A stretch of DNA of 64,000 nucleotides from Pseudacidovorax sp. RU35E (GTDB lineage: Bacteria; Pseudomonadota; Gammaproteobacteria; Burkholderiales; Burkholderiaceae_C): contig NZ_FTMY01000008.1 of the NCBI RefSeq assembly GCF_900156165.1, positions 248,001-312,000 on the forward strand. Reading direction: 5' to 3'. The notes under the pieces are model-generated. The model was not told the DNA's origin and searched no databases. It saw nothing but the letters and a program-made list of their open reading frames with translations. A program made the position numbers and the translations under genes. Positions 1 through 64,000 of this stretch are shown here, in pieces. Each line of letters opens with the position of its first letter. Position 1 is the stretch's first letter.

Positions 1-92
1 CCAGCCTCGCCTCTCATGCGACTTCACGATATGAAACGGGCTGGATCTTGGACAGATGCAGGGAGTTGACGAACTGAGGTCCAATCCGACCT

Positions 93-728
93 ATGCCGAA
101 CTCTCTCGACACCCTGCTAGAAGCAGCCGACAGCGCTCTGCGCACCATCTGGGGCAATCCCGCGGCGCGCCTCGACTCTCCCGCAAAGTCCGCGCCGGGC
201 GCTGAGTCCGCTCTGTCAGCCGCAGACCGTAGCCGATCAGGGGCATTGATGAGAGTCAATCACGTGGGCGAGGTGTGCGCTCAGGGCCTCTACAACGCGC
301 AGGCGCTGACCACATCGGATCCAGCACTCAGAAGCCAGATGCTGCGCGCCGCCGAAGAGGAGACCGACCATCTGCGTTGGACGCGCGACAGGCTGGACAG
401 TCTGGGCGCCCGGCCGTCATTGCTGAACCCGCTGTGGTACGGCGGGGCGTTCACATTGGGGCTTCTGGCGGGCCGCATGGGAGACGCCTGGAGCCTGGGT
501 TTCGTCCGGGAGACGGAGCGCCAAGTCGAGGCGCACCTGGACGGCCATCTGGATCGGCTGCCCCCGGCGGACGTCGCGTCTCGCGCAGTCGTGGAGCGCA
601 TGAAGGCCGACGAGGCGGCGCATGCCGCCTGGGCCCAAGAGGCCGGCGCGCGGCCACTGCCGCCTGGCGTCTCCACACTCATGAGGATGGCCGCACGCGT
701 CATGACGACGGTGGCGTACCGAATCTGA
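93..728 (+). CDS. coq7: Coq7 ubiquinone biosynthesis hydroxylase (DMQ monooxygenase)
   Basis: This 211-residue protein is a Coq7-type di-iron monooxygenase, which hydroxylates the demethoxyubiquinone ring late in ubiquinone synthesis at the inner membrane. Its carboxylate-bridged di-iron ligands are visible as [12 protein letters not shown] (about residue 54), EEETDHL (about 90), ETERQVEAH (about 137) and KADEAAHA (about 170), the two ExxH motifs being characteristic. Length fits the beta-proteobacterial form, which carries an N-terminal extension of about 45 residues compared with shorter relatives. The gene is monocistronic and convergent with the OsmC-like gene at 830-1291. I chose the first ATG because it keeps the conserved N-terminal helix; no strong Shine-Dalgarno sequence is visible in front of it. 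Confidence 0.95.
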
Positions 729-777
729 TCTGAAACGCCGTTCCGTTCGCGCACGCGGCGCGATCAAGGCTGCTCAC

Positions 778-812
778 CCTTGACGGACGTGAGCGCCGCA
801 CTGCCGTCAAGG
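778..812. terminator. Possible bidirectional terminator hairpin between coq7 and the OsmC gene
   Basis: A perfect 9-bp inverted repeat, CCTTGACGG at 778-786 and CCGTCAAGG at 804-812, lies in the convergent gap. A short inner GTG/CAC pairing could close part of the 17-nt loop. There is no clear T-run on either side, so it is at best a weak intrinsic terminator. The position is what one expects for a terminator shared by convergent genes. Confidence 0.35.
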
Positions 813-829
813 CAAACGGCGGCGCGTGA

Positions 830-1291
830 TCAATGACCGCTGCTGCGGTCGATCAGTTCGTAGCTGGTGGTGATATCGGCCGTCTTGGCAAGCATGATGC
901 TGGCCGAGCAGTAGGTGTCGTGACTCAGCGCGATCGCGCGTTCCACCGCCGCCGCAGGAATGCCTCGGCCCGTGACAGTGAAATGCATGTGGATCTTGGT
1001 GAACACCTTGGGATCTTTTTCCGCCCTCTCGCTCGTCAGGCGAACACTGCAACCCTCGACCTCGTGCCTACCGCGCTTGAGGATCATGACCACGTCGTAG
1101 GCCGTGCACCCACCGGTGCCCGCCAATACGGTTTCCATGGGGCGAGGCGCAAGGTTCTGCCCACCGTTGGCAGGTTTGGCGGGGTCAGGCGCGCCGTCCA
1201 TGGTCAGCACATGACCGCTTCCCGTTTCTGCAACAAAACCCATGGCGGATCGGGTGCCGGCTTGGCCGGTCCAGCTGACTGTGCATTCCAT
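830..1291 (-). CDS. OsmC-family peroxide/organic hydroperoxide-type protein
   Basis: The 153-residue product is an OsmC/YhfA-type protein. The family is cytoplasmic, homodimeric and often reduces hydroperoxides with two cysteines. Here the two expected cysteines are present, Cys62 in GTGGCTAYDVV and Cys128 in DTYCSAS, separated by the usual spacing. The LAPRPMETVLAGTGG segment before the first cysteine is typical of the YhfA-like branch, not Ohr. It is transcribed toward coq7 and away from the small RNA candidate and ilvA. Substrate cannot be read from the sequence. Confidence 0.88.
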   Translation of the reverse strand: MECTVSWTGQAGTRSAMGFVAETGSGHVLTMDGAPDPAKPANGGQNLAPRPMETVLAGTGGCTAYDVVMILKRGRHEVEGCSVRLTSERAEKDPKVFTKIHMHFTVTGRGIPAAAVERAIALSHDTYCSASIMLAKTADITTSYELIDRSSGH

Positions 1292-1371
1292 AGTGAGCGT
1301 TCGATGCCGTGAAATAGTTCACGACACAAGGTCTGAATGTTGAATTGTTGCGCGTTCGCATCACACACTTG

Positions 1372-1399
1372 TTGCAATGCAGCATGCGAGCGCTATACT
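1372..1399 (+). promoter_or_regulatory. Sigma-70-type promoter for the small RNA candidate
   Basis: TTGCAA at 1372-1377 and TATACT at 1394-1399, with a 16-bp spacer, form a good sigma-70-like promoter in a very GC-rich genome. Transcription would begin at about 1405-1407, immediately before three successive hairpins that end in a strong terminator. The promoter lies too far from ilvA (start 1618), with a terminator in between, to be an ordinary ilvA promoter. Confidence 0.55.
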
Positions 1400-1404
1400 T
1401 TATT

Positions 1405-1498
1405 CCATCGCATGCCTTCGGGTATGCCCCAGTTGTCTCCTCCACCCTCCCAATTGGTGGATTTGGCCCCCGAGTCGCAAGACTCGGGGGCTTTTTTC
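1405..1498 (+). ncRNA. Candidate trans-acting small RNA with exposed C-rich loop
   Basis: A stand-alone unit of about 94 nt contains three hairpins and no convincing ORF. Hairpin 1 pairs 1410-1416 with 1421-1427 across a UUCG tetraloop closed by C-G, with one G-U pair. Hairpin 2 pairs CCACC (1442-1446) with GGTGG (1456-1460) and presents the loop CTCCCAATT; CTCCTCC lies just before it at 1437-1443. Hairpin 3 is the terminator at 1466-1497. Single-stranded CUCC/CCUCC elements that pair with Shine-Dalgarno sequences are known from several proteobacterial small RNA families. The assignment to a named family is not made here. The alternative is a transcribed ilvA leader with an early terminator (attenuator), but no leader peptide rich in Ile/Val/Leu codons is evident. 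Confidence 0.55.
1466..1497 (+). terminator. Strong Rho-independent terminator
   Basis: An 11-bp perfect stem, 1466-1476 paired with 1481-1491, is closed by a GCAA tetraloop at 1477-1480 and followed by six Ts at 1492-1497. This is the clearest intrinsic terminator in the window. It ends the small RNA candidate and insulates ilvA. Confidence 0.9.
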
Positions 1499-1617
1499 TT
1501 GCCGCACCTCTGCTGGGCTCGCTCATGCGAGAGGCGACTCTCCGCCTGTGTCGCTCATGGGTACCAAGCGGGCGCCGCGTATCATCAAACGTTGCTCTCA
1601 TTGGTCTCCCTTTCGCC

Positions 1618-3174
1618 ATGCCTACCAGCCAGGGACCGGCGCTGACGCCCGCCGACTATCTCAAGAAGATCCTCACCGCCCGCGTGTACGACGTGGCAGT
1701 CGAATCGGCGCTGGAACCCGCCCGGACCTTGAGCGACAGAGTTGGCAATACGGTGTTGCTCAAACGGGAAGACCAGCAGCCCGTTTTCAGCTTCAAGCTG
1801 CGCGGTGCCTACAACAAGATGGCCAGCCTGTCGACCGAGCAGTTGGCTCGCGGCGTCATCTGCGCATCAGCAGGCAATCATGCGCAAGGCGTCGCCTTGG
1901 GTGCGCGCAAGTTGGGCACAAGGGCAGTCGTCGTCATGCCCGTCACCACCCCGCAACTCAAGATCGATGCGGTCCGCAGCCTGGGCGGCGAAGTCCACCT
2001 GCATGGCGACAGCTACTCGGACGCCTACCAACACGCGCTCACGCTGCAGGAACGCGAAGGCCTGACCTTCGTCCATCCCTTCGACGATCCGGAGGTCATC
2101 GCCGGCCAAGGCACGATCGCGATGGAGATCCTGCGTCAGCACCAGGGCCGGCTCGACGCCATCTTCGTCGCCATCGGCGGCGGCGGGTTGATCGCCGGCG
2201 TGGCCAACTACATCAAGGCGGTGCGTCCCGACATCCGCGTCGTCGGTGTGCAGATGAACGACTCGGACGCCATGATGCAGTCCGTCGCGGCCGGGCAACG
2301 GGTGACGCTGCCCGATGTGGGCCTCTTCTCCGACGGCACTGCCGTCAAGCTGGTGGGTGAAGAAACCTTCCGCGTTGCCAGTGACCTCGTCGATGAATTC
2401 ATCACGGTGGACACCGACGCCGTCTGCGCCGGCATCAAGGACATCTTCATCGACACCCGCAGCATCGTCGAGCCGGCCGGCGCGCTCGCCGTCGCAGCCA
2501 TCAAGCAGTACGTGCAGACGCACGGAAAGCGGGGCGAGACCTACGCAGCGATCCTCTGCGGCGCCAACATGAACTTCGACCGCCTGCGCTTCGTGGCCGA
2601 GCGTGCCGAGGTGGGTGAGGAACGCGAGGCCCTCTTCGCGATCACCATTCCAGAAGAACGGGGCAGCTTCCGCCGCTTCTGCGAACTGGTGGGCCAGTTG
2701 CCCGGCGGTCCGCGCAACGTCACCGAGTTCAACTACCGCATCAGCGATGCGCAGCAGGCCCATGTGTTCGTGGGCCTGACGACACAGCAGCGTGGCGAAT
2801 CGGCCAGCATCGCGGAGCTGTTCCGCAGCCACGGGTTCGGCGCCGTCGACCTCACGCACGATGAACTCGCCAAGGAGCATGTGCGCTACATGGTGGGCGG
2901 GCGCAGCGGCCTCGCGAGCGACGAGCGGCTGCTGCGCTTCGTCTTCCCGGAGCGGCCCGGGGCCCTGCTGAAGTTCCTGAGTCTGATGAAGCCGAACTGG
3001 AACATCAGCCTCTTCCACTACCGCAACCAGGGTGCCGATTACGGGCGCATCCTCGTGGGCCTCCAGGTGCCGGCCGCGGAGGATGCCATCTTTCAGTCTT
3101 TCCTTGAGGAACTGGGCTATCCCTTCATCGAAGAGACCGCCAATCCGGCCTACCGCATCTTCCTGCAGGCCTGA
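1618..3174 (+). CDS. ilvA: Threonine ammonia-lyase (biosynthetic), PLP enzyme
   Basis: IlvA deaminates threonine to 2-oxobutanoate, the first step of isoleucine synthesis. From the ATG at 1618 it is 518 residues, the usual length for the biosynthetic form. The PLP lysine is Lys60 in VFSFKLRGA, the phosphate-binding glycine loop is GGGGLIAG (about 188), and the C-terminal part from about residue 330 holds two ACT-like regulatory modules (EERGSFRRFCELVG and FPERPGALLKFL) expected for isoleucine/valine allostery. The reading frame stays open 91 codons upstream but that stretch runs through the small RNA and its terminator, so I rejected the longer start. No strong Shine-Dalgarno precedes 1618. 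Confidence 0.95.
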   Translation: MPTSQGPALTPADYLKKILTARVYDVAVESALEPARTLSDRVGNTVLLKREDQQPVFSFKLRGAYNKMASLSTEQLARGVICASAGNHAQGVALGARKLGTRAVVVMPVTTPQLKIDAVRSLGGEVHLHGDSYSDAYQHALTLQEREGLTFVHPFDDPEVIAGQGTIAMEILRQHQGRLDAIFVAIGGGGLIAGVANYIKAVRPDIRVVGVQMNDSDAMMQSVAAGQRVTLPDVGLFSDGTAVKLVGEETFRVASDLVDEFITVDTDAVCAGIKDIFIDTRSIVEPAGALAVAAIKQYVQTHGKRGETYAAILCGANMNFDRLRFVAERAEVGEEREALFAITIPEERGSFRRFCELVGQLPGGPRNVTEFNYRISDAQQAHVFVGLTTQQRGESASIAELFRSHGFGAVDLTHDELAKEHVRYMVGGRSGLASDERLLRFVFPERPGALLKFLSLMKPNWNISLFHYRNQGADYGRILVGLQVPAAEDAIFQSFLEELGYPFIEETANPAYRIFLQA

Positions 3175-3186
3175 AAGCCTGCGGCG

Positions 3187-3672
3187 TCAGGGAAGCGTAA
3201 TTGCCCTTGGCGGCCCATTCACCGCCAAGGGCCGCGAGGGCACCATCAACCGCAGCCCCGCTCCGCCCGCAACCGGAGCGATGTGGACGCCCGTTGCATC
3301 GATGGACTGCAGCACGAGTTGACCCTCGAAGGCTGCGCCCGTGCGATACGCACGTGGCGGTTTGCCGTCCACCGACATCAGCGCAGCGCCGCTGCCGTCC
3401 CGATCGGCCGCCACCCCCAGCAGGCGGAACCGGCTGGCAGCATCGGGCGCCACCGGCGCGACGGCGGCCACCTTCAACGCACCGAAGGCCCGCGCCACAT
3501 CGGCAGTCTCCACACCCAGCGTCTTCATGGCCACGGGCGGCGGCAATCCGGACCCGGCGGGCGCAGCCACTCGCAGACCCCAATAGACCGCGCTGGCAGC
3601 GGCAGCGGCCCAGAGCACGGCAGTGATCACCGCCACGGGCCATCGGGAAGGTACGGGCAACGCACTCGTCAT
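3187..3672 (-). CDS. gspC: Type II secretion system protein C (short form)
   Basis: This 161-residue inner-membrane protein has one transmembrane helix (about residues 12-32) followed by a periplasmic segment with a GspC homology-region pattern (FRLLGVAADRDGSGAALMSVDG and later GAAFEGQLVLQSID). GspC connects the inner-membrane platform to the secretin. It stops after the homology region and lacks the C-terminal PDZ or coiled-coil domain found in longer GspC proteins of about 270-300 residues. It is divergent from gspG, with only 25 bp between the two start codons, and tail to tail with ilvA. The identification rests on context plus the homology-region pattern. Confidence 0.8.
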   Translation of the reverse strand: MTSALPVPSRWPVAVITAVLWAAAAASAVYWGLRVAAPAGSGLPPPVAMKTLGVETADVARAFGALKVAAVAPVAPDAASRFRLLGVAADRDGSGAALMSVDGKPPRAYRTGAAFEGQLVLQSIDATGVHIAPVAGGAGLRLMVPSRPLAVNGPPRAITLP

Positions 3673-3697
3673 ATGCGGGCATTATGATGCGCCGCCC

Positions 3698-4141
3698 ATG
3701 ACAGCTTCCTTCAAACGCACCCGGCAGAGCCCTCTCCAACGAGGCTTCACCCTCATCGAACTGATGGTCGTGCTGGTGATCATCGGGGTGCTCGCGGCCC
3801 TGATCGTGCCCAACGTGATCGGCCGCGCGGACGATGCGCGCGTGACCGCCGCCCGCACGGACGTCAACAACCTGATGAACGCGCTGAAGATGTACCGCCT
3901 GGACAACCAGCGTTACCCCACGGGGGAGCAAGGTCTGCAGGCCCTGGTCGCGCGGCCGACGACCGGCCCCGCCGCACCCAACTGGAAGCCCTATATCGAC
4001 AAGCTGCCCAACGATCCGTGGGGCCGGCCGTACCAGTACGTGAACCCGGGCATCAAGGGCGAGGTGGATGTTCTTTCGCTCGGCGCCGACGGTCAGCCCG
4101 GGGGCGAGGGCAACGATGCGGACGTCGGCAGCTGGCAATAG
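3698..4141 (+). CDS. gspG: Type II secretion system major pseudopilin
   Basis: GspG is the main subunit of the periplasmic pseudopilus. The 147-residue protein has a class III signal sequence RGFTLIELMVVLVIIG with the G/F cleavage site and Glu5, followed by the conserved GspG globular motifs DNQRYPTGEQGLQALV and LPNDPWGRPYQYVNPG. The start at 3698 gives a short basic leader; the open frame extends upstream into gspC and was rejected. It is the first gene of a rightward run of overlapping T2SS genes. Confidence 0.95.
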   Translation: MTASFKRTRQSPLQRGFTLIELMVVLVIIGVLAALIVPNVIGRADDARVTAARTDVNNLMNALKMYRLDNQRYPTGEQGLQALVARPTTGPAAPNWKPYIDKLPNDPWGRPYQYVNPGIKGEVDVLSLGADGQPGGEGNDADVGSWQ

Positions 4142-4598
4142 CCACCTGCACCGCCCGGCCGCCGGCTTCACGCTGATCGAGCTGCTGGTGGTGGTGGCGA
4201 TCATCGCCTTCGCCACTGCCGGCGTGGGATTCGCCTTGCGCGATACGGCTCGCGCCAGCCTGGACCGCGAGGCCGAGCGTCTGGTGGCCCTGCTCGAAGC
4301 GGGTCGCGCGCAGGCCCGGGCCAGCGGCGCGTCGGTTCGGTGGCGCGTCACGGCGCAGGGATTTGTCTTCGACGGAGTGCCGCCCGGGGCCCTCCCTCAA
4401 GGCTGGCAAATGGCTGGCGTCAGTGCGCAGCCGCTGGACGAAGCCGGTCGGCCGGTGACGGCCCTGCTGCTCGGCCCCGAGCCGATCATCGGGGCGCAGC
4501 AGGTGCTCATCCGCAGCGAAGGTCCGCCCGCCCAGGTTCTGCGACTGGCCACCGATGGACTGCGGCCTTTCGCCGTCGTCGACCCAGGCGCGCCATGA
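4116..4598 (+). CDS. gspH: Type II secretion system minor pseudopilin H
   Basis: The 160-residue protein begins with a prepilin leader and AAGFTLIELLVVVAII (cleavage after Gly, Glu5 present). The rest is a GspH-type globular domain (ARASLDREAERLVALLEAG, then SVRWRVTAQGFVF). GspH belongs to the pseudopilus tip complex. The ATG at 4116 is preceded by the purine-rich GGGGGCGAGGG, lies inside the 3' end of gspG (26-bp overlap) and is preferred to the upstream ATG at 4068. Its stop overlaps the gspI start as ATGA. Confidence 0.9.
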   Translation: MRTSAAGNSHLHRPAAGFTLIELLVVVAIIAFATAGVGFALRDTARASLDREAERLVALLEAGRAQARASGASVRWRVTAQGFVFDGVPPGALPQGWQMAGVSAQPLDEAGRPVTALLLGPEPIIGAQQVLIRSEGPPAQVLRLATDGLRPFAVVDPGAP

Positions 4599-5029
4599 GT
4601 GCCCGGACGGTTGCCGCCCGCCGTGGGCATACCGCAGACGGATCCGAACGCGCGCCACGCAGACTCGCTTCGGCACCCCACCACGGCTTCACGCTGGTCG
4701 AGGTGCTGGTGGCGCTGGCCATCGTGGCCATCGCGCTGGCGGCCGGAGCCCAGGCCACCAACGCGCTCACGCGCAATGCCCAGCGACAGTCCGACATGGT
4801 GCTGGCTCAGCTGTGTGCCCAGAACCAGCTGATCGAACTGCGCCTGTCGCCGCAGATGCCGCCCGTGGGCGAAAGCAGCCGGGGCTGCCAGCAGGCCGGC
4901 GTGCAGCTGGACGTGGCGGTGTCGACCACGCCGACGCTGAACCCGAACTTCAACCGCGTCGACGTGCAGGTGCGCGATGCGCAGCAGTGGCCGCTGCTGC
5001 GGCTGTCGACCGTGATCGGACGCTACTGA
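4595..5029 (+). CDS. gspI: Type II secretion system minor pseudopilin I
   Basis: This 144-residue minor pseudopilin has HHGFTLVEVLVALAIVAIAL as its prepilin segment, after an unusually long basic leader of about 31 residues. The following ALTRNAQRQSDMVLAQLCAQNQ resembles GspI helices. GspI nucleates the tip complex with GspJ and GspK. It starts in an ATGA overlap with gspH and ends in a TGATG overlap with gspJ, so translational coupling is likely. Confidence 0.9.
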   Translation: MSARTVAARRGHTADGSERAPRRLASAPHHGFTLVEVLVALAIVAIALAAGAQATNALTRNAQRQSDMVLAQLCAQNQLIELRLSPQMPPVGESSRGCQQAGVQLDVAVSTTPTLNPNFNRVDVQVRDAQQWPLLRLSTVIGRY

Positions 5030-5700
5030 TGGCCCGCCCCCAAGCGGCACGCAGGGCACGCCTGCGCGGCTTCACGCTGGTCGAGCTGCTCGTCGCGCTG
5101 GCGGCGATGGCCCTGCTGGCGCTGATCAGTTGGCGGGGACTCGAAAGCATGGCCCGCGCCCAATCCCAGCATGGCGCGCGCGACGAGGCCGTGCTGGTGC
5201 TGCAGACGGCCCTCGCGCAATGGGGCGCGGACCTCGATGCCGCCGCCAACTTCGGCAACACGCCCGCGCTGGACTGGAACGGCCGCGTGTTGCGCATCAC
5301 CCGGCAGGGCACCGACGCGCAAGGCAGCCCCGCCGCCCGCGTGATCGCATGGACCGTGGGCCTCACAGCCGAAGGCGGCAGCAGTTGGTTGCGCTGGCAG
5401 TCGCCGCCCCTGGCCAGCCGTGCGGATTGGACCCAGGCATGGGGTGCCGCGGCGGCCTGGGCCGATTCCGCGGCGCCCGGGACCGACGCCGCCGCCACGC
5501 GCGTGCTGCCGGCGACGGGCTGGAACGTCGGCTACTTCCGCAACGGCGCATGGGCCGTTGCCGTACAGGCGCAGGCGCTGGGCACGGCCACGTTGCCGGA
5601 TGGCGTGCGGCTGCAGCTGCAGTTGCCGCCCGGACCGGGGCTTTCAGGCCTCATCACGCGCGACTGGCTGCGGCCCAACTGGAGCGCCGCCAACAGATGA
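5029..5700 (+). CDS. gspJ: Type II secretion system minor pseudopilin J
   Basis: GspJ, 223 residues, carries the leader and N-terminal helix LRGFTLVELLVALAAMALLA, then RGLESMARAQSQ and a beta-rich C-terminal domain with repeated WL/WQ patterns typical of GspJ. It forms the tip complex with GspI and GspK. The ATG overlaps the gspI stop by one base and its own TGA overlaps the gspK ATG. Confidence 0.9.
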   Translation: MARPQAARRARLRGFTLVELLVALAAMALLALISWRGLESMARAQSQHGARDEAVLVLQTALAQWGADLDAAANFGNTPALDWNGRVLRITRQGTDAQGSPAARVIAWTVGLTAEGGSSWLRWQSPPLASRADWTQAWGAAAAWADSAAPGTDAAATRVLPATGWNVGYFRNGAWAVAVQAQALGTATLPDGVRLQLQLPPGPGLSGLITRDWLRPNWSAANR

Positions 5701-6818
5701 TGACAACGCTCCCTGCCCTTCGGGGGCGTCAGCGCGGCGCTGCCCTGCTCACGGCCCTGATCACCGTGACGCTGGTGGCCACGCTGGCGGCCGCGGCCTT
5801 GTGGCGCCAGTGGCGCGCCACCGAGGTGGAGGCTGCCGAGCGCTCCCGCCTGCAGGCCTCGCTGTTGCTGTCCGGCGCGTTGGACTGGTCGCGACTCATC
5901 TTGTCCGAGGACGGGCGCACCGGCAGCGTCGACCATCTGGCCGAACCCTGGGCGGTTCCCCTGGCCGAAGCCAAGCTCACGAGCTTCCTGGCCGCCGACA
6001 AGAACGTCGCGAGCGATGCACTCGAAGGCCTGCCCGATGCCTTCCTGTCGGGCTCGATCACCGATGCGCAGTCGCGGCTCAACCTGCGCAACCTGGTCGA
6101 CTCCGGCGGGCGGCCGGTCCAGAGTGCCGTGGCGGCCACGCGCAAGCTCTTCGATCTGCTCGACCTGCCGCCGGCCCAGGTGGACACCCTCGTGCAGCAG
6201 ATGCGCCGCGCCCTGCTGGCCGGCGGCAGCGTGACGCAGCCACCGATCGACGGCAGCGGCGCAACGACGGACGCCACGTCCGCCCCCGCGTCGACGCCCG
6301 CCACTTCACCGGCGGCGGCGCAGAGCCAAGTACCCGCCCAATCCACCGCCTCGTCCACCGACGATGGCGCCGCCAGCGGCGCACCACTCATGCCCCAGCG
6401 GGTCGAACAACTCGGCTGGCTGGGACTGCCGGCCGACACCGTGGCGGCCATCGCGCCCTACGTGACGCTGCTGCCGCAGAGCACGGCGGTCAATCTCAAC
6501 ACCGCCAGCGCCGAGGTGATCTTCGCGGCCATCGCACAGCTCGACATGGCCAGCGCCCGCAAGCTGGTCGAAGTGCGTCGGCGGCAGTACTTCTCCAAGT
6601 CGGAAGACGTGTCGCAACAGCTGGCCTCGGCCACCAATGTGCAGATCACGCCCGGCGAAGTCGGCTTCTCGACCAGCTATTTCGAAGTGCGCGGGCGCCT
6701 GCGCATGGACCACTACTGGGTCGAGGAAACCTCGCTGCTGAACCGGGTGAGCAACGTCGTCAACATCGTCTGGCGCCAGCGCAGTGCAGGGGTTCAACCG
6801 GCTGGCGGGGCGGGCTGA
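5697..6818 (+). CDS. gspK: Type II secretion system minor pseudopilin K
   Basis: The 373-residue protein matches GspK in size and N-terminus: QRGAALLTALITVTLVATLA, a prepilin segment lacking the Glu5 of other pseudopilins, as is usual for the tip subunit. DAQSRLNLRNLVD and AVNLNTASAEVIFAAI (a helix-hairpin-helix-like stretch about residue 265) are GspK landmarks. Residues about 180-228 are a low-complexity Ala/Ser/Thr/Pro linker. Two consecutive ATGs occur at 5697 and 5700; the first overlaps the gspJ stop. A 173-bp gap follows before gspL. Confidence 0.9.
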   Translation: MMTTLPALRGRQRGAALLTALITVTLVATLAAAALWRQWRATEVEAAERSRLQASLLLSGALDWSRLILSEDGRTGSVDHLAEPWAVPLAEAKLTSFLAADKNVASDALEGLPDAFLSGSITDAQSRLNLRNLVDSGGRPVQSAVAATRKLFDLLDLPPAQVDTLVQQMRRALLAGGSVTQPPIDGSGATTDATSAPASTPATSPAAAQSQVPAQSTASSTDDGAASGAPLMPQRVEQLGWLGLPADTVAAIAPYVTLLPQSTAVNLNTASAEVIFAAIAQLDMASARKLVEVRRRQYFSKSEDVSQQLASATNVQITPGEVGFSTSYFEVRGRLRMDHYWVEETSLLNRVSNVVNIVWRQRSAGVQPAGGAG

Positions 6819-6991
6819 AAGTCGGAAAAATCTTTCCGTGAGCCGCCGCTTTCCTGCCTGCCTCGACGTCCTGCGGGCCCCTGTCACGGATCCGCCTTCC
6901 TCCACCGTCACAATGCCGCCTCCGCCGTCTGGCGCAGGCCGTGCTGAACGACCCTGCTGCCTAGAATGAAAACCTTCCCGCGACACGCCCC

Positions 6992-8200
6992 ATGGCTCTG
7001 ATCCTCGTCCAGCCGCCGCCTCCGTCCGCGCCCGGCTTCGGCTCGGTGGCGTGGGCGCAATGGTCTGCCGACGGCCGACAACTGGTCGGCCAGGGCGAGT
7101 CGCCCGTCTCCCTGTTGCCGGGCCAGCACGATCTGGTGCTGATCGTGCCGGCGGCCGCCTTGTCATGGCACCCGGTGACGCTGCCGCCGGGCAGCCTTCA
7201 GAACGCCGCGCGCCTGCGCAACGTGCTGTCCGGGCTGCTCGAAGACCGGCTGCTGGACGATTCCGAGCAGCTTCATTTCGCGCTCTCCCCCGGCGCACAG
7301 GCCGGGGCCCCCGCCTGGGTGGCGACCTGCCGCCGCGACTGGCTGCAGACCACGCTGCAGGCCCTCGAGGCCACGGGCCGGCGCGTCAGCCGGCTCGTTC
7401 CCGAATTCGCACCGCAGGCCGAAGGCCAACCCACCACGGTCTTCGTGACAGGAGATGCGCACGCACCCTGGCTGACCCTGTGCAATGCGCAGGGCGTGCT
7501 GCGGCTCCCCCTGTCGGCCAGTACCGCGGCGCTTGCGATGGCGCACTCGGAAGCCGGCGACGCTGCCGCCGAGCCGGCCGTCGCCGCACTGGCCGAGCAG
7601 CTGATCGGCCGTCCCCTGCCCCTGCTCCCCACCGCCGAGCGCTGGCTGCAGGCCAGCCAGTCGGGCTGGGACCTGGCGCAGTTCGAATTCGCCACCACGG
7701 GCAGCGCCCGCGCCCGCAAGCAGGCCGGTGCGCTGATGACCGCCGTGTGGCGCGCCCCCCGCTGGCGCGCCGCACGATGGGGTGTCGCGCTGCTGATCGT
7801 CACGCAACTCGTGGGCCTGAACGCCTGGGCCTTCAAGGAGCGGCAGGCGCTGGAATCCAAGCGCCAGCAGGTGCGGCAGGTGCTCACCCAGACGTTCCCG
7901 AACGTGTCCGTGGTGCTGGACGCGCCGCTGCAGATGTCGCGCGAAGTGGCCGCACTGCAGGCAGCCACCGGTGGCCTCACGGCGGCCGACTTCGAGCCGA
8001 TGCTCGCCGCCCTGGCCGGCAGCCTGCCGGCCGGCCGCGTCCCTTCGGCCATCGACTACAGCGGCGGCCAGTTGCGCCTGCGCGGCGTGACGCTGTCGCC
8101 GGCGGAGATGGAGTCCGTGCAGACCGGTCTGCGCAACCGCGGCTACAACGCCCGCGGCGAAGGCGACCTGCTGCTGGTGCAGGCGGAGACCACGCGATGA
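6992..8200 (+). CDS. gspL: Type II secretion system protein L
   Basis: GspL (402 residues) is the bitopic inner-membrane protein that binds the GspE ATPase with its actin-like cytoplasmic domain. The cytoplasmic part (1-260) contains the GspL pattern LPGQHDLVLIVPAAALSWHPV and LLEDRLLDDSEQLHFAL; a single transmembrane helix follows at about 260-285 (WGVALLIVTQLVGLNAWAF) and then a ferredoxin-like periplasmic domain. It starts 173 bp after gspK. The gap holds a TAGAAT -10-like box at 6962-6967, but I found no matching -35, so a separate promoter is not proven. Confidence 0.92.
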   Translation: MALILVQPPPPSAPGFGSVAWAQWSADGRQLVGQGESPVSLLPGQHDLVLIVPAAALSWHPVTLPPGSLQNAARLRNVLSGLLEDRLLDDSEQLHFALSPGAQAGAPAWVATCRRDWLQTTLQALEATGRRVSRLVPEFAPQAEGQPTTVFVTGDAHAPWLTLCNAQGVLRLPLSASTAALAMAHSEAGDAAAEPAVAALAEQLIGRPLPLLPTAERWLQASQSGWDLAQFEFATTGSARARKQAGALMTAVWRAPRWRAARWGVALLIVTQLVGLNAWAFKERQALESKRQQVRQVLTQTFPNVSVVLDAPLQMSREVAALQAATGGLTAADFEPMLAALAGSLPAGRVPSAIDYSGGQLRLRGVTLSPAEMESVQTGLRNRGYNARGEGDLLLVQAETTR

Positions 8201-8309
8201 CGGGACGAGCCGCCACTGCGCCAGCCTGCCGACCGCCCCTTTGTTCCAGGCCGCTGACGCACAGGACCGACGCCGCCGAAGCGGTGAACCTTTTCGAAAG
8301 AACGCGCCC

Positions 8310-8870
8310 GTGAACCGCCGCCCCGCATCCCAGGCCCGCCTGCAGGCATGGTGGGCCACCCTCGCCCCGCGCGAGCGTCGCCTGGCCGCCATCGCAGCCA
8401 CGCTCGTCGCCGTCGCGCTGCTCTGGTGGGTGGCCCTGGCGCCCGCGCTGCGCACCCTGTCCGCCGCGCCGGCGGCCCATGCGGCGCTGGACGCCCAACT
8501 GCAGCAGATGGCCACGCTGCAGGCCCAGGCCCGCGCGCTGCAGGGTCAACCGAAACCCAGCCGTGAAGATGCCCTGCGCGGCATCGAGTCCACCACCAGC
8601 CGAGGCCTCGGACCCGACGCCCAGGTGCGTGCCGCGGGGGGCGACGCCGTGGCCGTCGGCCTGCGCAGCGTGCCGGCCGACCAGTTGGCCGAGTGGCTGG
8701 CGCAGGTCCGCGCCAACGCCCGCGCCGTTCCGCGCGAGGCGCACCTGACACGTGCCCAGACGGCAGCGCCCGCAAGCCCGGGCGCCACCGCCAATGCGAC
8801 CGCCGTCCCTGGCGTGGTGCAACCTTCCTGGCAGGGCACCTTCGTCATGGGCCTGCCGGCCGCGCGCTGA
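8310..8870 (+). CDS. gspM: Type II secretion system protein M
   Basis: GspM is the small bitopic partner of GspL in the inner-membrane platform. The protein has a cytoplasmic N-terminus with ATLAPRERRLAAIAA, a transmembrane helix (about 30-48), a coiled-coil stretch rich in Gln/Ala (HAALDAQLQQMATLQAQARA) and a C-terminal ferredoxin-like domain. I chose the GTG at 8310, giving 186 residues and a normal short N-terminus; the frame is open from an ATG at 8241 (209 residues). Neither has a strong ribosome-binding site. Confidence 0.85.
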   Translation: MNRRPASQARLQAWWATLAPRERRLAAIAATLVAVALLWWVALAPALRTLSAAPAAHAALDAQLQQMATLQAQARALQGQPKPSREDALRGIESTTSRGLGPDAQVRAAGGDAVAVGLRSVPADQLAEWLAQVRANARAVPREAHLTRAQTAAPASPGATANATAVPGVVQPSWQGTFVMGLPAAR

Positions 8871-8872
8871 CC

Positions 8873-9679
8873 ATGGCCCTTCGCACCGCCGCCGCCGTCC
8901 GACGAGAGCCACGTGCGCCCTGGCGCTGGGCCATGGCTGGCGCCGTGCTCGGCGCGCTGCTGGCCACACTCGTGTGGGCGCCCGCCCGCTGGCTGGCGCA
9001 GGGTTTGCATGCGGCCACCGGCGGCCAGTTGCAACTGCGCGATGCCCGCGGCACGGTCTGGCAGGGCAGCGCTGCCATCGTGCTCGCCAGTGGCGCGGGC
9101 GGCGCAGATCGCATCGCGCTGCCGGGCCGCATGCAGTGGCAACTGCGCCCGGCCTGGCTGGGCGTGCGCGGCCAGATCGAGCTCGCCTGTTGCACCCAGG
9201 GCCCGCTCGGCTTCGCGGCCGCGCCCGCGGGCAGTGCGGGCCTGCGCCTGGCCTGGGACGACGGCCGCAGCCGCTGGCCGGCCACGATGCTCGCGGGCCT
9301 GGGCGCTCCCTGGAACACCTTGCGGCTGGACGGCACCCTCGACCTGCGAACCGAAGCCTTCGCTCTGCGCTGGTCGCAGGGGCGTCTGGCGATGGACGGT
9401 CGGGCCGTACTCGACGCCACGGACCTCAGTTCCAGCCTCAGCACGCTGCGTCCCATGGGCAGCTACCGGCTGGTGCTGGACGGCGGACCCGCACCCAGCC
9501 TGCTGCTGACCACCACCGACGGTGCGCTGCGTCTGTCGGGCAGCGGCCGCTGGAGCGGCAATGCCATGCGTTTCGGGGGCGAGGCCAGCGCCGCGCCCGG
9601 CAGCGAGGACGCCCTCGCCAATCTCCTGAACATCATGGGGCGTCGCGAAGGCGCGCGCTCCATCATCAATCTCGGTTGA
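8873..9679 (+). CDS. gspN: Type II secretion system protein N
   Basis: This 268-residue protein has an N-terminal transmembrane anchor (about 20-40) followed by a beta-rich periplasmic region. WLAQGLHAATGGQLQLRDARGTVWQG is the GspN hallmark (seen around residues 41-67). GspN is an accessory T2SS component of uncertain mechanism found in some systems. It starts 2 bp after the gspM stop and ends 2 bp before gspD, and is convincingly part of the same transcription unit. Confidence 0.88.
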   Translation: MALRTAAAVRREPRAPWRWAMAGAVLGALLATLVWAPARWLAQGLHAATGGQLQLRDARGTVWQGSAAIVLASGAGGADRIALPGRMQWQLRPAWLGVRGQIELACCTQGPLGFAAAPAGSAGLRLAWDDGRSRWPATMLAGLGAPWNTLRLDGTLDLRTEAFALRWSQGRLAMDGRAVLDATDLSSSLSTLRPMGSYRLVLDGGPAPSLLLTTTDGALRLSGSGRWSGNAMRFGGEASAAPGSEDALANLLNIMGRREGARSIINLG

Positions 9680-9681
9680 CC

Positions 9682-12018
9682 ATGAAGCCTTCCCTCACCC
9701 TGGGCGCGCGCGCTGCCCGTGCCCTGCTTGCCGTGCTCGCGCTGCAGGCGGTCGCGCCCGCCGCGATGGCGCAGGATGCCGCCGTGCCGGCCGTGCGCCG
9801 CGGCGAGCCCATCACGCTCAACTTCGCCAATGCCGATATCGAGGCCGTGGCCCGCACCATGGGCGTGATCACCGGCCGCGACGTGGTGGTCGATCCGCGC
9901 GTCAAGGGCACCATCACGCTGCAGACCGACCGGCCGCTGTCGCCGGCGGCAGCCTTCGACCAGTTCGCCGCCGCGCTGCGGCTGCAGGGCTTCTCGATCG
10001 TGCAATCGGACGGCCTGTTCAAGGTGCTGCCCGAGGCCGATGCCAAGCTGCAGAGCAACACCGTCACCACCTCCGTGGGCGGTGCGGGCAACGTGAGCGG
10101 CAGCCAGATGATCACGCAGGTGTTCCGGCTCAACCATGAGTCGGCCAACAACCTGCTGCCGGTGCTGCGGCCGCTCATCCCGCCCAACAACACCATCAAC
10201 GCCAACCCGGGCAACAACTCGCTGGTCATCACCGACTATGCGGACAACATGCGCCGGCTGGCCCGCATCATCGCGGCGCTGGACGTGCCCAGCGCCTCCG
10301 ACATCGAGGTGATCCCGCTGCGCTATTCCATCGCCTCGGACATGGTGCCGCTGGTGCAGCGCCTGGTCGACGGCGGCGGCGGTGGCGGCGGCCTGGCCGG
10401 GGGCGTGGCGGGCGGCGCGCCCGCGGGCGGCGCGGAGTCGGGCTTTCGCACCGCGCTGCTGGCCGATCCGCGCAGCAACGCGCTGATCGTGCGCGCCGCC
10501 ACGCCAGCACGGCTGCAGCTGATCCGCTCGCTGGTCGACAAGCTCGACCGCCCCGCTGCGGACACCGGCAACGGCGCGGCCGGCAACATCTACGTCGTCT
10601 ATCTCAAGAACGCCGATGCGGTGCGCCTGGCGGCCACGCTGCGCGCCGCCATGGCCGCCGGCCAGGTCAACAACGCCAATGCGGGCGGGGCCGTGCCAGC
10701 CTCCGGGGGCGCGGCGGGTGCGGCGGCAATCCCGCAGACCTTGCCCAACAGCCTGCAGTCCGGACTCTCCAGCCTCACGAGCAGCGCCGCCAGCACGCCG
10801 GTCAACAACGCCAACCAGCCGTCCACTGGCGGGCAGATCCAGGCCGACCCGTCGACCAACTCGCTCATCATCACGGCGGCCGAGCCGCAGTACCGCCAGT
10901 TGCGGGCGGTCATCGACAAGCTCGACAGCCGCCGTGCCCAGGTGCTGATCGAGACGCTGATCGTCGAGGTCAATGCCGACAAGGCGGCCGAATTCGGTGT
11001 GCAGTGGCAGAGCGCGCTGGGCAACAGCGGCAGCAGCAACGTCGGCGTGGTCGGCACCAACTCCAGCCTGGCCGGCGCCAACATCATCAACCTGGCCGTC
11101 GGCCTGGCGACCAAGACCGCCACCACGCTGCCCTCGACCGGCTTCAACTTCGGCATCGGTCACAAGTACGGCGACAACTATGTGCTGGGCTTCCTGGCCC
11201 GGTTCCTGGCCTCCAACGGCGAGGGCAACGTGCTGTCCACGCCCAATCTGCTGACGCTGGACAACGAGGAGGCCAGGATCGTCGTCGGCCAGAACGTGCC
11301 CTTCGTCACCGGCCAGTACACCAACACCGGCAGCGCGACCACGCAGGTCAATCCCTTCCAGACCATCGAACGCAAGGATGTGGGCCTGACCCTGCGGGTG
11401 CGGCCGCAGATCAGCGAGACCGGCACCGTCAAGATGACCATCTTCCAGGAGGTCTCGGCGGTGGTGGCGTCGTCCGTCAACAACGTCAATGGCCCGACCA
11501 CCAGCAAGCGCGCCATCGAGTCCAGCGTGCTGGTCGACCAAGGCGGCATCGTGCTGCTGGGCGGCCTGCTGTCGGACGAATATTCGGCCTCCCAGGAGAA
11601 GGTGCCGGGCCTGGGCGACGTGCCCATCATGGGCAACCTGTTCAAGAGCGAGACGCGCCGGCGCAACAAGACCAACCTGATGGTCTTCCTGCGGCCGACC
11701 ATCGTGCGCGACCAGCTCTCCAGCGACGCCATCACGGCCGACCGCTACGACACCCTGCGTGCCCTGCAACAGGCCAGCCAGCCGCCGACCGACAACCCCA
11801 TGCTCAACAACGTGCGCGACTCCTTCGTGTTGCCGCCCCTGCCGGCCGTGCAGGGCGTGGGCGACGAGAGCCGCCGCATCGACGGCACGCGGCTGATCCC
11901 GCCGCCCATGCCGCCCGCCGTGCCCGGCCCGCTCTCGCCCGACGCGCTGAGCCGCGCGCCGCTCAGGGGCGCGCTGCCGCCCACCGATGACCCGGCCTCG
12001 CGCCGCGAGATGCCCTGA
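9682..12018 (+). CDS. gspD: Type II secretion system secretin
   Basis: GspD is the outer-membrane channel of the T2SS. The 778-residue precursor has a Sec signal peptide ending near AMAQD (about residue 30), an N0 domain (ITLNFANADIEAVARTMGVITG), three N-type repeats (for example IPLRYSIASDMVPLVQRLV and VYLKNADAVRLAATLRAAM) and the C-terminal secretin domain ending in VPGLGDVPIMGNLFKS. A glycine-rich insertion near residue 232 and an Asn/Ala-rich insertion near residues 330-380 lie in loops between the N repeats. The last 60 residues are Pro-rich. The stop overlaps the gspE ATG. Confidence 0.96.
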   Translation: MKPSLTLGARAARALLAVLALQAVAPAAMAQDAAVPAVRRGEPITLNFANADIEAVARTMGVITGRDVVVDPRVKGTITLQTDRPLSPAAAFDQFAAALRLQGFSIVQSDGLFKVLPEADAKLQSNTVTTSVGGAGNVSGSQMITQVFRLNHESANNLLPVLRPLIPPNNTINANPGNNSLVITDYADNMRRLARIIAALDVPSASDIEVIPLRYSIASDMVPLVQRLVDGGGGGGGLAGGVAGGAPAGGAESGFRTALLADPRSNALIVRAATPARLQLIRSLVDKLDRPAADTGNGAAGNIYVVYLKNADAVRLAATLRAAMAAGQVNNANAGGAVPASGGAAGAAAIPQTLPNSLQSGLSSLTSSAASTPVNNANQPSTGGQIQADPSTNSLIITAAEPQYRQLRAVIDKLDSRRAQVLIETLIVEVNADKAAEFGVQWQSALGNSGSSNVGVVGTNSSLAGANIINLAVGLATKTATTLPSTGFNFGIGHKYGDNYVLGFLARFLASNGEGNVLSTPNLLTLDNEEARIVVGQNVPFVTGQYTNTGSATTQVNPFQTIERKDVGLTLRVRPQISETGTVKMTIFQEVSAVVASSVNNVNGPTTSKRAIESSVLVDQGGIVLLGGLLSDEYSASQEKVPGLGDVPIMGNLFKSETRRRNKTNLMVFLRPTIVRDQLSSDAITADRYDTLRALQQASQPPTDNPMLNNVRDSFVLPPLPAVQGVGDESRRIDGTRLIPPPMPPAVPGPLSPDALSRAPLRGALPPTDDPASRREMP

Positions 12019-13445
12019 TGCCCGGCCTGCGACATCCGCTGCCCTATGGCTTCGCGCGCGGACAGCAGCTGCTGCTGGAAGAAGACGACGGCGGCCGGCT
12101 GACGCTGTGGATGCCGGTCGGCGCCCCGGCCAGCGCCGTGGGCGAGGTGATCCGCAAGTACCCGGCCGCGCAGGTCGAACTGCTGCCGGCCGACCAGCTG
12201 GCGCAGCGCATCAGCGCAGCCTATGCGCAGGGCGAGTCCAATGCCGCCGCCATCGTGAGCGAGGTGGAGACCGATGCCGACCTCTCGCGCATGATGCAGG
12301 AGCTGCCCGCGGTGGAAGACCTGCTGGAATCCGCTGGCGACGCACCCATCATCCGCATGCTCAACGCGCTGCTCACGCAGGCCGCGCGCGACGGCGCCAG
12401 CGACATCCACATCGAGCCCTACGAGCGCACCTCGGCCGTGCGCTTTCGCATCGACGGCACGCTGCGCGAGGTGGTGCAACCCAACCGCGCCTTGCATGCG
12501 GCGCTGATCTCGCGCCTGAAGATCATGGCCGACCTCGACATCGCCGAGAAGCGCCTGCCACAGGACGGCCGCATCTCGCTGCGCATCGGCACGCGGGCGG
12601 TGGACGTGCGCGTCTCCACCCTGCCCTCGGCCCACGGCGAGCGCGCCGTGCTGCGCCTGCTGGACAAGAGCGAGAGCAAGCTCAGCCTCGAATCGGTGGG
12701 CATGCTGGGCGACACGCTGCAGCGCTTCGAAACGCTGATCCAGCAGCCGCACGGCATCATCCTGGTGACCGGCCCCACGGGTTCGGGCAAGACCACCACG
12801 CTCTATGCGGCGCTGTCGCGGCTCGATGCCGGCAGCAGCAACATCATGACGGTGGAAGACCCCATCGAATACGAGCTGCCCGGCGTGGGACAGACGCAGG
12901 TCAACGCCCGCATCGAACTCACCTTCGCCAAGGCCCTGCGCGCTATCCTGCGGCAGGACCCGGACGTGATCATGATCGGCGAGATCCGCGACTTCGAGAC
13001 CGCGCAGATCGCCATCCAGGCCTCGCTCACCGGCCACCTGGTGCTGGCCACGCTGCACACCAACGATGCCGTGAGCGCCGTCACCCGCCTCACCGACATG
13101 GGCGTCGAGCCCTTCCTGCTGTCCAGCTCGCTGCTGGGCGTGCTGGCCCAGCGGCTGGTGCGCCGCCTGTGCACGCACTGCGCGGCGCCCGGCTCCGATG
13201 GCCAGATGCAGCCGGTGGGCTGCGAAGCCTGCGGCCACACCGGCTACCAGGGCCGCACCGGCATCTTCGAGCTGCTGGTGGCCGACGACGCCGTGCGCGC
13301 GCTGGTGCACAACCGCGCGCCCGAGAGCGAGCTGCTCGCCGCAGGCACACGCGGCGGCCTGCGCTCCATGCGTGCCGACGGCGAGCGGCTGGTCGCGGCG
13401 GGCATCACCTCGCGCGCCGAGTTGCTGCGCGTGACGCGGGACTGA
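12018..13445 (+). CDS. gspE: Type II secretion system ATPase E
   Basis: GspE is the cytoplasmic hexameric ATPase that drives pseudopilus assembly. In 475 residues it shows the N1E region, SDIHIEPYE, Walker A GPTGSGKTTTL (about residue 252), Asp box EDPIEYELPGVGQTQVN, Walker B (IMIGEIRDFETA) and His box (HLVLATLHTND). Its zinc-binding tetracysteine motif CTHC...CEAC is present near residue 390, with a shortened spacer between the two CxxC pairs. It starts in an ATGA overlap with gspD. Confidence 0.96.
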   Translation: MPGLRHPLPYGFARGQQLLLEEDDGGRLTLWMPVGAPASAVGEVIRKYPAAQVELLPADQLAQRISAAYAQGESNAAAIVSEVETDADLSRMMQELPAVEDLLESAGDAPIIRMLNALLTQAARDGASDIHIEPYERTSAVRFRIDGTLREVVQPNRALHAALISRLKIMADLDIAEKRLPQDGRISLRIGTRAVDVRVSTLPSAHGERAVLRLLDKSESKLSLESVGMLGDTLQRFETLIQQPHGIILVTGPTGSGKTTTLYAALSRLDAGSSNIMTVEDPIEYELPGVGQTQVNARIELTFAKALRAILRQDPDVIMIGEIRDFETAQIAIQASLTGHLVLATLHTNDAVSAVTRLTDMGVEPFLLSSSLLGVLAQRLVRRLCTHCAAPGSDGQMQPVGCEACGHTGYQGRTGIFELLVADDAVRALVHNRAPESELLAAGTRGGLRSMRADGERLVAAGITSRAELLRVTRD

Positions 13446-13465
13446 GCGCCTGCGCTCCTGCCCCC

Positions 13466-13942
13466 ATGCCCGGCTTCCACGTTATGTCACCAGCCCGCGC
13501 GAGATCCCGCCCGTGCCGCGCCGTCGTGCTGGGCCTGGGGGCACTGCTGTGGACGACCCTGGCAGGCGCGCAGGGCTACACCGACTATCGCGGTGACTGG
13601 CGGGGCAGCGTGATGGTCTTCGAGCTGGGTGCCGATGGCTTCCAGGTCGGCCGCCGGCTGGCCTCGGACCTGCGGCTGCGCATCGGCAGCGATGGCCAGG
13701 TGTCCGGCCAGATGACGCGAGCCAGTTGCAACATCCAGGGCAACGCGACGCCCTACCGCAGCAATGCCCACGCGCAGCTGGCGTTGCAGGTAGACACCTG
13801 CAGCGATCCGCGCGTCAATGGCCGCTACGAAGGCCGGCTCCTCACCAGCGAAGCGCACGGCCATGCCTCGCTGCGGCTGCGCAGCGCCACGGCCGCCGTG
13901 AAGGCCGACGGCAACGAGATCTCCGGCATCCTCCAGCGCTGA
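13466..13942 (+). CDS. Unknown exported protein within the T2SS cluster
   Basis: I do not recognise this 158-residue protein. It has a Sec-type signal peptide (hydrophobic AVVLGLGALLWTTLAGAQG) and a mature part of about 120 residues that begins YTDYRGDWRG and is rich in beta-type alternation. Two cysteines (in RASCNIQGN and VDTCSDP) could form a disulfide. It sits between gspE and gspF, genes that are normally adjacent, so it may be a co-expressed secreted substrate or accessory factor; this is inference from position only. A second in-frame ATG at 13484 would give a more typical signal peptide. Confidence 0.7.
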   Translation: MPGFHVMSPARARSRPCRAVVLGLGALLWTTLAGAQGYTDYRGDWRGSVMVFELGADGFQVGRRLASDLRLRIGSDGQVSGQMTRASCNIQGNATPYRSNAHAQLALQVDTCSDPRVNGRYEGRLLTSEAHGHASLRLRSATAAVKADGNEISGILQR

Positions 13943-13968
13943 CTGCCTTCCCTCCGAGCCCCGCCCAC

Positions 13969-15201
13969 ATGCCCGCCTACGCCTTCGAAGCCATCGACGC
14001 CGACGGACGCCCCCGCAAGGGCGTGCTGGAAGCCGACACCGCCCGCGCGGCCCGCAGCATGTTGCGGGCCCAGGCGCTGATCCCGCTGTCCGTCGAGGGC
14101 GTGGCCGGCGGCGCCGAGGCCGGCGGCGAGGCGACACCCTTCTGGCGTCGGCGCATTGGCGGGCGCGTGTTCAATTCCACGGCGCTGGGCGTGTGGACCC
14201 GCCAGCTGGCCGGCCTGGTGGCCTCGGGCCTGCCGCTGGAGCGGGCCCTGACCGCGCTGACCGACGAGGCCGAGAGCGAGCCGCAACGGCAGCTGGTGGC
14301 CTCGCTGCGCTCCGAGGTCAACGGCGGCAGCAGCTTTGCGCGCGCACTGGCGCAGCATCCGCGGGAGTTCTCGTCCATCTACACCGCGGTCATCGGTGCC
14401 GGCGAGCACAGCGGTCAGCTGGGCCTGGTGCTCGAACGGCTGGCCGACGACCTGGAAGAGCAGCAGGCGCTGCGGCAGAAGCTGATCGGCGCCACGCTGT
14501 ATCCCGCCATCGTCACGGTGATCGCGGTGGTGATCGTGATCTTCCTGGTGAGCTATGTGGTGCCGCAGGTGGCGAGCGTGTTCGCCGGCACCAAGCGGGC
14601 GCTGCCGCTGCTGACGCAGGCCATGCTGGGCCTGTCGGCCTTCGTGCGCAGTTGGGGCTGGCTGATGCTGGGCGTGCTGGCGGTGGCCGTCGTCGGCGGC
14701 AAGGCGGCGCTGGCGCGCGATGCATTGCGCGAGCGCTTCGATGCCTTCTGGCTGCGGCTGCCGCTGGTGGGCAAGCTGGCCCGCGGCTACAACGCCGCGC
14801 GCTTTGCCGGCACGCTGGCCATGCTGGCGGCGGCCGGCGTGCCCATCCTGCGGGCGCTGCAGGCCGCGGCCGAGACGCTCCACAACCGGGCCATGCGCGC
14901 CGACGCGCTCGACGCGCTGACGCTCGTGCGCGAGGGCGCGCCGCTGGCCTCGGCCCTGGCGCAGAAGAAGCGCTTCCCCGGCATCGTGCCCATGTTCGCC
15001 CGCCTCGGAGAGCAGACGGGCGAACTGCCCGTGATGCTGCAACGCGCCGCCAAGCAGCTGTCGGCCGAGGTGCAGCGCCGCGCCATGCACCTGGCCACCA
15101 TCCTGGAGCCGCTGCTGATCGTGGGCATGGGCGGCATCGTCATGCTGATCGTGCTGGCGGTGCTGCTGCCGATCATCCAGCTCAACCAGTTCGTGAAGTA
15201 G
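13969..15201 (+). CDS. gspF: Type II secretion system inner-membrane protein F
   Basis: GspF is the polytopic inner-membrane platform protein. The 410-residue protein has the starting YAFEAIDADGRPRKGVLEAD pattern, two GspF repeats (RQLAGLVASGLPLERAL and AGTLAMLAAAGVPILRAL) and three transmembrane helices at about 175-200, 220-245 and 380-403. The ATG at 13969 is preferred over an upstream start at 13726 that runs through the preceding gene. It is the last gene of the T2SS run and its 3' end overlaps the fic remnant on the other strand by 20 bp. Confidence 0.95.
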   Translation: MPAYAFEAIDADGRPRKGVLEADTARAARSMLRAQALIPLSVEGVAGGAEAGGEATPFWRRRIGGRVFNSTALGVWTRQLAGLVASGLPLERALTALTDEAESEPQRQLVASLRSEVNGGSSFARALAQHPREFSSIYTAVIGAGEHSGQLGLVLERLADDLEEQQALRQKLIGATLYPAIVTVIAVVIVIFLVSYVVPQVASVFAGTKRALPLLTQAMLGLSAFVRSWGWLMLGVLAVAVVGGKAALARDALRERFDAFWLRLPLVGKLARGYNAARFAGTLAMLAAAGVPILRALQAAAETLHNRAMRADALDALTLVREGAPLASALAQKKRFPGIVPMFARLGEQTGELPVMLQRAAKQLSAEVQRRAMHLATILEPLLIVGMGGIVMLIVLAVLLPIIQLNQFVK

Positions 15202-15461
15202 GCGCCTCAGGCAGCGACAGCTCGTAGGCGCTGCTGCGGCCGCCGGCCGGCGACTTGCGCAGCACGCCGAGCACCAGCAGCGTCGTGATGTCGCGCAGCG
15301 CCGTGTCGGCCGAGCATTTGGCGATGGCTGCCCACTTGCTGCTGGTGAGCTTGCCCTCGAAGCCGTCGAGCAGGCAATTGAGCAACTTGGCCTGCCGCTC
15401 GTTGAAGGCCGGGCCCGCCCAGCGTTGCCGGAAGCGCGCCTTGTTCAGCGGGCCGCGCTCA
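15182..15461 (-). pseudogene. Remnant of a Fic-family protein (C-terminal piece only)
   Basis: Reading the minus strand gives a continuous frame with ERGPLNKARF, then FNERQAKLLNCLLDGFEGK, LTSSKWAAIAKC and SADTALRDITTLLVLGVL, ending with GGRSSAYELSLPE. This matches my recollection of the C-terminal winged-helix end of Fic/DOC (AMPylator-type) proteins of about 370 residues. The catalytic Fic core (HPFxxGNGR) is not found upstream; instead the frame runs straight into the 3' end of the M20 amidohydrolase. It is therefore a leftover from a deletion. The only ATG in frame, near 15385, would leave 67 residues. Functional expression is unlikely. Confidence 0.7.
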
Positions 15462-16793
15462 GCGTGCCGGCGTGTTCATGGCGGTCAGCACCGCCGAGGT
15501 CATCGCCTGCACGCCGATCTTGATCGACGGCTCGGGCACCGGCGCGAAAAAGGGCGAATGGTTGAAGGGCAGCGGCTTGCCGCCCTTCTTCATCGACTCC
15601 GCCACGTCCTTGGGGTCGGTCACACCCACGAAGAAGAACATCGACGGGATGCCGGCGTCGGTGAAGACCGAGAAGTCCTCGCTGGCGGTGATGGGCATGA
15701 CCTGCACCACCCGCGCCTCGCCGAATTGGCTGCGCAGGGCGGCGACGGTGCGGTCCACCACGGCCTGGTCGTTGACCACCGCGCCGGTGCTGCTGTCGGC
15801 GCCCAGGCGCACCTCGGGCTCGGGCGCGCCGGCCATGGCGGCCGAGGCCAGTGCCGTGCGGCGGATGCCGTCGAGCAGCTTCTCGCGCACCTGCGGCTTG
15901 TAGCTGCGGACGGTGCCGCTCAGCCTTGCGGCGTCCGGGATGATGTTGCCCGCCGTGCCGGCCTGGAAGGCGCCGATGGTGACCACGCCGAATTCGGCCG
16001 GGTCCTTCTCGCGGCTGACGACGGTCTGCACATCGCTGACGAAATGCGCGCCCATGGCGATCGGGTCGAGGGTGGCATGCGGTGCCGAACCATGGCCCCC
16101 GCGGCCCTTGAAGGTGATCTCCAGGCTGTCGGACGCCGAGGTGACCGGCCCCGCGCGGTAGCCGACGAAGCCGTAGGGCGAGGGACTGGTGTGCAGCGCG
16201 AAAGCGAAGTCCGGCTTGGGGAAGCGGGTGAACAGGCCGTCTTCCACCATGGCCTTGGCGCCGCTGACCGTCTCTTCGGAAGGCTGGGCGATGAACATCA
16301 GCGTGCCCTTCCACTGGTCCTTCAGCGCCAGCAGCGTGCGGGCCGTGCCCACCCAGCTGGCCATGTGGATGTCGTGGCCACAGCTGTGGGCGACGAAGGT
16401 CTCACGGCCGTTCCATTGGGTCTTGGCTCGGCTGGCGTAGGGCAGACCGGTCTTCTCTTCCATGGGCAGCGCGTCGAGCTCGGTGCGCACCATCACCGTC
16501 GGGCCGGCGCCGTTGCGATAGAGCGCCACCAGCCCGGTGCGGCCGACCTTCTCGGTCACCTCGAAGCCCAGCGCGCGCAGCTCGGCGGCCAGCTTGCCAG
16601 CGGTTCGCACCTCCTGGAAGCCCAACTCCGGGTTGGCATGCAGGTCCTTGTAGAGCGCATCGAGCTGGCCGTACATGCCGTTGACGAGCGGCTGGATCTT
16701 CTCGGGCGACACGGTCTGCGCACCGGCGGGCACGATGGCGCATGCGGCGAGGACGGCCAATGAAAGCTGGCGGATCGAGAACGACGAAAACAT
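15459..16793 (-). CDS. Exported M20-family amidohydrolase / peptidase
   Basis: The 444-residue protein has a signal peptide (FSIRQLSLAVLAACAIVPAGA) and an M20D-type amidohydrolase domain that hydrolyses N-acyl or peptide amide bonds with two metals. Metal and catalytic motifs are visible: VMVRTELDALPMEE, HSCGHDIHMA, and QPSEETVSGAKAM, with the dimerisation-domain segment GRGGHGSAPHATLDPI. Export is notable, since many relatives are cytoplasmic. The ATG at 16793 sets the signal peptide; a longer frame upstream crosses the intergenic region. It is divergent from a LysR regulator (start 16983), which may control it. Confidence 0.88.
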   Translation of the reverse strand: MFSSFSIRQLSLAVLAACAIVPAGAQTVSPEKIQPLVNGMYGQLDALYKDLHANPELGFQEVRTAGKLAAELRALGFEVTEKVGRTGLVALYRNGAGPTVMVRTELDALPMEEKTGLPYASRAKTQWNGRETFVAHSCGHDIHMASWVGTARTLLALKDQWKGTLMFIAQPSEETVSGAKAMVEDGLFTRFPKPDFAFALHTSPSPYGFVGYRAGPVTSASDSLEITFKGRGGHGSAPHATLDPIAMGAHFVSDVQTVVSREKDPAEFGVVTIGAFQAGTAGNIIPDAARLSGTVRSYKPQVREKLLDGIRRTALASAAMAGAPEPEVRLGADSSTGAVVNDQAVVDRTVAALRSQFGEARVVQVMPITASEDFSVFTDAGIPSMFFFVGVTDPKDVAESMKKGGKPLPFNHSPFFAPVPEPSIKIGVQAMTSAVLTAMNTPAR

Positions 16794-16911
16794 GATGTGG
16801 CGCGTGGGTGCGTAGGTTTGGATGTGTGCAGGGCGGACACGGTGGCCCGGCTGCGCAGCCCCTCCGGTCCGACGCAGCCCGCGCAATCTAGGCAATCGCG
16901 TGCCAGGCGTC

Positions 16912-16921
16912 CAATGCATTG
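16912..16921. promoter_or_regulatory. Palindrome in the amidohydrolase/lysR intergenic region
   Basis: CAATGCATTG is a perfect 10-bp palindrome in the 189-bp divergent gap, and a second ATGCATT occurs about 20 bp to the right (near 16936). LysR-type regulators usually bind a dyad in exactly this position, but the canonical T-N11-A form is not obvious. This is a weak candidate operator. Confidence 0.3.
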
Positions 16922-16982
16922 TTCTATGCTGGCGCATGCATTCGACTCATGCCTTGCAGGCGGTGGCAGGCCGCCCGATGCC

Positions 16983-17867
16983 ATGACGCTGGTCCAGCTC
17001 CGGCACTTCCTGTCGCTGGCCGACACGGGCTCTTTCACCCGTTCGGCGCAGGCGCTGCACCTGACCCAGCCGGCGCTCAGCCGCAGCATCCGCGCGCTCG
17101 AGGCCGCGCTGGGCGGCGCCTTGTTCGATCGGGTGGGTCGCCGCAGCGAGCTCACACACTTCGGCCGCGAACTGCTGGAGCAGGCCCGACACCTGGTGCA
17201 CGAGGCCGGTCAGCTTGCGCTGACCGGCGAACGGCTTCGCGCCGGCCACGCGTCGACGCTGCGCGTGGGCCTGGGTTCGGGTCCGGGCGCCTTGCTGAGC
17301 ACACCCCTGCTGCTGCGGGCCAGCGCGCCCGACACGCGGGTGCGCGTCGAGATCCTGCACAGCGACAACGAGCGGCTGATCGAGGCACTGCAACGCCGCC
17401 TGCTCGACGCCGTGGTGATCGAGATGCGCTCATTCACCGCCGATGCGGGCCTGCGCATCGAGCCGCTGGTGCAGATGCGCGGCGCCTTCCTGTGCCGGCC
17501 CGGGCATCCGCTCACGCGCCGCCGCCGGACGCTGGGCTTCGACGACCTGCAGAAGTACCCCATCGCCTCGACCCCTCTCGGCGACCACGTGGGCCGGGGC
17601 ATGGTGGCAGCCTATGGGCCCCAGGGGCATCCGGACGTGTGCGTGCGCCTGCGCTGCAACGAGCTCACGCGGCTGGTCGAGCTGACCCGGCACAGCGATG
17701 CGGTCCTCCTGGCGATCCGCGCCGCAGCGCCCGATCTCGTCGAGCTGCCCGTTCAGCCGCAGATCGAGGGCGGCGCCCGCTTCGGGCTGGTGACGCAGGC
17801 CCGGCGGCAGCAGGCGCCCGCCCTTCCGCTGCTGCGTGAGGTGATCGCCGCACACCTGCACGACTGA
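16983..17867 (+). CDS. LysR-family transcriptional regulator
   Basis: The 294-residue protein has the LysR winged helix-turn-helix at residues 1-60 (LVQLRHFLSLADTGSFTRSA, TQPALSRSIRALEAALG, LFDR) and a periplasmic-binding-protein-like effector domain from about 90. The ATG at 16983 gives the family-typical start MTLVQLRHF. It is divergent from the exported amidohydrolase, and the usual family logic would make that gene, or an operon containing it, a target. The effector is unknown. Confidence 0.92.
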   Translation: MTLVQLRHFLSLADTGSFTRSAQALHLTQPALSRSIRALEAALGGALFDRVGRRSELTHFGRELLEQARHLVHEAGQLALTGERLRAGHASTLRVGLGSGPGALLSTPLLLRASAPDTRVRVEILHSDNERLIEALQRRLLDAVVIEMRSFTADAGLRIEPLVQMRGAFLCRPGHPLTRRRRTLGFDDLQKYPIASTPLGDHVGRGMVAAYGPQGHPDVCVRLRCNELTRLVELTRHSDAVLLAIRAAAPDLVELPVQPQIEGGARFGLVTQARRQQAPALPLLREVIAAHLHD

Positions 17868-17913
17868 AGACGCTGCATCGCCGATGGCGGGCGCGCACTA
17901 CGCGTCGGCGGCC

Positions 17914-18741
17914 TCAGCGCCCCTTGAACACCGGCTCGCGCTTCTCCACGAAGGCCTGGGCCGCCGCGCGGTGGTCCTCGGTCTGGCCGCAGTGGATGTG
18001 GTGCGTGGCCTCCAGGTCCAGGCACTCGTCCACCTCGCCGGCCATCGCGCGGTTGAGGTTCTCCTTCATGTAGCGGTAGGCCACGGCAGGGCCGTTGGCG
18101 AGCCGGGTCGCGATCTCCTGGGCACGCGCGGCCAGTTGCTCCGGCGGGCAGACCCAGTTGGCCAGGCCCAGCCGCAACGCCTCGTCGGCCGGCACGCGGT
18201 CGGAGAGCAGATACAGCTCGCGCGCCTTGGCCGCGCCGACGAGCTGGGTCATGAAGTAGCTGCCGCCGTAGTCGCCTGAGAAGCCCACGCGGGCGAAGGC
18301 GGTGGTCATGATGGCGTTGCCGGCCATCAGGCGAAGGTCACAGGCCAGCGCCAGCGCGAGGCCGGCGCCCGCGGCGGGGCCCGGCAGCACGGCCAGCGTG
18401 GGTTTGGGCATCTTGAACAGGCGCCCGGCCGTCTCGCGCTGGTTGACGCGCTGGCGATGGATGGCCTGGTCGATGGTGAGCGCGCCGACGGTGCCGTCGC
18501 CCGCAGCCGCCATGTTCTTCACGTCGCCGCCAGCACAGAAGGCACCGCCCGCGCCGGTCAGCACCACGCAGCGGACCTCGGGGTCCAGCTCGGCACGCGC
18601 CAGCTCGCGGGCCAGGGCCTCGTTCATGGCGCGGGTCATGGCGTTGCGCGCCTGCGGCCGGTTGAGCGTCAGGGTCAGCACACCGGCGTCAAGCTGCGCC
18701 AGCAGGTCCGGCGTGCCGGTGTCGATCGTGGATGCGGTCAT
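17914..18741 (-). CDS. Enoyl-CoA hydratase/isomerase-family protein
   Basis: The 275-residue protein has the crotonase fold signatures: RPQARNAMTRAMNEAL, oxyanion loop GAGGAFCAGGDVKNM and the second oxyanion loop GPAAGAGLALALACDL. At the catalytic region FSGDYGGSYFMTQLVG it keeps an Asp before the Gly pair, as in PaaG-like isomerases, instead of the Glu of classic hydratases, so an isomerase or dehydratase reaction is possible. The start is preceded by GGAG on the minus strand. It is downstream of, and co-directional with, the gene at 18784-19743 (42 bp apart), so the two may form an operon acting on acyl-CoA. Confidence 0.85.
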   Translation of the reverse strand: MTASTIDTGTPDLLAQLDAGVLTLTLNRPQARNAMTRAMNEALARELARAELDPEVRCVVLTGAGGAFCAGGDVKNMAAAGDGTVGALTIDQAIHRQRVNQRETAGRLFKMPKPTLAVLPGPAAGAGLALALACDLRLMAGNAIMTTAFARVGFSGDYGGSYFMTQLVGAAKARELYLLSDRVPADEALRLGLANWVCPPEQLAARAQEIATRLANGPAVAYRYMKENLNRAMAGEVDECLDLEATHHIHCGQTEDHRAAAQAFVEKREPVFKGR

Positions 18742-18783
18742 GGGAGTCTCCGTCGTTGTCGTGGAAGGGGATGGTGCCGGCCC

Positions 18784-19743
18784 TCAGGCGAGGCCGAGTT
18801 CGCGCGCCTCGCGCTCGTAGTGCGGGTAAGAGGCCTTCATCACCGCACCGTTGAGGATCATCTCGGCCACCAGCGTGCGCCTGGGCAGCTCGAACACGCG
18901 GGTGCGCACCCAGGTGGACTCGGTGCGGGCGCTTTCGCTCAGGGCCACGATCTCGCGCTCCAGCGCATAGTCCTGGTCGACGAAGAGCGGGCCGCGGACG
19001 AGGCGGATCTGCTGGCCCCCGAACAGCCCCACCGCTGGCTTGCGACCGCCCAGCTGCGCGTCGGCGATGGTGCTGCCCAGCAGCACGCTGATCATCTCCA
19101 TCGGGATGATGGGCCGGCCCCAGGGCGAGCGCGCCCCGCCTTCGGGCGTGTACCAGTCGCAGGGTTCGGTGATGGCCGCCAGCTTGTCGCGCAGGGTGAA
19201 GGGATAGTGGTCGCCCATGTGCTGGTCGAAGCCCATGCGGATCGTTTCGGGCACGGCGCCGCGCTGGCCCACCTTCAGGTCGCGATTGATGACCAGGCCG
19301 GTGGCCGGACGCAGCCTGGCCATGCGCTGTTCCAGTTCGTGCGGCTGGCCGGGCTCGCCGACCGAGGCCGTGCCGGTGAGCACCGGCGTGCCGTCGGCCT
19401 TCTCGGCGCGGATGCGCACGAAAGGAGCGCCCGGCGCGGGCAGGTCGACGAAGGCGCGCACCGATTCACCTTCCACCACCATGGTCTGGTAGTGGGCGCT
19501 GATGCAGCCGGTTTCGAACCACTGGCGGCCGAACAGGTGGGCCAGCAGGGGGTCGAACTGGCTGAAGTGCGTGGGCCCTTCGATGGGACCGGCGCGCAGG
19601 CCGAGATCGCCGGCCGTGGCGTCGTCGTGGATGGACTTGTGGCCGTCATACGTCTGGTCGGCCAGCATCTGGCGCGGCTGGCGCAGCGGGCCGGACAGGG
19701 CCAGCGGTGTGGCGAAGGGGGTGTCGGCGGTGGGCAGGCTCAT
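18784..19743 (-). CDS. Uncharacterised protein, possible hotdog-fold acyl-CoA enzyme
   Basis: This 319-residue cytoplasmic protein has no signal peptide or membrane segment. The pattern GPIEGPTHFSQFDPLLAHLFG followed by an AHYQTMVVEGESVRAFVDLP strand resembles MaoC-like hotdog proteins, and the length would fit a double-hotdog. I cannot name a catalytic motif with certainty. Its position directly upstream of an enoyl-CoA hydratase-family gene supports a role in acyl-CoA chemistry. Divergent from the 5'-nucleotidase gene. Confidence 0.6.
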   Translation of the reverse strand: MSLPTADTPFATPLALSGPLRQPRQMLADQTYDGHKSIHDDATAGDLGLRAGPIEGPTHFSQFDPLLAHLFGRQWFETGCISAHYQTMVVEGESVRAFVDLPAPGAPFVRIRAEKADGTPVLTGTASVGEPGQPHELEQRMARLRPATGLVINRDLKVGQRGAVPETIRMGFDQHMGDHYPFTLRDKLAAITEPCDWYTPEGGARSPWGRPIIPMEMISVLLGSTIADAQLGGRKPAVGLFGGQQIRLVRGPLFVDQDYALEREIVALSESARTESTWVRTRVFELPRRTLVAEMILNGAVMKASYPHYEREARELGLA

Positions 19744-19844
19744 GACGGCGATGGTGGCGCAAGGCCGGGGCGGTGGCTGTCACCTGTGTCACTGCGGGCG
19801 GCCGCACAATGCCCGCTCCGCATCTCTCCCTCCGCTCACTGCCC

Positions 19845-20744
19845 ATGCCGGTCACCCTGGACGACAAGCTCGTGGTCGCGATCTCCTCGCGTGCCCTGTT
19901 CAACCTCGAGGAGGAAAACCGCCTGTTCGACGCCGGCGATCCGGCCGGCTACATGCGGCTGCAGCTGGAGCGGCTGGAGGTGCCGGCGCAGCCCGGCATC
20001 GCCTATTCGCTGGTGCGCAAGCTGCTGCGCTTCAATGCCGATGGCGTGCAGCGGGTGGAGGTGGTGATCCTGTCGCGCAACGATCCGGTCTCGGGCATGC
20101 GCATCTTCAACTCCGGCGCGGCGGCGGAACTCGCCATCGAGCGCGGCGTGTTCACCCAGGGCCGGCCGCCCTTCCGCTACCTCACGCCGCTGCGGGCCGA
20201 CCTCTTCCTCTCGGCCAACGCCGACGATGTGCGCGAGGCGCTGGGCGCGGGCTTTGCGGCGGCGCATGTGAGCGTGGAATCGGCGCTGGCCGGCAACCAG
20301 CATCCGGACGAAGTGCGCATCGCCTTCGACGGCGACGCCGTGCTGTTCTCCGACGAGGCCGAGCGCATCTACCAGCAGCAGGGCCTGGCCGCCTTCCAGG
20401 CGCACGAGGCGGACAAGGCCGCCGTGCCGCTGGGCGCCGGACCGCTCGCGCCCTTCCTGGTGGCGCTCCATCGGCTGCAGCAGGCCGCCAGCACCGGCAT
20501 GCGCATCCGCACGGCGCTGGTCACGGCCCGCGGGGCTCCGGCCCACCGCCGCGCCATCCAGACGCTGATGAGCTGGAACATCCGCGTGGACGAGGCGATG
20601 TTCCTGGCCGGGCTGGACAAGGGTGGCTTCCTGCGCGAGTTCGAGCCCGACTTCTTCTTCGACGACCAGACCGGCCATGTGCGCTCGGCCGCGCGCCATG
20701 TGCCGGCCGGGCATGTGGCCAGCGGCATCAGCAACCCGCGCTGA
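19845..20744 (+). CDS. Cytosolic-type 5'-nucleotidase (NT5C1 family)
   Basis: The 299-residue protein matches the bacterial 5'-nucleotidase family related to cytosolic 5'-nucleotidase 1A. Landmarks are LVVAISSRALFNLEEENRLF, SRNDPVSGMRIFNS, DVRIAFDGDAVLFSDEAERI-like sequence (here VRIAFDGDAVLFSDEAERI), KGGFL and FFFDDQTGH. The Asp-containing segments fit a HAD-like phosphatase core. It would dephosphorylate nucleoside monophosphates in the cytoplasm. The ATG at 19845 is chosen over 19773 because the upstream extension is not conserved in character. Monocistronic, convergent with the GntR gene. Confidence 0.85.
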   Translation: MPVTLDDKLVVAISSRALFNLEEENRLFDAGDPAGYMRLQLERLEVPAQPGIAYSLVRKLLRFNADGVQRVEVVILSRNDPVSGMRIFNSGAAAELAIERGVFTQGRPPFRYLTPLRADLFLSANADDVREALGAGFAAAHVSVESALAGNQHPDEVRIAFDGDAVLFSDEAERIYQQQGLAAFQAHEADKAAVPLGAGPLAPFLVALHRLQQAASTGMRIRTALVTARGAPAHRRAIQTLMSWNIRVDEAMFLAGLDKGGFLREFEPDFFFDDQTGHVRSAARHVPAGHVASGISNPR

Positions 20745-20767
20745 TCCTCCGCGCCGGCCAGGCCGCC

Positions 20768-21586
20768 TCAGCTCGCCGGCGGCACTTCGTGCACGAAATG
20801 GCCAGCGCTGAGTGTGTTCACCGTCTCGCCCGGGATGTCCATGAGGATGCGGCTGCGCTCGGGCGTCATCGACACGGTGATGTACTGCACGGGCCGGGCC
20901 TGCGGGTCGTGGATCACGCGCACGATCTTCAATAGCGGCATGCCGACCTCGGTCTGCAGGAGACGGGCGCGCGCCGGGTCGCTCACTTCCGCAGTGATCT
21001 CCTGGATCACACGGCCGAACTTCACGCCCTGCGCAAGAAGAATCTCGTAGAGCGCCTGCTTGCGCAGTGTGACGGCGGTCACATGCTTGCCCAGGCGCGC
21101 AGGCACCCAGGCGTCGGTCAGCATCACCGGCGTGCCGTCGATGCTGCGCAGGCGCAGCGCATGCACGGCCCTCTCGCCCGGCTCCAGCTGCAGCAGCGCG
21201 GCCACGTCCAGCGGTGGCTCGGCCTGCTCGACGCGCAGCACCTGCACCTGGGTATCGATCGCTGCCTGACGCAGGCTGTCGATGAGGCTGAGGCTGGGCC
21301 GCGCACGCGCCAGCGGCAGCCGGTCATTGCGCACGAAAGTGCCCCGGCCATGCCTGCGCTCGACCAGCCCCTGCGCCGCCAGATCGGCCAACGCGCGCCG
21401 CACCGTGATGCGCGAGACGCCGAAGCGCTCGCACAGCGCCTCCTCCTTGGGGAGCAGGCCCGAGGCGTACTCGCCCCGCACGATCTCGTCGCGCAACACC
21501 ATGAAGAGTTGCCGATGCAGGGAGGTGCCGGGCGTGCGGGCGACAGCAGCGGTGTCGGACGCGGTCGGTGCGGAAGCGGACTTCAT
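20768..21586 (-). CDS. GntR-family regulator, HutC/UTRA subfamily
   Basis: The 272-residue protein has an N-terminal winged helix (SLHRQLFMVLRDEIVRGEY, FGVSRITVRRALADLAAQG, GRGTFV) and a C-terminal UTRA effector domain typical of the HutC subfamily. It is divergent from the catabolic operon starting at 21721 and most likely represses it and itself. I chose the ATG at 21584-21586 because the longer frame to 21652 would begin inside the operator palindrome at 21643-21668. The effector is presumably a substrate or intermediate of the operon. Confidence 0.92.
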   Translation of the reverse strand: MKSASAPTASDTAAVARTPGTSLHRQLFMVLRDEIVRGEYASGLLPKEEALCERFGVSRITVRRALADLAAQGLVERRHGRGTFVRNDRLPLARARPSLSLIDSLRQAAIDTQVQVLRVEQAEPPLDVAALLQLEPGERAVHALRLRSIDGTPVMLTDAWVPARLGKHVTAVTLRKQALYEILLAQGVKFGRVIQEITAEVSDPARARLLQTEVGMPLLKIVRVIHDPQARPVQYITVSMTPERSRILMDIPGETVNTLSAGHFVHEVPPAS

Positions 21587-21629
21587 GCGGGTCGGGGGTG
21601 AGGGCAATACACCGGGCCGAGCATAGTCG

Positions 21630-21657
21630 TTGACTTGTGTTAATGTTGTCATAATAA
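21630..21657 (+). promoter_or_regulatory. Promoter of the catabolic operon
   Basis: TTGACT at 21630-21635 and TAATAA at 21652-21657 are separated by 16 bp, in an AT-rich patch that stands out from its surroundings. The -10 box falls in the centre of the inverted repeat at 21643-21668, so a bound repressor would block RNA polymerase. The first operon gene starts at 21721 with a good AGGAAAGG ribosome-binding site. Confidence 0.5.
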
Positions 21658-21668
21658 TAAGACAACAT
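21643..21668. promoter_or_regulatory. GntR-type operator candidate
   Basis: ATGTTGTC (21643-21650) and GACAACAT (21661-21668) form a perfect 8-bp inverted repeat with a 10-bp AT-rich spacer. A further GACAAC half-site lies at 21673-21678. The element sits between the divergent GntR gene and the lyase gene and covers the -10 box. It is the obvious binding site for the GntR protein; this is inferred from position and symmetry. Confidence 0.6.
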
Positions 21669-21720
21669 ATTCAGACAACGCCGCCCGGTCCGCCCCGGCA
21701 GCACCAGGAAAGGCCTTCTC

Positions 21721-22626
21721 ATGGATCCGACACCCACCCCCTTCAGCGCTGCAGCCCAACTGCGTCAGCAACTTGCCGCCCCGGGCATGCGCATCGCCCC
21801 CGGCGCCTACGACGGCATCGGCGCCCGCCTGATCGAACAGGCCGGCTTCGGCGCCTGCTACATGACCGGCGCCGGCACGTCGGCCGCGCGGGGCTTTCCG
21901 GATTTCGGCCTGCTGACCCTGAGCGAGATGGTGGAGAACGCCGCCGTGATGGCCCGGTCGGTGCAGATCCCCCTGATCGCCGATGCCGACACGGGCTATG
22001 GCAACGAGTTGAACGTCACCCGCACCGTGCGTGAATACGAGGCACGCGGCGTGGCGGCGATCCACCTCGAGGACCAGGTCTCGCCCAAGCGCTGCGGGCA
22101 CCTGGATGGCAAGGAAGTGATCTCGCGCGAAGAATTCGTCTCGAAGATCCGGGCCGCGGTGGAAGCGCGGCGCACACCCGATTTCCTGCTCATCGCGCGC
22201 ACCGATGCGCGCGCCATGCTCGGCCTGGAGGAGGCCCTCTGGCGCGCCGAGGCGGCCCTCGATGCGGGCGCCGACGTGGCCTTCGTCGAGGCCACGCAGT
22301 CGGTCGAAGAGGCCGCGCTCGTACCGCGCCGCATCAAGGGCATGTGCCTGCTGAATGTGGTGCCGGGCGGCCGCACGCCGGTGCACGACCTGCGCCAGGC
22401 CGAGGAGATGGGCTACAAGCTTGCGATCCTCCCCGGCCTGATGTTGAAGGCGACCATCGAGGCCGGCGATGCCGCCCTCGCCGAGGTCAAGGCCACGATG
22501 CGGGCGCCCACCACCAGCGCCACCGTAGCCCAGACCTTCCGGCGTTTCGGGGCCGACGAGTGGGACGCCCTGCGCACCCGCTTCAACGCCGGCGCGACGA
22601 TGGAAGCGCCGAAGAAGGCCGCCTGA
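21721..22626 (+). CDS. Isocitrate lyase / PEP mutase superfamily lyase
   Basis: The 301-residue protein is in the PEP mutase/isocitrate lyase family. The metal-binding ADADTGYGN, the catalytic KRCGH loop (Cys125) and ARTDA are present. A Cys in the K(K/R)CGH loop points to a carbon-carbon lyase, not a phosphonomutase. Characterised relatives cleave 2-methylisocitrate or 2,3-dimethylmalate (to pyruvate plus propionate) or decarboxylate oxaloacetate. It is followed after 1 bp by LeuC-like and LeuD-like subunits, an arrangement that recalls dimethylmalate lyase with dimethylmaleate hydratase. The substrate is not determined. Confidence 0.88.
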   Translation: MDPTPTPFSAAAQLRQQLAAPGMRIAPGAYDGIGARLIEQAGFGACYMTGAGTSAARGFPDFGLLTLSEMVENAAVMARSVQIPLIADADTGYGNELNVTRTVREYEARGVAAIHLEDQVSPKRCGHLDGKEVISREEFVSKIRAAVEARRTPDFLLIARTDARAMLGLEEALWRAEAALDAGADVAFVEATQSVEEAALVPRRIKGMCLLNVVPGGRTPVHDLRQAEEMGYKLAILPGLMLKATIEAGDAALAEVKATMRAPTTSATVAQTFRRFGADEWDALRTRFNAGATMEAPKKAA

Positions 22627-22627
22627 C

Positions 22628-24073
22628 ATGCAGGCTCCGCACTCATCGCTTCGCGCAGCGCCGCGGCCCGAAGGGCCACGCACCCTCTTCGACAAGCTGT
22701 GGGACGCCCACGTCATCCGCGAACTGGGCGACGGTTGGGCCCTGCTGCACATCGACCGCCACCTGCTCCACGACCTGTCGGGCCCGCCTGCGTTGAACGA
22801 CGTGCGCACGCGCGGGCTGCCGCTGCACGACCCGGAACTGGTCTTCGCCACGCCCGATCACGCCGTGTCCAGCCAGCCCGGGCGGGTGGCCACCACCTTC
22901 CCGCTGGGCGGGCGGCTGCATGCGGGCCTGAAGCAGCTCACCGGTGCCATGGGCGTGCAGCTGTTCGACCTCGGTGAGCCCGGCCAGGGCATCGTGCATG
23001 TGATGGGCCCCGAGATGGGCATCGTGCTGCCCGGCCTCACGGTGATCTGCGGCGACAGCCACACCTGCACCAACGGCGGACTGGGCGCGATGGCCTTCGG
23101 CGTGGGCTCGTCCGAAAGCACCCATGCGCTGGCCACACAGACGCTGCGCCAGCAGAAGCCGCGCCGCATGCGCATCCGCTGCGAAGGGCGGCTGGCGGCG
23201 GGCGTGACGGCCAAGGACCTCGCGCTGCACCTCATCGGTCGCCTGGGGGCCGCCGCAGGCGTAGGCTACGCGATCGAGTTCGCCGGCCCGGCTGTCGAGG
23301 CACTGGACGTGGAAGGCCGCCTCACGCTGTGCAACCTCAGCGTGGAGTTGGGGGCGCGCTTCGGCATGGTCGCACCCGACGAGACCACCATCGACTGGCT
23401 GCGCGGCCGCTCGTACGCGCCGCAGGGCGAGGCCTTCGAGGCTGCCGCCGCCTACTGGCGCACGCTGGCCAGCGATGCCGATGCGGTGTTCGACCGCGAG
23501 GAGACCCTCGACGCCGGTGCCGTCGCGCCGACCATCACCTGGGGCACCAGCCCCGAGCATGCGATCGCCATCGACGGCGCGGTGCCCGACCCGGCGCATG
23601 CCGCCTCGGCCACCGAGCGCGAGGCCTGGAACGCCGCGCTCGACTACATGGGGCTGCAGGCCAATGCACCCATCGCCGGCACGACCGTCGACTGGGTGTT
23701 CATCGGCTCCTGTGCCAACTCGCGCCTGGCGGACCTGCGCGCAGCCGCAGAGGTGGCGCGCGGCCGCCGCGTGGCCGACGGCGTGCGCGCCTGGGTCGTG
23801 CCAGGCTCCGAGAACGTCAAGCGCGCCGCCGAGGCCGAAGGCCTGCACGCGCTGTTCGTCGCCGCCGGCTTCGAGTGGCGCGAGCCCGGCTGCAGCATGT
23901 GCGTGGCCGCCAACGGGGAGCAGGTGCCGCCGCAAAAGCGCTCGGTCTCGACCTCCAACCGCAATTTCGTCGGACGCCAGGGGCCGGGCGCCCGCACCCA
24001 CCTGGCCAGCCCGGCGATGGCCGCCGCCGCGGCGGTCACCGGCCGCATCACCGACGTGAGGAGCCTGGCGTGA
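22628..24073 (+). CDS. Aconitase-family hydratase large subunit (LeuC-like)
   Basis: The 481-residue protein is a LeuC-type large subunit of a [4Fe-4S] hydro-lyase. The cluster cysteines are Cys362 (GSCANSR) and Cys422/Cys425 (GCSMC), and the active-site segment CGDSHTCTNGG is intact. It pairs with the LeuD-like subunit encoded next. In this context a role in leucine synthesis is unlikely, since no leuA or leuB is nearby and the operon is catabolic; dimethylmaleate, citraconate or a related unsaturated acid is more likely. It begins 1 bp after the lyase stop and overlaps the next gene as GTGA. Confidence 0.88.
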   Translation: MQAPHSSLRAAPRPEGPRTLFDKLWDAHVIRELGDGWALLHIDRHLLHDLSGPPALNDVRTRGLPLHDPELVFATPDHAVSSQPGRVATTFPLGGRLHAGLKQLTGAMGVQLFDLGEPGQGIVHVMGPEMGIVLPGLTVICGDSHTCTNGGLGAMAFGVGSSESTHALATQTLRQQKPRRMRIRCEGRLAAGVTAKDLALHLIGRLGAAAGVGYAIEFAGPAVEALDVEGRLTLCNLSVELGARFGMVAPDETTIDWLRGRSYAPQGEAFEAAAAYWRTLASDADAVFDREETLDAGAVAPTITWGTSPEHAIAIDGAVPDPAHAASATEREAWNAALDYMGLQANAPIAGTTVDWVFIGSCANSRLADLRAAAEVARGRRVADGVRAWVVPGSENVKRAAEAEGLHALFVAAGFEWREPGCSMCVAANGEQVPPQKRSVSTSNRNFVGRQGPGARTHLASPAMAAAAAVTGRITDVRSLA

Positions 24074-24696
24074 ACCACCCTTTCACCACCCTCACCGGCC
24101 CCGCCGTGCCGCTGATGAGGGCCAACGTCGACACCGACGTCATCATCCGCATCGAACGCCTGACCACGCTGGGCAAGGACGCGCTGGGTCCCTATGCCTT
24201 CGAGGCCCTGCGCCGCCGACCCGACGGCAGCGAGGACGCCGACTGCGTCCTGAACGCACCCCGCTTTCGCCAGGCGCCGCTGCTGCTGGCCGCCGAGAAC
24301 TTCGGCTGCGGCTCGTCGCGCGAGGGCGCCGTGTGGGCGCTGCAGGGCATCGGCGTGCGCTGCGTCATCGCGCCGAGCTACGGCGACATCTTCTGGAGCA
24401 ACTGCTTCCAGAACGGCGTGTTGCCGATCACGCTGCCGATCGGCCAGGTGCAGTCGCTGGCCATTCAGTGCGAGGGCGGCGCGTCCGTGACGGTGGACCT
24501 GCAGACCTGCAGCGTGGCGGCGCCGGATGGCCAGCTCATCCCCTTCGCGATCGACCCGCTGCGCCGCGAGGCGCTGCTGCACGGGCTCGACGACATCGGC
24601 CTCACCCTCAAGGACGACGCGCTGATCCGCGACTGGCAGGCCGCCGACCGGCTGCGGCGCCCGTGGGCCTGGCCTGCCGCCCGCTCGCGCCCCTAG
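24070..24696 (+). CDS. Aconitase-family hydratase small subunit (LeuD-like)
   Basis: The 208-residue swivel-domain subunit has the LeuD landmarks VPLMRANVDTDVIIR, AENFGCGSSREGAVWAL and YGDIFWSNCFQNGVLPI. It completes the active site of the LeuC-like protein. The start is a GTG at 24070 overlapping the upstream stop. Substrate-determining residues lie in the loop after DTD; IIRIERLT differs from the IPxxxL of classical LeuD, which supports a substrate other than isopropylmalate. The last 20 residues are Arg/Pro/Trp-rich. Confidence 0.87.
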   Translation: MNHPFTTLTGPAVPLMRANVDTDVIIRIERLTTLGKDALGPYAFEALRRRPDGSEDADCVLNAPRFRQAPLLLAAENFGCGSSREGAVWALQGIGVRCVIAPSYGDIFWSNCFQNGVLPITLPIGQVQSLAIQCEGGASVTVDLQTCSVAAPDGQLIPFAIDPLRREALLHGLDDIGLTLKDDALIRDWQAADRLRRPWAWPAARSRP

Positions 24697-24757
24697 CCCA
24701 CGGGTTCCCACCGCAGCAACAACGACAAACAAGACGGGCACTGCCCACGGAGACGAC

Positions 24758-25747
24758 ATGCCATCTCGATCCAAGCGGAATCGACCCGCCGCGCGCGCAC
24801 TGCTGGCCGCAGCCACCGTGCTTCTGACCACCAGTGTCGCGACCGCGCAACCCGCGCCCTGGCACCCCGAGCGCCAGGTGACGCTGATCGTCCCCTACGC
24901 CGCGGGCGGAGGCACGGATGCGACCGCACGCGCCGTGGCCAGGCAACTCGGCGTGCTGTGGAAGCAGCCGGTGGTGGTCGAGAACCTGCCGGGCGCCGAC
25001 GGTCTGATCGGCACCCGCCGCGCAATGGAAGCCAGGCCCGACGGCTACACCCTGCTGCTGCAGGTGCCGGCCATCGTGCTGACCAAGTACACGCCAGGTC
25101 TCAAGGGCATCGATCCGCTGGCGCAGCTCGCGCCGGTGACGGCCGTCTCCCAATCGCCCGCCGCCATCGTGGCCAGCGCCCGACTGCCGGTGAAGACACT
25201 GCCCGAGCTCTTCCAGTACTGCCAGAAGGCGCCGCAGCCCTGCTCGATCGCCAGTGGCGAGACGCTGGCGAGGGTGAGCGCCAAGCAGATCGCGGCCGAG
25301 GTGCCGCTGCCGGGCCTCATCACCGTCAACTACCGCGGCACGGGCGCCATCGTGACGGACATGATCGCCAACAACGTGAACTTCGCCTTCACCGGCATCA
25401 CGGCCGCGCTGCCGCACCACCGGGCCGGCACCTTGCGCATCCTGGCCACACAAGGCCGCACACGCGCTGCCGTGCTGCCGGACGTGCCGACCACCGCCGA
25501 GGCCGGCTTCCCGCAGTTCCAGTCGACCACCTGGTTCGGCCTCTTCGCGCCCAAGGGCACGCCGGCGCCGGTGCAGCAGGGCATCGTGGCAGCGCTGCGG
25601 GAGGCGGTGAAGGACGCCGACGTGCGCCAGGCGATCAGTGCCGCCGGTGCCGAGCCGGTCGTGAACGAACCTGCTGTGTTCGCGGCCCAGGTGCGCGAAG
25701 AGGACGAGCGCCTGGGCGCGCTGGTCAAGCGCTACCCGCTGGAATGA
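24758..25747 (+). CDS. Bug/TctC-family periplasmic solute-binding protein 1
   Basis: The 329-residue precursor has a signal peptide ending near VATAQPAP and the tripartite tricarboxylate transporter receptor pattern: VTLIVPYAAGGGTDATARAVA, VVENLPGADGLIG, ARPDGYTLL and LPDVPTTAEAGFP. Bug receptors bind carboxylates such as citrate, aspartate or nicotinate in the periplasm. A GGAGA ribosome-binding site precedes the ATG. No tctA or tctB membrane genes are in the window, so it must act with a transporter encoded elsewhere or as a sensor. Confidence 0.92.
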   Translation: MPSRSKRNRPAARALLAAATVLLTTSVATAQPAPWHPERQVTLIVPYAAGGGTDATARAVARQLGVLWKQPVVVENLPGADGLIGTRRAMEARPDGYTLLLQVPAIVLTKYTPGLKGIDPLAQLAPVTAVSQSPAAIVASARLPVKTLPELFQYCQKAPQPCSIASGETLARVSAKQIAAEVPLPGLITVNYRGTGAIVTDMIANNVNFAFTGITAALPHHRAGTLRILATQGRTRAAVLPDVPTTAEAGFPQFQSTTWFGLFAPKGTPAPVQQGIVAALREAVKDADVRQAISAAGAEPVVNEPAVFAAQVREEDERLGALVKRYPLE

Positions 25748-25769
25748 CACGCGAGAACCGGAGCCCCCC

Positions 25770-26945
25770 ATGAATCCCACGACGCTTCCCGCCGAGGGCG
25801 AACAGCTCGAACTGCGCTGCGTGCTGATGCGCGGCGGCACGAGCAAGGCCCTGTTCTTCCATGAGGCGGACGTGCCGCCGCCCGGCCCGGCGCGCGACCG
25901 GCTGCTCAAGCGCGCCATGGGCACACCCGACGTGCTGCAGATCGACGGCATGGGCGGCTCACGCCTGGTCACGTCCAAGATCGCGATCATCAAGCGTTCG
26001 CAGCGGTCCGACGCCGACGTCGACTACACCTTCGCGCAGGCCGACGTCGAGCGCGACCTGATCGGCTACGACGCCAACTGCGGCAACATCTCCTCGGCCG
26101 TGGCGCCCTTCGCCATCGACGAAGGCCTCGTGCAGGCGCTGGAGCCGCTGACCACCGTGCGCATCCACAACACCAATACCGGGACGGTGTTCGTGTCGAA
26201 GGTGCAGGTGCGCAACGGCAGGGCGCGCGTGCAGGGCGACTGCGCCATCGCCGGCGTGCCGGGGACGGGCGCCGAGATCCTGATGGACTACACCGACACG
26301 CTGGGCGCCAAGACCGGGCGGCTGCTGCCCACCGGCCGTGCGATCGACAGCCTCGCGCTGCAGGACGGCCGCCGCGTCGAGGTCTCCATCGTCGATGCGG
26401 CCACGCCCTGCGTGTTCATCGCCGCGAGCTCGCTGGGCCTCACGGGCAGCGAGCTGCCGCCCGACATCAGCGCCGACCGCGCACTGATCGAGGCCATCGG
26501 CGAGCTGCAGTCCAAAGCCGGCGAGCGCATCGGGCTGTACAAGCACTGGCAGGACGTGCATCTGCCTGGCCTGCCGCTTGCCGTGCTGGTGGCCCCCCCG
26601 GCCGACTACACCGACACCAACGGCCAGGCGGTGAGCGCCGGCGACTGCGACCTGCGGGCGCGGCTCGTCTTCCTGGGCAAGTGCCACGACAGCATGGCGG
26701 GCACCGGCTCGATGTGCACGGCCGCCGCATCGCGCGTGCCCGGCTCGCTGGTGAGCGCAGCGGTGGGCGAGCGCGCCGGCACCGACACGCTGCGCATCGG
26801 CCATCCGCTGGGCGTGATGACCGTCAAGGTCGTCGCCCGACCCGGCGCCACGCCGGCCGACACGCGCTTCGATGCGCTGGGCCTGCAACGCACGGCCCGC
26901 CGCCTGATGGCCGGCACGGTGTACGTGCCGCGCGACGCGCTCTGA
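25770..26945 (+). CDS. PrpF-family isomerase (aconitate/methylitaconate-type)
   Basis: The 391-residue protein has the PrpF/DapF fold signature: VLMRGGTSKALFF, catalytic DANCGNISSA (Cys104) and the second catalytic loop AGTGSMCTAAA (Cys316). The family moves double bonds or isomerises cis/trans in acids: PrpF (2-methylaconitate), methylitaconate isomerase and 4-oxalomesaconate tautomerase GalD are known members. Next to an aconitase-family hydratase and an isocitrate-lyase-like enzyme, it probably prepares the double bond for hydration. It lies 22 bp after the first Bug gene. Confidence 0.9.
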   Translation: MNPTTLPAEGEQLELRCVLMRGGTSKALFFHEADVPPPGPARDRLLKRAMGTPDVLQIDGMGGSRLVTSKIAIIKRSQRSDADVDYTFAQADVERDLIGYDANCGNISSAVAPFAIDEGLVQALEPLTTVRIHNTNTGTVFVSKVQVRNGRARVQGDCAIAGVPGTGAEILMDYTDTLGAKTGRLLPTGRAIDSLALQDGRRVEVSIVDAATPCVFIAASSLGLTGSELPPDISADRALIEAIGELQSKAGERIGLYKHWQDVHLPGLPLAVLVAPPADYTDTNGQAVSAGDCDLRARLVFLGKCHDSMAGTGSMCTAAASRVPGSLVSAAVGERAGTDTLRIGHPLGVMTVKVVARPGATPADTRFDALGLQRTARRLMAGTVYVPRDAL

Positions 26946-26990
26946 AGCGCACTGAAATTCCGCTTACCGAGAACGACGGAGACGACACCC

Positions 26991-27968
26991 ATGCCCATCC
27001 TCCCTTCGCGCCGCCATGCCATGGCCGCCCTCGCCGGCCTGGCATTCGCCGGCCCTGCACTCGCGCAAGGCCTGCCCGCCAAGCCACTGCGCATCGTCGT
27101 CGGCTACCCGGCCGGCCAGACCGTGGACATCGTGGCACGCAACTTCGCGGCGGCGCTCACCAAGGAGCTCGGCCAGCCGGTGATCGTCGACAACCGCCCC
27201 GGCGCCAACGGCAGCCTGGGCGCCCAGGAGGTGAAGCGAAGCGCGCCCGACGGCACCACCATCCTGCTCGGCACGCTGGGCCAGATGACCATCAATCCCA
27301 CGCTCTACAAGAAGCTGCCCTACGACACGCTGAAGGACTTCGCGCCCATCGCTCAGGTCAGCACTGGTGCGTTGCTGCTGGTGGCGACGCCCTCCTTCGG
27401 ACCCAACAACCTCAAGGAGCTGATCGCCTATGCAAAGCAGCGGCCGGGCAAGGTGGACTTCGCTTCGGGCGGCAACGGCATCACGGCGCACCTCGCGATG
27501 GTGGTGCTCGAGCGCCAGGCCGGCCTGCAGCTCAACCACATTCCGTACAAGGGCTCGCCGGCCGCCGTCAATGACGTGATGGCCGGGCAGGTGCCGATCA
27601 TGTTCGACGCGGTGGCGTCCACGCTGCCGCAGGTCAAGGGCGGCAAGCTGAAGCCGCTTGCCATCTCCAGTCTCAAGCGCAACCCGCAGCTGCCGGACGT
27701 GCCGACCGCCGACGAGCAGGGGCTCAAGGGCTTCGACATCAGCTCCTGGGTGGGCTTCCTGGCGCCCGCCGGCACGCCGCCTGCCGCGGTGAATGCGCTG
27801 CACGCGGCCATCCAGCGCGCGTCGGCCAGTCCCGAAGTCCAGGAGACGATCCGCGCCACGGGCAGCGAACTGGCCATCACCGCGCCGGCCGACTTCGGCC
27901 GCTTCCTGGCGAGCGAAATCCGCAAGTGGGGCCAGGCCGTCAACGACGCCGGCGTGCAGGTGGATTGA
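26991..27968 (+). CDS. Bug/TctC-family periplasmic solute-binding protein 2
   Basis: A 325-residue Bug receptor with signal peptide RRHAMAALAGLAFAGPALAQG. Family motifs: LRIVVGYPAGQTVDIVARN, VIVDNRPGANGSLGA, LPYDTLKDFAPIAQV, HIPYKGSPAAVNDVMAGQV and LPDVPTADEQG. The ligand-contact loop VGYPAGQTVD differs from PYAAGGGTD in receptor 1, suggesting a different ligand. It is preceded by an ACGGAGACGAC ribosome-binding region like that of receptor 1. Confidence 0.93.
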   Translation: MPILPSRRHAMAALAGLAFAGPALAQGLPAKPLRIVVGYPAGQTVDIVARNFAAALTKELGQPVIVDNRPGANGSLGAQEVKRSAPDGTTILLGTLGQMTINPTLYKKLPYDTLKDFAPIAQVSTGALLLVATPSFGPNNLKELIAYAKQRPGKVDFASGGNGITAHLAMVVLERQAGLQLNHIPYKGSPAAVNDVMAGQVPIMFDAVASTLPQVKGGKLKPLAISSLKRNPQLPDVPTADEQGLKGFDISSWVGFLAPAGTPPAAVNALHAAIQRASASPEVQETIRATGSELAITAPADFGRFLASEIRKWGQAVNDAGVQVD

Positions 27969-28014
27969 CGCTACGCGCCCCCTCCTCTTCCACCCTCGAC
28001 CCGGAGACATTCCC

Positions 28015-28749
28015 ATGCCCAGCATCGACATTGCCGGCGACGCCCGCCGCACCCTCGACATCATCAAGAACGGAGGCGTCGCCATCGTGCCCAACGATAC
28101 GGGCTACGCCTGCTGCGGCGGCTCGATGGACCCGCTGCAGAAGATCTACGCGACCAAGCAGCGGGGCGGCCACAAGCGCAACGCCATGGCCGCCGACCTG
28201 GAGACCCAGCGCGAGCTGCAGACGCTCAGCCCCCGCGCCCAGGCGATGGTGGAGGCGCTGGTTGTCGACCATGACCTGCCGCTGGGCGTGATCGGCAGCT
28301 TCCGGCCCGACCACCCGCTGCTGCGGCAACTGGGCGACGAAGCGGTGCGCGCCAGTTCGGCCGTCGGCACCATCGGCGTCCTGCTCAACGCCGGCCCCTT
28401 CCACAAGGCACTGACCCGGTTGAGCCGCGAAGAGGTGGTGCCGCTCTTCGGCTCGTCGGCCAACCTCACGGGCACCGGCACGCGCTTTCGCGTGGAGGAC
28501 ATCCAGCCCGAGCTGCGCGCCATTGCCGACATCACCATCGACTACGGCCTGCGCCGCTATCACGTGTACCGCCGCGCAGGCACGCTGATCAACTTCGACA
28601 CCCTGCAGGTCATTCGCATGGGCGCGTGCTACGAGCTGATCTCCGGCGTACTCAAGCGATGGTTCGACGTCGACCTGCCCGAAGATCCGGGCGTCGAGAC
28701 GCTGCCCTCGGGGCACCTCAACGAGTTCGCACTGCAGGGCGTGCAATGA
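28015..28749 (+). CDS. Sua5/YciO/YrdC-like protein within the catabolic operon
   Basis: The 244-residue protein has a YrdC-like nucleotide-binding fold: GGVAIVPNDTGYACCGG, KQRGGHKR (the K-x-R pair that binds ATP in TsaC/Sua5) and LFGSSANLTGTG (the S-x-N motif). True TsaC/Sua5 makes threonylcarbamoyl-AMP for tRNA t6A. The C-terminal 80 residues (ITIDYGLRRYHVYRRAGTLI onward) are not the Sua5 domain. Its place between two Bug receptor genes and before an acyl-CoA ligase argues for a role other than tRNA modification; what it activates is unknown. Its TGA overlaps the next ATG. Confidence 0.8.
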   Translation: MPSIDIAGDARRTLDIIKNGGVAIVPNDTGYACCGGSMDPLQKIYATKQRGGHKRNAMAADLETQRELQTLSPRAQAMVEALVVDHDLPLGVIGSFRPDHPLLRQLGDEAVRASSAVGTIGVLLNAGPFHKALTRLSREEVVPLFGSSANLTGTGTRFRVEDIQPELRAIADITIDYGLRRYHVYRRAGTLINFDTLQVIRMGACYELISGVLKRWFDVDLPEDPGVETLPSGHLNEFALQGVQ

Positions 28750-29756
28750 GCGGCCTCCGCACACCCTGCCCCGGCGCCGACCTGGCCCGTCGCGCCTGCC
28801 TGGGCCGCCTGGCCGGTGCCGCAGGTGCGTGGGCGCTCGGGCTGCCGGCGCGCGCCCAGGCCTGGCCGACCCGCCCGCTGCGCGTGGTGCTGGGCTACAC
28901 GCCCGGCGGCTCCGCCGACACGACCGCGCGCGAACTCACCGTGCCGCTGACGGCCGCGCTCGGCCAGCCGCTGGTGGTGGACTACAAGGCCGGTGCCAGC
29001 GGCACCATCGCCGGCGCGGAGGTCGCGCGCGCCGCACCCGACGGCTACACGCTCGGCCTGCTCGACAACGCCCCGCTCACCATCGTGCCGGCGCTGCGCA
29101 ATGCGGGCTACGACCCGCTCGCCGCCTTCACGCCGATCACCATGGTGTCGCATGTGCCCCAGGTGCTGGTGGCGTCGACGTCGGCCGGCGTCGGCACGCT
29201 GCGCGAGCTGATCGAGGCGATGCGCAAGGCGCCCGGGAAGTTCAGCTACGCCTCAGGCGGCGCGGGCAGCGTCGGCCATCTCACCACCGAACTGCTCAAG
29301 TCGCGCACCGGCACCTATGCGTTGCATGTGCCCTACCGCGGCGGCGCGCCCGCCATCAATGCCCTTCTCGCGGGCGAGGTGCAGTTCGCCTTCCTCACGC
29401 CGACGGCCACGCAGGGCTTCATCCAGGCCGGCAAGCTGAAGCCGCTTGGCGTGAGCTCGCGCTCCCGCGTGGCTTCCCTGCCCGGGGTACCCACCATCGC
29501 CGAGTCGGTCGCTCCCGGCTTCGAGGCGCCGGGCTGGTTCGCGCTCGTCGGTCCCGCGGGGCTGCCCGAGCCGGTCGTCTCGACCCTGCGCCGCTCGGTG
29601 GCTCAAGTGCTTGCCACGCCTGCGACCGTCAGCCGGCTCGAAGCGCTGGGCCAGACCCTGCCGCCCGCAGGCCAGGACGTGCGCGGCGTGATCACGGCGG
29701 AGCTCGCCACCTGGAGGCAGCTCGTCGCCGAACGCAAGCTCGTCATCGAAGGCTGA
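28746..29756 (+). CDS. Bug/TctC-family periplasmic solute-binding protein 3
   Basis: A 336-residue Bug receptor translated from an ATG that overlaps the stop of the Sua5-like gene. It carries an Arg-containing, Tat-like or Sec leader (RRACLGRLAGAAGAWALG, cleavage near ARAQA). Motifs LRVVLGYTPGGSADTTAREL, VVDYKAGASGTIAGAEVA, APDGYTLGL and LPGVPTIAES identify the family. Overlap with the Sua5-like gene suggests coupled translation and a shared function. Confidence 0.92.
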   Translation: MSGLRTPCPGADLARRACLGRLAGAAGAWALGLPARAQAWPTRPLRVVLGYTPGGSADTTARELTVPLTAALGQPLVVDYKAGASGTIAGAEVARAAPDGYTLGLLDNAPLTIVPALRNAGYDPLAAFTPITMVSHVPQVLVASTSAGVGTLRELIEAMRKAPGKFSYASGGAGSVGHLTTELLKSRTGTYALHVPYRGGAPAINALLAGEVQFAFLTPTATQGFIQAGKLKPLGVSSRSRVASLPGVPTIAESVAPGFEAPGWFALVGPAGLPEPVVSTLRRSVAQVLATPATVSRLEALGQTLPPAGQDVRGVITAELATWRQLVAERKLVIEG

Positions 29757-29776
29757 GAAGTGTGAAAGAAACTGCC

Positions 29777-31441
29777 ATGTTGCAAGGCCTGATGCAGGAC
29801 CGCCCCCTGCTGATCTCCAACCTGATCGAGTTCGTCGAGCGCCACAACGGCGATGCCGAGATCGTCTCGCGTCGCGTGGAGGGCGACATCCACCGCTACA
29901 CCTGGGCGGCTTGCGCACGGCGTGCCCGCCAGGTGGCCAACGCGCTCGATGACGAGCAGCTGCAAGTCTCCGACCGCGTCGCGACGCTGGCCTGGAACGG
30001 CTACCGCCACCTGGAGCTGTACTACGGCGTCAGCGGCTCGGGCCGCGTGCTGCACACCATCAACCCGCGGCTGCACCCGGACCAGATCGCCTGGATCGTG
30101 AACCATGCCGAAGACCAGGTGCTGTGCTTCGACCTGAGCTTCCTGCCGGTGGTGCAGGCGGTGCATGCAAAGTGCACGACGGTCCGGAAGTGGGTCGCCC
30201 TGTGCGACATCGACCGGCTGCCGGCCGACAGCGGCGTTCCCGGCCTGGCGAGCTATGAAGCCTGGATCGGCGGACAGGCCAACACCTATGACTGGCCGGT
30301 GTTCGACGAGAACGCGGCGTCGAGCCTGTGCTACACGAGCGGGACCACCGGTAATCCCAAGGGCGCGCTCTACAGCCACCGCTCCACCGTGCTGCATGCC
30401 TACGGCTCTGTACTGCCGGACATGATGGCCCTGTCGGCGCGCGACTCGGTGCTGCCTGTGGTGCCGATGTTCCACGTCAATGCCTGGGGCATTCCGTACT
30501 CGGCGGCCCTGGTGGGCTGCAAGCTCGTCTTTCCGGGGCCGGCGCTCGACGGCAAGTCGGTCTACGAGCTCATCGAGGCCGAAAAGGTCAGCTTCGCAGC
30601 CGGCGTGCCCACCGTGTGGCAGATGCTGCTGGCGCACACGCAGGCCGGCGATCTCGGCTTCTCCACGCTGCGTCGCACGGTGATCGGCGGCGCGGCCTGC
30701 CCGCCGGCGATGCTGCGCGAATTCGAGCAGCAGCATGATGTGCGCGTGCTCCACGGCTGGGGCATGACCGAGATGAGCCCGCTGGGCACGGTGTGCTCGC
30801 TCAAGAAGGCCCACGACTGCTTGCCACGCGAGGCGCAGCTTCGTGTGCTTGAGAAGCAGGGCCGCGCGGTCTACGGCGTCGACATGAAGATCGTCGATGC
30901 ACAGGGCCGGGCCCTGCCCTGGGACGGCCGCGCCGCCGGCGACCTGCTGGTGCGCGGTCCGTGGATCGTGCGGGCCTACTTCAAGGGCGAGGGCGGCAAC
31001 CCGCTGGTAGACGGCTGGTTCCCCACCGGCGATGTGGCCACCCTCGACGCCGAGGGTTACCTGCAGATCACCGACCGCAGCAAGGACGTCATCAAATCGG
31101 GCGGCGAATGGATCAGCTCCATCGACATCGAGAACATCGCCATGGCGCACCCGGCTGTGGCGCTGGCGGCCTGCATCGGCATTCCTCACCCGAAGTGGGA
31201 CGAACGCCCCATCGTCGTCGTCGCCCGCAAGCCCGGCGCCCGCCTCGAACGCGAGGAGCTGCTGGCCTTCTACGAAGGCAAGACGGCGCGCTGGCAGGTG
31301 CCCGACGACGTCGTCTTCGTGGACGCCATTCCGCTCGGCGCCACCGGCAAGATCCTCAAGACCCGGCTGCGCGAGGACCTGCGCGGCCATACCCTGCCCG
31401 GGACGGCCCGGGACGGCCCGGGCCTGATGGTGCACCCATGA
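29777..31441 (+). CDS. AMP-forming acyl-CoA synthetase
   Basis: The 554-residue protein is an ANL-superfamily ligase that activates a carboxylate with ATP and CoA. The AMP-binding motif [51 protein letters not shown] and the C-terminal catalytic lysine region [14 protein letters not shown] are all present. The N-terminus [19 protein letters not shown] resembles medium-chain and 3-(methylthio)propionyl-CoA ligases. Here it may activate an acid product of the lyase. An ATG overlap couples it to the MmgE/PrpD gene. The 3' end holds a tandem repeat of GGGACGGCCC, which lengthens the C-terminal tail. Confidence 0.88.
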
Positions 31442-32889
31442 CCGACACCCGACCTGCTGGCGGCGCCACCCCGGCGCGTCCCACCGACCCGGCCGCGCCC
31501 ACCGGCCTGCTGTGCGATTGGCTCGCCGGCTTCACGCTGGACGATGCACCCGAGTCGGCCCGCGAGCGCGCGCGCATGCTCACGCTCGACGGCATCGCCT
31601 GTGCAATCGTGGGCGCCCAGCTTCCGTGGTCGCGCACAGCGGTCGACATCGTGCGCCGTTTCGAAGGCGCCGGCACGCACACGATCGTCGGCTGGGGCGC
31701 AGGCACCAATGCGCCTGCGGCGGCGCTGCTCAACGGCACCTTCATCCAGGGCTTCGAGCTGGACGACTACCACCCGCTGGGACCGCTGCACAGCGCCTCC
31801 ATCGTGCTGCCCGCATTGTGGGCCGCTGTGGAAAGCTCGACGGCGCCCGTCACAGGACGCCGATTCCTGGAGGCCGCGATGGTCGGCTACGAGGTCGGAC
31901 CACGCGTCGGCATGGCACTGCACGGCGCGCAGATGCTGTCGCGCGGCTGGCATTCGGGATCGGTCTTCGGCACGCATGCAGCCGCCGCGGCCGTGGGCAA
32001 GCTGCTCGGCTTGGACGCCGCCCGCTTCGAGGACGCGCTGGGCCTGGCCGGGACCCAGTCTGCCGGGCTCATGGCCGCGCAGTACGAAGCAATGTGCAAG
32101 CGCATGCACCATGGCTTCTCCGCACGCAACGGCCTGTATGCGGCGGTGCTGGCCGAAGGCGGCTACACCGGCATCAAGCGGGTGTTCGAGCGGGAGTACG
32201 GCGGTTTCCTCTCCACTTTCGGCGAAGGGCATGACCCCGACGCCTCGCAGATCACCGATGGCCTGGGCACCCGCTGGGAGGTGGAGCGCATCGTCATCAA
32301 GCCCTATGCAGCGATGGGCGGCATCCACTCGCCGCTCGACGCACTGTTCGACATCGGCCGTCAACGTCCGCTGCGCGCCAGCGAGATTGCACGCATCGAA
32401 TGCGACGTGTCGCATGCGGTCTACCACCACGGATGGTGGACGCCGCAGCGGCCCCTCACGCCGATCGGCGCACAGATGAACATCGGCTATGCACTCGCGG
32501 TGGCCGTGCTCGACGGCGCCGCCATGGTGGCCCAGTTCGCGCCGAACCGCATCGACGCCGATGACGTGTGGGCACTGCTGCCGCGCATCGAGGTGCGGCA
32601 CGACCCGGCGTTCGACACCGGCGGCATGATGCGCCGCGGCCGCACGCGCGTCGCCGTGACCTTCCATGACGGAGAGCGGCTGGAGGTCGAGCGCAACGCC
32701 TCGCGCGCCATCGAGTCGCCGCAGACCAGCGCCGAGATTGCCAGCAAATACCGCACGCTGACCGACGCGCTCATCGATGCGCCGCGGCAGCAGGCGATCG
32801 AGTCGCTGGTGCGCGGGCTCGACGCGGTCGGCGACATGCGCGAACTCCTTGCGCGGCTGGCACCGCCGGCGCGCGCCGCGTTCGACTGA
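31438..32889 (+). CDS. MmgE/PrpD-family protein
   Basis: The 483-residue protein belongs to the MmgE/PrpD family, which includes 2-methylcitrate dehydratase and cis-aconitate decarboxylase. Recognisable segments: LCDWLAGFTLDDAPESARERAR, ALLNGTFIQGFELDDYHPLGPLHSASIVLPAL, MCKRMHHGFSARNGLYAAVLAEGGYTG (about 220) and the KPYAAMGGIHSPLDAL lid. The AKRMH-like HG motif used by cis-aconitate decarboxylase is represented by KRMHHG. Dehydration or decarboxylation of a tricarboxylate would fit the operon. It starts in an ATGA overlap with the ligase. Confidence 0.88.
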   Translation: MTDTRPAGGATPARPTDPAAPTGLLCDWLAGFTLDDAPESARERARMLTLDGIACAIVGAQLPWSRTAVDIVRRFEGAGTHTIVGWGAGTNAPAAALLNGTFIQGFELDDYHPLGPLHSASIVLPALWAAVESSTAPVTGRRFLEAAMVGYEVGPRVGMALHGAQMLSRGWHSGSVFGTHAAAAAVGKLLGLDAARFEDALGLAGTQSAGLMAAQYEAMCKRMHHGFSARNGLYAAVLAEGGYTGIKRVFEREYGGFLSTFGEGHDPDASQITDGLGTRWEVERIVIKPYAAMGGIHSPLDALFDIGRQRPLRASEIARIECDVSHAVYHHGWWTPQRPLTPIGAQMNIGYALAVAVLDGAAMVAQFAPNRIDADDVWALLPRIEVRHDPAFDTGGMMRRGRTRVAVTFHDGERLEVERNASRAIESPQTSAEIASKYRTLTDALIDAPRQQAIESLVRGLDAVGDMRELLARLAPPARAAFD

Positions 32890-32964
32890 GTTTTTCGCGC
32901 CAGATCAGCCGCGAGGCCCGCAGCTCGGGCACCGCAGCCATGAACTCGAAAGAAGGAGACACGG

Positions 32965-33939
32965 ATGACGCTACTTGTACGTATGGCTCTGGTTGCGCTC
33001 GCTCTGAGCATGGGCCCGGGCGCCGCGATGGCTCAGTCACCGGCATGGCCCACCAAGCCGATCCGCATCGTGACACCCTACGCCGCGGGCGGCCCCGGGG
33101 ACGACAGCGCGCGCATGGTGGCCGACGGCCTGGCCAAGGCCCTGGGCCAACCGGTCATCGTCGACAACAAGCCCGGTGCAGGGGGCATCATCGGCGCCGA
33201 CGTGGTGGCCAAGGCGCCGGCCGACGGCTACACCCTGCTGGCCGCCGCCAACGGCACGCTGATCAACAGCCTGATCCGCAGCAAGATGCCCTACGCCCCT
33301 GGCGACCTGGTTCCGGTGACGGGTGTCACAGCGTCACCGTCGCTGCTGGTGGTCGATCCCGCACTTGCAGCCAAGGACCTCAAGGCCTTGCAGGCCCTCG
33401 CCCGGGCCGAGCCTCGCGGCATCTTCTTCGCGACCACCGGCATCGGCAGCACCAGCCATTTCTCGGGCGAGCTGATCAAGGCGGCGCTGGGCGTTCCACT
33501 CACCTTCGTTCAATACAAGAGCGGCGGCGAGAGCAGCGCTGCGCTGCATTCGGGACAGGTGCAGATGCTTTCCGAAGTGCCCTCGGCCTCGCTCATCGCC
33601 CTGATCGGCGCGGGAAGAATGCGGGCGCTGGCCGTTGCCTCGGACCACCGACTGGCCGCATTGCCCGAGGTGCCAACGACCGTGGAAGCCGGTTTTCCCG
33701 ACATCCGCATGACGCACTGGCTCGGCCTCATGGCGCCCCGGGGCACCCCGCCGGCGGTGATGGACCGCATCAATGCGGCGGTGCAGAAGTTCATTTCCAC
33801 GCCAGAGCAGCGAAAGCTCATCGCACAGCGCAACAGCGAACCCATGTTGGGCGACCGCGCCACGTTCACGCGCTTCATCGACGACGAGCGTCGACGCCTG
33901 GGCGGCCTGGCCCAGCAACTGCGCATCGTGGCCGAGTGA
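32965..33939 (+). CDS. Bug/TctC-family periplasmic solute-binding protein 4
   Basis: A 324-residue Bug receptor with signal peptide (VRMALVALALSMGPGAAMAQ) and motifs IRIVTPYAAGGPGDDSARMVA, VIVDNKPGAGGIIGADVVA, PADGYTLL and LPEVPTTVEAGFP. AAGGAGACA is a strong ribosome-binding site 6 bp before the ATG, matching the GGAGAC leaders of receptors 1 and 2. It is the last gene of the rightward operon; a hairpin at 33965-33999 follows. Confidence 0.93.
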   Translation: MTLLVRMALVALALSMGPGAAMAQSPAWPTKPIRIVTPYAAGGPGDDSARMVADGLAKALGQPVIVDNKPGAGGIIGADVVAKAPADGYTLLAAANGTLINSLIRSKMPYAPGDLVPVTGVTASPSLLVVDPALAAKDLKALQALARAEPRGIFFATTGIGSTSHFSGELIKAALGVPLTFVQYKSGGESSAALHSGQVQMLSEVPSASLIALIGAGRMRALAVASDHRLAALPEVPTTVEAGFPDIRMTHWLGLMAPRGTPPAVMDRINAAVQKFISTPEQRKLIAQRNSEPMLGDRATFTRFIDDERRRLGGLAQQLRIVAE

Positions 33940-33964
33940 GCGCATGACGCAGTGCCGGTGCCGG

Positions 33965-33999
33965 GGCCGTGTGCCGGCCTGCCGGCCCTGTGCACGGCC
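33965..33999 (+). terminator. Probable operon-end hairpin
   Basis: GGCCGTG (33965-33971) pairs with CACGGCC (33993-33999), and inside it GCCGGC (33973-33978) can pair with GCCGGC (33981-33986). The nested stem is very stable but has no T-run. It lies between convergent genes 26 bp after the last Bug gene, so termination or 3'-end protection is plausible. Confidence 0.4.
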
Positions 34000-34044
34000 G
34001 AAGCCTTGGCGTCTCCAGCTCTCGTCCGCCGCCGGCTCGCGTGC

Positions 34045-34473
34045 TCAATCCAGAAGCGCCAGCGTGGCCGAATCGCGCGTCCCTTCGAAGAAGCGCTGGA
34101 GGCATTGGGCGAAGAGGGTCTCCTGCGTCGGAGCGATGGCGTCGAACAGTGTCATGCAGGAGTGGAACTTGAGGTCGTCCGGCGGCCCGAGGATGTCGAG
34201 GGCGGACGGGCCGTGCGCCGACAGCACCAGCGCACCGCACTCGCGCAGGCGGGCACCCAGCAGGGGATGGTCGAGATAGGCGACGGCCTCCGCGCGCGAG
34301 CCGATGGCGTAGCGCTGCGCCATCGCGCTGCGGCCCAGGCCCGCGATCTGCGGAAAGACGAACCACATCCAGTGCGAGCGCTTGCGGCCGGCGGCGAGCT
34401 CCGCACGCACCTGCGCATACACCGGGGCCTGCGCTTCGACGAAGCGTGCCAGGTCGAAGGCGTCCGGCGGCAT
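34045..34473 (-). CDS. DUF1810 family protein
   Basis: The 142-residue soluble protein matches the DUF1810 family: FDLARFVEAQAPVYAQVRAEL, RKRSHWMWFVFPQIAGLG, YAIGSRAEAVAYLDHPLLG and DDLKFHSCMTLFDA. Its function is not established. It lies 4 bp downstream of the small lipoprotein gene and is probably co-transcribed with it. Confidence 0.88.
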   Translation of the reverse strand: MPPDAFDLARFVEAQAPVYAQVRAELAAGRKRSHWMWFVFPQIAGLGRSAMAQRYAIGSRAEAVAYLDHPLLGARLRECGALVLSAHGPSALDILGPPDDLKFHSCMTLFDAIAPTQETLFAQCLQRFFEGTRDSATLALLD

Positions 34474-34477
34474 GGGC

Positions 34478-34609
34478 TCAGGCCCGCGCCGCGAAGGCCG
34501 ACGACGCGGGCGCCTCGGCCTTGGGCACCGGAGCGCCCGGCTTGGGCTTGTCGTTGCAGCCAGCGAGCAGGAAGGCCAGACCGGCCAGGAGGGCGAAGAG
34601 GGGCTTCAT
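34478..34609 (-). CDS. Small lipoprotein
   Basis: A 43-residue peptide MKPLFALLAGLAFLLAGCND... with a clear lipobox LLAGC, so a lipidated mature peptide of about 26 residues rich in Lys/Pro/Ala would remain. The frame extends upstream to 34699, but the start at 34609 gives a proper signal peptide. Such tiny lipoproteins are common and functionally uncharacterised. Divergent from the ABC transporter at 34810. Confidence 0.65.
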   Translation of the reverse strand: MKPLFALLAGLAFLLAGCNDKPKPGAPVPKAEAPASSAFAARA

Positions 34610-34746
34610 GCAACCCATCGTAGGCCGCCGGCCGCCGACGGCCAAGCCGGCCGGCCATGCCCCACCCGTCAGCGCGGGAAGCCCGCACGGCCGCGCCAAG
34701 GGGCGCTTTCAGTCCGGTTTAAGGCAGGCCACCGGCCGCGTCGCTA

Positions 34747-34791
34747 GGATCGGGCACGCATCCGCGCCGTCACGGCGCAGACGCCCGATCC
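34747..34791 (+). promoter_or_regulatory. Nested hairpin in the leader of the SbmA/YddA-like transporter
   Basis: GGATCGGGC (34747-34755) pairs perfectly with GCCCGATCC (34783-34791). Inside it GCGCCG (34764-34769) pairs with CGGCGC (34773-34778) across TCA. The element ends 18 bp before the ATG at 34810, where no Shine-Dalgarno is visible. It could be a translational or transcriptional control element, or a dyad bound by a protein at DNA level. Confidence 0.4.
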
Positions 34792-34809
34792 CCGCTTCGA
34801 CCCACCACG

Positions 34810-36600
<1,791 letters not shown>

Positions 36601-37334
36601 CGTGCCCAGCCCTGTGCCCGCAGCTCGCAGGCGGGGCAGCGGCCGCAGCCCCAGCCCCAGTCGTGGCGCTGGCTGCGGTCGCCCTCGTAGCAGGTGTGGG
36701 TGTCCTCGACGATCAGGTCCACCAGGCCCTGGCCGCCGAGCGATTCGGCCAGCTGCCAGGTCTGGGCCTTGTCGATCCACATCAGCGGCGTCTCGATCAG
36801 CAGGCGCTGGTCCAGTCCCAGCGACAGCGCCAGCTGCATGGCCTTCATGGTGTCGTCGCGGCAGTCGGGGTAGCCGGAATAGTCGGTCTCGCACACGCCG
36901 GTGACGATCACCTGCAGCCCGCGGCGGTACGCCAGTGCGCCCGCCAGCGTCAGGAACATCAGGTTGCGCCCGGGCACGAAGGTGTTGGGCAGGCCGTTGG
37001 CCTGCATGGCGAAGGCGATGTCCTCGGTCAGCGAGGAGCCGCCGATCTGGCCGAGCACGTCGAGCTTGAGCAGGTGGTCCTCGCCCAGGCGCCGCGACCA
37101 GCCGGGGAAGCGCCGCCGCAACCGGGTCAGGACATGCGTGCGCGCCTCCAGCTCGATGCGGTGGCGCTGGCCGTAGTCGAAGCCCAGCGTCTCGACGCGC
37201 TCGTAGCGGTTCAGCGCATGGGCCAGGCAGGTCGTGGAATCCTGCCCGCCGGAAAAGAGGACGAGGGCGGTGTTGTGCATGGCAAGGTCAAGCAAGGGCG
37301 GGACCAGCGGCTGTGCAGCCGCACCCCCGCCAGG

Positions 37335-37817
37335 TCAGAGAAAGCGCTCCAGCAGCCTGCGCGAGGCACGGTCCAGCACCGCCGGGCGGGAGATGCGGAA
37401 GTGCACGCCGTGTGCGCTGGTGATGAGCAGGCCGCCGTCTTCGAGCCGGCGGATGTCCTCTTCGGCGCGCAGCACGAAGCGGGTGTCCCCGCGGTCGGTG
37501 CGCACGGTCCAGGTGCTGGGCACCGCGAAAGTGGAGACGTCCACAAGCTGCTGCAGTTCGGGCGCGAAGTCGCGCGGCGCCAGCGCCTCGTCGAGCAGGG
37601 CACGTGTGGCGGCGGGCAGTGCGTCGGTGCGCGCGATCCAGCAGCGCTCGCGGCCGTCGGCGCCCACCAGCGAGACGCCCTCCCCCGGCGCGCTCAAGGG
37701 AAAGGCCCGCACCGGCACGACCGGCTCGGCACGGCCCGTGGGGCCGGTCCACAGCAGGGCGCCCAGGGCATCGCGGCTCAGGGACAAGGAGGCATCGGTC
37801 ATGGCATCGGCAGTCAT
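37335..37817 (-). CDS. DUF1854 protein associated with cyanophycin loci
   Basis: The 160-residue soluble protein matches DUF1854: VPVRAFPLSAPGEGVSLVGADGRE, FAVPSTWTVRTDRGDTRFVLRAEEDIRRL and DGGLLITSAHGVHFRI. In betaproteobacteria this family occurs beside cyanophycin synthetases and the ABC transporter found here; its role is unknown. Its ATG overlaps the stop of the transporter gene by one base, indicating an operon and possibly a complex of the two products. Confidence 0.85.
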   Translation of the reverse strand: MTADAMTDASLSLSRDALGALLWTGPTGRAEPVVPVRAFPLSAPGEGVSLVGADGRERCWIARTDALPAATRALLDEALAPRDFAPELQQLVDVSTFAVPSTWTVRTDRGDTRFVLRAEEDIRRLEDGGLLITSAHGVHFRISRPAVLDRASRRLLERFL

Positions 37818-40099
37818 CAGGCGTCTCCCGCGGGGTGGGCGGCGTGGGCTTCCAGCGCGACGGCCACGGAAGTCAGTTCCGCCACATGAGCCTCGGCCTT
37901 GACCTCGTCCTCGGCCTGGCGCTGCTGCGCCTGGTAGAGCCGCCAGTAGGCGCCCTGGCGGGCCAGGAGCTCGTCATGCGGGCCGACCTCGACGATCTCG
38001 CCGCGGTCCATCACCACCAGCCGGTCGGCTTTGCGCAGCGTGGACAGCCGGTGGGCGATGGCGATGGTCGTGCGGCCCTTGACCAGGTTGTCCAGCGCCT
38101 TCTGGATCTCCTTCTCGGTCTCGGTGTCCACGGCCGAAGTGGCCTCGTCCAGGATCAGGATGCGCGGGTCGATCAGGAGCGCGCGGGCGATGCTGATGCG
38201 CTGACGCTCGCCGCCCGACAGGCCCTGGCCGCGCTCGCCCACCAGCGAGTCGTAGCCCTGCGGCAGCCGCAGGATGAAGTCGTGCGCATGGGCGGCACGC
38301 GCCGCGGCCACGATCTCCTCACGGCTGGCGTCGGGCCGCCCATAGGCGATGTTCTGCGCGATGGTGCCGAAGAAGAGGAAGGGCTCCTGCAGCACCAGGC
38401 CCACATGCCGCCGGTAGTCGGCCACAGCGAAGCGGCGCACGTCCTGGCCGTCGACCAGGATGGCGCCCTCGCTGACGTCATGGAAGCGGCAGATCAGGTT
38501 GACCAGCGTGCTCTTGCCCGAGCCGCTGTGGCCGGCCAGGCCGATCATCTCGCCCGGGCGGATCTGCAGGTTGAGGTCGCGGATGACCGAGCGCGCGCCG
38601 TAGCGGAAGCCAACGCCGCGCAGCTCGATGGCGCCCTGCACCTGCGGCAGGCGCACCGGCTGCACGGGGTCGGGCACCGTGCTCACATGGTCGAGGATGT
38701 CGAAGATGCGCTTGGCGCCGGCCGCGGCCTTCTGCGTGACCGAGACGATGCGGCTCATCGAATCGAGCCGCGTGTAGAAGCGGCCGATGTAGGCGATGAA
38801 GGCCGTGAGCACGCCCACCGTGATGTGGTCGCGCGCCACCTGCCAGACGCCGAAGGCCCACACCACCAGCAGGCCGATCTCGGTCATCAGCGTGACGGTG
38901 GGCGTGAACAGGCTCCAGGTACGGTTGAGCCGGTCGTTGGCCTGCAGGTTGTGCTGGTTGGCGGCGCGGAAGCGCTCGGCCTCGCGCCGCTCCTGCGCAA
39001 AGGCCTTGACCACACGGATGCCCGGGATGGTGTCCGCCAGCACGTTGGTGACCTCGCTCCAGACGCGGTCGATCTTCTCGAAGCCGGTGCGCAGCTTGTC
39101 GCGCACCACGTGGATCATCCAGGCAATGATGGGCAGCGGCACCAGCGTGACCACGGCCAGCAGCGGGTTGATCGACACCAGGATCACCGCCGTCATGCCG
39201 ATCATGATCAGGTCGGTCAGGAAGTCGAGCGCATGCAGCGACAGGAAGACGTTGATGCGGTCGGTCTCGGAGCCGATGCGCGCCATCAGGTCGCCGGTGC
39301 GCTTGCCGCCGAAGTAGTCCAGCGGCAAGGTCAGCAGGTGCTCGTAGGTGGTGGTGCGCAGGTCGGCGCCGATGCGTTCGCTGACCAGCGCCAGCAGGTA
39401 GGTGCGGGCCCAGCCCAGGCCCCAGCCCACCAGAGCCGCACCCAGCAGCCCGCTCAGGTACAGCGCCACTTCGCCGGGGGCGATGGGCTTGCCGTTCTGG
39501 TAGGGGATCAGGATGTCGTCCATCAGCGGGATGGTCAGGTAGGGCGGCACCAGCGTCGCGCCGGTGGCCAGCAGCGTCAGGGCAAACCCCCAGAACAGCT
39601 GGAGCCGGTAGGGATGGGCGAAGCGCCACAACCGCAGCAGTACCCAGGTGGAGGGCGCCGAGTTCAGCTCGGTGTCGACCGCCTCCTCGGCATCGGCCGC
39701 CTCGGGCTGCAGGCCGCCGCTGCGCAGCTGTTCGAACAGCCGTACGAGCCGCACCGCCGCCGCTTGGCCCACCAGCGTGAAATGCCACCGCGCCATCAAC
39801 CCGTGCGACCCGATCAGGTCGAGCGCGGCGACCCCCGCATGGTCCGACAGCCGAAGCCGCAGGCCCGGCGCCGCGACGTCCCAGACCCGAGCCCGGCCAT
39901 CCGGCGACACCTCGCGCAGCTGGGTCTGGGTCAGGTGCAACTGGGTTTCCTGAGCGAAGCGCAGCCCCTGGTCCAGGTCAACCGAAAGGCTGGCCAGAAC
40001 GTTGTCCGACACCGGTACGCGGCTTTCTCCCACAGCAGGGGCGTGTGCCGCCGAGGCCGATTCGCCCCCCGGGGCACCGACTGAATCGTGATTTGTCAT
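37817..40099 (-). CDS. Cyanophycin-locus ABC transporter (fused permease and ATPase)
   Basis: A 760-residue type IV ABC exporter-like protein. An N-terminal soluble region of about 170 residues precedes six transmembrane helices (about 185-460), followed by an ATPase domain with Walker A GLAGHSGSGKSTLVN (about 522), signature LSGGERQRISIARA and Walker B ILILDEATSAVD. The N-terminal region (LRLRLSDHAGVAALDLIGSHGL) is unusual for this class. The ATG at 40099 is preferred; the frame stays open to 40267 but would enter the divergent regulatory region. Association with cphA' and cphA and DUF1854 is the only clue to cargo. Confidence 0.9.
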   Translation of the reverse strand: MTNHDSVGAPGGESASAAHAPAVGESRVPVSDNVLASLSVDLDQGLRFAQETQLHLTQTQLREVSPDGRARVWDVAAPGLRLRLSDHAGVAALDLIGSHGLMARWHFTLVGQAAAVRLVRLFEQLRSGGLQPEAADAEEAVDTELNSAPSTWVLLRLWRFAHPYRLQLFWGFALTLLATGATLVPPYLTIPLMDDILIPYQNGKPIAPGEVALYLSGLLGAALVGWGLGWARTYLLALVSERIGADLRTTTYEHLLTLPLDYFGGKRTGDLMARIGSETDRINVFLSLHALDFLTDLIMIGMTAVILVSINPLLAVVTLVPLPIIAWMIHVVRDKLRTGFEKIDRVWSEVTNVLADTIPGIRVVKAFAQERREAERFRAANQHNLQANDRLNRTWSLFTPTVTLMTEIGLLVVWAFGVWQVARDHITVGVLTAFIAYIGRFYTRLDSMSRIVSVTQKAAAGAKRIFDILDHVSTVPDPVQPVRLPQVQGAIELRGVGFRYGARSVIRDLNLQIRPGEMIGLAGHSGSGKSTLVNLICRFHDVSEGAILVDGQDVRRFAVADYRRHVGLVLQEPFLFFGTIAQNIAYGRPDASREEIVAAARAAHAHDFILRLPQGYDSLVGERGQGLSGGERQRISIARALLIDPRILILDEATSAVDTETEKEIQKALDNLVKGRTTIAIAHRLSTLRKADRLVVMDRGEIVEVGPHDELLARQGAYWRLYQAQQRQAEDEVKAEAHVAELTSVAVALEAHAAHPAGDA

Positions 40100-40118
40100 T
40101 CGTTGTGTTGGATGGTCG

Positions 40119-40137
40119 GGGACCTGTGGCAGGTCCC
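40119..40137. promoter_or_regulatory. Perfect inverted repeat between the divergent cyanophycin units
   Basis: GGGACCT (40119-40125) and AGGTCCC (40131-40137) form a perfect 7-bp dyad with a 5-bp spacer, 20 bp from the transporter start and 96 bp from cphA'. The 12-bp period between centres of the half-sites fits a dimeric repressor or activator. It may alternatively be a leader hairpin of either transcript. Confidence 0.4.
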
Positions 40138-40232
40138 ACCCGCGCGCCGGTCGGGCGCCGATTCTCTCCATTGACCCGGGCGCGCCGCACGGCGCCCCTG
40201 CCCGCTTCCATCGAACGCCTATCAACGCATCC

Positions 40233-42482
40233 ATGCCCCGTTTCGACGACATCCGCCTGCTGCGCATCCGCTACCTGCGCGGTCCCAACGTCTGGACCTA
40301 CCGCCCCGTGCTGGAGACGTGGCTGGACCTCGGCCCGCTGGAGGACTTCCCCTCCAACAAGATCGAGGGTTTTCCCGGGCGACTGACGGCCCTGCTGCCA
40401 GCGCTCATCGAGCACCACTGCGGCGTCGGCGAACGCGGCGGCTTCCTGCAGCGGCTGACCGAAGGCACCTGGGCCGGGCATGTGCTGGAGCATGTGGTGA
40501 TCGAGCTGCTCAACCTGGCCGGCATGCCCACCGGCTTCGGTCAAACCCGCAGCACGTCGAAGCACGGTGTCTACCGCATGGTGTTCCGCGCCCGCGAGGA
40601 GCAGGTCGCCCGCATGGCCCTGCTCGAAGGCCACCGGCTGCTGATGGCGGCCATCAATGGCGATGCCTACGACGCGGCCGACGTGCAGAAGGCCGTGGCC
40701 GCCGTCAAGGCCAAGGTCGACGAGTGCTACCTGGGGCCCAGCACCGCGGCCATCGTCGCCGCCGCCACCGACCGCGGCATCCCCTCGCTGCGGCTGAACA
40801 ACGGCAACCTGGTGCAGCTGGGCCATGGTGCCCGCCAGCAGCGCATCTGGACCGCCGAGACCGACCACACCAGCGCCATCGGCGAATCCATCGCCAGCGA
40901 CAAGCAGCTGACCAAGTCGCTGCTGGCCAGCTGCGGCGTGCCGGTGCCCGACGGCCTGGAAGTCAACTCCGCCCAAGAGGCCTGGGAGGCCGCGGAGGAC
41001 ATCGGCCTGCCCGTGGCCGTGAAGCCCGTGGACGCCAATCATGGCCGCGGCGTGTCGCTGGATCTGCACACCCGCGAGGAAGTGCTCGCCGCCTTCGCCG
41101 TGGCCGAGCCCGAGGGCAGCGGTGTGATGGTGGAGCGCTTCATCCGCGGCCAGGAGCACCGGCTGCTGGTGGTGGGTGGCGAGGTCGTCGCCGCCGCACG
41201 GGGCGAGATCATCACCGTGACAGGCGACGGCCGCTCCACCGTTGCCGAGCTGATCGAGAGCCAGCTCAACAGCGACCCGCGCCGCGGCGCGGAAGAGGAG
41301 TTCCCGCTCGACCTCATCGTGCTGGCCACCGACGCCAAGCTGCAGCTGGAGCTGCAGCGGCAGGCCCTGACCGGCGAGTCGGTGCCCGAATCCGGCCACG
41401 AGGTGATCATCCAGCGCAACGGCAACCTGGGCGTGGATTGCACCGACCAGGTCCATCCCGAGGTCGCCTACGCCGCCACCCTGGCCGCCCGCGCCGTGGG
41501 CCTGGACATCGCCGGCATCGACCTGGTCTGTCTGGACGTGGGCCGACCCCTGCAGTCGCAGGGCGGCGCCATCGTCGAGGTCAACGCCGGCCCCGGGCTG
41601 CTGATGCACCTGAAGCCCGCCGTGGGCTCGCCGCGTCCGGTGGGTCGCGCCATCTGCGATCACCTGTTCCCGGAATCCGACGACGAACGGCCCGGCCGCA
41701 TCCCCGTGGTGGGCGTGGCCGGCTCGCGCGAGAACGCCGTGCTGGCCCGCCTGGTGGCCTGGCTGGTGGGCCTGTCGGGCCGCCATGTGGGCCTGGCCTG
41801 CCGCGACGGCCTGTTCCTGGATCGCCGCCGCGTCGACACCCGCGACAGCGCCCATTGGGCCGCCGGCCGCCGGCTGCTGGTCAACCGCCAGGTCGAGGCG
41901 GTGGTGATCGAGAACGGCGCCGCGACCATCCTGGCCGACGGCCTTCCCTACGACCGCTGCGAGATCGGCATCGTGACCGATCTGGAGGGCGCCGAACAGC
42001 TGGCCCACGAGGACATCACCGAGAGCGACCAGATGGTGAAGGTGCTGCGCACCCAGGTCGACGTGGTGCTGGACCATGGCACCGCCGTGCTCAATGCCGC
42101 CGATGCGCGTGTGGCCGGCATGGCGCCACTGTGCGACGGTGAGGTGATCCTGTACGCCGCCGACCCGCAGGCCACGCCGCTGGCCGCCCACATGGCGGCA
42201 GGCGGCAAGGTGGTCACGGTGCGGCAGGACCGCATCGTGCTGGCCCATGGCACCAGCGAATCCTTCCTGCCCGGCCTCGGCCGATTGACTGTTTGGAGCG
42301 CCCACCATGCCGGCGTCGGCCTCGAGAGCGTGCTGGCCGCCGTGGGCGCCGCCTGGGCCATGGCCATTCCACTGAACCTGATCGGTGCCGGCATTGAGGC
42401 CTTCGAGGCCGACCTGCAACTGGCCACCGCCTCACTGCAACTGGACCAGAGCCAAACCGCCGGCTCGCTGCAACTCGCCTGA
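40233..42482 (+). CDS. cphA': Cyanophycin synthetase-like protein with degenerate Mur-ligase site (CphA')
   Basis: This 749-residue protein has the CphA layout: N-terminal domain (LRIRYLRGPNVWTYRPVLE), ATP-grasp domain (about 215-470, with IGESIASDKQLTKSLLASCG and EVNAGPGLLMHL) and a Mur-ligase-like C-terminal half. The P-loop expected as GTNGKTT reads GVAGSREN at 494-501, so the second ATP site is lost. It is about 110 residues shorter than the neighbouring full synthetase. Cyanobacterial CphA2 has a similarly inactive Mur domain and polymerises Asp-Arg dipeptides; the same may hold here, or it may form a heteromer with CphA. It lies 14 bp upstream of cphA. Confidence 0.9.
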   Translation: MPRFDDIRLLRIRYLRGPNVWTYRPVLETWLDLGPLEDFPSNKIEGFPGRLTALLPALIEHHCGVGERGGFLQRLTEGTWAGHVLEHVVIELLNLAGMPTGFGQTRSTSKHGVYRMVFRAREEQVARMALLEGHRLLMAAINGDAYDAADVQKAVAAVKAKVDECYLGPSTAAIVAAATDRGIPSLRLNNGNLVQLGHGARQQRIWTAETDHTSAIGESIASDKQLTKSLLASCGVPVPDGLEVNSAQEAWEAAEDIGLPVAVKPVDANHGRGVSLDLHTREEVLAAFAVAEPEGSGVMVERFIRGQEHRLLVVGGEVVAAARGEIITVTGDGRSTVAELIESQLNSDPRRGAEEEFPLDLIVLATDAKLQLELQRQALTGESVPESGHEVIIQRNGNLGVDCTDQVHPEVAYAATLAARAVGLDIAGIDLVCLDVGRPLQSQGGAIVEVNAGPGLLMHLKPAVGSPRPVGRAICDHLFPESDDERPGRIPVVGVAGSRENAVLARLVAWLVGLSGRHVGLACRDGLFLDRRRVDTRDSAHWAAGRRLLVNRQVEAVVIENGAATILADGLPYDRCEIGIVTDLEGAEQLAHEDITESDQMVKVLRTQVDVVLDHGTAVLNAADARVAGMAPLCDGEVILYAADPQATPLAAHMAAGGKVVTVRQDRIVLAHGTSESFLPGLGRLTVWSAHHAGVGLESVLAAVGAAWAMAIPLNLIGAGIEAFEADLQLATASLQLDQSQTAGSLQLA

Positions 42483-42496
42483 GACCCGACCGCCCC

Positions 42497-45076
42497 ATGG
42501 ACATCATCCGCACCCGTGCCCTGCGCGGCCCCAACCTGTGGAGCCGCCATACCTGCATCGAGCTGGTCGTCTCCTGCAGCGCGATCGAACAGGCGGTCGA
42601 ACAGATCCCCGGCTTCGAGCCCCGGCTGCGCGCCCTCTTCCCCACCATCGGCGAACTGCATCCCGTGGTGCTCGGCCATCCACTGACCGCCGCCCATGTG
42701 CTGGAGAACGCCGCCGTGGCGCTGCAGGCCCAGGCCGGCTGCGAGGTGATCTTCGGCCGCACCACGAGGGCCCGCGAGGAAGGCATCTTTCTGGTGGCCG
42801 TGCAGTACACCGAGGAGGCCGTCGGCCGCCGCGCGGTCGAGATGGCCACGCAGCTGCTCAACGCCGCCCTCGATCCGCAGGGCAGCGGCAGCTTCGACTC
42901 CGCCGCCGCCATCGCCGAGCTGCGCGAGCTGGACGAGGACGAGCGCCTGGGCCCCAGCACCGGTTCCATCGTCGATGCGGCAGTGGCGCGCGGCATTCCG
43001 TACCGGCGCCTGACCACTGGCAGCCTGGTGCAGTTCGGCTGGGGCGTGCGCCAGCGCCGCATCCAGGCCGCCGAGGTCGACGCCACCTCGGGCATCGCCG
43101 AATCGATCGCGCAGGACAAGGAGCTCACCAAGCAGCTGCTGCATTCGGCCGGCGTGCCGGTGCCGCTGGGCCGGCCGGTCAGCAGCGCGGATGACGGCTG
43201 GGCCGCGGCGCTGGAGATCGGACTGCCCGTGGTCGCCAAGCCGCAGGACGGCAACCAGGGCAAGGGCGTGACGGTCAACATCGCCACCCGCGAGCAGTTC
43301 GACGCCGCCTACGCATCTGCCGCGCACTACGGCGAGGTGATGGTCGAGAAGTTCCTGCCCGGCTTCGACTACCGCCTCCTGGTGGTGGGCGACCGGCTGA
43401 TCGCCGCCGCCCGGCGCGATCCGCCGCAGGTGATCGGCGATGGCCACAGTACCGTGCGCCAGCTGGTCGACGTGGTCAACCAGGACCCGCGCCGCGGCGA
43501 AGGCCATGCCACCTCGCTCACCAAGATCCGGCTGGACGACATCGCCCTGGGCCGGCTGGAGGCGCAGGGCCTCACGCCTGAGAGCGTGCCGGCCCTGGGC
43601 CAGCGCGTGGTGCTGCGCAACAACGCCAACCTGTCCACCGGCGGCACGGCCACCGACGTGACCGACACCGTGCATCCCGAGATAGCCGCCCGCGCGGTCG
43701 ACGCGGCGCAGATGGTCGGCCTGCACATCTGCGGCGTGGACATGGTGTGCGAGAACGTGATCCGCCCGCTCGAAGAGCAGCACGGCGGCATCGTCGAGGT
43801 CAATGCCGCGCCCGGCCTGCGCATGCACATCAGCCCCTCCTTCGGCCGCGGCCGGCCGGTGGGCGAGGCCATCGTGGACCAGCTCTACGCCGACGGCGAC
43901 GATGGCCGCGTGCCGGTCATCGCCGTCACCGGCACCAACGGCAAGACCACCACCACGCGCCTGATCAACCACCTGCTGGCCGCCAGCGGCATGGTCACGG
44001 GCATGACCAACACCGATGGCGTCTACGTCAATGGCCGCCAGACCGACAGCGGCGACTGCAGCGGCCCCAAGAGCGCCCGCAACGTGCTGCTGCACCCCGA
44101 AGTGGAAGCGGCGGTGTTCGAGGTGGCGCGCGGCGGCATCCTGCGTGAAGGTCTGGGCTTCGACCGCTGCAGCGTCGCCGTCGTGACCAATGTGGGCAGC
44201 GGCGACCACCTCGGCATGAACTACATCCACACGGTGGACGACCTGGCCGCCGTCAAGCGGGTGATCGTGCGCAACGTGGCGCCGAACGGCTGGGGCGTGC
44301 TCAATGCGGCCGATCCGCACGTGGCCGCCATGGCGGGGGCCTGCCCCGGCCAGGTCATCTACTTCGCGGCCGACCGCCAGCTGCCGGTGATGGCCACGCA
44401 TCGGGCGCAGGGCAAGCGCACCGTCTACGTGGACCGCGACACGCTGATCGCGGCCGAAGGCGCCTGGCGCGAGCGCGTGGCGCTGCGCGACGTGCCCATC
44501 ACCCGGGGCGGCACGCTGCCTTTCCAGGTCGAGAACGTCATGGCCGCCGTGGCCGCCGCCTGGGCCGTGGGCCTGGACTGGGACACCATCCGCCGCGGCC
44601 TGGCCAGCTTCAAGAACGACGCTGCCGGCGTGCCCGGCCGCTTCAACGTGATGGACTACAAGGGCGCCACCGTGATCGCTGACTACGGCCACAACACCGA
44701 CGCCATGAAGGCGCTGGTGGCGGCCATCGAGACGCTGCCGGCCAACCGTCGCTCGGTGGTCATCAGCGGCGCCGGCGACCGCCGCGACGAGGACATCCGC
44801 GATCAGACGGCCATCCTCGGTGAGGCCTTCGACGACGTGATCCTCTACCAGGACGCCGCCCAGCGCGGCCGCGCCGACGGCGAAGTTATCGCCCTGCTGC
44901 GCCAGGGCCTCAAGGGTGCACGCCGCACTGCGCACGTCGAGGAGATCCGCGGCGAATTCCTCGCCATCGACGCCGCCCTCGCACGACTGGCCCCTGGCGA
45001 TCTGTCGCTGATCCTGGTGGACCAGGTCGAGGAAGCCCTCGCGCATCTGGCGCAACGCATCGACGAGGCGGACTGA
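42497..45076 (+). CDS. cphA: Cyanophycin synthetase
   Basis: CphA makes cyanophycin, an Asp backbone with Arg side chains, as a nitrogen reserve in cytoplasmic granules. The 859-residue protein has the N-terminal domain (RTRALRGPNLWSRHTCIE), the ATP-grasp domain adding Asp (IAQDKELTKQLLHSAGVPVP, EVNAAPGLRMHI) and the Mur-ligase domain adding Arg with an intact P-loop VTGTNGKTTTTR (about 476-487) and DYGHNTDAM in its C-terminal subdomain. Length is that of bacterial CphA1. No cyanophycinase gene is in the window. Confidence 0.97.
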   Translation: MDIIRTRALRGPNLWSRHTCIELVVSCSAIEQAVEQIPGFEPRLRALFPTIGELHPVVLGHPLTAAHVLENAAVALQAQAGCEVIFGRTTRAREEGIFLVAVQYTEEAVGRRAVEMATQLLNAALDPQGSGSFDSAAAIAELRELDEDERLGPSTGSIVDAAVARGIPYRRLTTGSLVQFGWGVRQRRIQAAEVDATSGIAESIAQDKELTKQLLHSAGVPVPLGRPVSSADDGWAAALEIGLPVVAKPQDGNQGKGVTVNIATREQFDAAYASAAHYGEVMVEKFLPGFDYRLLVVGDRLIAAARRDPPQVIGDGHSTVRQLVDVVNQDPRRGEGHATSLTKIRLDDIALGRLEAQGLTPESVPALGQRVVLRNNANLSTGGTATDVTDTVHPEIAARAVDAAQMVGLHICGVDMVCENVIRPLEEQHGGIVEVNAAPGLRMHISPSFGRGRPVGEAIVDQLYADGDDGRVPVIAVTGTNGKTTTTRLINHLLAASGMVTGMTNTDGVYVNGRQTDSGDCSGPKSARNVLLHPEVEAAVFEVARGGILREGLGFDRCSVAVVTNVGSGDHLGMNYIHTVDDLAAVKRVIVRNVAPNGWGVLNAADPHVAAMAGACPGQVIYFAADRQLPVMATHRAQGKRTVYVDRDTLIAAEGAWRERVALRDVPITRGGTLPFQVENVMAAVAAAWAVGLDWDTIRRGLASFKNDAAGVPGRFNVMDYKGATVIADYGHNTDAMKALVAAIETLPANRRSVVISGAGDRRDEDIRDQTAILGEAFDDVILYQDAAQRGRADGEVIALLRQGLKGARRTAHVEEIRGEFLAIDAALARLAPGDLSLILVDQVEEALAHLAQRIDEAD

Positions 45077-45206
45077 GCGACGGTCCCGGGCCGTTCCGTG
45101 CGACCCGTCCGACATGCGCGGGCGCCGTCGGCGCGAGGCACCGCGCAGCCGCGTCCCACAGGCCCGCGCTAACGGTCCCGCCCACAGTCAGGTCATTGAA
45201 CAACGA

Positions 45207-45220
45207 CGCCCGTACGGGCG
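45207..45220. repeat. Perfect palindrome before paralog A
   Basis: CGCCCGTACGGGCG is a 14-bp perfect palindrome that ends one base before the ATG at 45222. It occupies the normal ribosome-binding position, so it could fold over the start site or act as an operator. If it is a control site, the real start is more likely 45234. Confidence 0.35.
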
Positions 45221-45221
45221 C

Positions 45222-45617
45222 ATGGACGTGACCATGACCCCTCCCCTGAAAGCTTGGCAGCGCATTGCGCTGCGTGGCGCCTGCACCCTGACGCTGGTTG
45301 CAGCAGCCTGGCCTGCCCTCGCGCAATCCGCACCGGACTGCGATGCCCGGCAGGACGCCGCAGCCTGCCGCCGCGAGGCGGGGGCCGCGCGCCAGGAGGC
45401 GCAGCGCGGCGGACTCACCACCCCCGCTCAAGGCAACGCGCAGGCCAACGCCACGGCGCGCTGCAGCCTCCAGCCTGCCGCGGAGAGAGCGGACTGCGAG
45501 GCGCGCGTCCGTGGCAGCGGCGCCGGTGCCGCCACGACGACGACCACAGAAGGCAGCGTGATGGGCGGCGGAATCATCCGCGAGACGGTCACGACGATTC
45601 CCGCTGCTCCGCGCTGA
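45222..45617 (+). CDS. Small exported cysteine-containing protein, paralog A
   Basis: A 131-residue precursor with a signal peptide (ALRGACTLTLVAAAWPALAQ). The mature part has four conserved cysteines arranged as C-x7-C, then C-x10-C (DCDARQDAAACRREAGAA and RCSLQPAAERADCEAR), and ends GSVMGGGIIRETVTTIP. The same order of motifs is in the next gene, so the two are tandem paralogs. Function unknown. A perfect 14-bp palindrome at 45207-45220 abuts the ATG; translation from the second ATG at 45234 is equally possible. Confidence 0.65.
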   Translation: MDVTMTPPLKAWQRIALRGACTLTLVAAAWPALAQSAPDCDARQDAAACRREAGAARQEAQRGGLTTPAQGNAQANATARCSLQPAAERADCEARVRGSGAGAATTTTTEGSVMGGGIIRETVTTIPAAPR

Positions 45618-45686
45618 GCGCAGCAGCTTCCGACGCGGGCATGGCCCGCACCCTTTCCCCACCAAACCCTTACCAGGAGCTTTGCC

Positions 45687-46079
45687 ATGAAGAAGACCCT
45701 TCGTCATACCGGCTTCGCACTGGCCCTCGCCACCGGGGCCCTGCTTGGGGGCCCCTTTGCCCAGGCGAGCGACAGCAGCAGCTACACGCAGGAACGTGCG
45801 ATGTGCGGCCACATCCAGCAGGACCGTGCGGCGTGCATCCGCGAGGCAGGGGCTGCCGCACAGGCTGCACGCCAGGGCAACCTGAGCAGCGCCAATGCCA
45901 ACACCTATCGACAGAACGCGCTCGCGCGATGCCAGCTGCATCAGACGCGCGTCGACCGGGCAGCGTGCGAAGCGCGGGTAACCGGCCAGGGCGACACCAC
46001 CATCGACGGCAGCGTGCTCGGTGGCGGTCTGATCCGGGAGACGGTCACCACCCTGCCGCCGACCAGCATGCCGCGCTGA
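45687..46079 (+). CDS. Small exported cysteine-containing protein, paralog B
   Basis: A 130-residue precursor with a signal peptide (MKKTLRHTGFALALATGALLGG, cleavage near AQAS). It shares with paralog A the four-cysteine pattern (MCGHIQQDRAACIREAGAA and RCQLHQTRVDRAACEARV) and the tail DGSVLGGGLIRETVTTLP. An AGGAG ribosome-binding site is well placed. A GCGGGC/GCCCGC hairpin at 45635-45649 separates it from paralog A and may set their relative expression. No family name is recognised. Confidence 0.72.
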   Translation: MKKTLRHTGFALALATGALLGGPFAQASDSSSYTQERAMCGHIQQDRAACIREAGAAAQAARQGNLSSANANTYRQNALARCQLHQTRVDRAACEARVTGQGDTTIDGSVLGGGLIRETVTTLPPTSMPR

Positions 46080-46213
46080 TCCGCCGTTCCTCTCCACTTT
46101 TCCCTCCGTGTTGCCCTGCGCAGCCCGGAGGGTTCGGCATGTGTGGATAAAAGTAAACAATGCGTGGAAGGGCGACACTACAATCCGGCGGTTCCGACAG
46201 AGCCCCCGCCCGC

Positions 46214-47431
46214 ATGTTCAAGATTGCAGCCGCCCAGCCGCCTCGATACGCCTCCCGAATCCCGTCGCGTCTGCTGGCCGTGGCGCTCGCCTGTGCGATG
46301 CCCTTCGCCGCCGCCTGGGCCGACGAGTACGACAACGTCGAGCAACTCATCCAGCAGCGCAAATTCGATGAAGGGCTTGCGCAGGCGGACAAGTTCCTGC
46401 GCGAGAAGCCGCAAGATCTGCAGATGCGCTTCCTCAAGGGCGTCGCCAACCTCGAAGCAGGTCGTCGCCCCGAAGCCATCAACATCTTCGAGCAGCTCAC
46501 CCGCGACGCGCCCAACCTGCCCGAGCCCTACAACAACCTGGCCGTGATCTACGCCGGTCAGGGTGATTTCGACAAGGCACGCGGAGTTCTGGAGCGCGCG
46601 ATCCGCACCAACTCCAGCTACGCCACCGCCTACGAGAACCTTGGCGACGTGTACGCGCGCCTGGCCAGCGAGGCCTACGGCAAGGCACTTCAGCTGGACA
46701 AGGGCAATGCCGCGGTGCAGCCCAAGCTGGCGGTCATCCGCACCCTCTTCACCACGCCGAGCGCCGCCCTGCTGGCCGGCAACAAAGGTGCGACCACGGT
46801 CGCGAAGGCGCCCGCGCCCACACCGGCGCCTGCTCCTGCCCCTGCCGTGGTCGCCAAGGCACCGCCGGCTCCGCCCGCACCCGCGCCCGCTCCAGCCGTC
46901 GTGGCCAAGGCGCCCGAACCAGCACCCGCACCCCCCGCCGTGGCGCCGGCGCCCGCGAAGCCACCGGTTGCTGCACCCGCTCCGGCCGCCACCGCCGCGC
47001 CCACCCCGGCGCCTGCGCCGGTGCCTGCTGCAGCGCCGGCACCCAAGCCGGCCGAGCCCGCGCCGGCACCCAAGCCGGAGGCGACCAACACGGCACAGAC
47101 CGAGGTGGCTTCTGCGGTGACCGCCTGGGCCAGCGCTTGGTCCAAGCAGGACATGGACGGCTACCTTGCGTCCTACGCCCCCAACTTCGACCCTGCCGAC
47201 GGTGCCAGCCGCTCGGCCTGGGAGAAGGAGCGGCGCGCGCGCATCGTGAGCAAGAACAACATCACCGTGCAGGTCGAGGGCCTGAACGTCGATGTGCAAG
47301 GCGACAAGGCCACGGCCAAGTTCCGCCAGCGCTACCGCTCCGACCGCCTGAACGTCAGTAGCCGCAAGACGCTGGAGATGCAGCGCGTGCATGGCAAGTG
47401 GCGCATCGTGAAGGAAACCGTCGGCGGCTGA
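46214..47431 (+). CDS. Exported TPR protein with Ala/Pro linker and NTF2-like C-terminus
   Basis: The 405-residue precursor has a signal peptide (SRLLAVALACAMPFAAAWA), TPR-like repeats at about 40-175 (FLKGVANLEAGRRPEAINIFEQ, YNNLAVIYAGQGDFDKARGVLE), a low-complexity APAPAP-type linker (about 195-292) and a C-terminal NTF2/SnoaL-like domain (VTAWASAWSKQDMDGYLASYAPNF through MQRVHGKWRIVKE). A TACAAT -10-like box lies at 46179-46184. The C-terminal domain resembles that of the next gene product, an L,D-transpeptidase, suggesting cooperation in cell-wall metabolism. Confidence 0.78.
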   Translation: MFKIAAAQPPRYASRIPSRLLAVALACAMPFAAAWADEYDNVEQLIQQRKFDEGLAQADKFLREKPQDLQMRFLKGVANLEAGRRPEAINIFEQLTRDAPNLPEPYNNLAVIYAGQGDFDKARGVLERAIRTNSSYATAYENLGDVYARLASEAYGKALQLDKGNAAVQPKLAVIRTLFTTPSAALLAGNKGATTVAKAPAPTPAPAPAPAVVAKAPPAPPAPAPAPAVVAKAPEPAPAPPAVAPAPAKPPVAAPAPAATAAPTPAPAPVPAAAPAPKPAEPAPAPKPEATNTAQTEVASAVTAWASAWSKQDMDGYLASYAPNFDPADGASRSAWEKERRARIVSKNNITVQVEGLNVDVQGDKATAKFRQRYRSDRLNVSSRKTLEMQRVHGKWRIVKETVGG

Positions 47432-47462
47432 GGCCGGCGACATGTAACGCACAGCTTCGACC

Positions 47463-48989
47463 TTGGCGGACCGTTTCAGCTCCCTCAAGCCCTGTACGGC
47501 CTGGCTGCTGGCTGCCGGCCTGATCGTCGCGTCCGTGCCGCTGGCCGCCCAGGCCGCCACCGCGGAGCGGCAGGCCCGAGGCAAGAGCCCCGCCAAGGCG
47601 GCGGCGGCTCCCCGCGCCAAGAAGGAGGCGGGCCGCCCCGTTGCCGCGCGCGCCGCCGTGGCGACGCCTGGACGGGCCGCTCAGCGTCGTGCCGAGCGAA
47701 CCCCGGTGAGATCGGTGGCGAAGGCCGCCGCCATTCCAGCGGCCGCCGCTGCTGCGGCCAGCACCAGCCGCGTGGTGGCGCACCCGCCCGCGATGGGCGG
47801 GGTGCAGGCGGCCGCGGAGGCCATCGCGCCGGCCGCCCCGGTGGATGCGGGTCCGATCCTGCAGGCCGGGGGCGCCGCCGAGGCGCAGCTGATCGAGGTC
47901 TACCAGCTCTTCGGCCGGGGCGAGACACAGCAGGCGCTCGACAAGGCGCGCGTGCTGGTCAAGTCCTATCCCAACTTCCAGCTGGCACAACTGGTCTATG
48001 GCGACCTGCTGGCCACCCGCGTGCCGCCCGGTGCGGCGGCCCGCCCCGACGCCGCAAGCCTCGCACGACTGCGCGGCAACCCGGCGCTGACCGAACTGCA
48101 CGAAGAGTCGCGCCGCCGCCTGGAGGCCCTGCGCGACCGCCCGCCGCCGGGCACGGTGCCCTCGCAGTTCCTCGCGCTGTCGCAGCGCAGCCGCTACGCG
48201 ATTGCGGTGGACGCGTCGCGATCGCGCCTGTACCTGCTCGAGAACACGGCCAACGGCCTGCAGCTGGCAGCCGATTACTACATCTCGGTGGGCAAGGCGG
48301 GCACGGACAAGCTGGTGGAGGGCGATGCCCGCACGCCCCTGGGCGTGTACTACGTCACCAGCAACCTCGATCCGCGCACGCTCAAGGACTTCTACGGGGC
48401 CGGCGCCCTGCCCATCAACTACCCGAACCCCTACGACAACATGCTGGGGCGCACGGGCAGCGGGATCTGGCTGCACGGCACGCCGCCCGAGCAGTTCTCG
48501 CGGCCCCCCCAGGCCAGCGATGGCTGCGTGGTGCTGTCCAACCCCGACCTCAAGCAGATCCTGCGCAAGGTGCAGGTGGGAGCGACGCCGGTGGTCATCG
48601 CCCGCAAGCTGGACTGGGTGGCGCCGCCCAAGGTGCGCACCCTGGCCGAGCCCTTCGAGACCGCCCTCAGCGCCTGGCTCCAGGCCCGCAGCGGCGGCAA
48701 CGAAGAGCGGCTGCGCAGCTTCTACGCCACCGACTACCAGCGCGCCAGCCGGCGCGGCCCGGTTTCGGTGCCCATCGACAACGTCCTGCGGCAGGAACTG
48801 GCCACGGCCCAGGGCCGCAACATCCAGCTCAAGGACACCTCGGTGCTCATGTGGCACGACAAGCGCGACACGGTGGTCGCCACCTTCGGCGAGGTCGTCT
48901 CGGGTGAACGCACCGGCCGCACCCGTCGGCAGTACTGGGTGCGTACGCCGGACAGCTGGAAGCTCTTCCACGAAGACATCCTGGGCTGA
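47463..48989 (+). CDS. L,D-transpeptidase (YkuD) with NTF2-like C-terminal domain
   Basis: The 508-residue exported protein has a signal peptide, an Ala/Lys/Arg-rich stretch (35-110), a short helical repeat region and a YkuD domain with SGIWLHGTPPEQ and SDGCVVLSN, whose catalytic cysteine is Cys355. The C-terminal 110 residues (LSAWLQARSGGNEERLRSFYATDY to YWVRTPDSWKLFHED) are NTF2/SnoaL-like. Such enzymes form 3-3 peptidoglycan cross-links, attach lipoproteins or remove them. Translation appears to begin at a TTG (47463); no ATG or GTG precedes the signal peptide. It follows the TPR gene by 31 bp. Confidence 0.88.
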   Translation: MADRFSSLKPCTAWLLAAGLIVASVPLAAQAATAERQARGKSPAKAAAAPRAKKEAGRPVAARAAVATPGRAAQRRAERTPVRSVAKAAAIPAAAAAAASTSRVVAHPPAMGGVQAAAEAIAPAAPVDAGPILQAGGAAEAQLIEVYQLFGRGETQQALDKARVLVKSYPNFQLAQLVYGDLLATRVPPGAAARPDAASLARLRGNPALTELHEESRRRLEALRDRPPPGTVPSQFLALSQRSRYAIAVDASRSRLYLLENTANGLQLAADYYISVGKAGTDKLVEGDARTPLGVYYVTSNLDPRTLKDFYGAGALPINYPNPYDNMLGRTGSGIWLHGTPPEQFSRPPQASDGCVVLSNPDLKQILRKVQVGATPVVIARKLDWVAPPKVRTLAEPFETALSAWLQARSGGNEERLRSFYATDYQRASRRGPVSVPIDNVLRQELATAQGRNIQLKDTSVLMWHDKRDTVVATFGEVVSGERTGRTRRQYWVRTPDSWKLFHEDILG

Positions 48990-49251
48990 GGCCAGGCAGA
49001 CCGGGCGCAGCGGCCGGTCCATTTCTCCTGGGATGACCAGTCCATCCATGCCGCCGTGAGGCCGGCATCGTCGCGCCGCCGACGGCAACGACGGGTGCTG
49101 CCCCCCCGAACAAGGCCTGCAGGCCCTGAAATGCCCCTACGAACAGGGGGTGAACTATTTAGCGTTTTCCCCGGGGTTTGTGGCCGAAACGTCAAAACTG
49201 CCGTTACGTAACGCGCGCCGTGACACCTTCGTAACTTGCGCATTTACGTTA

Positions 49252-49268
49252 TGCACCATCTTGGTGCA
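49252..49268. repeat. Short perfect hairpin upstream of flp
   Basis: TGCACCA and TGGTGCA are separated by TCT. The 7-bp dyad sits 235 bp upstream of the flp start in the AT-rich segment. It may be a regulator-binding site. Confidence 0.4.
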
Positions 49269-49338
49269 AGCGAATCCTGGCAAATTTCAAAAAATTTCTC
49301 TTTTGATTTCAATGGCTTACGCGGGCTGAATCGTCCAT

Positions 49339-49376
49339 TTGGTCGATGCGTAAAAAAATTTTGCGACCAAGTGGTC
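49339..49376. repeat. Overlapping inverted repeats upstream of flp
   Basis: TTGGTCG (49339-49345) pairs with CGACCAA (49364-49370), and the right arm also takes part in GACCA-AG-TGGTC (49365-49376). Three copies of the GGTC-type half-site therefore lie in 38 bp around an A/T-rich run. The two pairings exclude each other in RNA and would be three adjacent half-sites in DNA. Confidence 0.45.
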
Positions 49377-49502
49377 AACGTGACACGCGTGACCCGCTTT
49401 TCAAATGTGAATACTTCCCTCTTATTGATACAGGAAGTTACTGGAACCTAGCATGAGCTCGCCTTCGGGCACCTGTCCGACAACATTTCTGCGAGGTCAA
49501 TC

Positions 49503-49691
49503 ATGCAAGCTGCAATCGTTCGTTTTCTGCGCGATGAAGAAGGCGCCACCGCCATCGAGTACGGGATCATCGCGGGCCTGATGGCCCTGGTCCTGGTGGC
49601 GATCTTCGGCAACACCGGCATCGTGCGGGACACGCTGAACACCATCTTCACCAACGTCCAGACCGTGGCCACGACCGGTGCGGCCGGCTGA
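49503..49691 (+). CDS. flp: Flp-type pilin
   Basis: The 62-residue prepilin is the major subunit of the Tad pilus. The leader ends EEG and the mature part begins ATAIEYGIIAGLMALVLVAI, with Glu5-Tyr6 typical of Flp pilins. The C-terminus is short and Thr/Ala-rich. GCGAGG upstream serves as ribosome-binding site. It is the first gene of the operon. Confidence 0.95.
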   Translation: MQAAIVRFLRDEEGATAIEYGIIAGLMALVLVAIFGNTGIVRDTLNTIFTNVQTVATTGAAG

Positions 49692-49741
49692 CCGCCCGTC
49701 CGGGTCCGCACTCTTGCTCGCCAGTTCCCCCGCGCCGGACC

Positions 49742-50233
49742 ATGCAGCCACTCTTCCTGCTCTGGCTGGCCGGTGCGGTGGTCTGCGACCTTCGCTGGCG
49801 CAAGGTGCCCAACCTGCTGGTCCTGGCCGGCATGGTGGGCGCCCTGCTCTCGCTGACCTTCGATGCCGCCCTGCCCGGACTGGACTGGCTGACGGCATTG
49901 CTCGGCGCGCTCGTCGCCTTCGCCGTGCTCCTGCCCTTCTACGCCCTAGGACTGATGGGCGCGGGCGACGTCAAGTTTGCCGCCGCCCTGGGGTTGTGGC
50001 TCGGTCTCGCGCCCCTGGCTCCCATCGCCATCGCCGGCAGCCTGCTGGCCTTCCTCCATGCGCTTGCCGTGCTCGCACTGCGGCGCTGGCCCCTTTCTCC
50101 CCGGCTGATGCTGATGCTCTCGGGTCGCACCCCGCAGGGCGTGGCATCGCCCTCGGCTCGGCGGCCCATTCCCTACGCCGCCTACCTGGCGCTGGCCACC
50201 TTCGCGTGGCTGGCCTGGCGGGTGCCGCAATGA
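49742..50233 (+). CDS. tadV: Prepilin peptidase TadV/CpaA
   Basis: The 163-residue membrane protein is an A24-family aspartyl peptidase that processes Flp and the TadE/F pseudopilins. The two catalytic aspartates are in VCDLRWRKVPN and MGAGDVKFAAALG. It has about five transmembrane helices and lacks the N-methylation domain of long type IV peptidases. It is 50 bp downstream of flp. Confidence 0.92.
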   Translation: MQPLFLLWLAGAVVCDLRWRKVPNLLVLAGMVGALLSLTFDAALPGLDWLTALLGALVAFAVLLPFYALGLMGAGDVKFAAALGLWLGLAPLAPIAIAGSLLAFLHALAVLALRRWPLSPRLMLMLSGRTPQGVASPSARRPIPYAAYLALATFAWLAWRVPQ

Positions 50234-50288
50234 GCCGGACGCCTTCCGGTCATTCCACCCTCGTCCCGATCTGAACCGCCCGCCCGCC

Positions 50289-51281
50289 ATGCTGCGCTTT
50301 TCCAAGATCCTGGCCGTCCTCCTCGTGCTGCTGGCCGTGGCCCTGGCGGTGTACGCCTGGCTGCTCAGCCGCAACCCGGCCCCGACCCGCAAGGTGGCGG
50401 CACCGGCCGCGAGCGCTCCGGCCACTGCACCGGCCGCCGCCTTTGCCGTGGTGGTCACGACCAAGTCGGTGGCGGCCGGCCAGCCTATCCCCGCCGACGC
50501 CCTGCAGGTGGCCCAGCTGCCCATCGATCCCGCCGGCGCCTTCCGCAGCCCGGCCGACGTGGCCGGGCGCGTGCCGGTGCTGGACCTGGGCGCCGGCACG
50601 CCGGTGCTCGAGGCGCAGCTGAGCACCGGCCTCGCCCTCAAGCTGGCCGATGGCGAACGCGCCGTGGCCGTCAAGGTGGACGAGGTCATCGGCGTCGGCA
50701 ACCGCGTGACGCCCGGCGACTACGTGGACGTGTTCTTCACCCTCAAGGCCGACGGCCGCGACATCGAGCGCAGCCAGGCCCGCCTGCTGATGGCACGCCT
50801 GCGCGTGCTGGCCTTCGGCCAGGCCTCCGTCGACGGCGCAGCCAGCCGGGCCGAAGGCAGCAACGGCCGCGTCAACAACGCCTCGGCCGGAGGGCAGCGT
50901 GCGGAAGCCCCGCGCACCGCCGTGCTGGCCGTGCCGGTGGCCGATGTGAACCGCCTGGTGCTGGGCGACACCAGCGGCCGGCTGTTGCTGGCCCTGCGCA
51001 ATCCGGCCGACACGGCCGAGCCCGACCCCCGCCTGTTCGCCTCGCTGCCGCCTGCGCTGCAGCCGCTGTCCGCCGCGCGCGGCGACGAGGCCCGCCCAAC
51101 GCTGGAAGGCATCGACCGCGCCCAGGCCGGCCTAGCCGTGGAAGACCTGGCCAACGGCGGCGCGCGCACGGCACGCCGGAGCGTGGCGGCTGCGCCGGCC
51201 AACCCCGGTGCACGCGCCACCCCCACCGGCCTGGAGGTGGAAGTGATCCGCGGCGACCGTCGCGAGACGGTGCGCTACTGA
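50289..51281 (+). CDS. cpaB: Flp pilus assembly protein RcpC/CpaB
   Basis: The 330-residue protein has a single N-terminal membrane helix (FSKILAVLLVLLAVALAVYAWL), a SAF-type domain (TKSVAAGQPIPADALQVAQLPID) and the CpaB core (ERAVAVKVDEVIGVGNRVTPGDYVDVFFT). It acts in the periplasm with the RcpA secretin. The C-terminal 100 residues are Ala-rich and end in a basic tail. Confidence 0.92.
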   Translation: MLRFSKILAVLLVLLAVALAVYAWLLSRNPAPTRKVAAPAASAPATAPAAAFAVVVTTKSVAAGQPIPADALQVAQLPIDPAGAFRSPADVAGRVPVLDLGAGTPVLEAQLSTGLALKLADGERAVAVKVDEVIGVGNRVTPGDYVDVFFTLKADGRDIERSQARLLMARLRVLAFGQASVDGAASRAEGSNGRVNNASAGGQRAEAPRTAVLAVPVADVNRLVLGDTSGRLLLALRNPADTAEPDPRLFASLPPALQPLSAARGDEARPTLEGIDRAQAGLAVEDLANGGARTARRSVAAAPANPGARATPTGLEVEVIRGDRRETVRY

Positions 51282-51339
51282 CCGCGCCATGCCCTTTGCC
51301 CGCATCGCCCGCACCGCCTGCACCCCACCGACCACCACC

Positions 51340-52671
51340 ATGCGCCTGCGCCCCCTCCGCCTTCCGATCCCTGCCGTGCTGGCCGTGGCCCTGCTTGCCC
51401 CCGCGGCCGCGCCGACCGCCCTGGCCCTCACGCCGGCGGACGACCCGGCCCGGCTGGTGCTCACCACCGGCACCCAGAAGGAACTCGTGTTCGACAGCGC
51501 CGTCGAGCGCATCGCCATCGCCGACGAGTCGGTGGCCAGCGTCACCGTCGCGCGCCGCACGCCGGGCTCGCCGGCGGCGCGGCTGGTCGTCACCGGCAAG
51601 GCCGCCGGCGGTACCTCGCTGATCGTGTGGGAGAAAGGCAGGCCCGCGGGCCGCACCTATGCCATCGAGGTCCAGCGGCGCACCGCCGTGCTCGACGGCA
51701 GCAGCGACAGCCTGCCGGCCCACCGCCAGGCACGCGAGACGGCACTGGCGGCCTTTCCCGACAAGGCCACGCTGACCGACCGCTCCAGCGTGCAGGTGAA
51801 GAGCCACACGGTGCAGGTCGACGTGAAGGTGGTGGAGTTCAACCGCAGCGTGCTCAAGCAGGCCGGCCTCAACATCTTCAGCACGCGGGCCAACTCGCAC
51901 GGCTTCAGCTTCGGCGTGTTCACGCCCACCTCGCTCAAGAGCACGACCTACAACACCGACGGCTCACTCGGCACCGACGCCAACAACCCGCTGTCGCAGG
52001 CCTTCAACCTGCTGTTCAACTTCGGCCGCGCCGGCATCGGCCTGAACGTGGGCTTCCTCGAGGGGAACGGCCTGGCCCGGGTGCTCGCCGAGCCCACGCT
52101 GGTGGCCCTTTCCGGGCAGAGCGCCAGCTTCCTGTCGGGTGGCGAACTGCCCATCCCGGTGCCGCAGGGGCTGGGCACCACCTCCATCGAATACAAGCCC
52201 TTCGGCATCGGCCTGACGCTCACGCCGACGGTGCTGGGCGACGACCGCATCGCACTCAAGGTGGCGCCCGAGGCCAGCGACCTGGACTACGCCAACGCCC
52301 TGAGCCTCAACGGCGTGCCGGTGCCCGCCATCACCACCCGCCGTGCCGACACCACGGTGGAACTGGGCGACGGCGAGAGCTTCATCATCGGCGGGCTGGT
52401 CAGCCGCAGCACCAGCTCCAACGCCGACAAGGTGCCGCTGCTGGGCGACCTGCCGGTGCTGGGCAGCTTCTTCAAGCAGAACCGCTACCAGATGAGCGAG
52501 AAGGAACTGGTGATCGTGGTCACGCCGCACCTGGTGCGGCCCATCGCCCGCGGCACCGATCTCACGCCCTACCTGCCCGGCGCCAACGAGCAGCGCGACG
52601 GCCCCGTGTGGCGCTCGATCTTCACCGGCAACGTGCCCGGCAGCACGACCCTGCCGGGCTTCTCGCGCTGA
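51340..52671 (+). CDS. cpaC: Tad outer-membrane secretin RcpA/CpaC
   Basis: This secretin forms the outer-membrane pore for the Flp pilus. It has a signal peptide (LPIPAVLAVALLAPAAAPTALA), an N-terminal pilus-assembly domain (RLVLTTGTQKELVFDSAVERIAIADE), a BON-like segment and the secretin domain (VQVDVKVVEFNRSVLKQAGLN to KVPLLGDLPVLGSFFK). The ATG at 51340 gives 443 residues and a compact signal peptide; an ATG at 51289 (460 residues) is an alternative with a long N-terminal extension. Confidence 0.93.
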   Translation: MRLRPLRLPIPAVLAVALLAPAAAPTALALTPADDPARLVLTTGTQKELVFDSAVERIAIADESVASVTVARRTPGSPAARLVVTGKAAGGTSLIVWEKGRPAGRTYAIEVQRRTAVLDGSSDSLPAHRQARETALAAFPDKATLTDRSSVQVKSHTVQVDVKVVEFNRSVLKQAGLNIFSTRANSHGFSFGVFTPTSLKSTTYNTDGSLGTDANNPLSQAFNLLFNFGRAGIGLNVGFLEGNGLARVLAEPTLVALSGQSASFLSGGELPIPVPQGLGTTSIEYKPFGIGLTLTPTVLGDDRIALKVAPEASDLDYANALSLNGVPVPAITTRRADTTVELGDGESFIIGGLVSRSTSSNADKVPLLGDLPVLGSFFKQNRYQMSEKELVIVVTPHLVRPIARGTDLTPYLPGANEQRDGPVWRSIFTGNVPGSTTLPGFSR

Positions 52672-52696
52672 GCTCTTCGTGATCGACGAGACCGCC

Positions 52697-53995
52697 ATGA
52701 ACGCCCCGCGCGACCGCTTTCCCGATGCCGGCACGGCCACCTATGTGTTCGTATGCGCCGACCCGGCCCGCGTGGCCTGGATGACCGATGCCCTGGCCGG
52801 CGAAGGCGTGGTGGTGCCGCTGCGCAGCGGCATGGGCATCGAGGAGCGCATCGGCATGCTGTCGCCGCAGGCGGTGCTCATCGACTTCGGTGCGGGCGCG
52901 GCCGACGATGCCACGGCCCTGCTGCAGCGCCTGCGCCAGGACTGGCCGGCGCTGCCGGTGGCCGCCGCCGGCCTGGCCACCGACCCCGCCGCCACGCTGG
53001 GCGCCCTGCGCGCCGGCGTGGACGACTTCATCGACCTGGCCGGTGCACCGTCGGATGCCCAGGCCACCCTGCGTGCGCTGATGCAGCGCCGTGCCGCCAC
53101 GCAGCGCAGCGTACGCGGCGGCACATTGGCCCTGCTGGGTGCCCGCGCCGGCGTGGGCACCACCACGCTGGCCGCGAGTCTGGCGCTGGTGCTGCAGGAG
53201 CAGTTGGGCGATGCAGGCACGCCACCGCGCACCGCCGCCGCCGCGCAGCGCCGCGGCGTCGCCCTGCTCGACCTGGGCCTGCCTGCGCGCGACGGCCTGC
53301 TCTACCTGGACACGCCCAGCGAATTCAGCTTCGTCGACGGCGTGCGCAACCTGCGCCGCATCGACCCCACGCTGCTGCAGACCGCCCTGGCCCACCACGA
53401 CAGTGGCGTGGCCCTGCTGCCGCTGCCCGCCAGCCTGACGCAGGTGCGCGAGATCTCGCATGCCGACTCGGCCCAGCTGATCCGCCGGCTGGCCGACTTC
53501 TTCGACCTGCAGGTGGCCGACCTGGGCGGCTTCTCGTCGGTGGACTTCATCGCCCAGACGGCCCGCGAGGCCGAGCGCGTGTGGGTGGTGTGCGACCAGA
53601 GCATCGGCGCCATCGTCTCCACCGCCGCGCTGCTCAAGGACCTGAAGGCCAAGGGCGTGGACCTGAAGGACTTCGCGCTGGTGGTCAACAAGTTCGACAG
53701 CCATGTGGAGCTGTCGGCGCGCGAGATCGCGGCGCGGCTCGAACTGCCGCTCGCCCATGTGGTGCCGGCGCGCGCGGCGGCGCTCAATGCGGCCGCCAGC
53801 CGTGGCGAGATGCTGGTGCGCACCGCGCGCAGCGATGCCTACACCCAGGCGGTGGTCGCCATGGCGCGCAGCCTGCGCGAGGCACTGCCCGGCGGCGCAG
53901 CCGTCGCCCACGCGCCGCGTGGCGCTTCCGCGACGCCCGCCCGCTGGCGCGCCCTGGGCAAGCAGATCGGCAGCCTGTGGAAGAAAGAGGGTTGA
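52697..53995 (+). CDS. tadZ: Tad pilus localisation ATPase TadZ/CpaE
   Basis: TadZ/CpaE is a MinD/ParA-like protein that positions the Tad machine. The N-terminal receiver-like domain (TYVFVCADPARVAWMTDAL, VLIDFG, VDDFIDLAG) lacks a full response-regulator acidic set. The ATPase domain has a deviant Walker A LLGARAGVGTTTLAA, with Ala-Arg in place of Lys-Gly after the first Gly, and a C-terminal VVNKFDSHVELSAREIA. From the ATG at 52697 it is 432 residues; a GTG at 52679 is also in frame. Confidence 0.9.
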   Translation: MNAPRDRFPDAGTATYVFVCADPARVAWMTDALAGEGVVVPLRSGMGIEERIGMLSPQAVLIDFGAGAADDATALLQRLRQDWPALPVAAAGLATDPAATLGALRAGVDDFIDLAGAPSDAQATLRALMQRRAATQRSVRGGTLALLGARAGVGTTTLAASLALVLQEQLGDAGTPPRTAAAAQRRGVALLDLGLPARDGLLYLDTPSEFSFVDGVRNLRRIDPTLLQTALAHHDSGVALLPLPASLTQVREISHADSAQLIRRLADFFDLQVADLGGFSSVDFIAQTAREAERVWVVCDQSIGAIVSTAALLKDLKAKGVDLKDFALVVNKFDSHVELSAREIAARLELPLAHVVPARAAALNAAASRGEMLVRTARSDAYTQAVVAMARSLREALPGGAAVAHAPRGASATPARWRALGKQIGSLWKKEG

Positions 53996-54000
53996 GCGCC

Positions 54001-55326
54001 ATGTCCCCCGACATCCAGTTCGCCGACGACGACCAGGCCTTCGTCGGCTCCCAGCAGTTCCAGGACATCAAGAACTGGACCCACGAGCACCTGCTCACCC
54101 GCATCGAGGAGCTGGGCGCCGAGTTCGGCCGCTGGTCGCGCGCCTCGATCCAGCAGTTCGTGGAGCTGGAGCTCGACAGCTTCGTTCGGCTGCAGCGCGT
54201 GCCCATCAACGAGCGCGAGATCCAGCTGGTGGCCGATGCGCTCACCAAGGAGCTGGCCGGCCTCGGCCCGCTGGAGGACCTGCTGAACGACCCGGCCGTC
54301 GAGGACGTGCTGATCAACGGCCACAAGAACGTCTACGTCTCGCGCCGCGGCATCCTCACGCGCGAGCAGATCCGCTTCTCGGACGACGAGCATGTGCTGC
54401 GCATCGTGCGCCGCATCCTGTCGCCGCTGGGCCGGCGGCTGGACGAATCGAACCCCATGGTCGATGCGCGCCTGCCCGACGGTGGCCGCATCAACGCGGT
54501 GATCGAGCCGCTGGCGCTGGACGGCATGTCGGTGTCGATCCGCAAGTTCCGCAAGGACCCGCTCACGCCGGCCGAGCTGGTCAAGCTCGGCACCTTCGAC
54601 GCCGGCATGGCACAGGTACTGGAGATGGCGGTGCGTGCGCGCTGCAACATCCTGGTCTCGGGCGGCACCAGCTCGGGCAAGACCTCGCTGCTCAATGCGC
54701 TGACCACCTTCATCCCCGACACCGAGCGCGTCATCACCATCGAGGACACGGCCGAGCTGTCGCTGGCCAATGCGCATGTGGTGAGGCTCGAGAGCCGCCA
54801 GGGCGGCTTCGATGGCGCGGGGCTGGTGTCCATCCGCGACCTGCTGCGCAACAGCCTGCGCATGCGGCCCGACCGCATCATCGTGGGCGAGGTGCGCGGC
54901 GCCGAGGTGATCGAGATGCTGCAGGCCATGAACACGGGCCACGACGGCTCGATGGGCACCATCCACGCCAGCTCGCCGCGCGAATGCATCTACCGGCTGG
55001 AGATGCTCGCGGGCTTCGCGGGCTACCAGGGCAGCGAGGTCAGCCTGCGCCGGCAGATCGCCAGCGCCATCGACTTCATCGTGCAGATCGGCCGACTCTC
55101 GGGCGGGCAGCGGCGCATCCTCTCGCTGTCGGAGGTGACGGGCGTGAACGACAACGTGGTGGCCATGCAGGAGCTGTACCGCTACGAGCCGCAGGTCGGT
55201 CCGGATGGCGAGGAGCGCGACCGCTGGGTGTCGCTGGGCATCGCCCCGCACTCGCCCAAGATCGCGCGGCTGCGCCAGACCATGGCCCGCAATGCGCCAG
55301 GCGGGGCGGAGGGCCGCCGTGGCTGA
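54001..55326 (+). CDS. tadA: Tad pilus ATPase TadA/CpaF
   Basis: The 441-residue cytoplasmic hexameric ATPase powers extension and probably retraction of the Flp pilus. It has LNDPAVEDVLINGHKNVYV, Walker A VSGGTSSGKTSLLNAL (about 219-234), VITIEDTAEL, Walker B (DRIIVGEVRGAEVIEML) and the His box GSMGTIHASSPREC. The start follows the tadZ stop by 5 bp and its end overlaps the tadB GTG. Confidence 0.95.
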   Translation: MSPDIQFADDDQAFVGSQQFQDIKNWTHEHLLTRIEELGAEFGRWSRASIQQFVELELDSFVRLQRVPINEREIQLVADALTKELAGLGPLEDLLNDPAVEDVLINGHKNVYVSRRGILTREQIRFSDDEHVLRIVRRILSPLGRRLDESNPMVDARLPDGGRINAVIEPLALDGMSVSIRKFRKDPLTPAELVKLGTFDAGMAQVLEMAVRARCNILVSGGTSSGKTSLLNALTTFIPDTERVITIEDTAELSLANAHVVRLESRQGGFDGAGLVSIRDLLRNSLRMRPDRIIVGEVRGAEVIEMLQAMNTGHDGSMGTIHASSPRECIYRLEMLAGFAGYQGSEVSLRRQIASAIDFIVQIGRLSGGQRRILSLSEVTGVNDNVVAMQELYRYEPQVGPDGEERDRWVSLGIAPHSPKIARLRQTMARNAPGGAEGRRG

Positions 55327-56353
55327 GTCGCCGCGCATCGGCCTGCTGCTGCTCGCGGCACTGGCCCTGATGCTGGCCGCCGCCGGCCTGCTGCTGTGGC
55401 AGTGGGCGGCGACGCGCCAGGGCCGCGCCGCCGCCGCCCGCCACCTGGGCGAGCAGCTCGCAGGCCTGGCCGCCGACGGCGATGCCCCGCGACGCGCGCG
55501 GCCTGCGCCGCTGTCGACGCCGGCCAGTGCGCTGCCGGTGGCGGCCGCACCCACCGACGGCACGCTGGTCGACCCCTGGGCCGCGACGGCCGAGCTCGCC
55601 ACCGCGGCCAACGCATCCAGCCGCCATCGCCTGGACGAGCTGCTGCCGCCGTGGCTGCAGGGAGCGCTCTCCGCGCCGCAGCTGGGCCTGGGCATGCTGG
55701 CGCTGGCGATCCTGCTTGCGTTGGCGGGGCTGTTCGCGTCGGGGCCGGGCGTGGTCGCCGCACTGGCGGTGCTGCTGCCGCTGTCGGCCTTCTTCCTCTG
55801 GTGGCGGGTGCAGAAGTTCCGCCGCCGGCTGGTGGGCCAGCTGCCCGGCTTCATCGATGCGATGGTGCGGCTCATCACCGTGGGCAACTCCACGCAGGCG
55901 GCCTTCCAGCTGGCCATTCCGAGCGCGCGCGAGCCGCTGCGGGCCTACCTGGAACGCACGGCCGGCCTGGTGCGCGCCGGCGTGGACCTGGACCGCGCGC
56001 TGGCACAGACGGCCGAGAGCGTGCGCGTGCAGGAGCTGCACCTGATGGCCGCCGTGCTGGGCCTGGGCGTGCGCTACGGCGGCCGCGCCGACCTGCTGCT
56101 GGAGCGGCTCGCGCACTTCATCCGCGACCGCGAACAGGCCGACCATGAGCTGCAGGCGCTGTCGGCCGAGACCCGGCTGTCGGCCTGGATCCTGGGCCTG
56201 CTGCCGCTGATCGTGGGCGGGCTGATCGTGGCCAACAACCCCGACTACTTCCTGCGCATGTGGCACGACGGCACGGGCCGCATGATGGTCTTCGGCGGCG
56301 CCGGCCTGCAGCTGCTGGGCGCGGTGCTGCTCTACCGGGTGGCGAGGCTGTGA
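55319..56353 (+). CDS. tadB: Tad inner-membrane protein TadB
   Basis: TadB is a GspF-like platform protein. The 344-residue protein has an N-terminal membrane helix, an Ala-rich loop, two helices near 120-160, the T2SSF core (LPGFIDAMVRLITVGNSTQAAFQLA) and a C-terminal pair of helices. It starts at a GTG overlapping tadA by 8 bp and its TGA overlaps the tadC ATG. Confidence 0.92.
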   Translation: MAESPRIGLLLLAALALMLAAAGLLLWQWAATRQGRAAAARHLGEQLAGLAADGDAPRRARPAPLSTPASALPVAAAPTDGTLVDPWAATAELATAANASSRHRLDELLPPWLQGALSAPQLGLGMLALAILLALAGLFASGPGVVAALAVLLPLSAFFLWWRVQKFRRRLVGQLPGFIDAMVRLITVGNSTQAAFQLAIPSAREPLRAYLERTAGLVRAGVDLDRALAQTAESVRVQELHLMAAVLGLGVRYGGRADLLLERLAHFIRDREQADHELQALSAETRLSAWILGLLPLIVGGLIVANNPDYFLRMWHDGTGRMMVFGGAGLQLLGAVLLYRVARL

Positions 56354-57306
56354 TGTCGCAGCTGAACCCCACCCTGCTGGCCGCCCTGAGCGTGGCCGTG
56401 CTCGCCCTGGGGCTGCTGGTGCTTGGCGCCGCCCTCATCACCGCCGAGCTGCGCCGCCTGCGCCACGAGCGGGCGCTCGACCGCGCCATGGCCCATGGGG
56501 CCAGCCTGAGCCAGGCCGGCGACCCCAGCCTGCACGCACCCCTGGGCGCACCCGGCGCCAGCGACCTGCCCGTGCACTGGCTGGACACGCGCCTCGGCCG
56601 CGCGCTGGTGGCCAACGAGGACCGGCGCCTGATCGACCAATGCGGCTTCCCGCCCGTGCGGGCGCAGCTCATCTTCCTGCTGCTGCGCCTGGGCCTGGCG
56701 CTGCTGCTGCCGGTCGTGGTCTACATGGCCTGGGCGGGCAGCCAGACGCCGAGCAAGGCCATCGCCGGTCTGGCCTTCGGCTTCACACTCGGCTTCATGG
56801 GCCCGAAGTGGCTGCTGGCGCGGCGCGCGGCCGACCGGCGCGAGCAGGTGGCGCAGGAGCTGCCGCTCTTCGTCGATCTGCTGCGCCTGCTGCAGGGCGT
56901 GGGCCTGAGCCTGGACCAGAGCCTGCAGATCATGGCCACCGACTTCCACCACGTGCTGCGCGTGCTGGGTTACGAGCTGGGCATCGCCAACCGGCAATAC
57001 GCCCAGGGCCGCACCCGCGAGCATTCGCTGCAGCGCCTGGCCACGCTGCACGGCAACGAAGACCTGGCCAGCCTGGTGCTGCTGCTGGTGCAGGTGGACC
57101 GCCACGGCGGTGCGGTGCAGGAGCCGCTGCGCATCTTCAGCGAGAGGCTGCGCGAGCGCCGCCGCATGGAGATGAAGGAACGCATCGGCCGGATCACCGT
57201 GAAGATGACCGTGATCATGGTCACTACGCTGCTGCCGGCACTGCTGGTGGTCACGGCAGGGCCCGGCTTTCTCGCCATCGTCCGTTCGGTCGGGAGCATG
57301 AGATGA
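56353..57306 (+). CDS. tadC: Tad inner-membrane protein TadC
   Basis: The 317-residue second platform protein has N-terminal and central membrane helices (LLAALSVAVLALGLLVLG; FLLLRLGLALLLPVVVYMAW), the T2SSF motif ELPLFVDLLRLLQGVGLSLDQSL and a C-terminal helix. It pairs with TadB in the inner membrane. Start and stop overlap the neighbouring genes. Confidence 0.92.
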   Translation: MSQLNPTLLAALSVAVLALGLLVLGAALITAELRRLRHERALDRAMAHGASLSQAGDPSLHAPLGAPGASDLPVHWLDTRLGRALVANEDRRLIDQCGFPPVRAQLIFLLLRLGLALLLPVVVYMAWAGSQTPSKAIAGLAFGFTLGFMGPKWLLARRAADRREQVAQELPLFVDLLRLLQGVGLSLDQSLQIMATDFHHVLRVLGYELGIANRQYAQGRTREHSLQRLATLHGNEDLASLVLLLVQVDRHGGAVQEPLRIFSERLRERRRMEMKERIGRITVKMTVIMVTTLLPALLVVTAGPGFLAIVRSVGSMR

Positions 57307-58190
57307 CACCCCATACGCCTTTGCGCATCGCCCCAGTCCTGCTGTGCCTGGGCCTTGCAGCCTGCGGCAGCACGCCGCGCTCGGAATACCCCGGCGCCGA
57401 TGCCGCTCGCGAGCGGCAGAACCAGCAGGCGGCGGCAGATGCCGGCACCGAGGGCGCAGGCGCCATCGACAGCACGGGCACCTATCTGCGCTTGGTCGAG
57501 CGCATGCAGCAGGACGGCCTGTGGTTCGCCTCGCTGGCCCACGTGGATGCGCTGGAGGCGCGCCATGGCGTGACGCCGGCCTCGACGCGCCTGCGCGCCG
57601 ACGCGCTGCGCCAGACCGGGCAGGACGCCGCCAGCGCCGCCGCCTACCGGCGCCTGGTGGGCACGCCGCTCGAAGCGGCCGGCTACCACGGCCTGGGCCT
57701 GCTGGCGGGCGGCAAGGGCGACTTCGCCGAGGCCGCGCGCCTGATGGAGCAGGCCCGCCGCAGCACGCCCACGGACGGCCTGCTGCTGAGCGACCTGGGC
57801 TATGCGCTGCTGCGCGCCGGCCGCACCGAGGCCGCGCGCGTCCCCTTGATGCAGGCGGCCCAGCTGCGCCCGGACCAGCCGCAGGTGCAGGCCAACTTGG
57901 CGCTGTACCTGGAAGCCAGCGGCCGTGCGGATCAGGCCGGCGCGCTGATGGATGCGCAGCGCCTGCCCGCGGCCAGCCGCGAGGCCATCCGCCAGGCCGC
58001 GCGCGAGCTGGCCGGCGGCGCGGCGCCCACGGCCAGTGCCGACCTGCCCGCCGGCTTCGCGTCCGGCGGCCTGGCCCTGCGCACCGCCACCCGCGCCAGC
58101 CTGCCGCGCAGCACAACGATCACCACCACGGGCACCACCGCCAGCGCCGAACGCGCGGGCCTGGGCACCGAATCCGGGAGAACGCCATGA
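57303..58190 (+). CDS. tadD: TPR lipoprotein TadD
   Basis: The 295-residue protein has a lipobox (LGLAACGS) and TPR-like repeats (about 70-235, for example YHGLGLLAGGKGDFAEAARLMEQ and LLSDLGYALLRAGRTEAARVPL). TadD lipoproteins act as pilotins or assembly factors for the RcpA secretin. The C-terminal 40 residues are Thr/Ser-rich. The ATG overlaps the tadC stop. Confidence 0.88.
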   Translation: MTPHTPLRIAPVLLCLGLAACGSTPRSEYPGADAARERQNQQAAADAGTEGAGAIDSTGTYLRLVERMQQDGLWFASLAHVDALEARHGVTPASTRLRADALRQTGQDAASAAAYRRLVGTPLEAAGYHGLGLLAGGKGDFAEAARLMEQARRSTPTDGLLLSDLGYALLRAGRTEAARVPLMQAAQLRPDQPQVQANLALYLEASGRADQAGALMDAQRLPAASREAIRQAARELAGGAAPTASADLPAGFASGGLALRTATRASLPRSTTITTTGTTASAERAGLGTESGRTP

Positions 58191-58642
58191 ACACGACCCC
58201 TTTGCTTGCCCTGCTCGCGCTGGGCAGCCTGTGTGCTGCGGGCGCACAGGCGCAGACCCCGCCCGCCGGCGCCGCCCCGCCGGCCGCGCAAAGCCGGCAG
58301 GTGACGCCCGTGCAGGTGTCGCCGGCGGTCTCCGTCGCTGCGGCACCCCAGGCCATGCCGATGGCCGAACCGGCACCGACCGCCACCGAAGCCGGGGCCG
58401 CGACCGACCAGGCCGCACTGCCGGTCGGCGCGGCCACGCAGCGGCTGCTGGCCCTGCAGCGGGGGGGCACGCTGGCCTCGTCCACGCCGCGGCCCATCCC
58501 GGGCGAGGTGGCGCACCGCAGCTACGAGCGCTACCTGAACAGCTTCAACCATCCGATCCCCGACCGTTACGGCTCCTCGGTGTCGGTGCGTCCGGGCGGT
58601 GCCGCCACGGGCACCGGGGCATCCACGGGCCTGGGCCGCTGA
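58187..58642 (+). CDS. DUF3613 exported protein of the Tad operon
   Basis: The 151-residue precursor has a signal peptide (LLALLALGSLCAAGAQAQ), an Ala/Pro-rich middle and a conserved C-terminal block AATQRLLALQRGGTLASSTPR through SYERYLNSFNHPIPD, the DUF3613 pattern seen in beta-proteobacterial tad operons. It could be a periplasmic accessory factor. ATGA overlap with tadD. Confidence 0.82.
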   Translation: MNTTPLLALLALGSLCAAGAQAQTPPAGAAPPAAQSRQVTPVQVSPAVSVAAAPQAMPMAEPAPTATEAGAATDQAALPVGAATQRLLALQRGGTLASSTPRPIPGEVAHRSYERYLNSFNHPIPDRYGSSVSVRPGGAATGTGASTGLGR

Positions 58643-58652
58643 ACGCCCTGCC

Positions 58653-59129
58653 ATGACCCAGCCCCGCCGCTCCCGCACCCCCGGCGCCCCGGGGCGCTGC
58701 ACGCATCGCCAACGCGGCGCCTACTCGCTGGAGTACGCGATGGTGTTCCTGCTCTTCTTCGCGCTGATCTACACCATCGTCTGTTACGCCATCGTGTTCA
58801 GCTTCCGCTTCGGACTGCAGAACGCCGCCGAGGACGGCGCACGGGCCGCCCTGCGCTACCAGCCCACGCTGGCGGCCCGGCAGGCCGCGGCCCGCGCCGA
58901 GGCTGCCCGCAAGGTCACCGTCTGGCTCCCGGTGCCGCCGGCGGTGGACTCGCGGATCGTGTACGAGAACGGCAGCAGCTGCGATGCGCAACTGGCCAAC
59001 CGCTGCAGCATCGAGGTCACGGTGAGCGCGCCCGACCTGCACACGGTGCTGCCGCCCTTCCCCGACTTCGCCCTGCCCAACGACGTGGCCGCCCAGGCGC
59101 GGGTGCTGCTCGACGGGAGGTCGCTGTGA
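58653..59129 (+). CDS. tadE: TadE-like minor pseudopilin
   Basis: The 158-residue protein has a basic leader, then RQRGAYSLEYAMVFLLFFAL with Glu in the processed N-terminus as for TadE pseudopilins, and a periplasmic domain with one probable disulfide (SSCDAQLANRCSIEV). The ATG at 58653 is chosen over 58599, which lies within the upstream gene. It overlaps the next gene as GTGA. Confidence 0.88.
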   Translation: MTQPRRSRTPGAPGRCTHRQRGAYSLEYAMVFLLFFALIYTIVCYAIVFSFRFGLQNAAEDGARAALRYQPTLAARQAAARAEAARKVTVWLPVPPAVDSRIVYENGSSCDAQLANRCSIEVTVSAPDLHTVLPPFPDFALPNDVAAQARVLLDGRSL

Positions 59130-59536
59130 GGCGACGCCCGACCGCCCGACGCACCGGCCAGGCCGGGGTGGCGGCCATCGAGTTCGGCCTGGTGTTCATC
59201 GGCCTCTTCACCCTGCTGTATGGACTGGCCACCTTCGGCTCGGTGTTCTACACGCGGCACCAGATCACCCGCGCCGCCGAGGACGGTGCGCGCGCCGTGT
59301 CCATGTACGGCGCGCCGACGGAAGCGCAGATCCAGGCCGTGGTGCGCAGCTCGCTGGCGCTGCCGCTGTCGACCGCCACGGGCCTGGAGATCAGCGCCAC
59401 CACGGCGTCGGATCCGGTGGTGGTGACGGTGCGCTTTCCCTACCGGCCCAATGCCGTGCTGCCGGTGCTGCCGCTGGCGGACCGTTTCGTGCCGGACACG
59501 CTGCAGGCCCGCGCCAGCGCGGCGCGACCGTCGTGA
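59126..59536 (+). CDS. tadF: Second TadE/TadF-like minor pseudopilin
   Basis: A 136-residue paralog with GQAGVAAIEFGLVFIGLFTL, Glu after the predicted Gly cleavage site, and TRAAEDGARAVSMYG similar to the preceding protein (NAAEDGARAALRY). Translation starts at a GTG that overlaps the tadE stop. Assignment as TadF follows from order and N-terminus. Confidence 0.85.
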   Translation: MRRRPTARRTGQAGVAAIEFGLVFIGLFTLLYGLATFGSVFYTRHQITRAAEDGARAVSMYGAPTEAQIQAVVRSSLALPLSTATGLEISATTASDPVVVTVRFPYRPNAVLPVLPLADRFVPDTLQARASAARPS

Positions 59537-59537
59537 C

Positions 59538-61673
59538 ATGACGCATCCGGCGCGCCGCCCGCTCCAACGTCCGGCCGCACTCGCGCGGTCGGCGAGGCGG
59601 CGTGCGGGCGCCCGACGGCAGCGCGGCTCGATCGCGATCAACGCCACGCTGGCGCTCGCGGTGCTGATCGTCGGGCTGCTGGCGCTCGAACTCGGCTACC
59701 TGCTGCTGACCAAACGAGAGTTGCAGAAGGCCGCCGACCTGGCCGCGCTGGCCGGGGCGCAGCAGGTGCAGCCCACGAGCTGCGCGGCGGCCCGGCAGAC
59801 GGCCCTGGCCAATGCCAACGGCAGCGGCATGCAGGACGGCCAGCGCAACCTGCCGCGCGGCTTCAGCCTGGCGGCCGGGGACATCGAATGCGGCCGCTGG
59901 GAGGCCACGTCCACCGACCCCACCGGCCGCCGCTTCGAGCCCGGCACCCAGCCCTTCAACGCCGTGCGCGTGGCGATGCAACGCACCCCGGCGCTGATGC
60001 TGCCGGCCCTGCCCGGCAACAGCGCCGCCCCGCTGACGGTGGAGGCCATCGCGGCACGCCAGCAGCCGCAGGCGGCGCTCTCCATCCGCAGCACGCTGCT
60101 GACGGTGGACACCCAGCGCTCGGTGCTGCTCGACGCCCTCGTCGGCGGCCTGCTCGGCGGCTCGGTCAACCTGGGCGTGGGCGGCTGGAACGGCCTGCTG
60201 CAGACCGACGTGCAGCTGCTGCGCTACCTCGACGCCCTGGCGGTGGACCTGGGCGTGAGCGCGGGTGACTACGACCGCCTCCTGGCCACCGATGCCTCGG
60301 TGGGCACGCTGATGGGTGCGGCCATCACCGCGCTACAGGGCGGCGGCGGCGCCGGGGCGCCCGGCACGCTCGATGCCTCGCTTACCGCCCTCCGCGCCCT
60401 GCAATTGGCGGCCCAGGCCGCGCCCGCCCTGCCGCTGGTCAAGCTGGGCGAACTGGTGTCGGTACAGAGCGGCACGCCTGCCGCCGGGCTGGAGGTGCCC
60501 GTGCAGCTCTTCCAGCTGGTCGAGGCCGTGGTGCAGGCGGCCAACAGCAAGAGCGCGGTCTTCGCGTCGGTACCCGTGTCGCTACCAGGGCTGGGCACGG
60601 TGACCGTCAAGACCAAGGTGGTCGAGCCGGCGCAGATCACGGCCATCGGCAACCCGGCGCTGGCCCGCCTGGACCCGATGGGTGCGGACCGCATCTTCGT
60701 GCGCACGGCGCAGGTGCGCACCCTGGTCTCGGTCGAACTGGGTGGCCTGCTGGGCACGGTCAATTCGCTGCTCGACACCGTCAACGGCCAGATCGCACCG
60801 CTGACCAGCTTCATCAACGGGGTGCTCAACCTCAACCTGGTGGCGGCCATCGGCAACTTCCTTGGCGGGCTGGTGTGCCCGCTGCTCGGTCCGTGTCCGT
60901 CGGCCGAGGCACTGTCGGTGCGCATCGCCCCCAGCCCGCGCATCGACCTGGGCCTCGGCGTGGGCGGCGGCCGCGCCCATGTGAGCGACTACGGCTGCGC
61001 CAGCAGCGATGCCAAAACGCTCACCGTGCCCGCATCCACGGCGGTGGGCGAGGTGCAGGTGGGCAGCTTCGGCAGCACGCAGGCCGCGGCGGACAGCGCC
61101 TTCTTCTCCTCCGCCGAGATTCCGCAGGCGACCGCCGTGTCGATCCTGGAACTCGGCCGCCGCACGGTCCGGCCGGACAGCTGCCTGCTCAACCTGTGCT
61201 CCGGCCTGCGCTGGAAGAAGGGCAGCACCTGGGTGACCGATCCGAAGCAGTCGGACTTCACGCTCGAATCGGCGCTGGGCCTGCGCGCCGACACCACCGC
61301 CGTGGGCGGCAGCCAGACCCTGCAGTACGCCGCACCGGTGGCGGCCAACCTGCCCGAGATCGATGCCGCGGTGCCGGCCTACCAGTCGATCTCGTCCACC
61401 GGCGTGATCGGCAGCCTGTCGAACACGCTCGCCAAGGTCGACATCCAGCCCTACCGCAGCACCAGCAGCGGCACGCTGGGCAATCTGCTCTTCGGTACGG
61501 CCAGCCTCATCAACGGCCTGCTCGGCTCGCTGCAGACAGTGATCAGCGGACTGCTGTCGCCGCTGCTCGATCCGCTGCTGGACTTCCTGCTGGACACGCT
61601 GGGCATCGACATCGCCACCACCGAGGTCGGCGCGCGCCTGAGCTGCCGCCGCGGTGCCGAACTGGTCTTCTGA
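59538..61673 (+). CDS. tadG: Large TadG-like pilus-associated protein
   Basis: The 711-residue protein has an N-terminal TadE/G-type helix ([19 protein letters not shown]) and a long periplasmic part with [19 protein letters not shown], typical of TadG proteins. The rest is rich in Gly/Leu/Val with several leucine-rich segments ([27 protein letters not shown]) and few cysteines. No von Willebrand A motif is obvious. It starts one base after the tadF stop. Confidence 0.85.
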
Positions 61674-61678
61674 ATCGC

Positions 61679-63067
<1,389 letters not shown>

Positions 63068-63108
63068 GGAGGGCCCGGCCCTTGCCGACGCGCCTGCGCG
63101 GCAGGGCC

Positions 63109-64000
63109 TCAGGCGACGACGGCCGCGGGTGCGGCCTCGACACGGTTGCGGCCCCGGTCCTTGGCGGCGTAGAGCGCCTGGTCGGCCTCGCGCAGCAGGT
63201 CTTCGACGCTGCCGCCGTCGCGCGGGTGGCGGCAGGCCACACCCACGCTGACGGTGACGCCCGCCGGCAGCGCCCAGTCCCTGTCCGACGAGGTGTCGAT
63301 CACCCCCTGACGCACGCGCTCGGCCACCTGCACCGCGTCACGCAATTCGGTGGCCGGCAGCACGATGGCGAATTCCTCGCCGCCGGGTCGCGCGGCCAGG
63401 TCCTGCTCGCTGCGGCAGGCCCGGGCCAGGGCCGAGGCCACGGCCTGCAGGCAGCGGTCGCCGGCGCCGTGGCCATGGGCGTCGTTGTAGAGCTTGAAGC
63501 GGTCGACGTCGACGGACAGCAGCGCCAGGGCCAGGTCCTCCTGTTCTGCCCGTTTCCACACGGCGTGCAGCCGCTCCATGAAGCTGCGCCGGTTGGCCAG
63601 GCCCGTCAGCGGGTCGGCCCGGCTGAGCACCTCGAGCTCGAGGTTGGCCTGCTCCAGCGCATGGCTGCGGGTGGCCAGGTCCTGCGCCAGGCGCTCGTTG
63701 TCCAGCGACACGCGCAACGCTTCGACATAGATGCGGCCCATGCGCCGTGCCACGCTGAGCTGCGCCACGCACAACACCACCGACGCGCCCGCGAGCACGT
63801 TGGCGAAACTGGGACGCGCCGCGAGCACCGCCACCGCGAGTGACCCGAGGATGGGCACCTGGAAGGCCGCGTGCGTCTGCCAGTACGCCATGTTGGTCAT
63901 GGTCATGGCCACGGCACCCAGGGCCGTGCCGACCACCACCGGCACCTCGTCCGCATCGCCGTGCACCAGCATCCAGCCGAGGCCGACGCCCCAGGCCAGG
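63109..64000 (-). CDS. Membrane-associated GGDEF diguanylate cyclase (partial)
   Basis: The gene is cut by the right edge: the frame stays open beyond the ATG at 63972 to position 64000. About 297 residues are visible. Membrane helices (residues 10-80 of the visible part, TALGAVAMTMTNMAYWQTHAAF, LAVAVLAARP, VLAGASVVLCVAQ), a short coiled coil (SLDNERLAQDLATRSHALEQ) and a GGDEF domain with DPLTGLANRR, DVDRFKLYND and active-site GGEEF are present. The inhibitory RxxD site is displaced (CRSEQDLAARPGGEEF). It makes cyclic di-GMP, and lies convergent with the tad activator. Confidence 0.92.
   Translation of the reverse strand, partial: LAWGVGLGWMLVHGDADEVPVVVGTALGAVAMTMTNMAYWQTHAAFQVPILGSLAVAVLAARPSFANVLAGASVVLCVAQLSVARRMGRIYVEALRVSLDNERLAQDLATRSHALEQANLELEVLSRADPLTGLANRRSFMERLHAVWKRAEQEDLALALLSVDVDRFKLYNDAHGHGAGDRCLQAVASALARACRSEQDLAARPGGEEFAIVLPATELRDAVQVAERVRQGVIDTSSDRDWALPAGVTVSVGVACRHPRDGGSVEDLLREADQALYAAKDRGRNRVEAAPAAVVA

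Follow-up and report, generated by a model that had tools for sequence, protein, structure and literature searches.

Within a window of 64,000 nucleotides from Pseudacidovorax sp. RU35E, a gene for a transcriptional regulator stands divergently to a run of genes for an isomerase, a hydratase, a lyase, an acyl-CoA ligase and a protein of the MmgE/PrpD family, which raises the question of what compound such a set of enzymes would degrade. A first-pass annotation of the same DNA had named these families, and all are present at 20768-33939, each above its Pfam cut-off (Table 1). In addition, Pfam identifies four TctC/Bug genes (149.7-261.3 bits) and a Sua5/YrdC-family gene. A natural point of reference is the lower nicotinate fermentation of Eubacterium barkeri, where the gene set is composed of Mii, DmdAB and Dml.

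Table 1. Features of the locus, with positions counted from the first nucleotide of the window.
Feature	Position	Strand	Evidence
GntR/UTRA transcriptional regulator	20768..21652	-	Pfam UTRA 96.5 bits, GntR 67.9
Sigma-70-like TTGACT-17-AATAAT, putative operon promoter	21630..21658	+	10/12 positions match
Palindrome ATGTTGTCATAATAATAAGACAACAT, candidate operator, between regulator and lyase	21643..21668	none	pattern GTTGTNNTANNNNTANNACAAC
ICL/PEP-mutase superfamily lyase (KRCGH), proposed alkylmalate lyase	21721..22626	+	Pfam PEP_mutase/ICL, best PDB 3FA3
LeuC-type hydratase large subunit	22628..24073	+	Pfam Aconitase 521.6 bits; TIGR00170
LeuD-type small subunit, RIERLT loop and SSREG	24070..24696	+	Pfam Aconitase_C
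TctC/Bug periplasmic binding protein 1	24758..25747	+	TctC 149.7 bits
PrpF-fold isomerase	25770..26945	+	Pfam PrpF 373.2 bits; nearest solved relative Mii
TctC/Bug binding protein 2	26991..27968	+	TctC 261.3 bits
Sua5/YciO/YrdC-family protein	28015..28749	+	Pfam 47.8 bits
TctC/Bug binding protein 3; start overlaps YrdC stop	28746..29756	+	TctC 213.4 bits
Acyl-CoA ligase, 3-(methylthio)propionyl-CoA ligase (DmdB) type	29777..31441	+	NF005426 991.2 bits
MmgE/PrpD family protein without second (epimerase) catalytic tyrosine	31438..32889	+	Pfam match, alignment
TctC/Bug binding protein 4	32965..33939	+	TctC 218.2 bits

From families, gene order, conservation, the palindrome and subfamily markers, which were computed directly, we infer every substrate, reaction and regulatory step described below. 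The reading that we prefer, to which we give about an even chance, is a dedicated aerobic pathway, probably induced by its substrate, which would be a 1,4-dicarboxylate that is both branched and unsaturated, i.e., an acid of the alkylitaconate/alkylmaleate type. Here, the Bug proteins would capture the acid, and the MmgE/PrpD protein, the least certain role of the scheme, would make or normalise the unsaturated acid. The PrpF-fold enzyme would shift the double bond to convert alkylitaconate to alkylmaleate. Addition of water to the latter by the LeuC/LeuD-type hydratase (LeuCD) would give a 2-methyl-2-hydroxy diacid of the citramalate or 2,3-dimethylmalate type. From this diacid the lyase with the KRCGH motif would release pyruvate together with acetate, propionate or a somewhat longer acid, and the DmdB-like ligase would turn this short acid into acyl-CoA. 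The overall path would thus run from alkylitaconate through alkylmaleate and alkylmalate to pyruvate and a short acid, and from the latter to acyl-CoA, where a C5 substrate (itaconate/citraconate) and a C6 substrate (methylitaconate/dimethylmaleate) would both fit.

The gaps between the genes of the set range from -4 to +75 bp (ORF coordinates), and the pattern of the upstream palindrome, GTTGTNNTANNNNTANNACAAC, has one site in the whole 5.69 Mb genome (1 observed vs 0 expected in the 64-kb window), which together make a single transcript of the operon likely. The same pattern is found in 12 relative loci. Because the first ATG of the regulator ORF falls within the palindrome, the true start of the regulator is probably downstream, e.g., Met23 at 21586. 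The GntR regulator, most likely a repressor, would act at this single palindrome until its UTRA domain is occupied by a ligand, presumably the substrate of the pathway or one of the intermediates. The promoter scan is weak evidence, with 2 sites vs 0.8 (sd 0.8) in shuffled sequences, i.e., barely above the shuffles overall; terminator-like sites number 5 vs 4.3 in shuffles.

The nearest solved structure to the isomerase is that of 3-methylitaconate isomerase, i.e., E. barkeri Mii (3G7K, 344.6 bits; 45.0% identity over 371 columns), and the best PrpF chain scores 234.5 bits. Residues K70 and C104 align with Lys62 and Cys96 of Mii, which we take to be the catalytic residues of that enzyme; both are also found in PrpF-type references, so that they are necessary, not sufficient. 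The scores with the prpF equivalog (262.5 bits, cut-off 440.55) and with the 4-oxalomesaconate tautomerase model NF033377 (331.8 bits, cut-off 440) both fall below threshold. In a tree that covers Mii and the PrpF references but not oxalomesaconate isomerase, the window clade (support 100/99) resides outside the clade of PrpF references (100/100), and Mii, itself a long branch, joins at an open fork. Mii is stated to act on itaconate besides methylitaconate (PMC4720413).

The lyase is nearest in the PDB to 2,3-dimethylmalate lyase (DML; 3FA3, 199.7 bits), with oxaloacetate hydrolase (OAH) close behind (195.0 bits), and the identity is 45% to 3FA3 vs 36% to the methylisocitrate lyase 9HRA. In the motif alignment it carries PKRCGH, and NVVPGG where 9HRA and 4IQD read NMTEFG. 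The DML reference (TKRCGH, NMVEHG) likewise combines a loop of the K-R/K-C-G-H type with the absence of a TEFG-type motif, a combination that also fits OAH and PDP. The score with the prpB equivalog is 253.7 bits, below the cut-off of 354.4. DML cleaves 2,3-dimethylmalate to pyruvate and propionate, and the window lyase may do so as well. The genome harbors seven PEP_mutase-family genes, six of which were taken into the motif alignment (the copy on contig C10 was left out and that on C5 is unaligned at the motif), and none of those aligned has TEFG. The lyase of a second PrpF/lyase pair, on contig C4, had been expected to serve as a PrpB reference and was dropped, as it reads LMNMVIGG instead of TEFG.

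The large subunit of the hydratase exceeds the cut-off of TIGR00170 (597.3 vs 560.25 bits), and the hydratase passes both general models, leuC (TIGR00170) and leuD (TIGR00171). It scores 264 bits with TIGR02086 (IPMI_arch; cut-off 410.15), the family of DmdA, and the small subunit 70 bits with TIGR02087 (LEUD_arch, LeuD/DmdB; cut-off 108.95). These models place the hydratase in the LeuC/LeuD branch of bacteria, outside that of DmdB. The large subunit keeps the cysteine motifs SCANSR and CSMC, presumably with a role in Fe-S binding. A role in leucine biosynthesis is rejected in view of a higher-scoring LeuC elsewhere (contig C8, 773 bits) and of the differing LeuD loop: the small subunit reads RIERLT and SSREG, the housekeeping LeuD PKQFLK and SSREH, and the canonical loop of 3-isopropylmalate dehydratase small subunits (PKQFL or PA-FL type) with SSREH is absent from the former. 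The core of the first-pass annotation, i.e., a Mii-like isomerase, an aconitase-family hydratase and a DML-like lyase that yield pyruvate and an acid activated to CoA, is the best-supported reading, with 3G7K and 3FA3 as nearest structures. The annotation is supported in part: the hydratase falls outside the DmdB branch, the lyase is only slightly nearer DML than oxaloacetate hydrolase, and the sequence fits C5 and C6 acids alike.

The ligase scores 991.2 bits with the 3-(methylthio)propionyl-CoA ligase equivalog NF005426 (cut-off 822), and its best PDB match is 6IHK (648 bits, entered as an AMP-binding domain protein; next type 473), which we take to be a DmdB. The YrdC-like gene is the third of the Sua5/YrdC family in this genome, and a role in tRNA modification is unlikely because the two paralogs score higher (171.4 and 157.2 bits vs 45.7 in the same genome-wide comparison). 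Its predicted structure has a mean pLDDT of 36.1, and the proposed scheme gives it no step.

Twenty-one relative loci were collected by PrpF similarity (four on contigs <10 kb; L009 and L010 are from the same strain). They hold LeuC and LeuD in 16 cases, the lyase in 15, GntR (at least 63%) in 13, MmgE (at least 78%) in 11, YrdC in eight and the ligase in seven, and the R[IV]ER loop is found in LeuD of all 16 loci of this set that hold the subunit. Because LeuCD, lyase, GntR and MmgE recur in this manner, the gene order is not due to chance. The conserved core is the lyase with LeuCD; PrpF, MmgE, ligase and YrdC are variable. When genomes were instead chosen by lyase similarity alone, an aconitase-family large subunit was found beside the lyase in 4/4 other genomes of the same order (from 399 searched; a count of at least four, with five candidates scored per genome). 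Ten plasmid records carry LeuC at 60% or above, and the lyase adjoins it in six of the eight examined. L044 and L008 lack MmgE, and L054 and L055 combine MmgE (60-62%) and lyase-LeuCD with no PrpF within the flanks examined, which implies that MmgE, PrpF and LeuCD need not act in one linear series. In L063 and L064 the lyases (65 and 62%) adjoin less similar LeuCDs with IPARF-type loops, a point against the preferred reading. In Novosphingobium, the place of the lyase after LeuCD is taken by a CoA transferase and an enzyme of the HMGL family, with an FAA hydrolase gene two genes upstream; these parts would be those expected for citraconate from methylgentisates. Among the surroundings of PrpF relatives are TcuA tricarballylate dehydrogenase genes (Hydrogenophaga and Shinella) and AcnA with an ICL-family lyase (Rhodococcus). 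The V. paradoxus VAI-C copy adjoins a tannase/feruloyl esterase gene. The gene set is rare in the genome samples drawn: a close PrpF was found in 1/300 genomes of the order, i.e., the own one, and a close MmgE in 2/299 of the family. A phylum-wide LeuD search (37/398 genomes) was excluded from the counts, as its hits include, besides the subfamily, LeuD proteins of roughly 46-52% identity.

An alternative that we consider unlikely is a tricarboxylate route, in which aconitate or alkylaconitate (or alkylcitrate) would be imported, MmgE would decarboxylate or dehydrate it, PrpF would isomerise the product, and LeuCD and the lyase would finish the pathway; in its neatest form, cis-aconitate would be converted to itaconate (MmgE), citraconate (PrpF), citramalate (LeuCD) and finally pyruvate and acetate. 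With its two arginines, the RIERLT loop could offer a binding site for a third carboxylate, which counts against the dicarboxylate reading, and the binding proteins are of the TctC type. The TcuA and AcnA neighborhoods of the PrpF relatives point in the same direction, and the U. maydis aconitate isomerase Adi1 belongs to the PrpF family (PMC4720413). The predicted MmgE model compares best with IDS epimerase (TMq 0.82-0.83), then with chains of cis-aconitate decarboxylase (0.74-0.79; 24% identity), and less well with PrpD/MmgE dehydratases (0.63-0.73 among the longer chains), although the ranges nearly touch. A cis-aconitate decarboxylase would be expected to have a one-base active site. Two-base epimerases of the MmgE/PrpD family use a second tyrosine shortly before a conserved histidine (PMC12290011). 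Where IDS epimerase reads HYLAGWH, the window protein and 14/14 orthologues of at least 59% read MLSRGWH, i.e., they lack the second tyrosine of IDS epimerase and methylsuccinate isomerase, which several distant MmgEs of related loci keep (second copy of L007, L012, L058, L062). Against this route, cis-aconitate itself joins the TCA cycle without a detour, and L054 and L055 lack the nearby PrpF that an itaconate-yielding decarboxylase would need, although their MmgEs, from which H297 of the window protein is missing, may differ in function. The aconitate variant that the first-pass annotation had also allowed is weakened by the lyase, in which the motif seen in the methylisocitrate-lyase reference is missing, and by the lack of a methylcitrate synthase above cut-off anywhere in the genome (28 contigs, 100% complete by estimate; best score 321 vs 421.3 for TIGR01800).

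The same missing synthase, together with the low PrpB and PrpF equivalog scores, rejects the methylcitrate cycle proper. A relative of this cycle, which would take up a hydroxy acid resembling 2-alkylcitrate and degrade it to pyruvate plus either succinate or a homologue, is improbable: all five step families of Prp type (PrpD, PrpF, aconitase, PrpB and PrpE) are found in one operon and no synthase exceeds the cut-off, yet isomerase and lyase score below the prpF and prpB cut-offs, the isomerase is outside the PrpF clade, the MmgE model is further from PrpD structures than from cis-aconitate decarboxylase and IDS epimerase, and LeuCD stands in for a full-length aconitase. A pathway of the gallate/4-oxalomesaconate type, with the isomerase as a GalD/LigU-like tautomerase, is very improbable: it would account for the NF033377 match and the V. 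paradoxus tannase gene, but that match is below the equivalog cut-off, the scores with solved (4E)-oxalomesaconate isomerases are 190-195 bits vs 344.6 for Mii, and the Pfam search with the operon proteins gave neither a ring-cleavage dioxygenase nor an RraA-type aldolase.

Returning to the alkylitaconate/alkylmaleate pathway, a broader and more tentative proposal is that it represents an undescribed aerobic CoA-independent route, in which families of the methylcitrate cycle would act on dicarboxylates. Lyase-LeuCD would then be a general terminal alkylmaleate module in Proteobacteria, fed by varied upstream modules (isomerase; imide hydrolysis and desaturation; maleylpyruvate hydrolysis), and its genes would be those for aerobic hydratase and aldolase activities known for decades. 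In the literature searched, where few subscription papers were within scope, no description of the gene cluster was found. Acids of the itaconate type are of interest as products of fungi, as immune metabolites and as building blocks of polymers. If true, the proposal would define a second, CoA-free way for bacteria to use them, and it would suggest correct functions for genes that now carry the annotation 3-isopropylmalate dehydratase or isocitrate lyase/PEP mutase. The GntR regulator, with its single clear candidate operator, could be used in a biosensor once the inducer is identified.

The gene set of this soil bacterium looks like a new combination of pieces that resemble known pathways. 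It shares with the E. barkeri pathway a Mii-nearest isomerase with both catalytic residues, a two-subunit aconitase-family hydratase, an ICL-superfamily KRCGH lyase and, as proposed, the overall logic that leads to pyruvate and a short acid. In contrast to that pathway, it is found in a Comamonadaceae-type host, includes an MmgE/PrpD protein, a ligase, YrdC, four Bug genes and a GntR regulator, and has a hydratase of the LeuC/LeuD branch instead of DmdAB, an indirect comparison made through family models. In the 2-methylcitrate cycle (PrpB, PrpF/AcnD or PrpD, PrpE), the families at the dehydratase-like, isomerase, hydratase, lyase and ligase steps are those found here, but the cycle differs in its synthase, in isomerase and lyase equivalogs whose cut-offs the window proteins do not reach, and in the TEFG-type motif of its lyase. 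The pseudomonad itaconate/methylsuccinate cluster (Ict, Ich, Ccl, Mcd, Msi) also combines branched C5 diacids with an MmgE/PrpD protein and works on CoA esters (PMC12290011), whereas the window MmgE lacks the isomerase tyrosine. The Pfam search with the operon proteins gave no CoA transferase, enoyl-CoA hydratase or CitE-type lyase family, which argues against a CoA-dependent itaconate route within the operon. Finally, Hopper, Chapman and Dagley reportedly found in 1971 that xylenol-grown pseudomonads have aerobic activities of an alkylmaleate hydratase and an alkylmalate aldolase, which are not known to be more than activities. This is the two-step chemistry that LeuCD and the lyase would perform, and the operon, if read correctly, would supply genes for these reactions, described half a century ago.

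The gene set lies in a genome of 5.69 Mb (28 contigs; G000 in the table), and every gene family that the first-pass annotation had named here, i.e., a PrpF-family isomerase, a LeuC/LeuD-type hydratase (LeuCD), a KRCGH lyase of the isocitrate-lyase superfamily, an acyl-CoA ligase and an MmgE/PrpD protein, was found in place above curated Pfam cut-offs. Rightwards from the regulator, the order is GntR (minus strand) / lyase, LeuC, LeuD, Bug1, PrpF, Bug2, YrdC-like, Bug3, ligase, MmgE, Bug4, where all four Bug (periplasmic binding) proteins match TctC in Pfam. By ORF coordinates, LeuC/LeuD, YrdC/Bug3 and ligase/MmgE each overlap by 4 bp, and the remaining intergenic gaps are 1 to 75 bp. To the left of the set are genes for a 5'-nucleotidase and an enoyl-CoA hydratase and an ORF that matches no Pfam family; DUF1810 and SbmA-like ABC genes follow on the right.

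The most likely working of these genes, as we infer it reaction by reaction, would begin with import of an acid by the Bug proteins together with one of the seven TctA-family proteins that the genome encodes outside the set, or another carrier. PrpF would isomerize the imported acid, LeuCD would hydrate the product, the lyase would split the hydrated acid into pyruvate and a short acid, and the ligase would activate the latter.

Coordinates of features in the window and in compared loci (L) of the same genome (G000; C, contig) and its relatives
Feature	Location	Positions
Window	G000:C9	248001-312000
Palindrome ATGTTGTCATAATAATAAGACAACAT	window	21643-21668
Sua5/YrdC-family gene	window	28015-28749
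Hydantoinase gene row	L050 (G000:C17)	1360-15251
Second lyase-LeuCD set	L048 (G000:C20)	4324-9074
prp-like set	L052 (G000:C4)	88-9952
Dioxygenase, PrpF and YrdC genes	L018	6577-11143
Dioxygenase and PrpF genes	L012	9392-11770
Genes 5' of PrpF, Cupriavidus	L019	3443-11182
Genes 5' of PrpF, Cupriavidus	L020	3421-9976
Palindrome pattern in relatives	L005, L007-L012 (L009 and L010 are one strain), L015, L020, L023, L025, L055	

Among proteins of solved structure, PrpF scores best against the 3-methylitaconate isomerase Mii (3G7K, 344.6 bits), followed by PrpF 2PVZ (234.5) and 5K87 (232.8), 2H9F (entered as hypothetical, 218), YbhH (209) and oxalomesaconate isomerases (190-195). Identity to Mii is 45.0%, and K62 and C96 of Mii are retained. 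In the isomerase tree the window clade (100/99) stands apart from the PrpF clade (100/100), and Mii branches from an open fork. According to PMC4720413, itaconate is a substrate of Mii as well, so that C5 and C6 versions of the pathway are both possible. A gene adjoining PrpF in L018 and L012 encodes a TauD/TfdA-family dioxygenase, which suggests that some strains enter the pathway through an oxidation. The two Cupriavidus loci present an unusual catabolic neighborhood, with luciferase-like monooxygenase, MmgE, MFS, AtuA, DUF4387 and DHBP-synthase-family (RibB) genes 5' of PrpF.

Among proteins of solved structure, the lyase scores highest against 2,3-dimethylmalate lyase (DML, 199.7 bits), oxaloacetate hydrolase (OAH, 195) and PDP (185), ahead of 4IQD (entered as carboxyvinyl-carboxyphosphonate phosphorylmutase, 182.7) and methylisocitrate lyases (141-165). 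It carries NVVPGG at the NMTEFG position of methylisocitrate lyase 9HRA and 4IQD, a position that, in lyases acting on isocitrate or methylisocitrate, faces the distal carboxylate; the threonine is also missing from DML, OAH and PDP.

The window LeuD has NVDTDVIIRIERLT and SSREG, and the housekeeping LeuD NVDTDAIIPKQFLK and SSREH. When 77 loci were scanned directly for the loop, R[IV]ER was found in all 16 PrpF-selected loci that hold a LeuD and also in L044, L055-L058, L062, L066 and L067; the loop reads RIDR in L054 and RVEP in L060, and is of canonical type in L026, L028/L048, L059, L061, L063 and L064. The loop arginines might bind a third carboxylate, which would fit the scheme poorly, as do the lyases of L063 and L064 that adjoin LeuDs with IPARF-type loops. 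In Novosphingobium US6-1, genes for a CoA transferase and an HMGL-family enzyme come after LeuCD of the same type, where the lyase would be, and an FAA-hydrolase gene lies upstream, two genes from LeuC; in Methylobacterium the two arrangements are neighbors. These cases favor the view that the intermediate to be cleaved is a 2-methyl-2-hydroxy diacid.

The MmgE model (pLDDT 85.4) matched IDS epimerase (Foldseek TMq 0.82-0.83), cis-aconitate decarboxylase (0.74-0.79), B. subtilis IRG1 (0.77-0.78) and, with three partial chains left out, PrpD/MmgE dehydratases (0.63-0.73). The epimerase tyrosine is missing from the window MmgE and from 14/14 close orthologues, and a tyrosine before the histidine is present in distant MmgEs of other relatives (L007 second copy, L012, L058, L062), which also sits poorly with the proposed scheme. 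PMC12290011 argues that characterized MmgE/PrpD members share C2 protonation/deprotonation of a 1,4-dicarboxylate, chemistry that would be compatible with a role in the proposed scheme without fixing that role. Two arrangements sit poorly with it as well: L054 and L055 have MmgE and lyase-LeuCD with no PrpF found out to 12 kb (L054) and 10 kb (L055) from LeuC, and L044 and L008 have PrpF and lack MmgE. H297 of the window MmgE is missing from the L054 and L055 proteins.

The ligase is of the 3-(methylthio)propionyl-CoA ligase type, the substrate range of which suggests that the short acid is propionate or longer, not acetate. The YrdC-like protein is conserved in seven relatives at 77-98% identity and does not fit into the proposed pathway. 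Its gene is a highly conserved third Sua5/YrdC-family gene within the catabolic operon, often accompanied by Bug3 and the ligase; YrdC-family genes near PrpF also occur in Cupriavidus (L020) and Variovorax (L018, L025).

The gene set is rare, with a close PrpF in 1/300 order genomes and a close MmgE in 2/299 family genomes (own genome counted in both); the closest loci in the PrpF similarity search are mostly from Xenophilus (Comamonadaceae), which suggests that the genome is close to that genus. Of the 21 PrpF-selected loci, 16 contain LeuC and LeuD, 15 the lyase, 13 GntR, 11 MmgE (at least 78%), eight YrdC and seven the ligase. With up to five candidates scored per genome, the lyase matched at 1e-85 in at least 5 of 399 order genomes, own genome included; in all four others an aconitase-family large subunit adjoins it (79, 50, 58 and 30% identity), and PrpF is nearby in one. 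LeuC selected 10 plasmid records (60-80% identity), and in the eight examined (H46 and H47 left out) the lyase adjoins LeuCD in six and PrpF occurs in three. By these counts, lyase and LeuCD form the core, and PrpF, MmgE, YrdC-Bug3 and the ligase are variable. Regulator, lyase, LeuCD and transporter occur without PrpF in Methylobacterium, where divergent CoA transferase and HMGL genes adjoin the set, and in the less similar sets of Azospirillum and Skermanella (lyase 45-49%, LeuD 43-47%).

The palindrome overlaps two sigma-70-like matches, one per strand; these are the 2 matches of the region 20700-34800, vs 0.8 in shuffles, by itself weak evidence. The pattern GTTGTNNTANNNNTANNACAAC has a single site in the genome (both strands read one palindromic site; reversed control 0), and with up to two mismatches 1 site in the window vs 0 expected. 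It occurs in 15/77 loci, three being the own locus and 12 relatives; L014, L016 and L062 have another common stretch 5' of the lyase. The first ATG of the GntR ORF lies inside the palindrome, and therefore the protein probably starts further downstream.

Three other sets were noted in the genome. L048 is a second GntR-Bug-lyase-LeuC-LeuD set, 41-47% identical from lyase to LeuC, with a different LeuD loop (PTIFL, SSRER). In L050 a row of genes encodes GntR, an ABC importer of the branched-chain type, LeuC/LeuD of a second kind (35% identical), hydantoinase B and A, an isochorismatase-family protein, an FAD_binding_2 protein and a lyase of the ICL family; this row, judged from these families, reads like conversion of a cyclic imide to a diacid followed by desaturation, hydration and cleavage. 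HyuAB also occurs close to the lyase-LeuCD-PrpF set of Tistrella (L067) and, in Bradyrhizobium (L074), close to MmgE-PrpF. L052 combines Bug, a full-length aconitase, an isomerase of the PrpF clade and a lyase, followed by genes for an acyl-CoA dehydrogenase, a carrier protein and an AMP-binding protein; this prp-like set lies in a genome with no methylcitrate synthase above the cut-off.

The component families are already known. A description of the cluster was not found in the full-text papers searched, which is weak evidence of absence since subscription papers fall mostly outside that scope. The gene combination resembles the lower nicotinate pathway of E. barkeri, yet is not identical to it by the tested features; it likewise resembles the methylcitrate cycle, but differs from it by the tested features.
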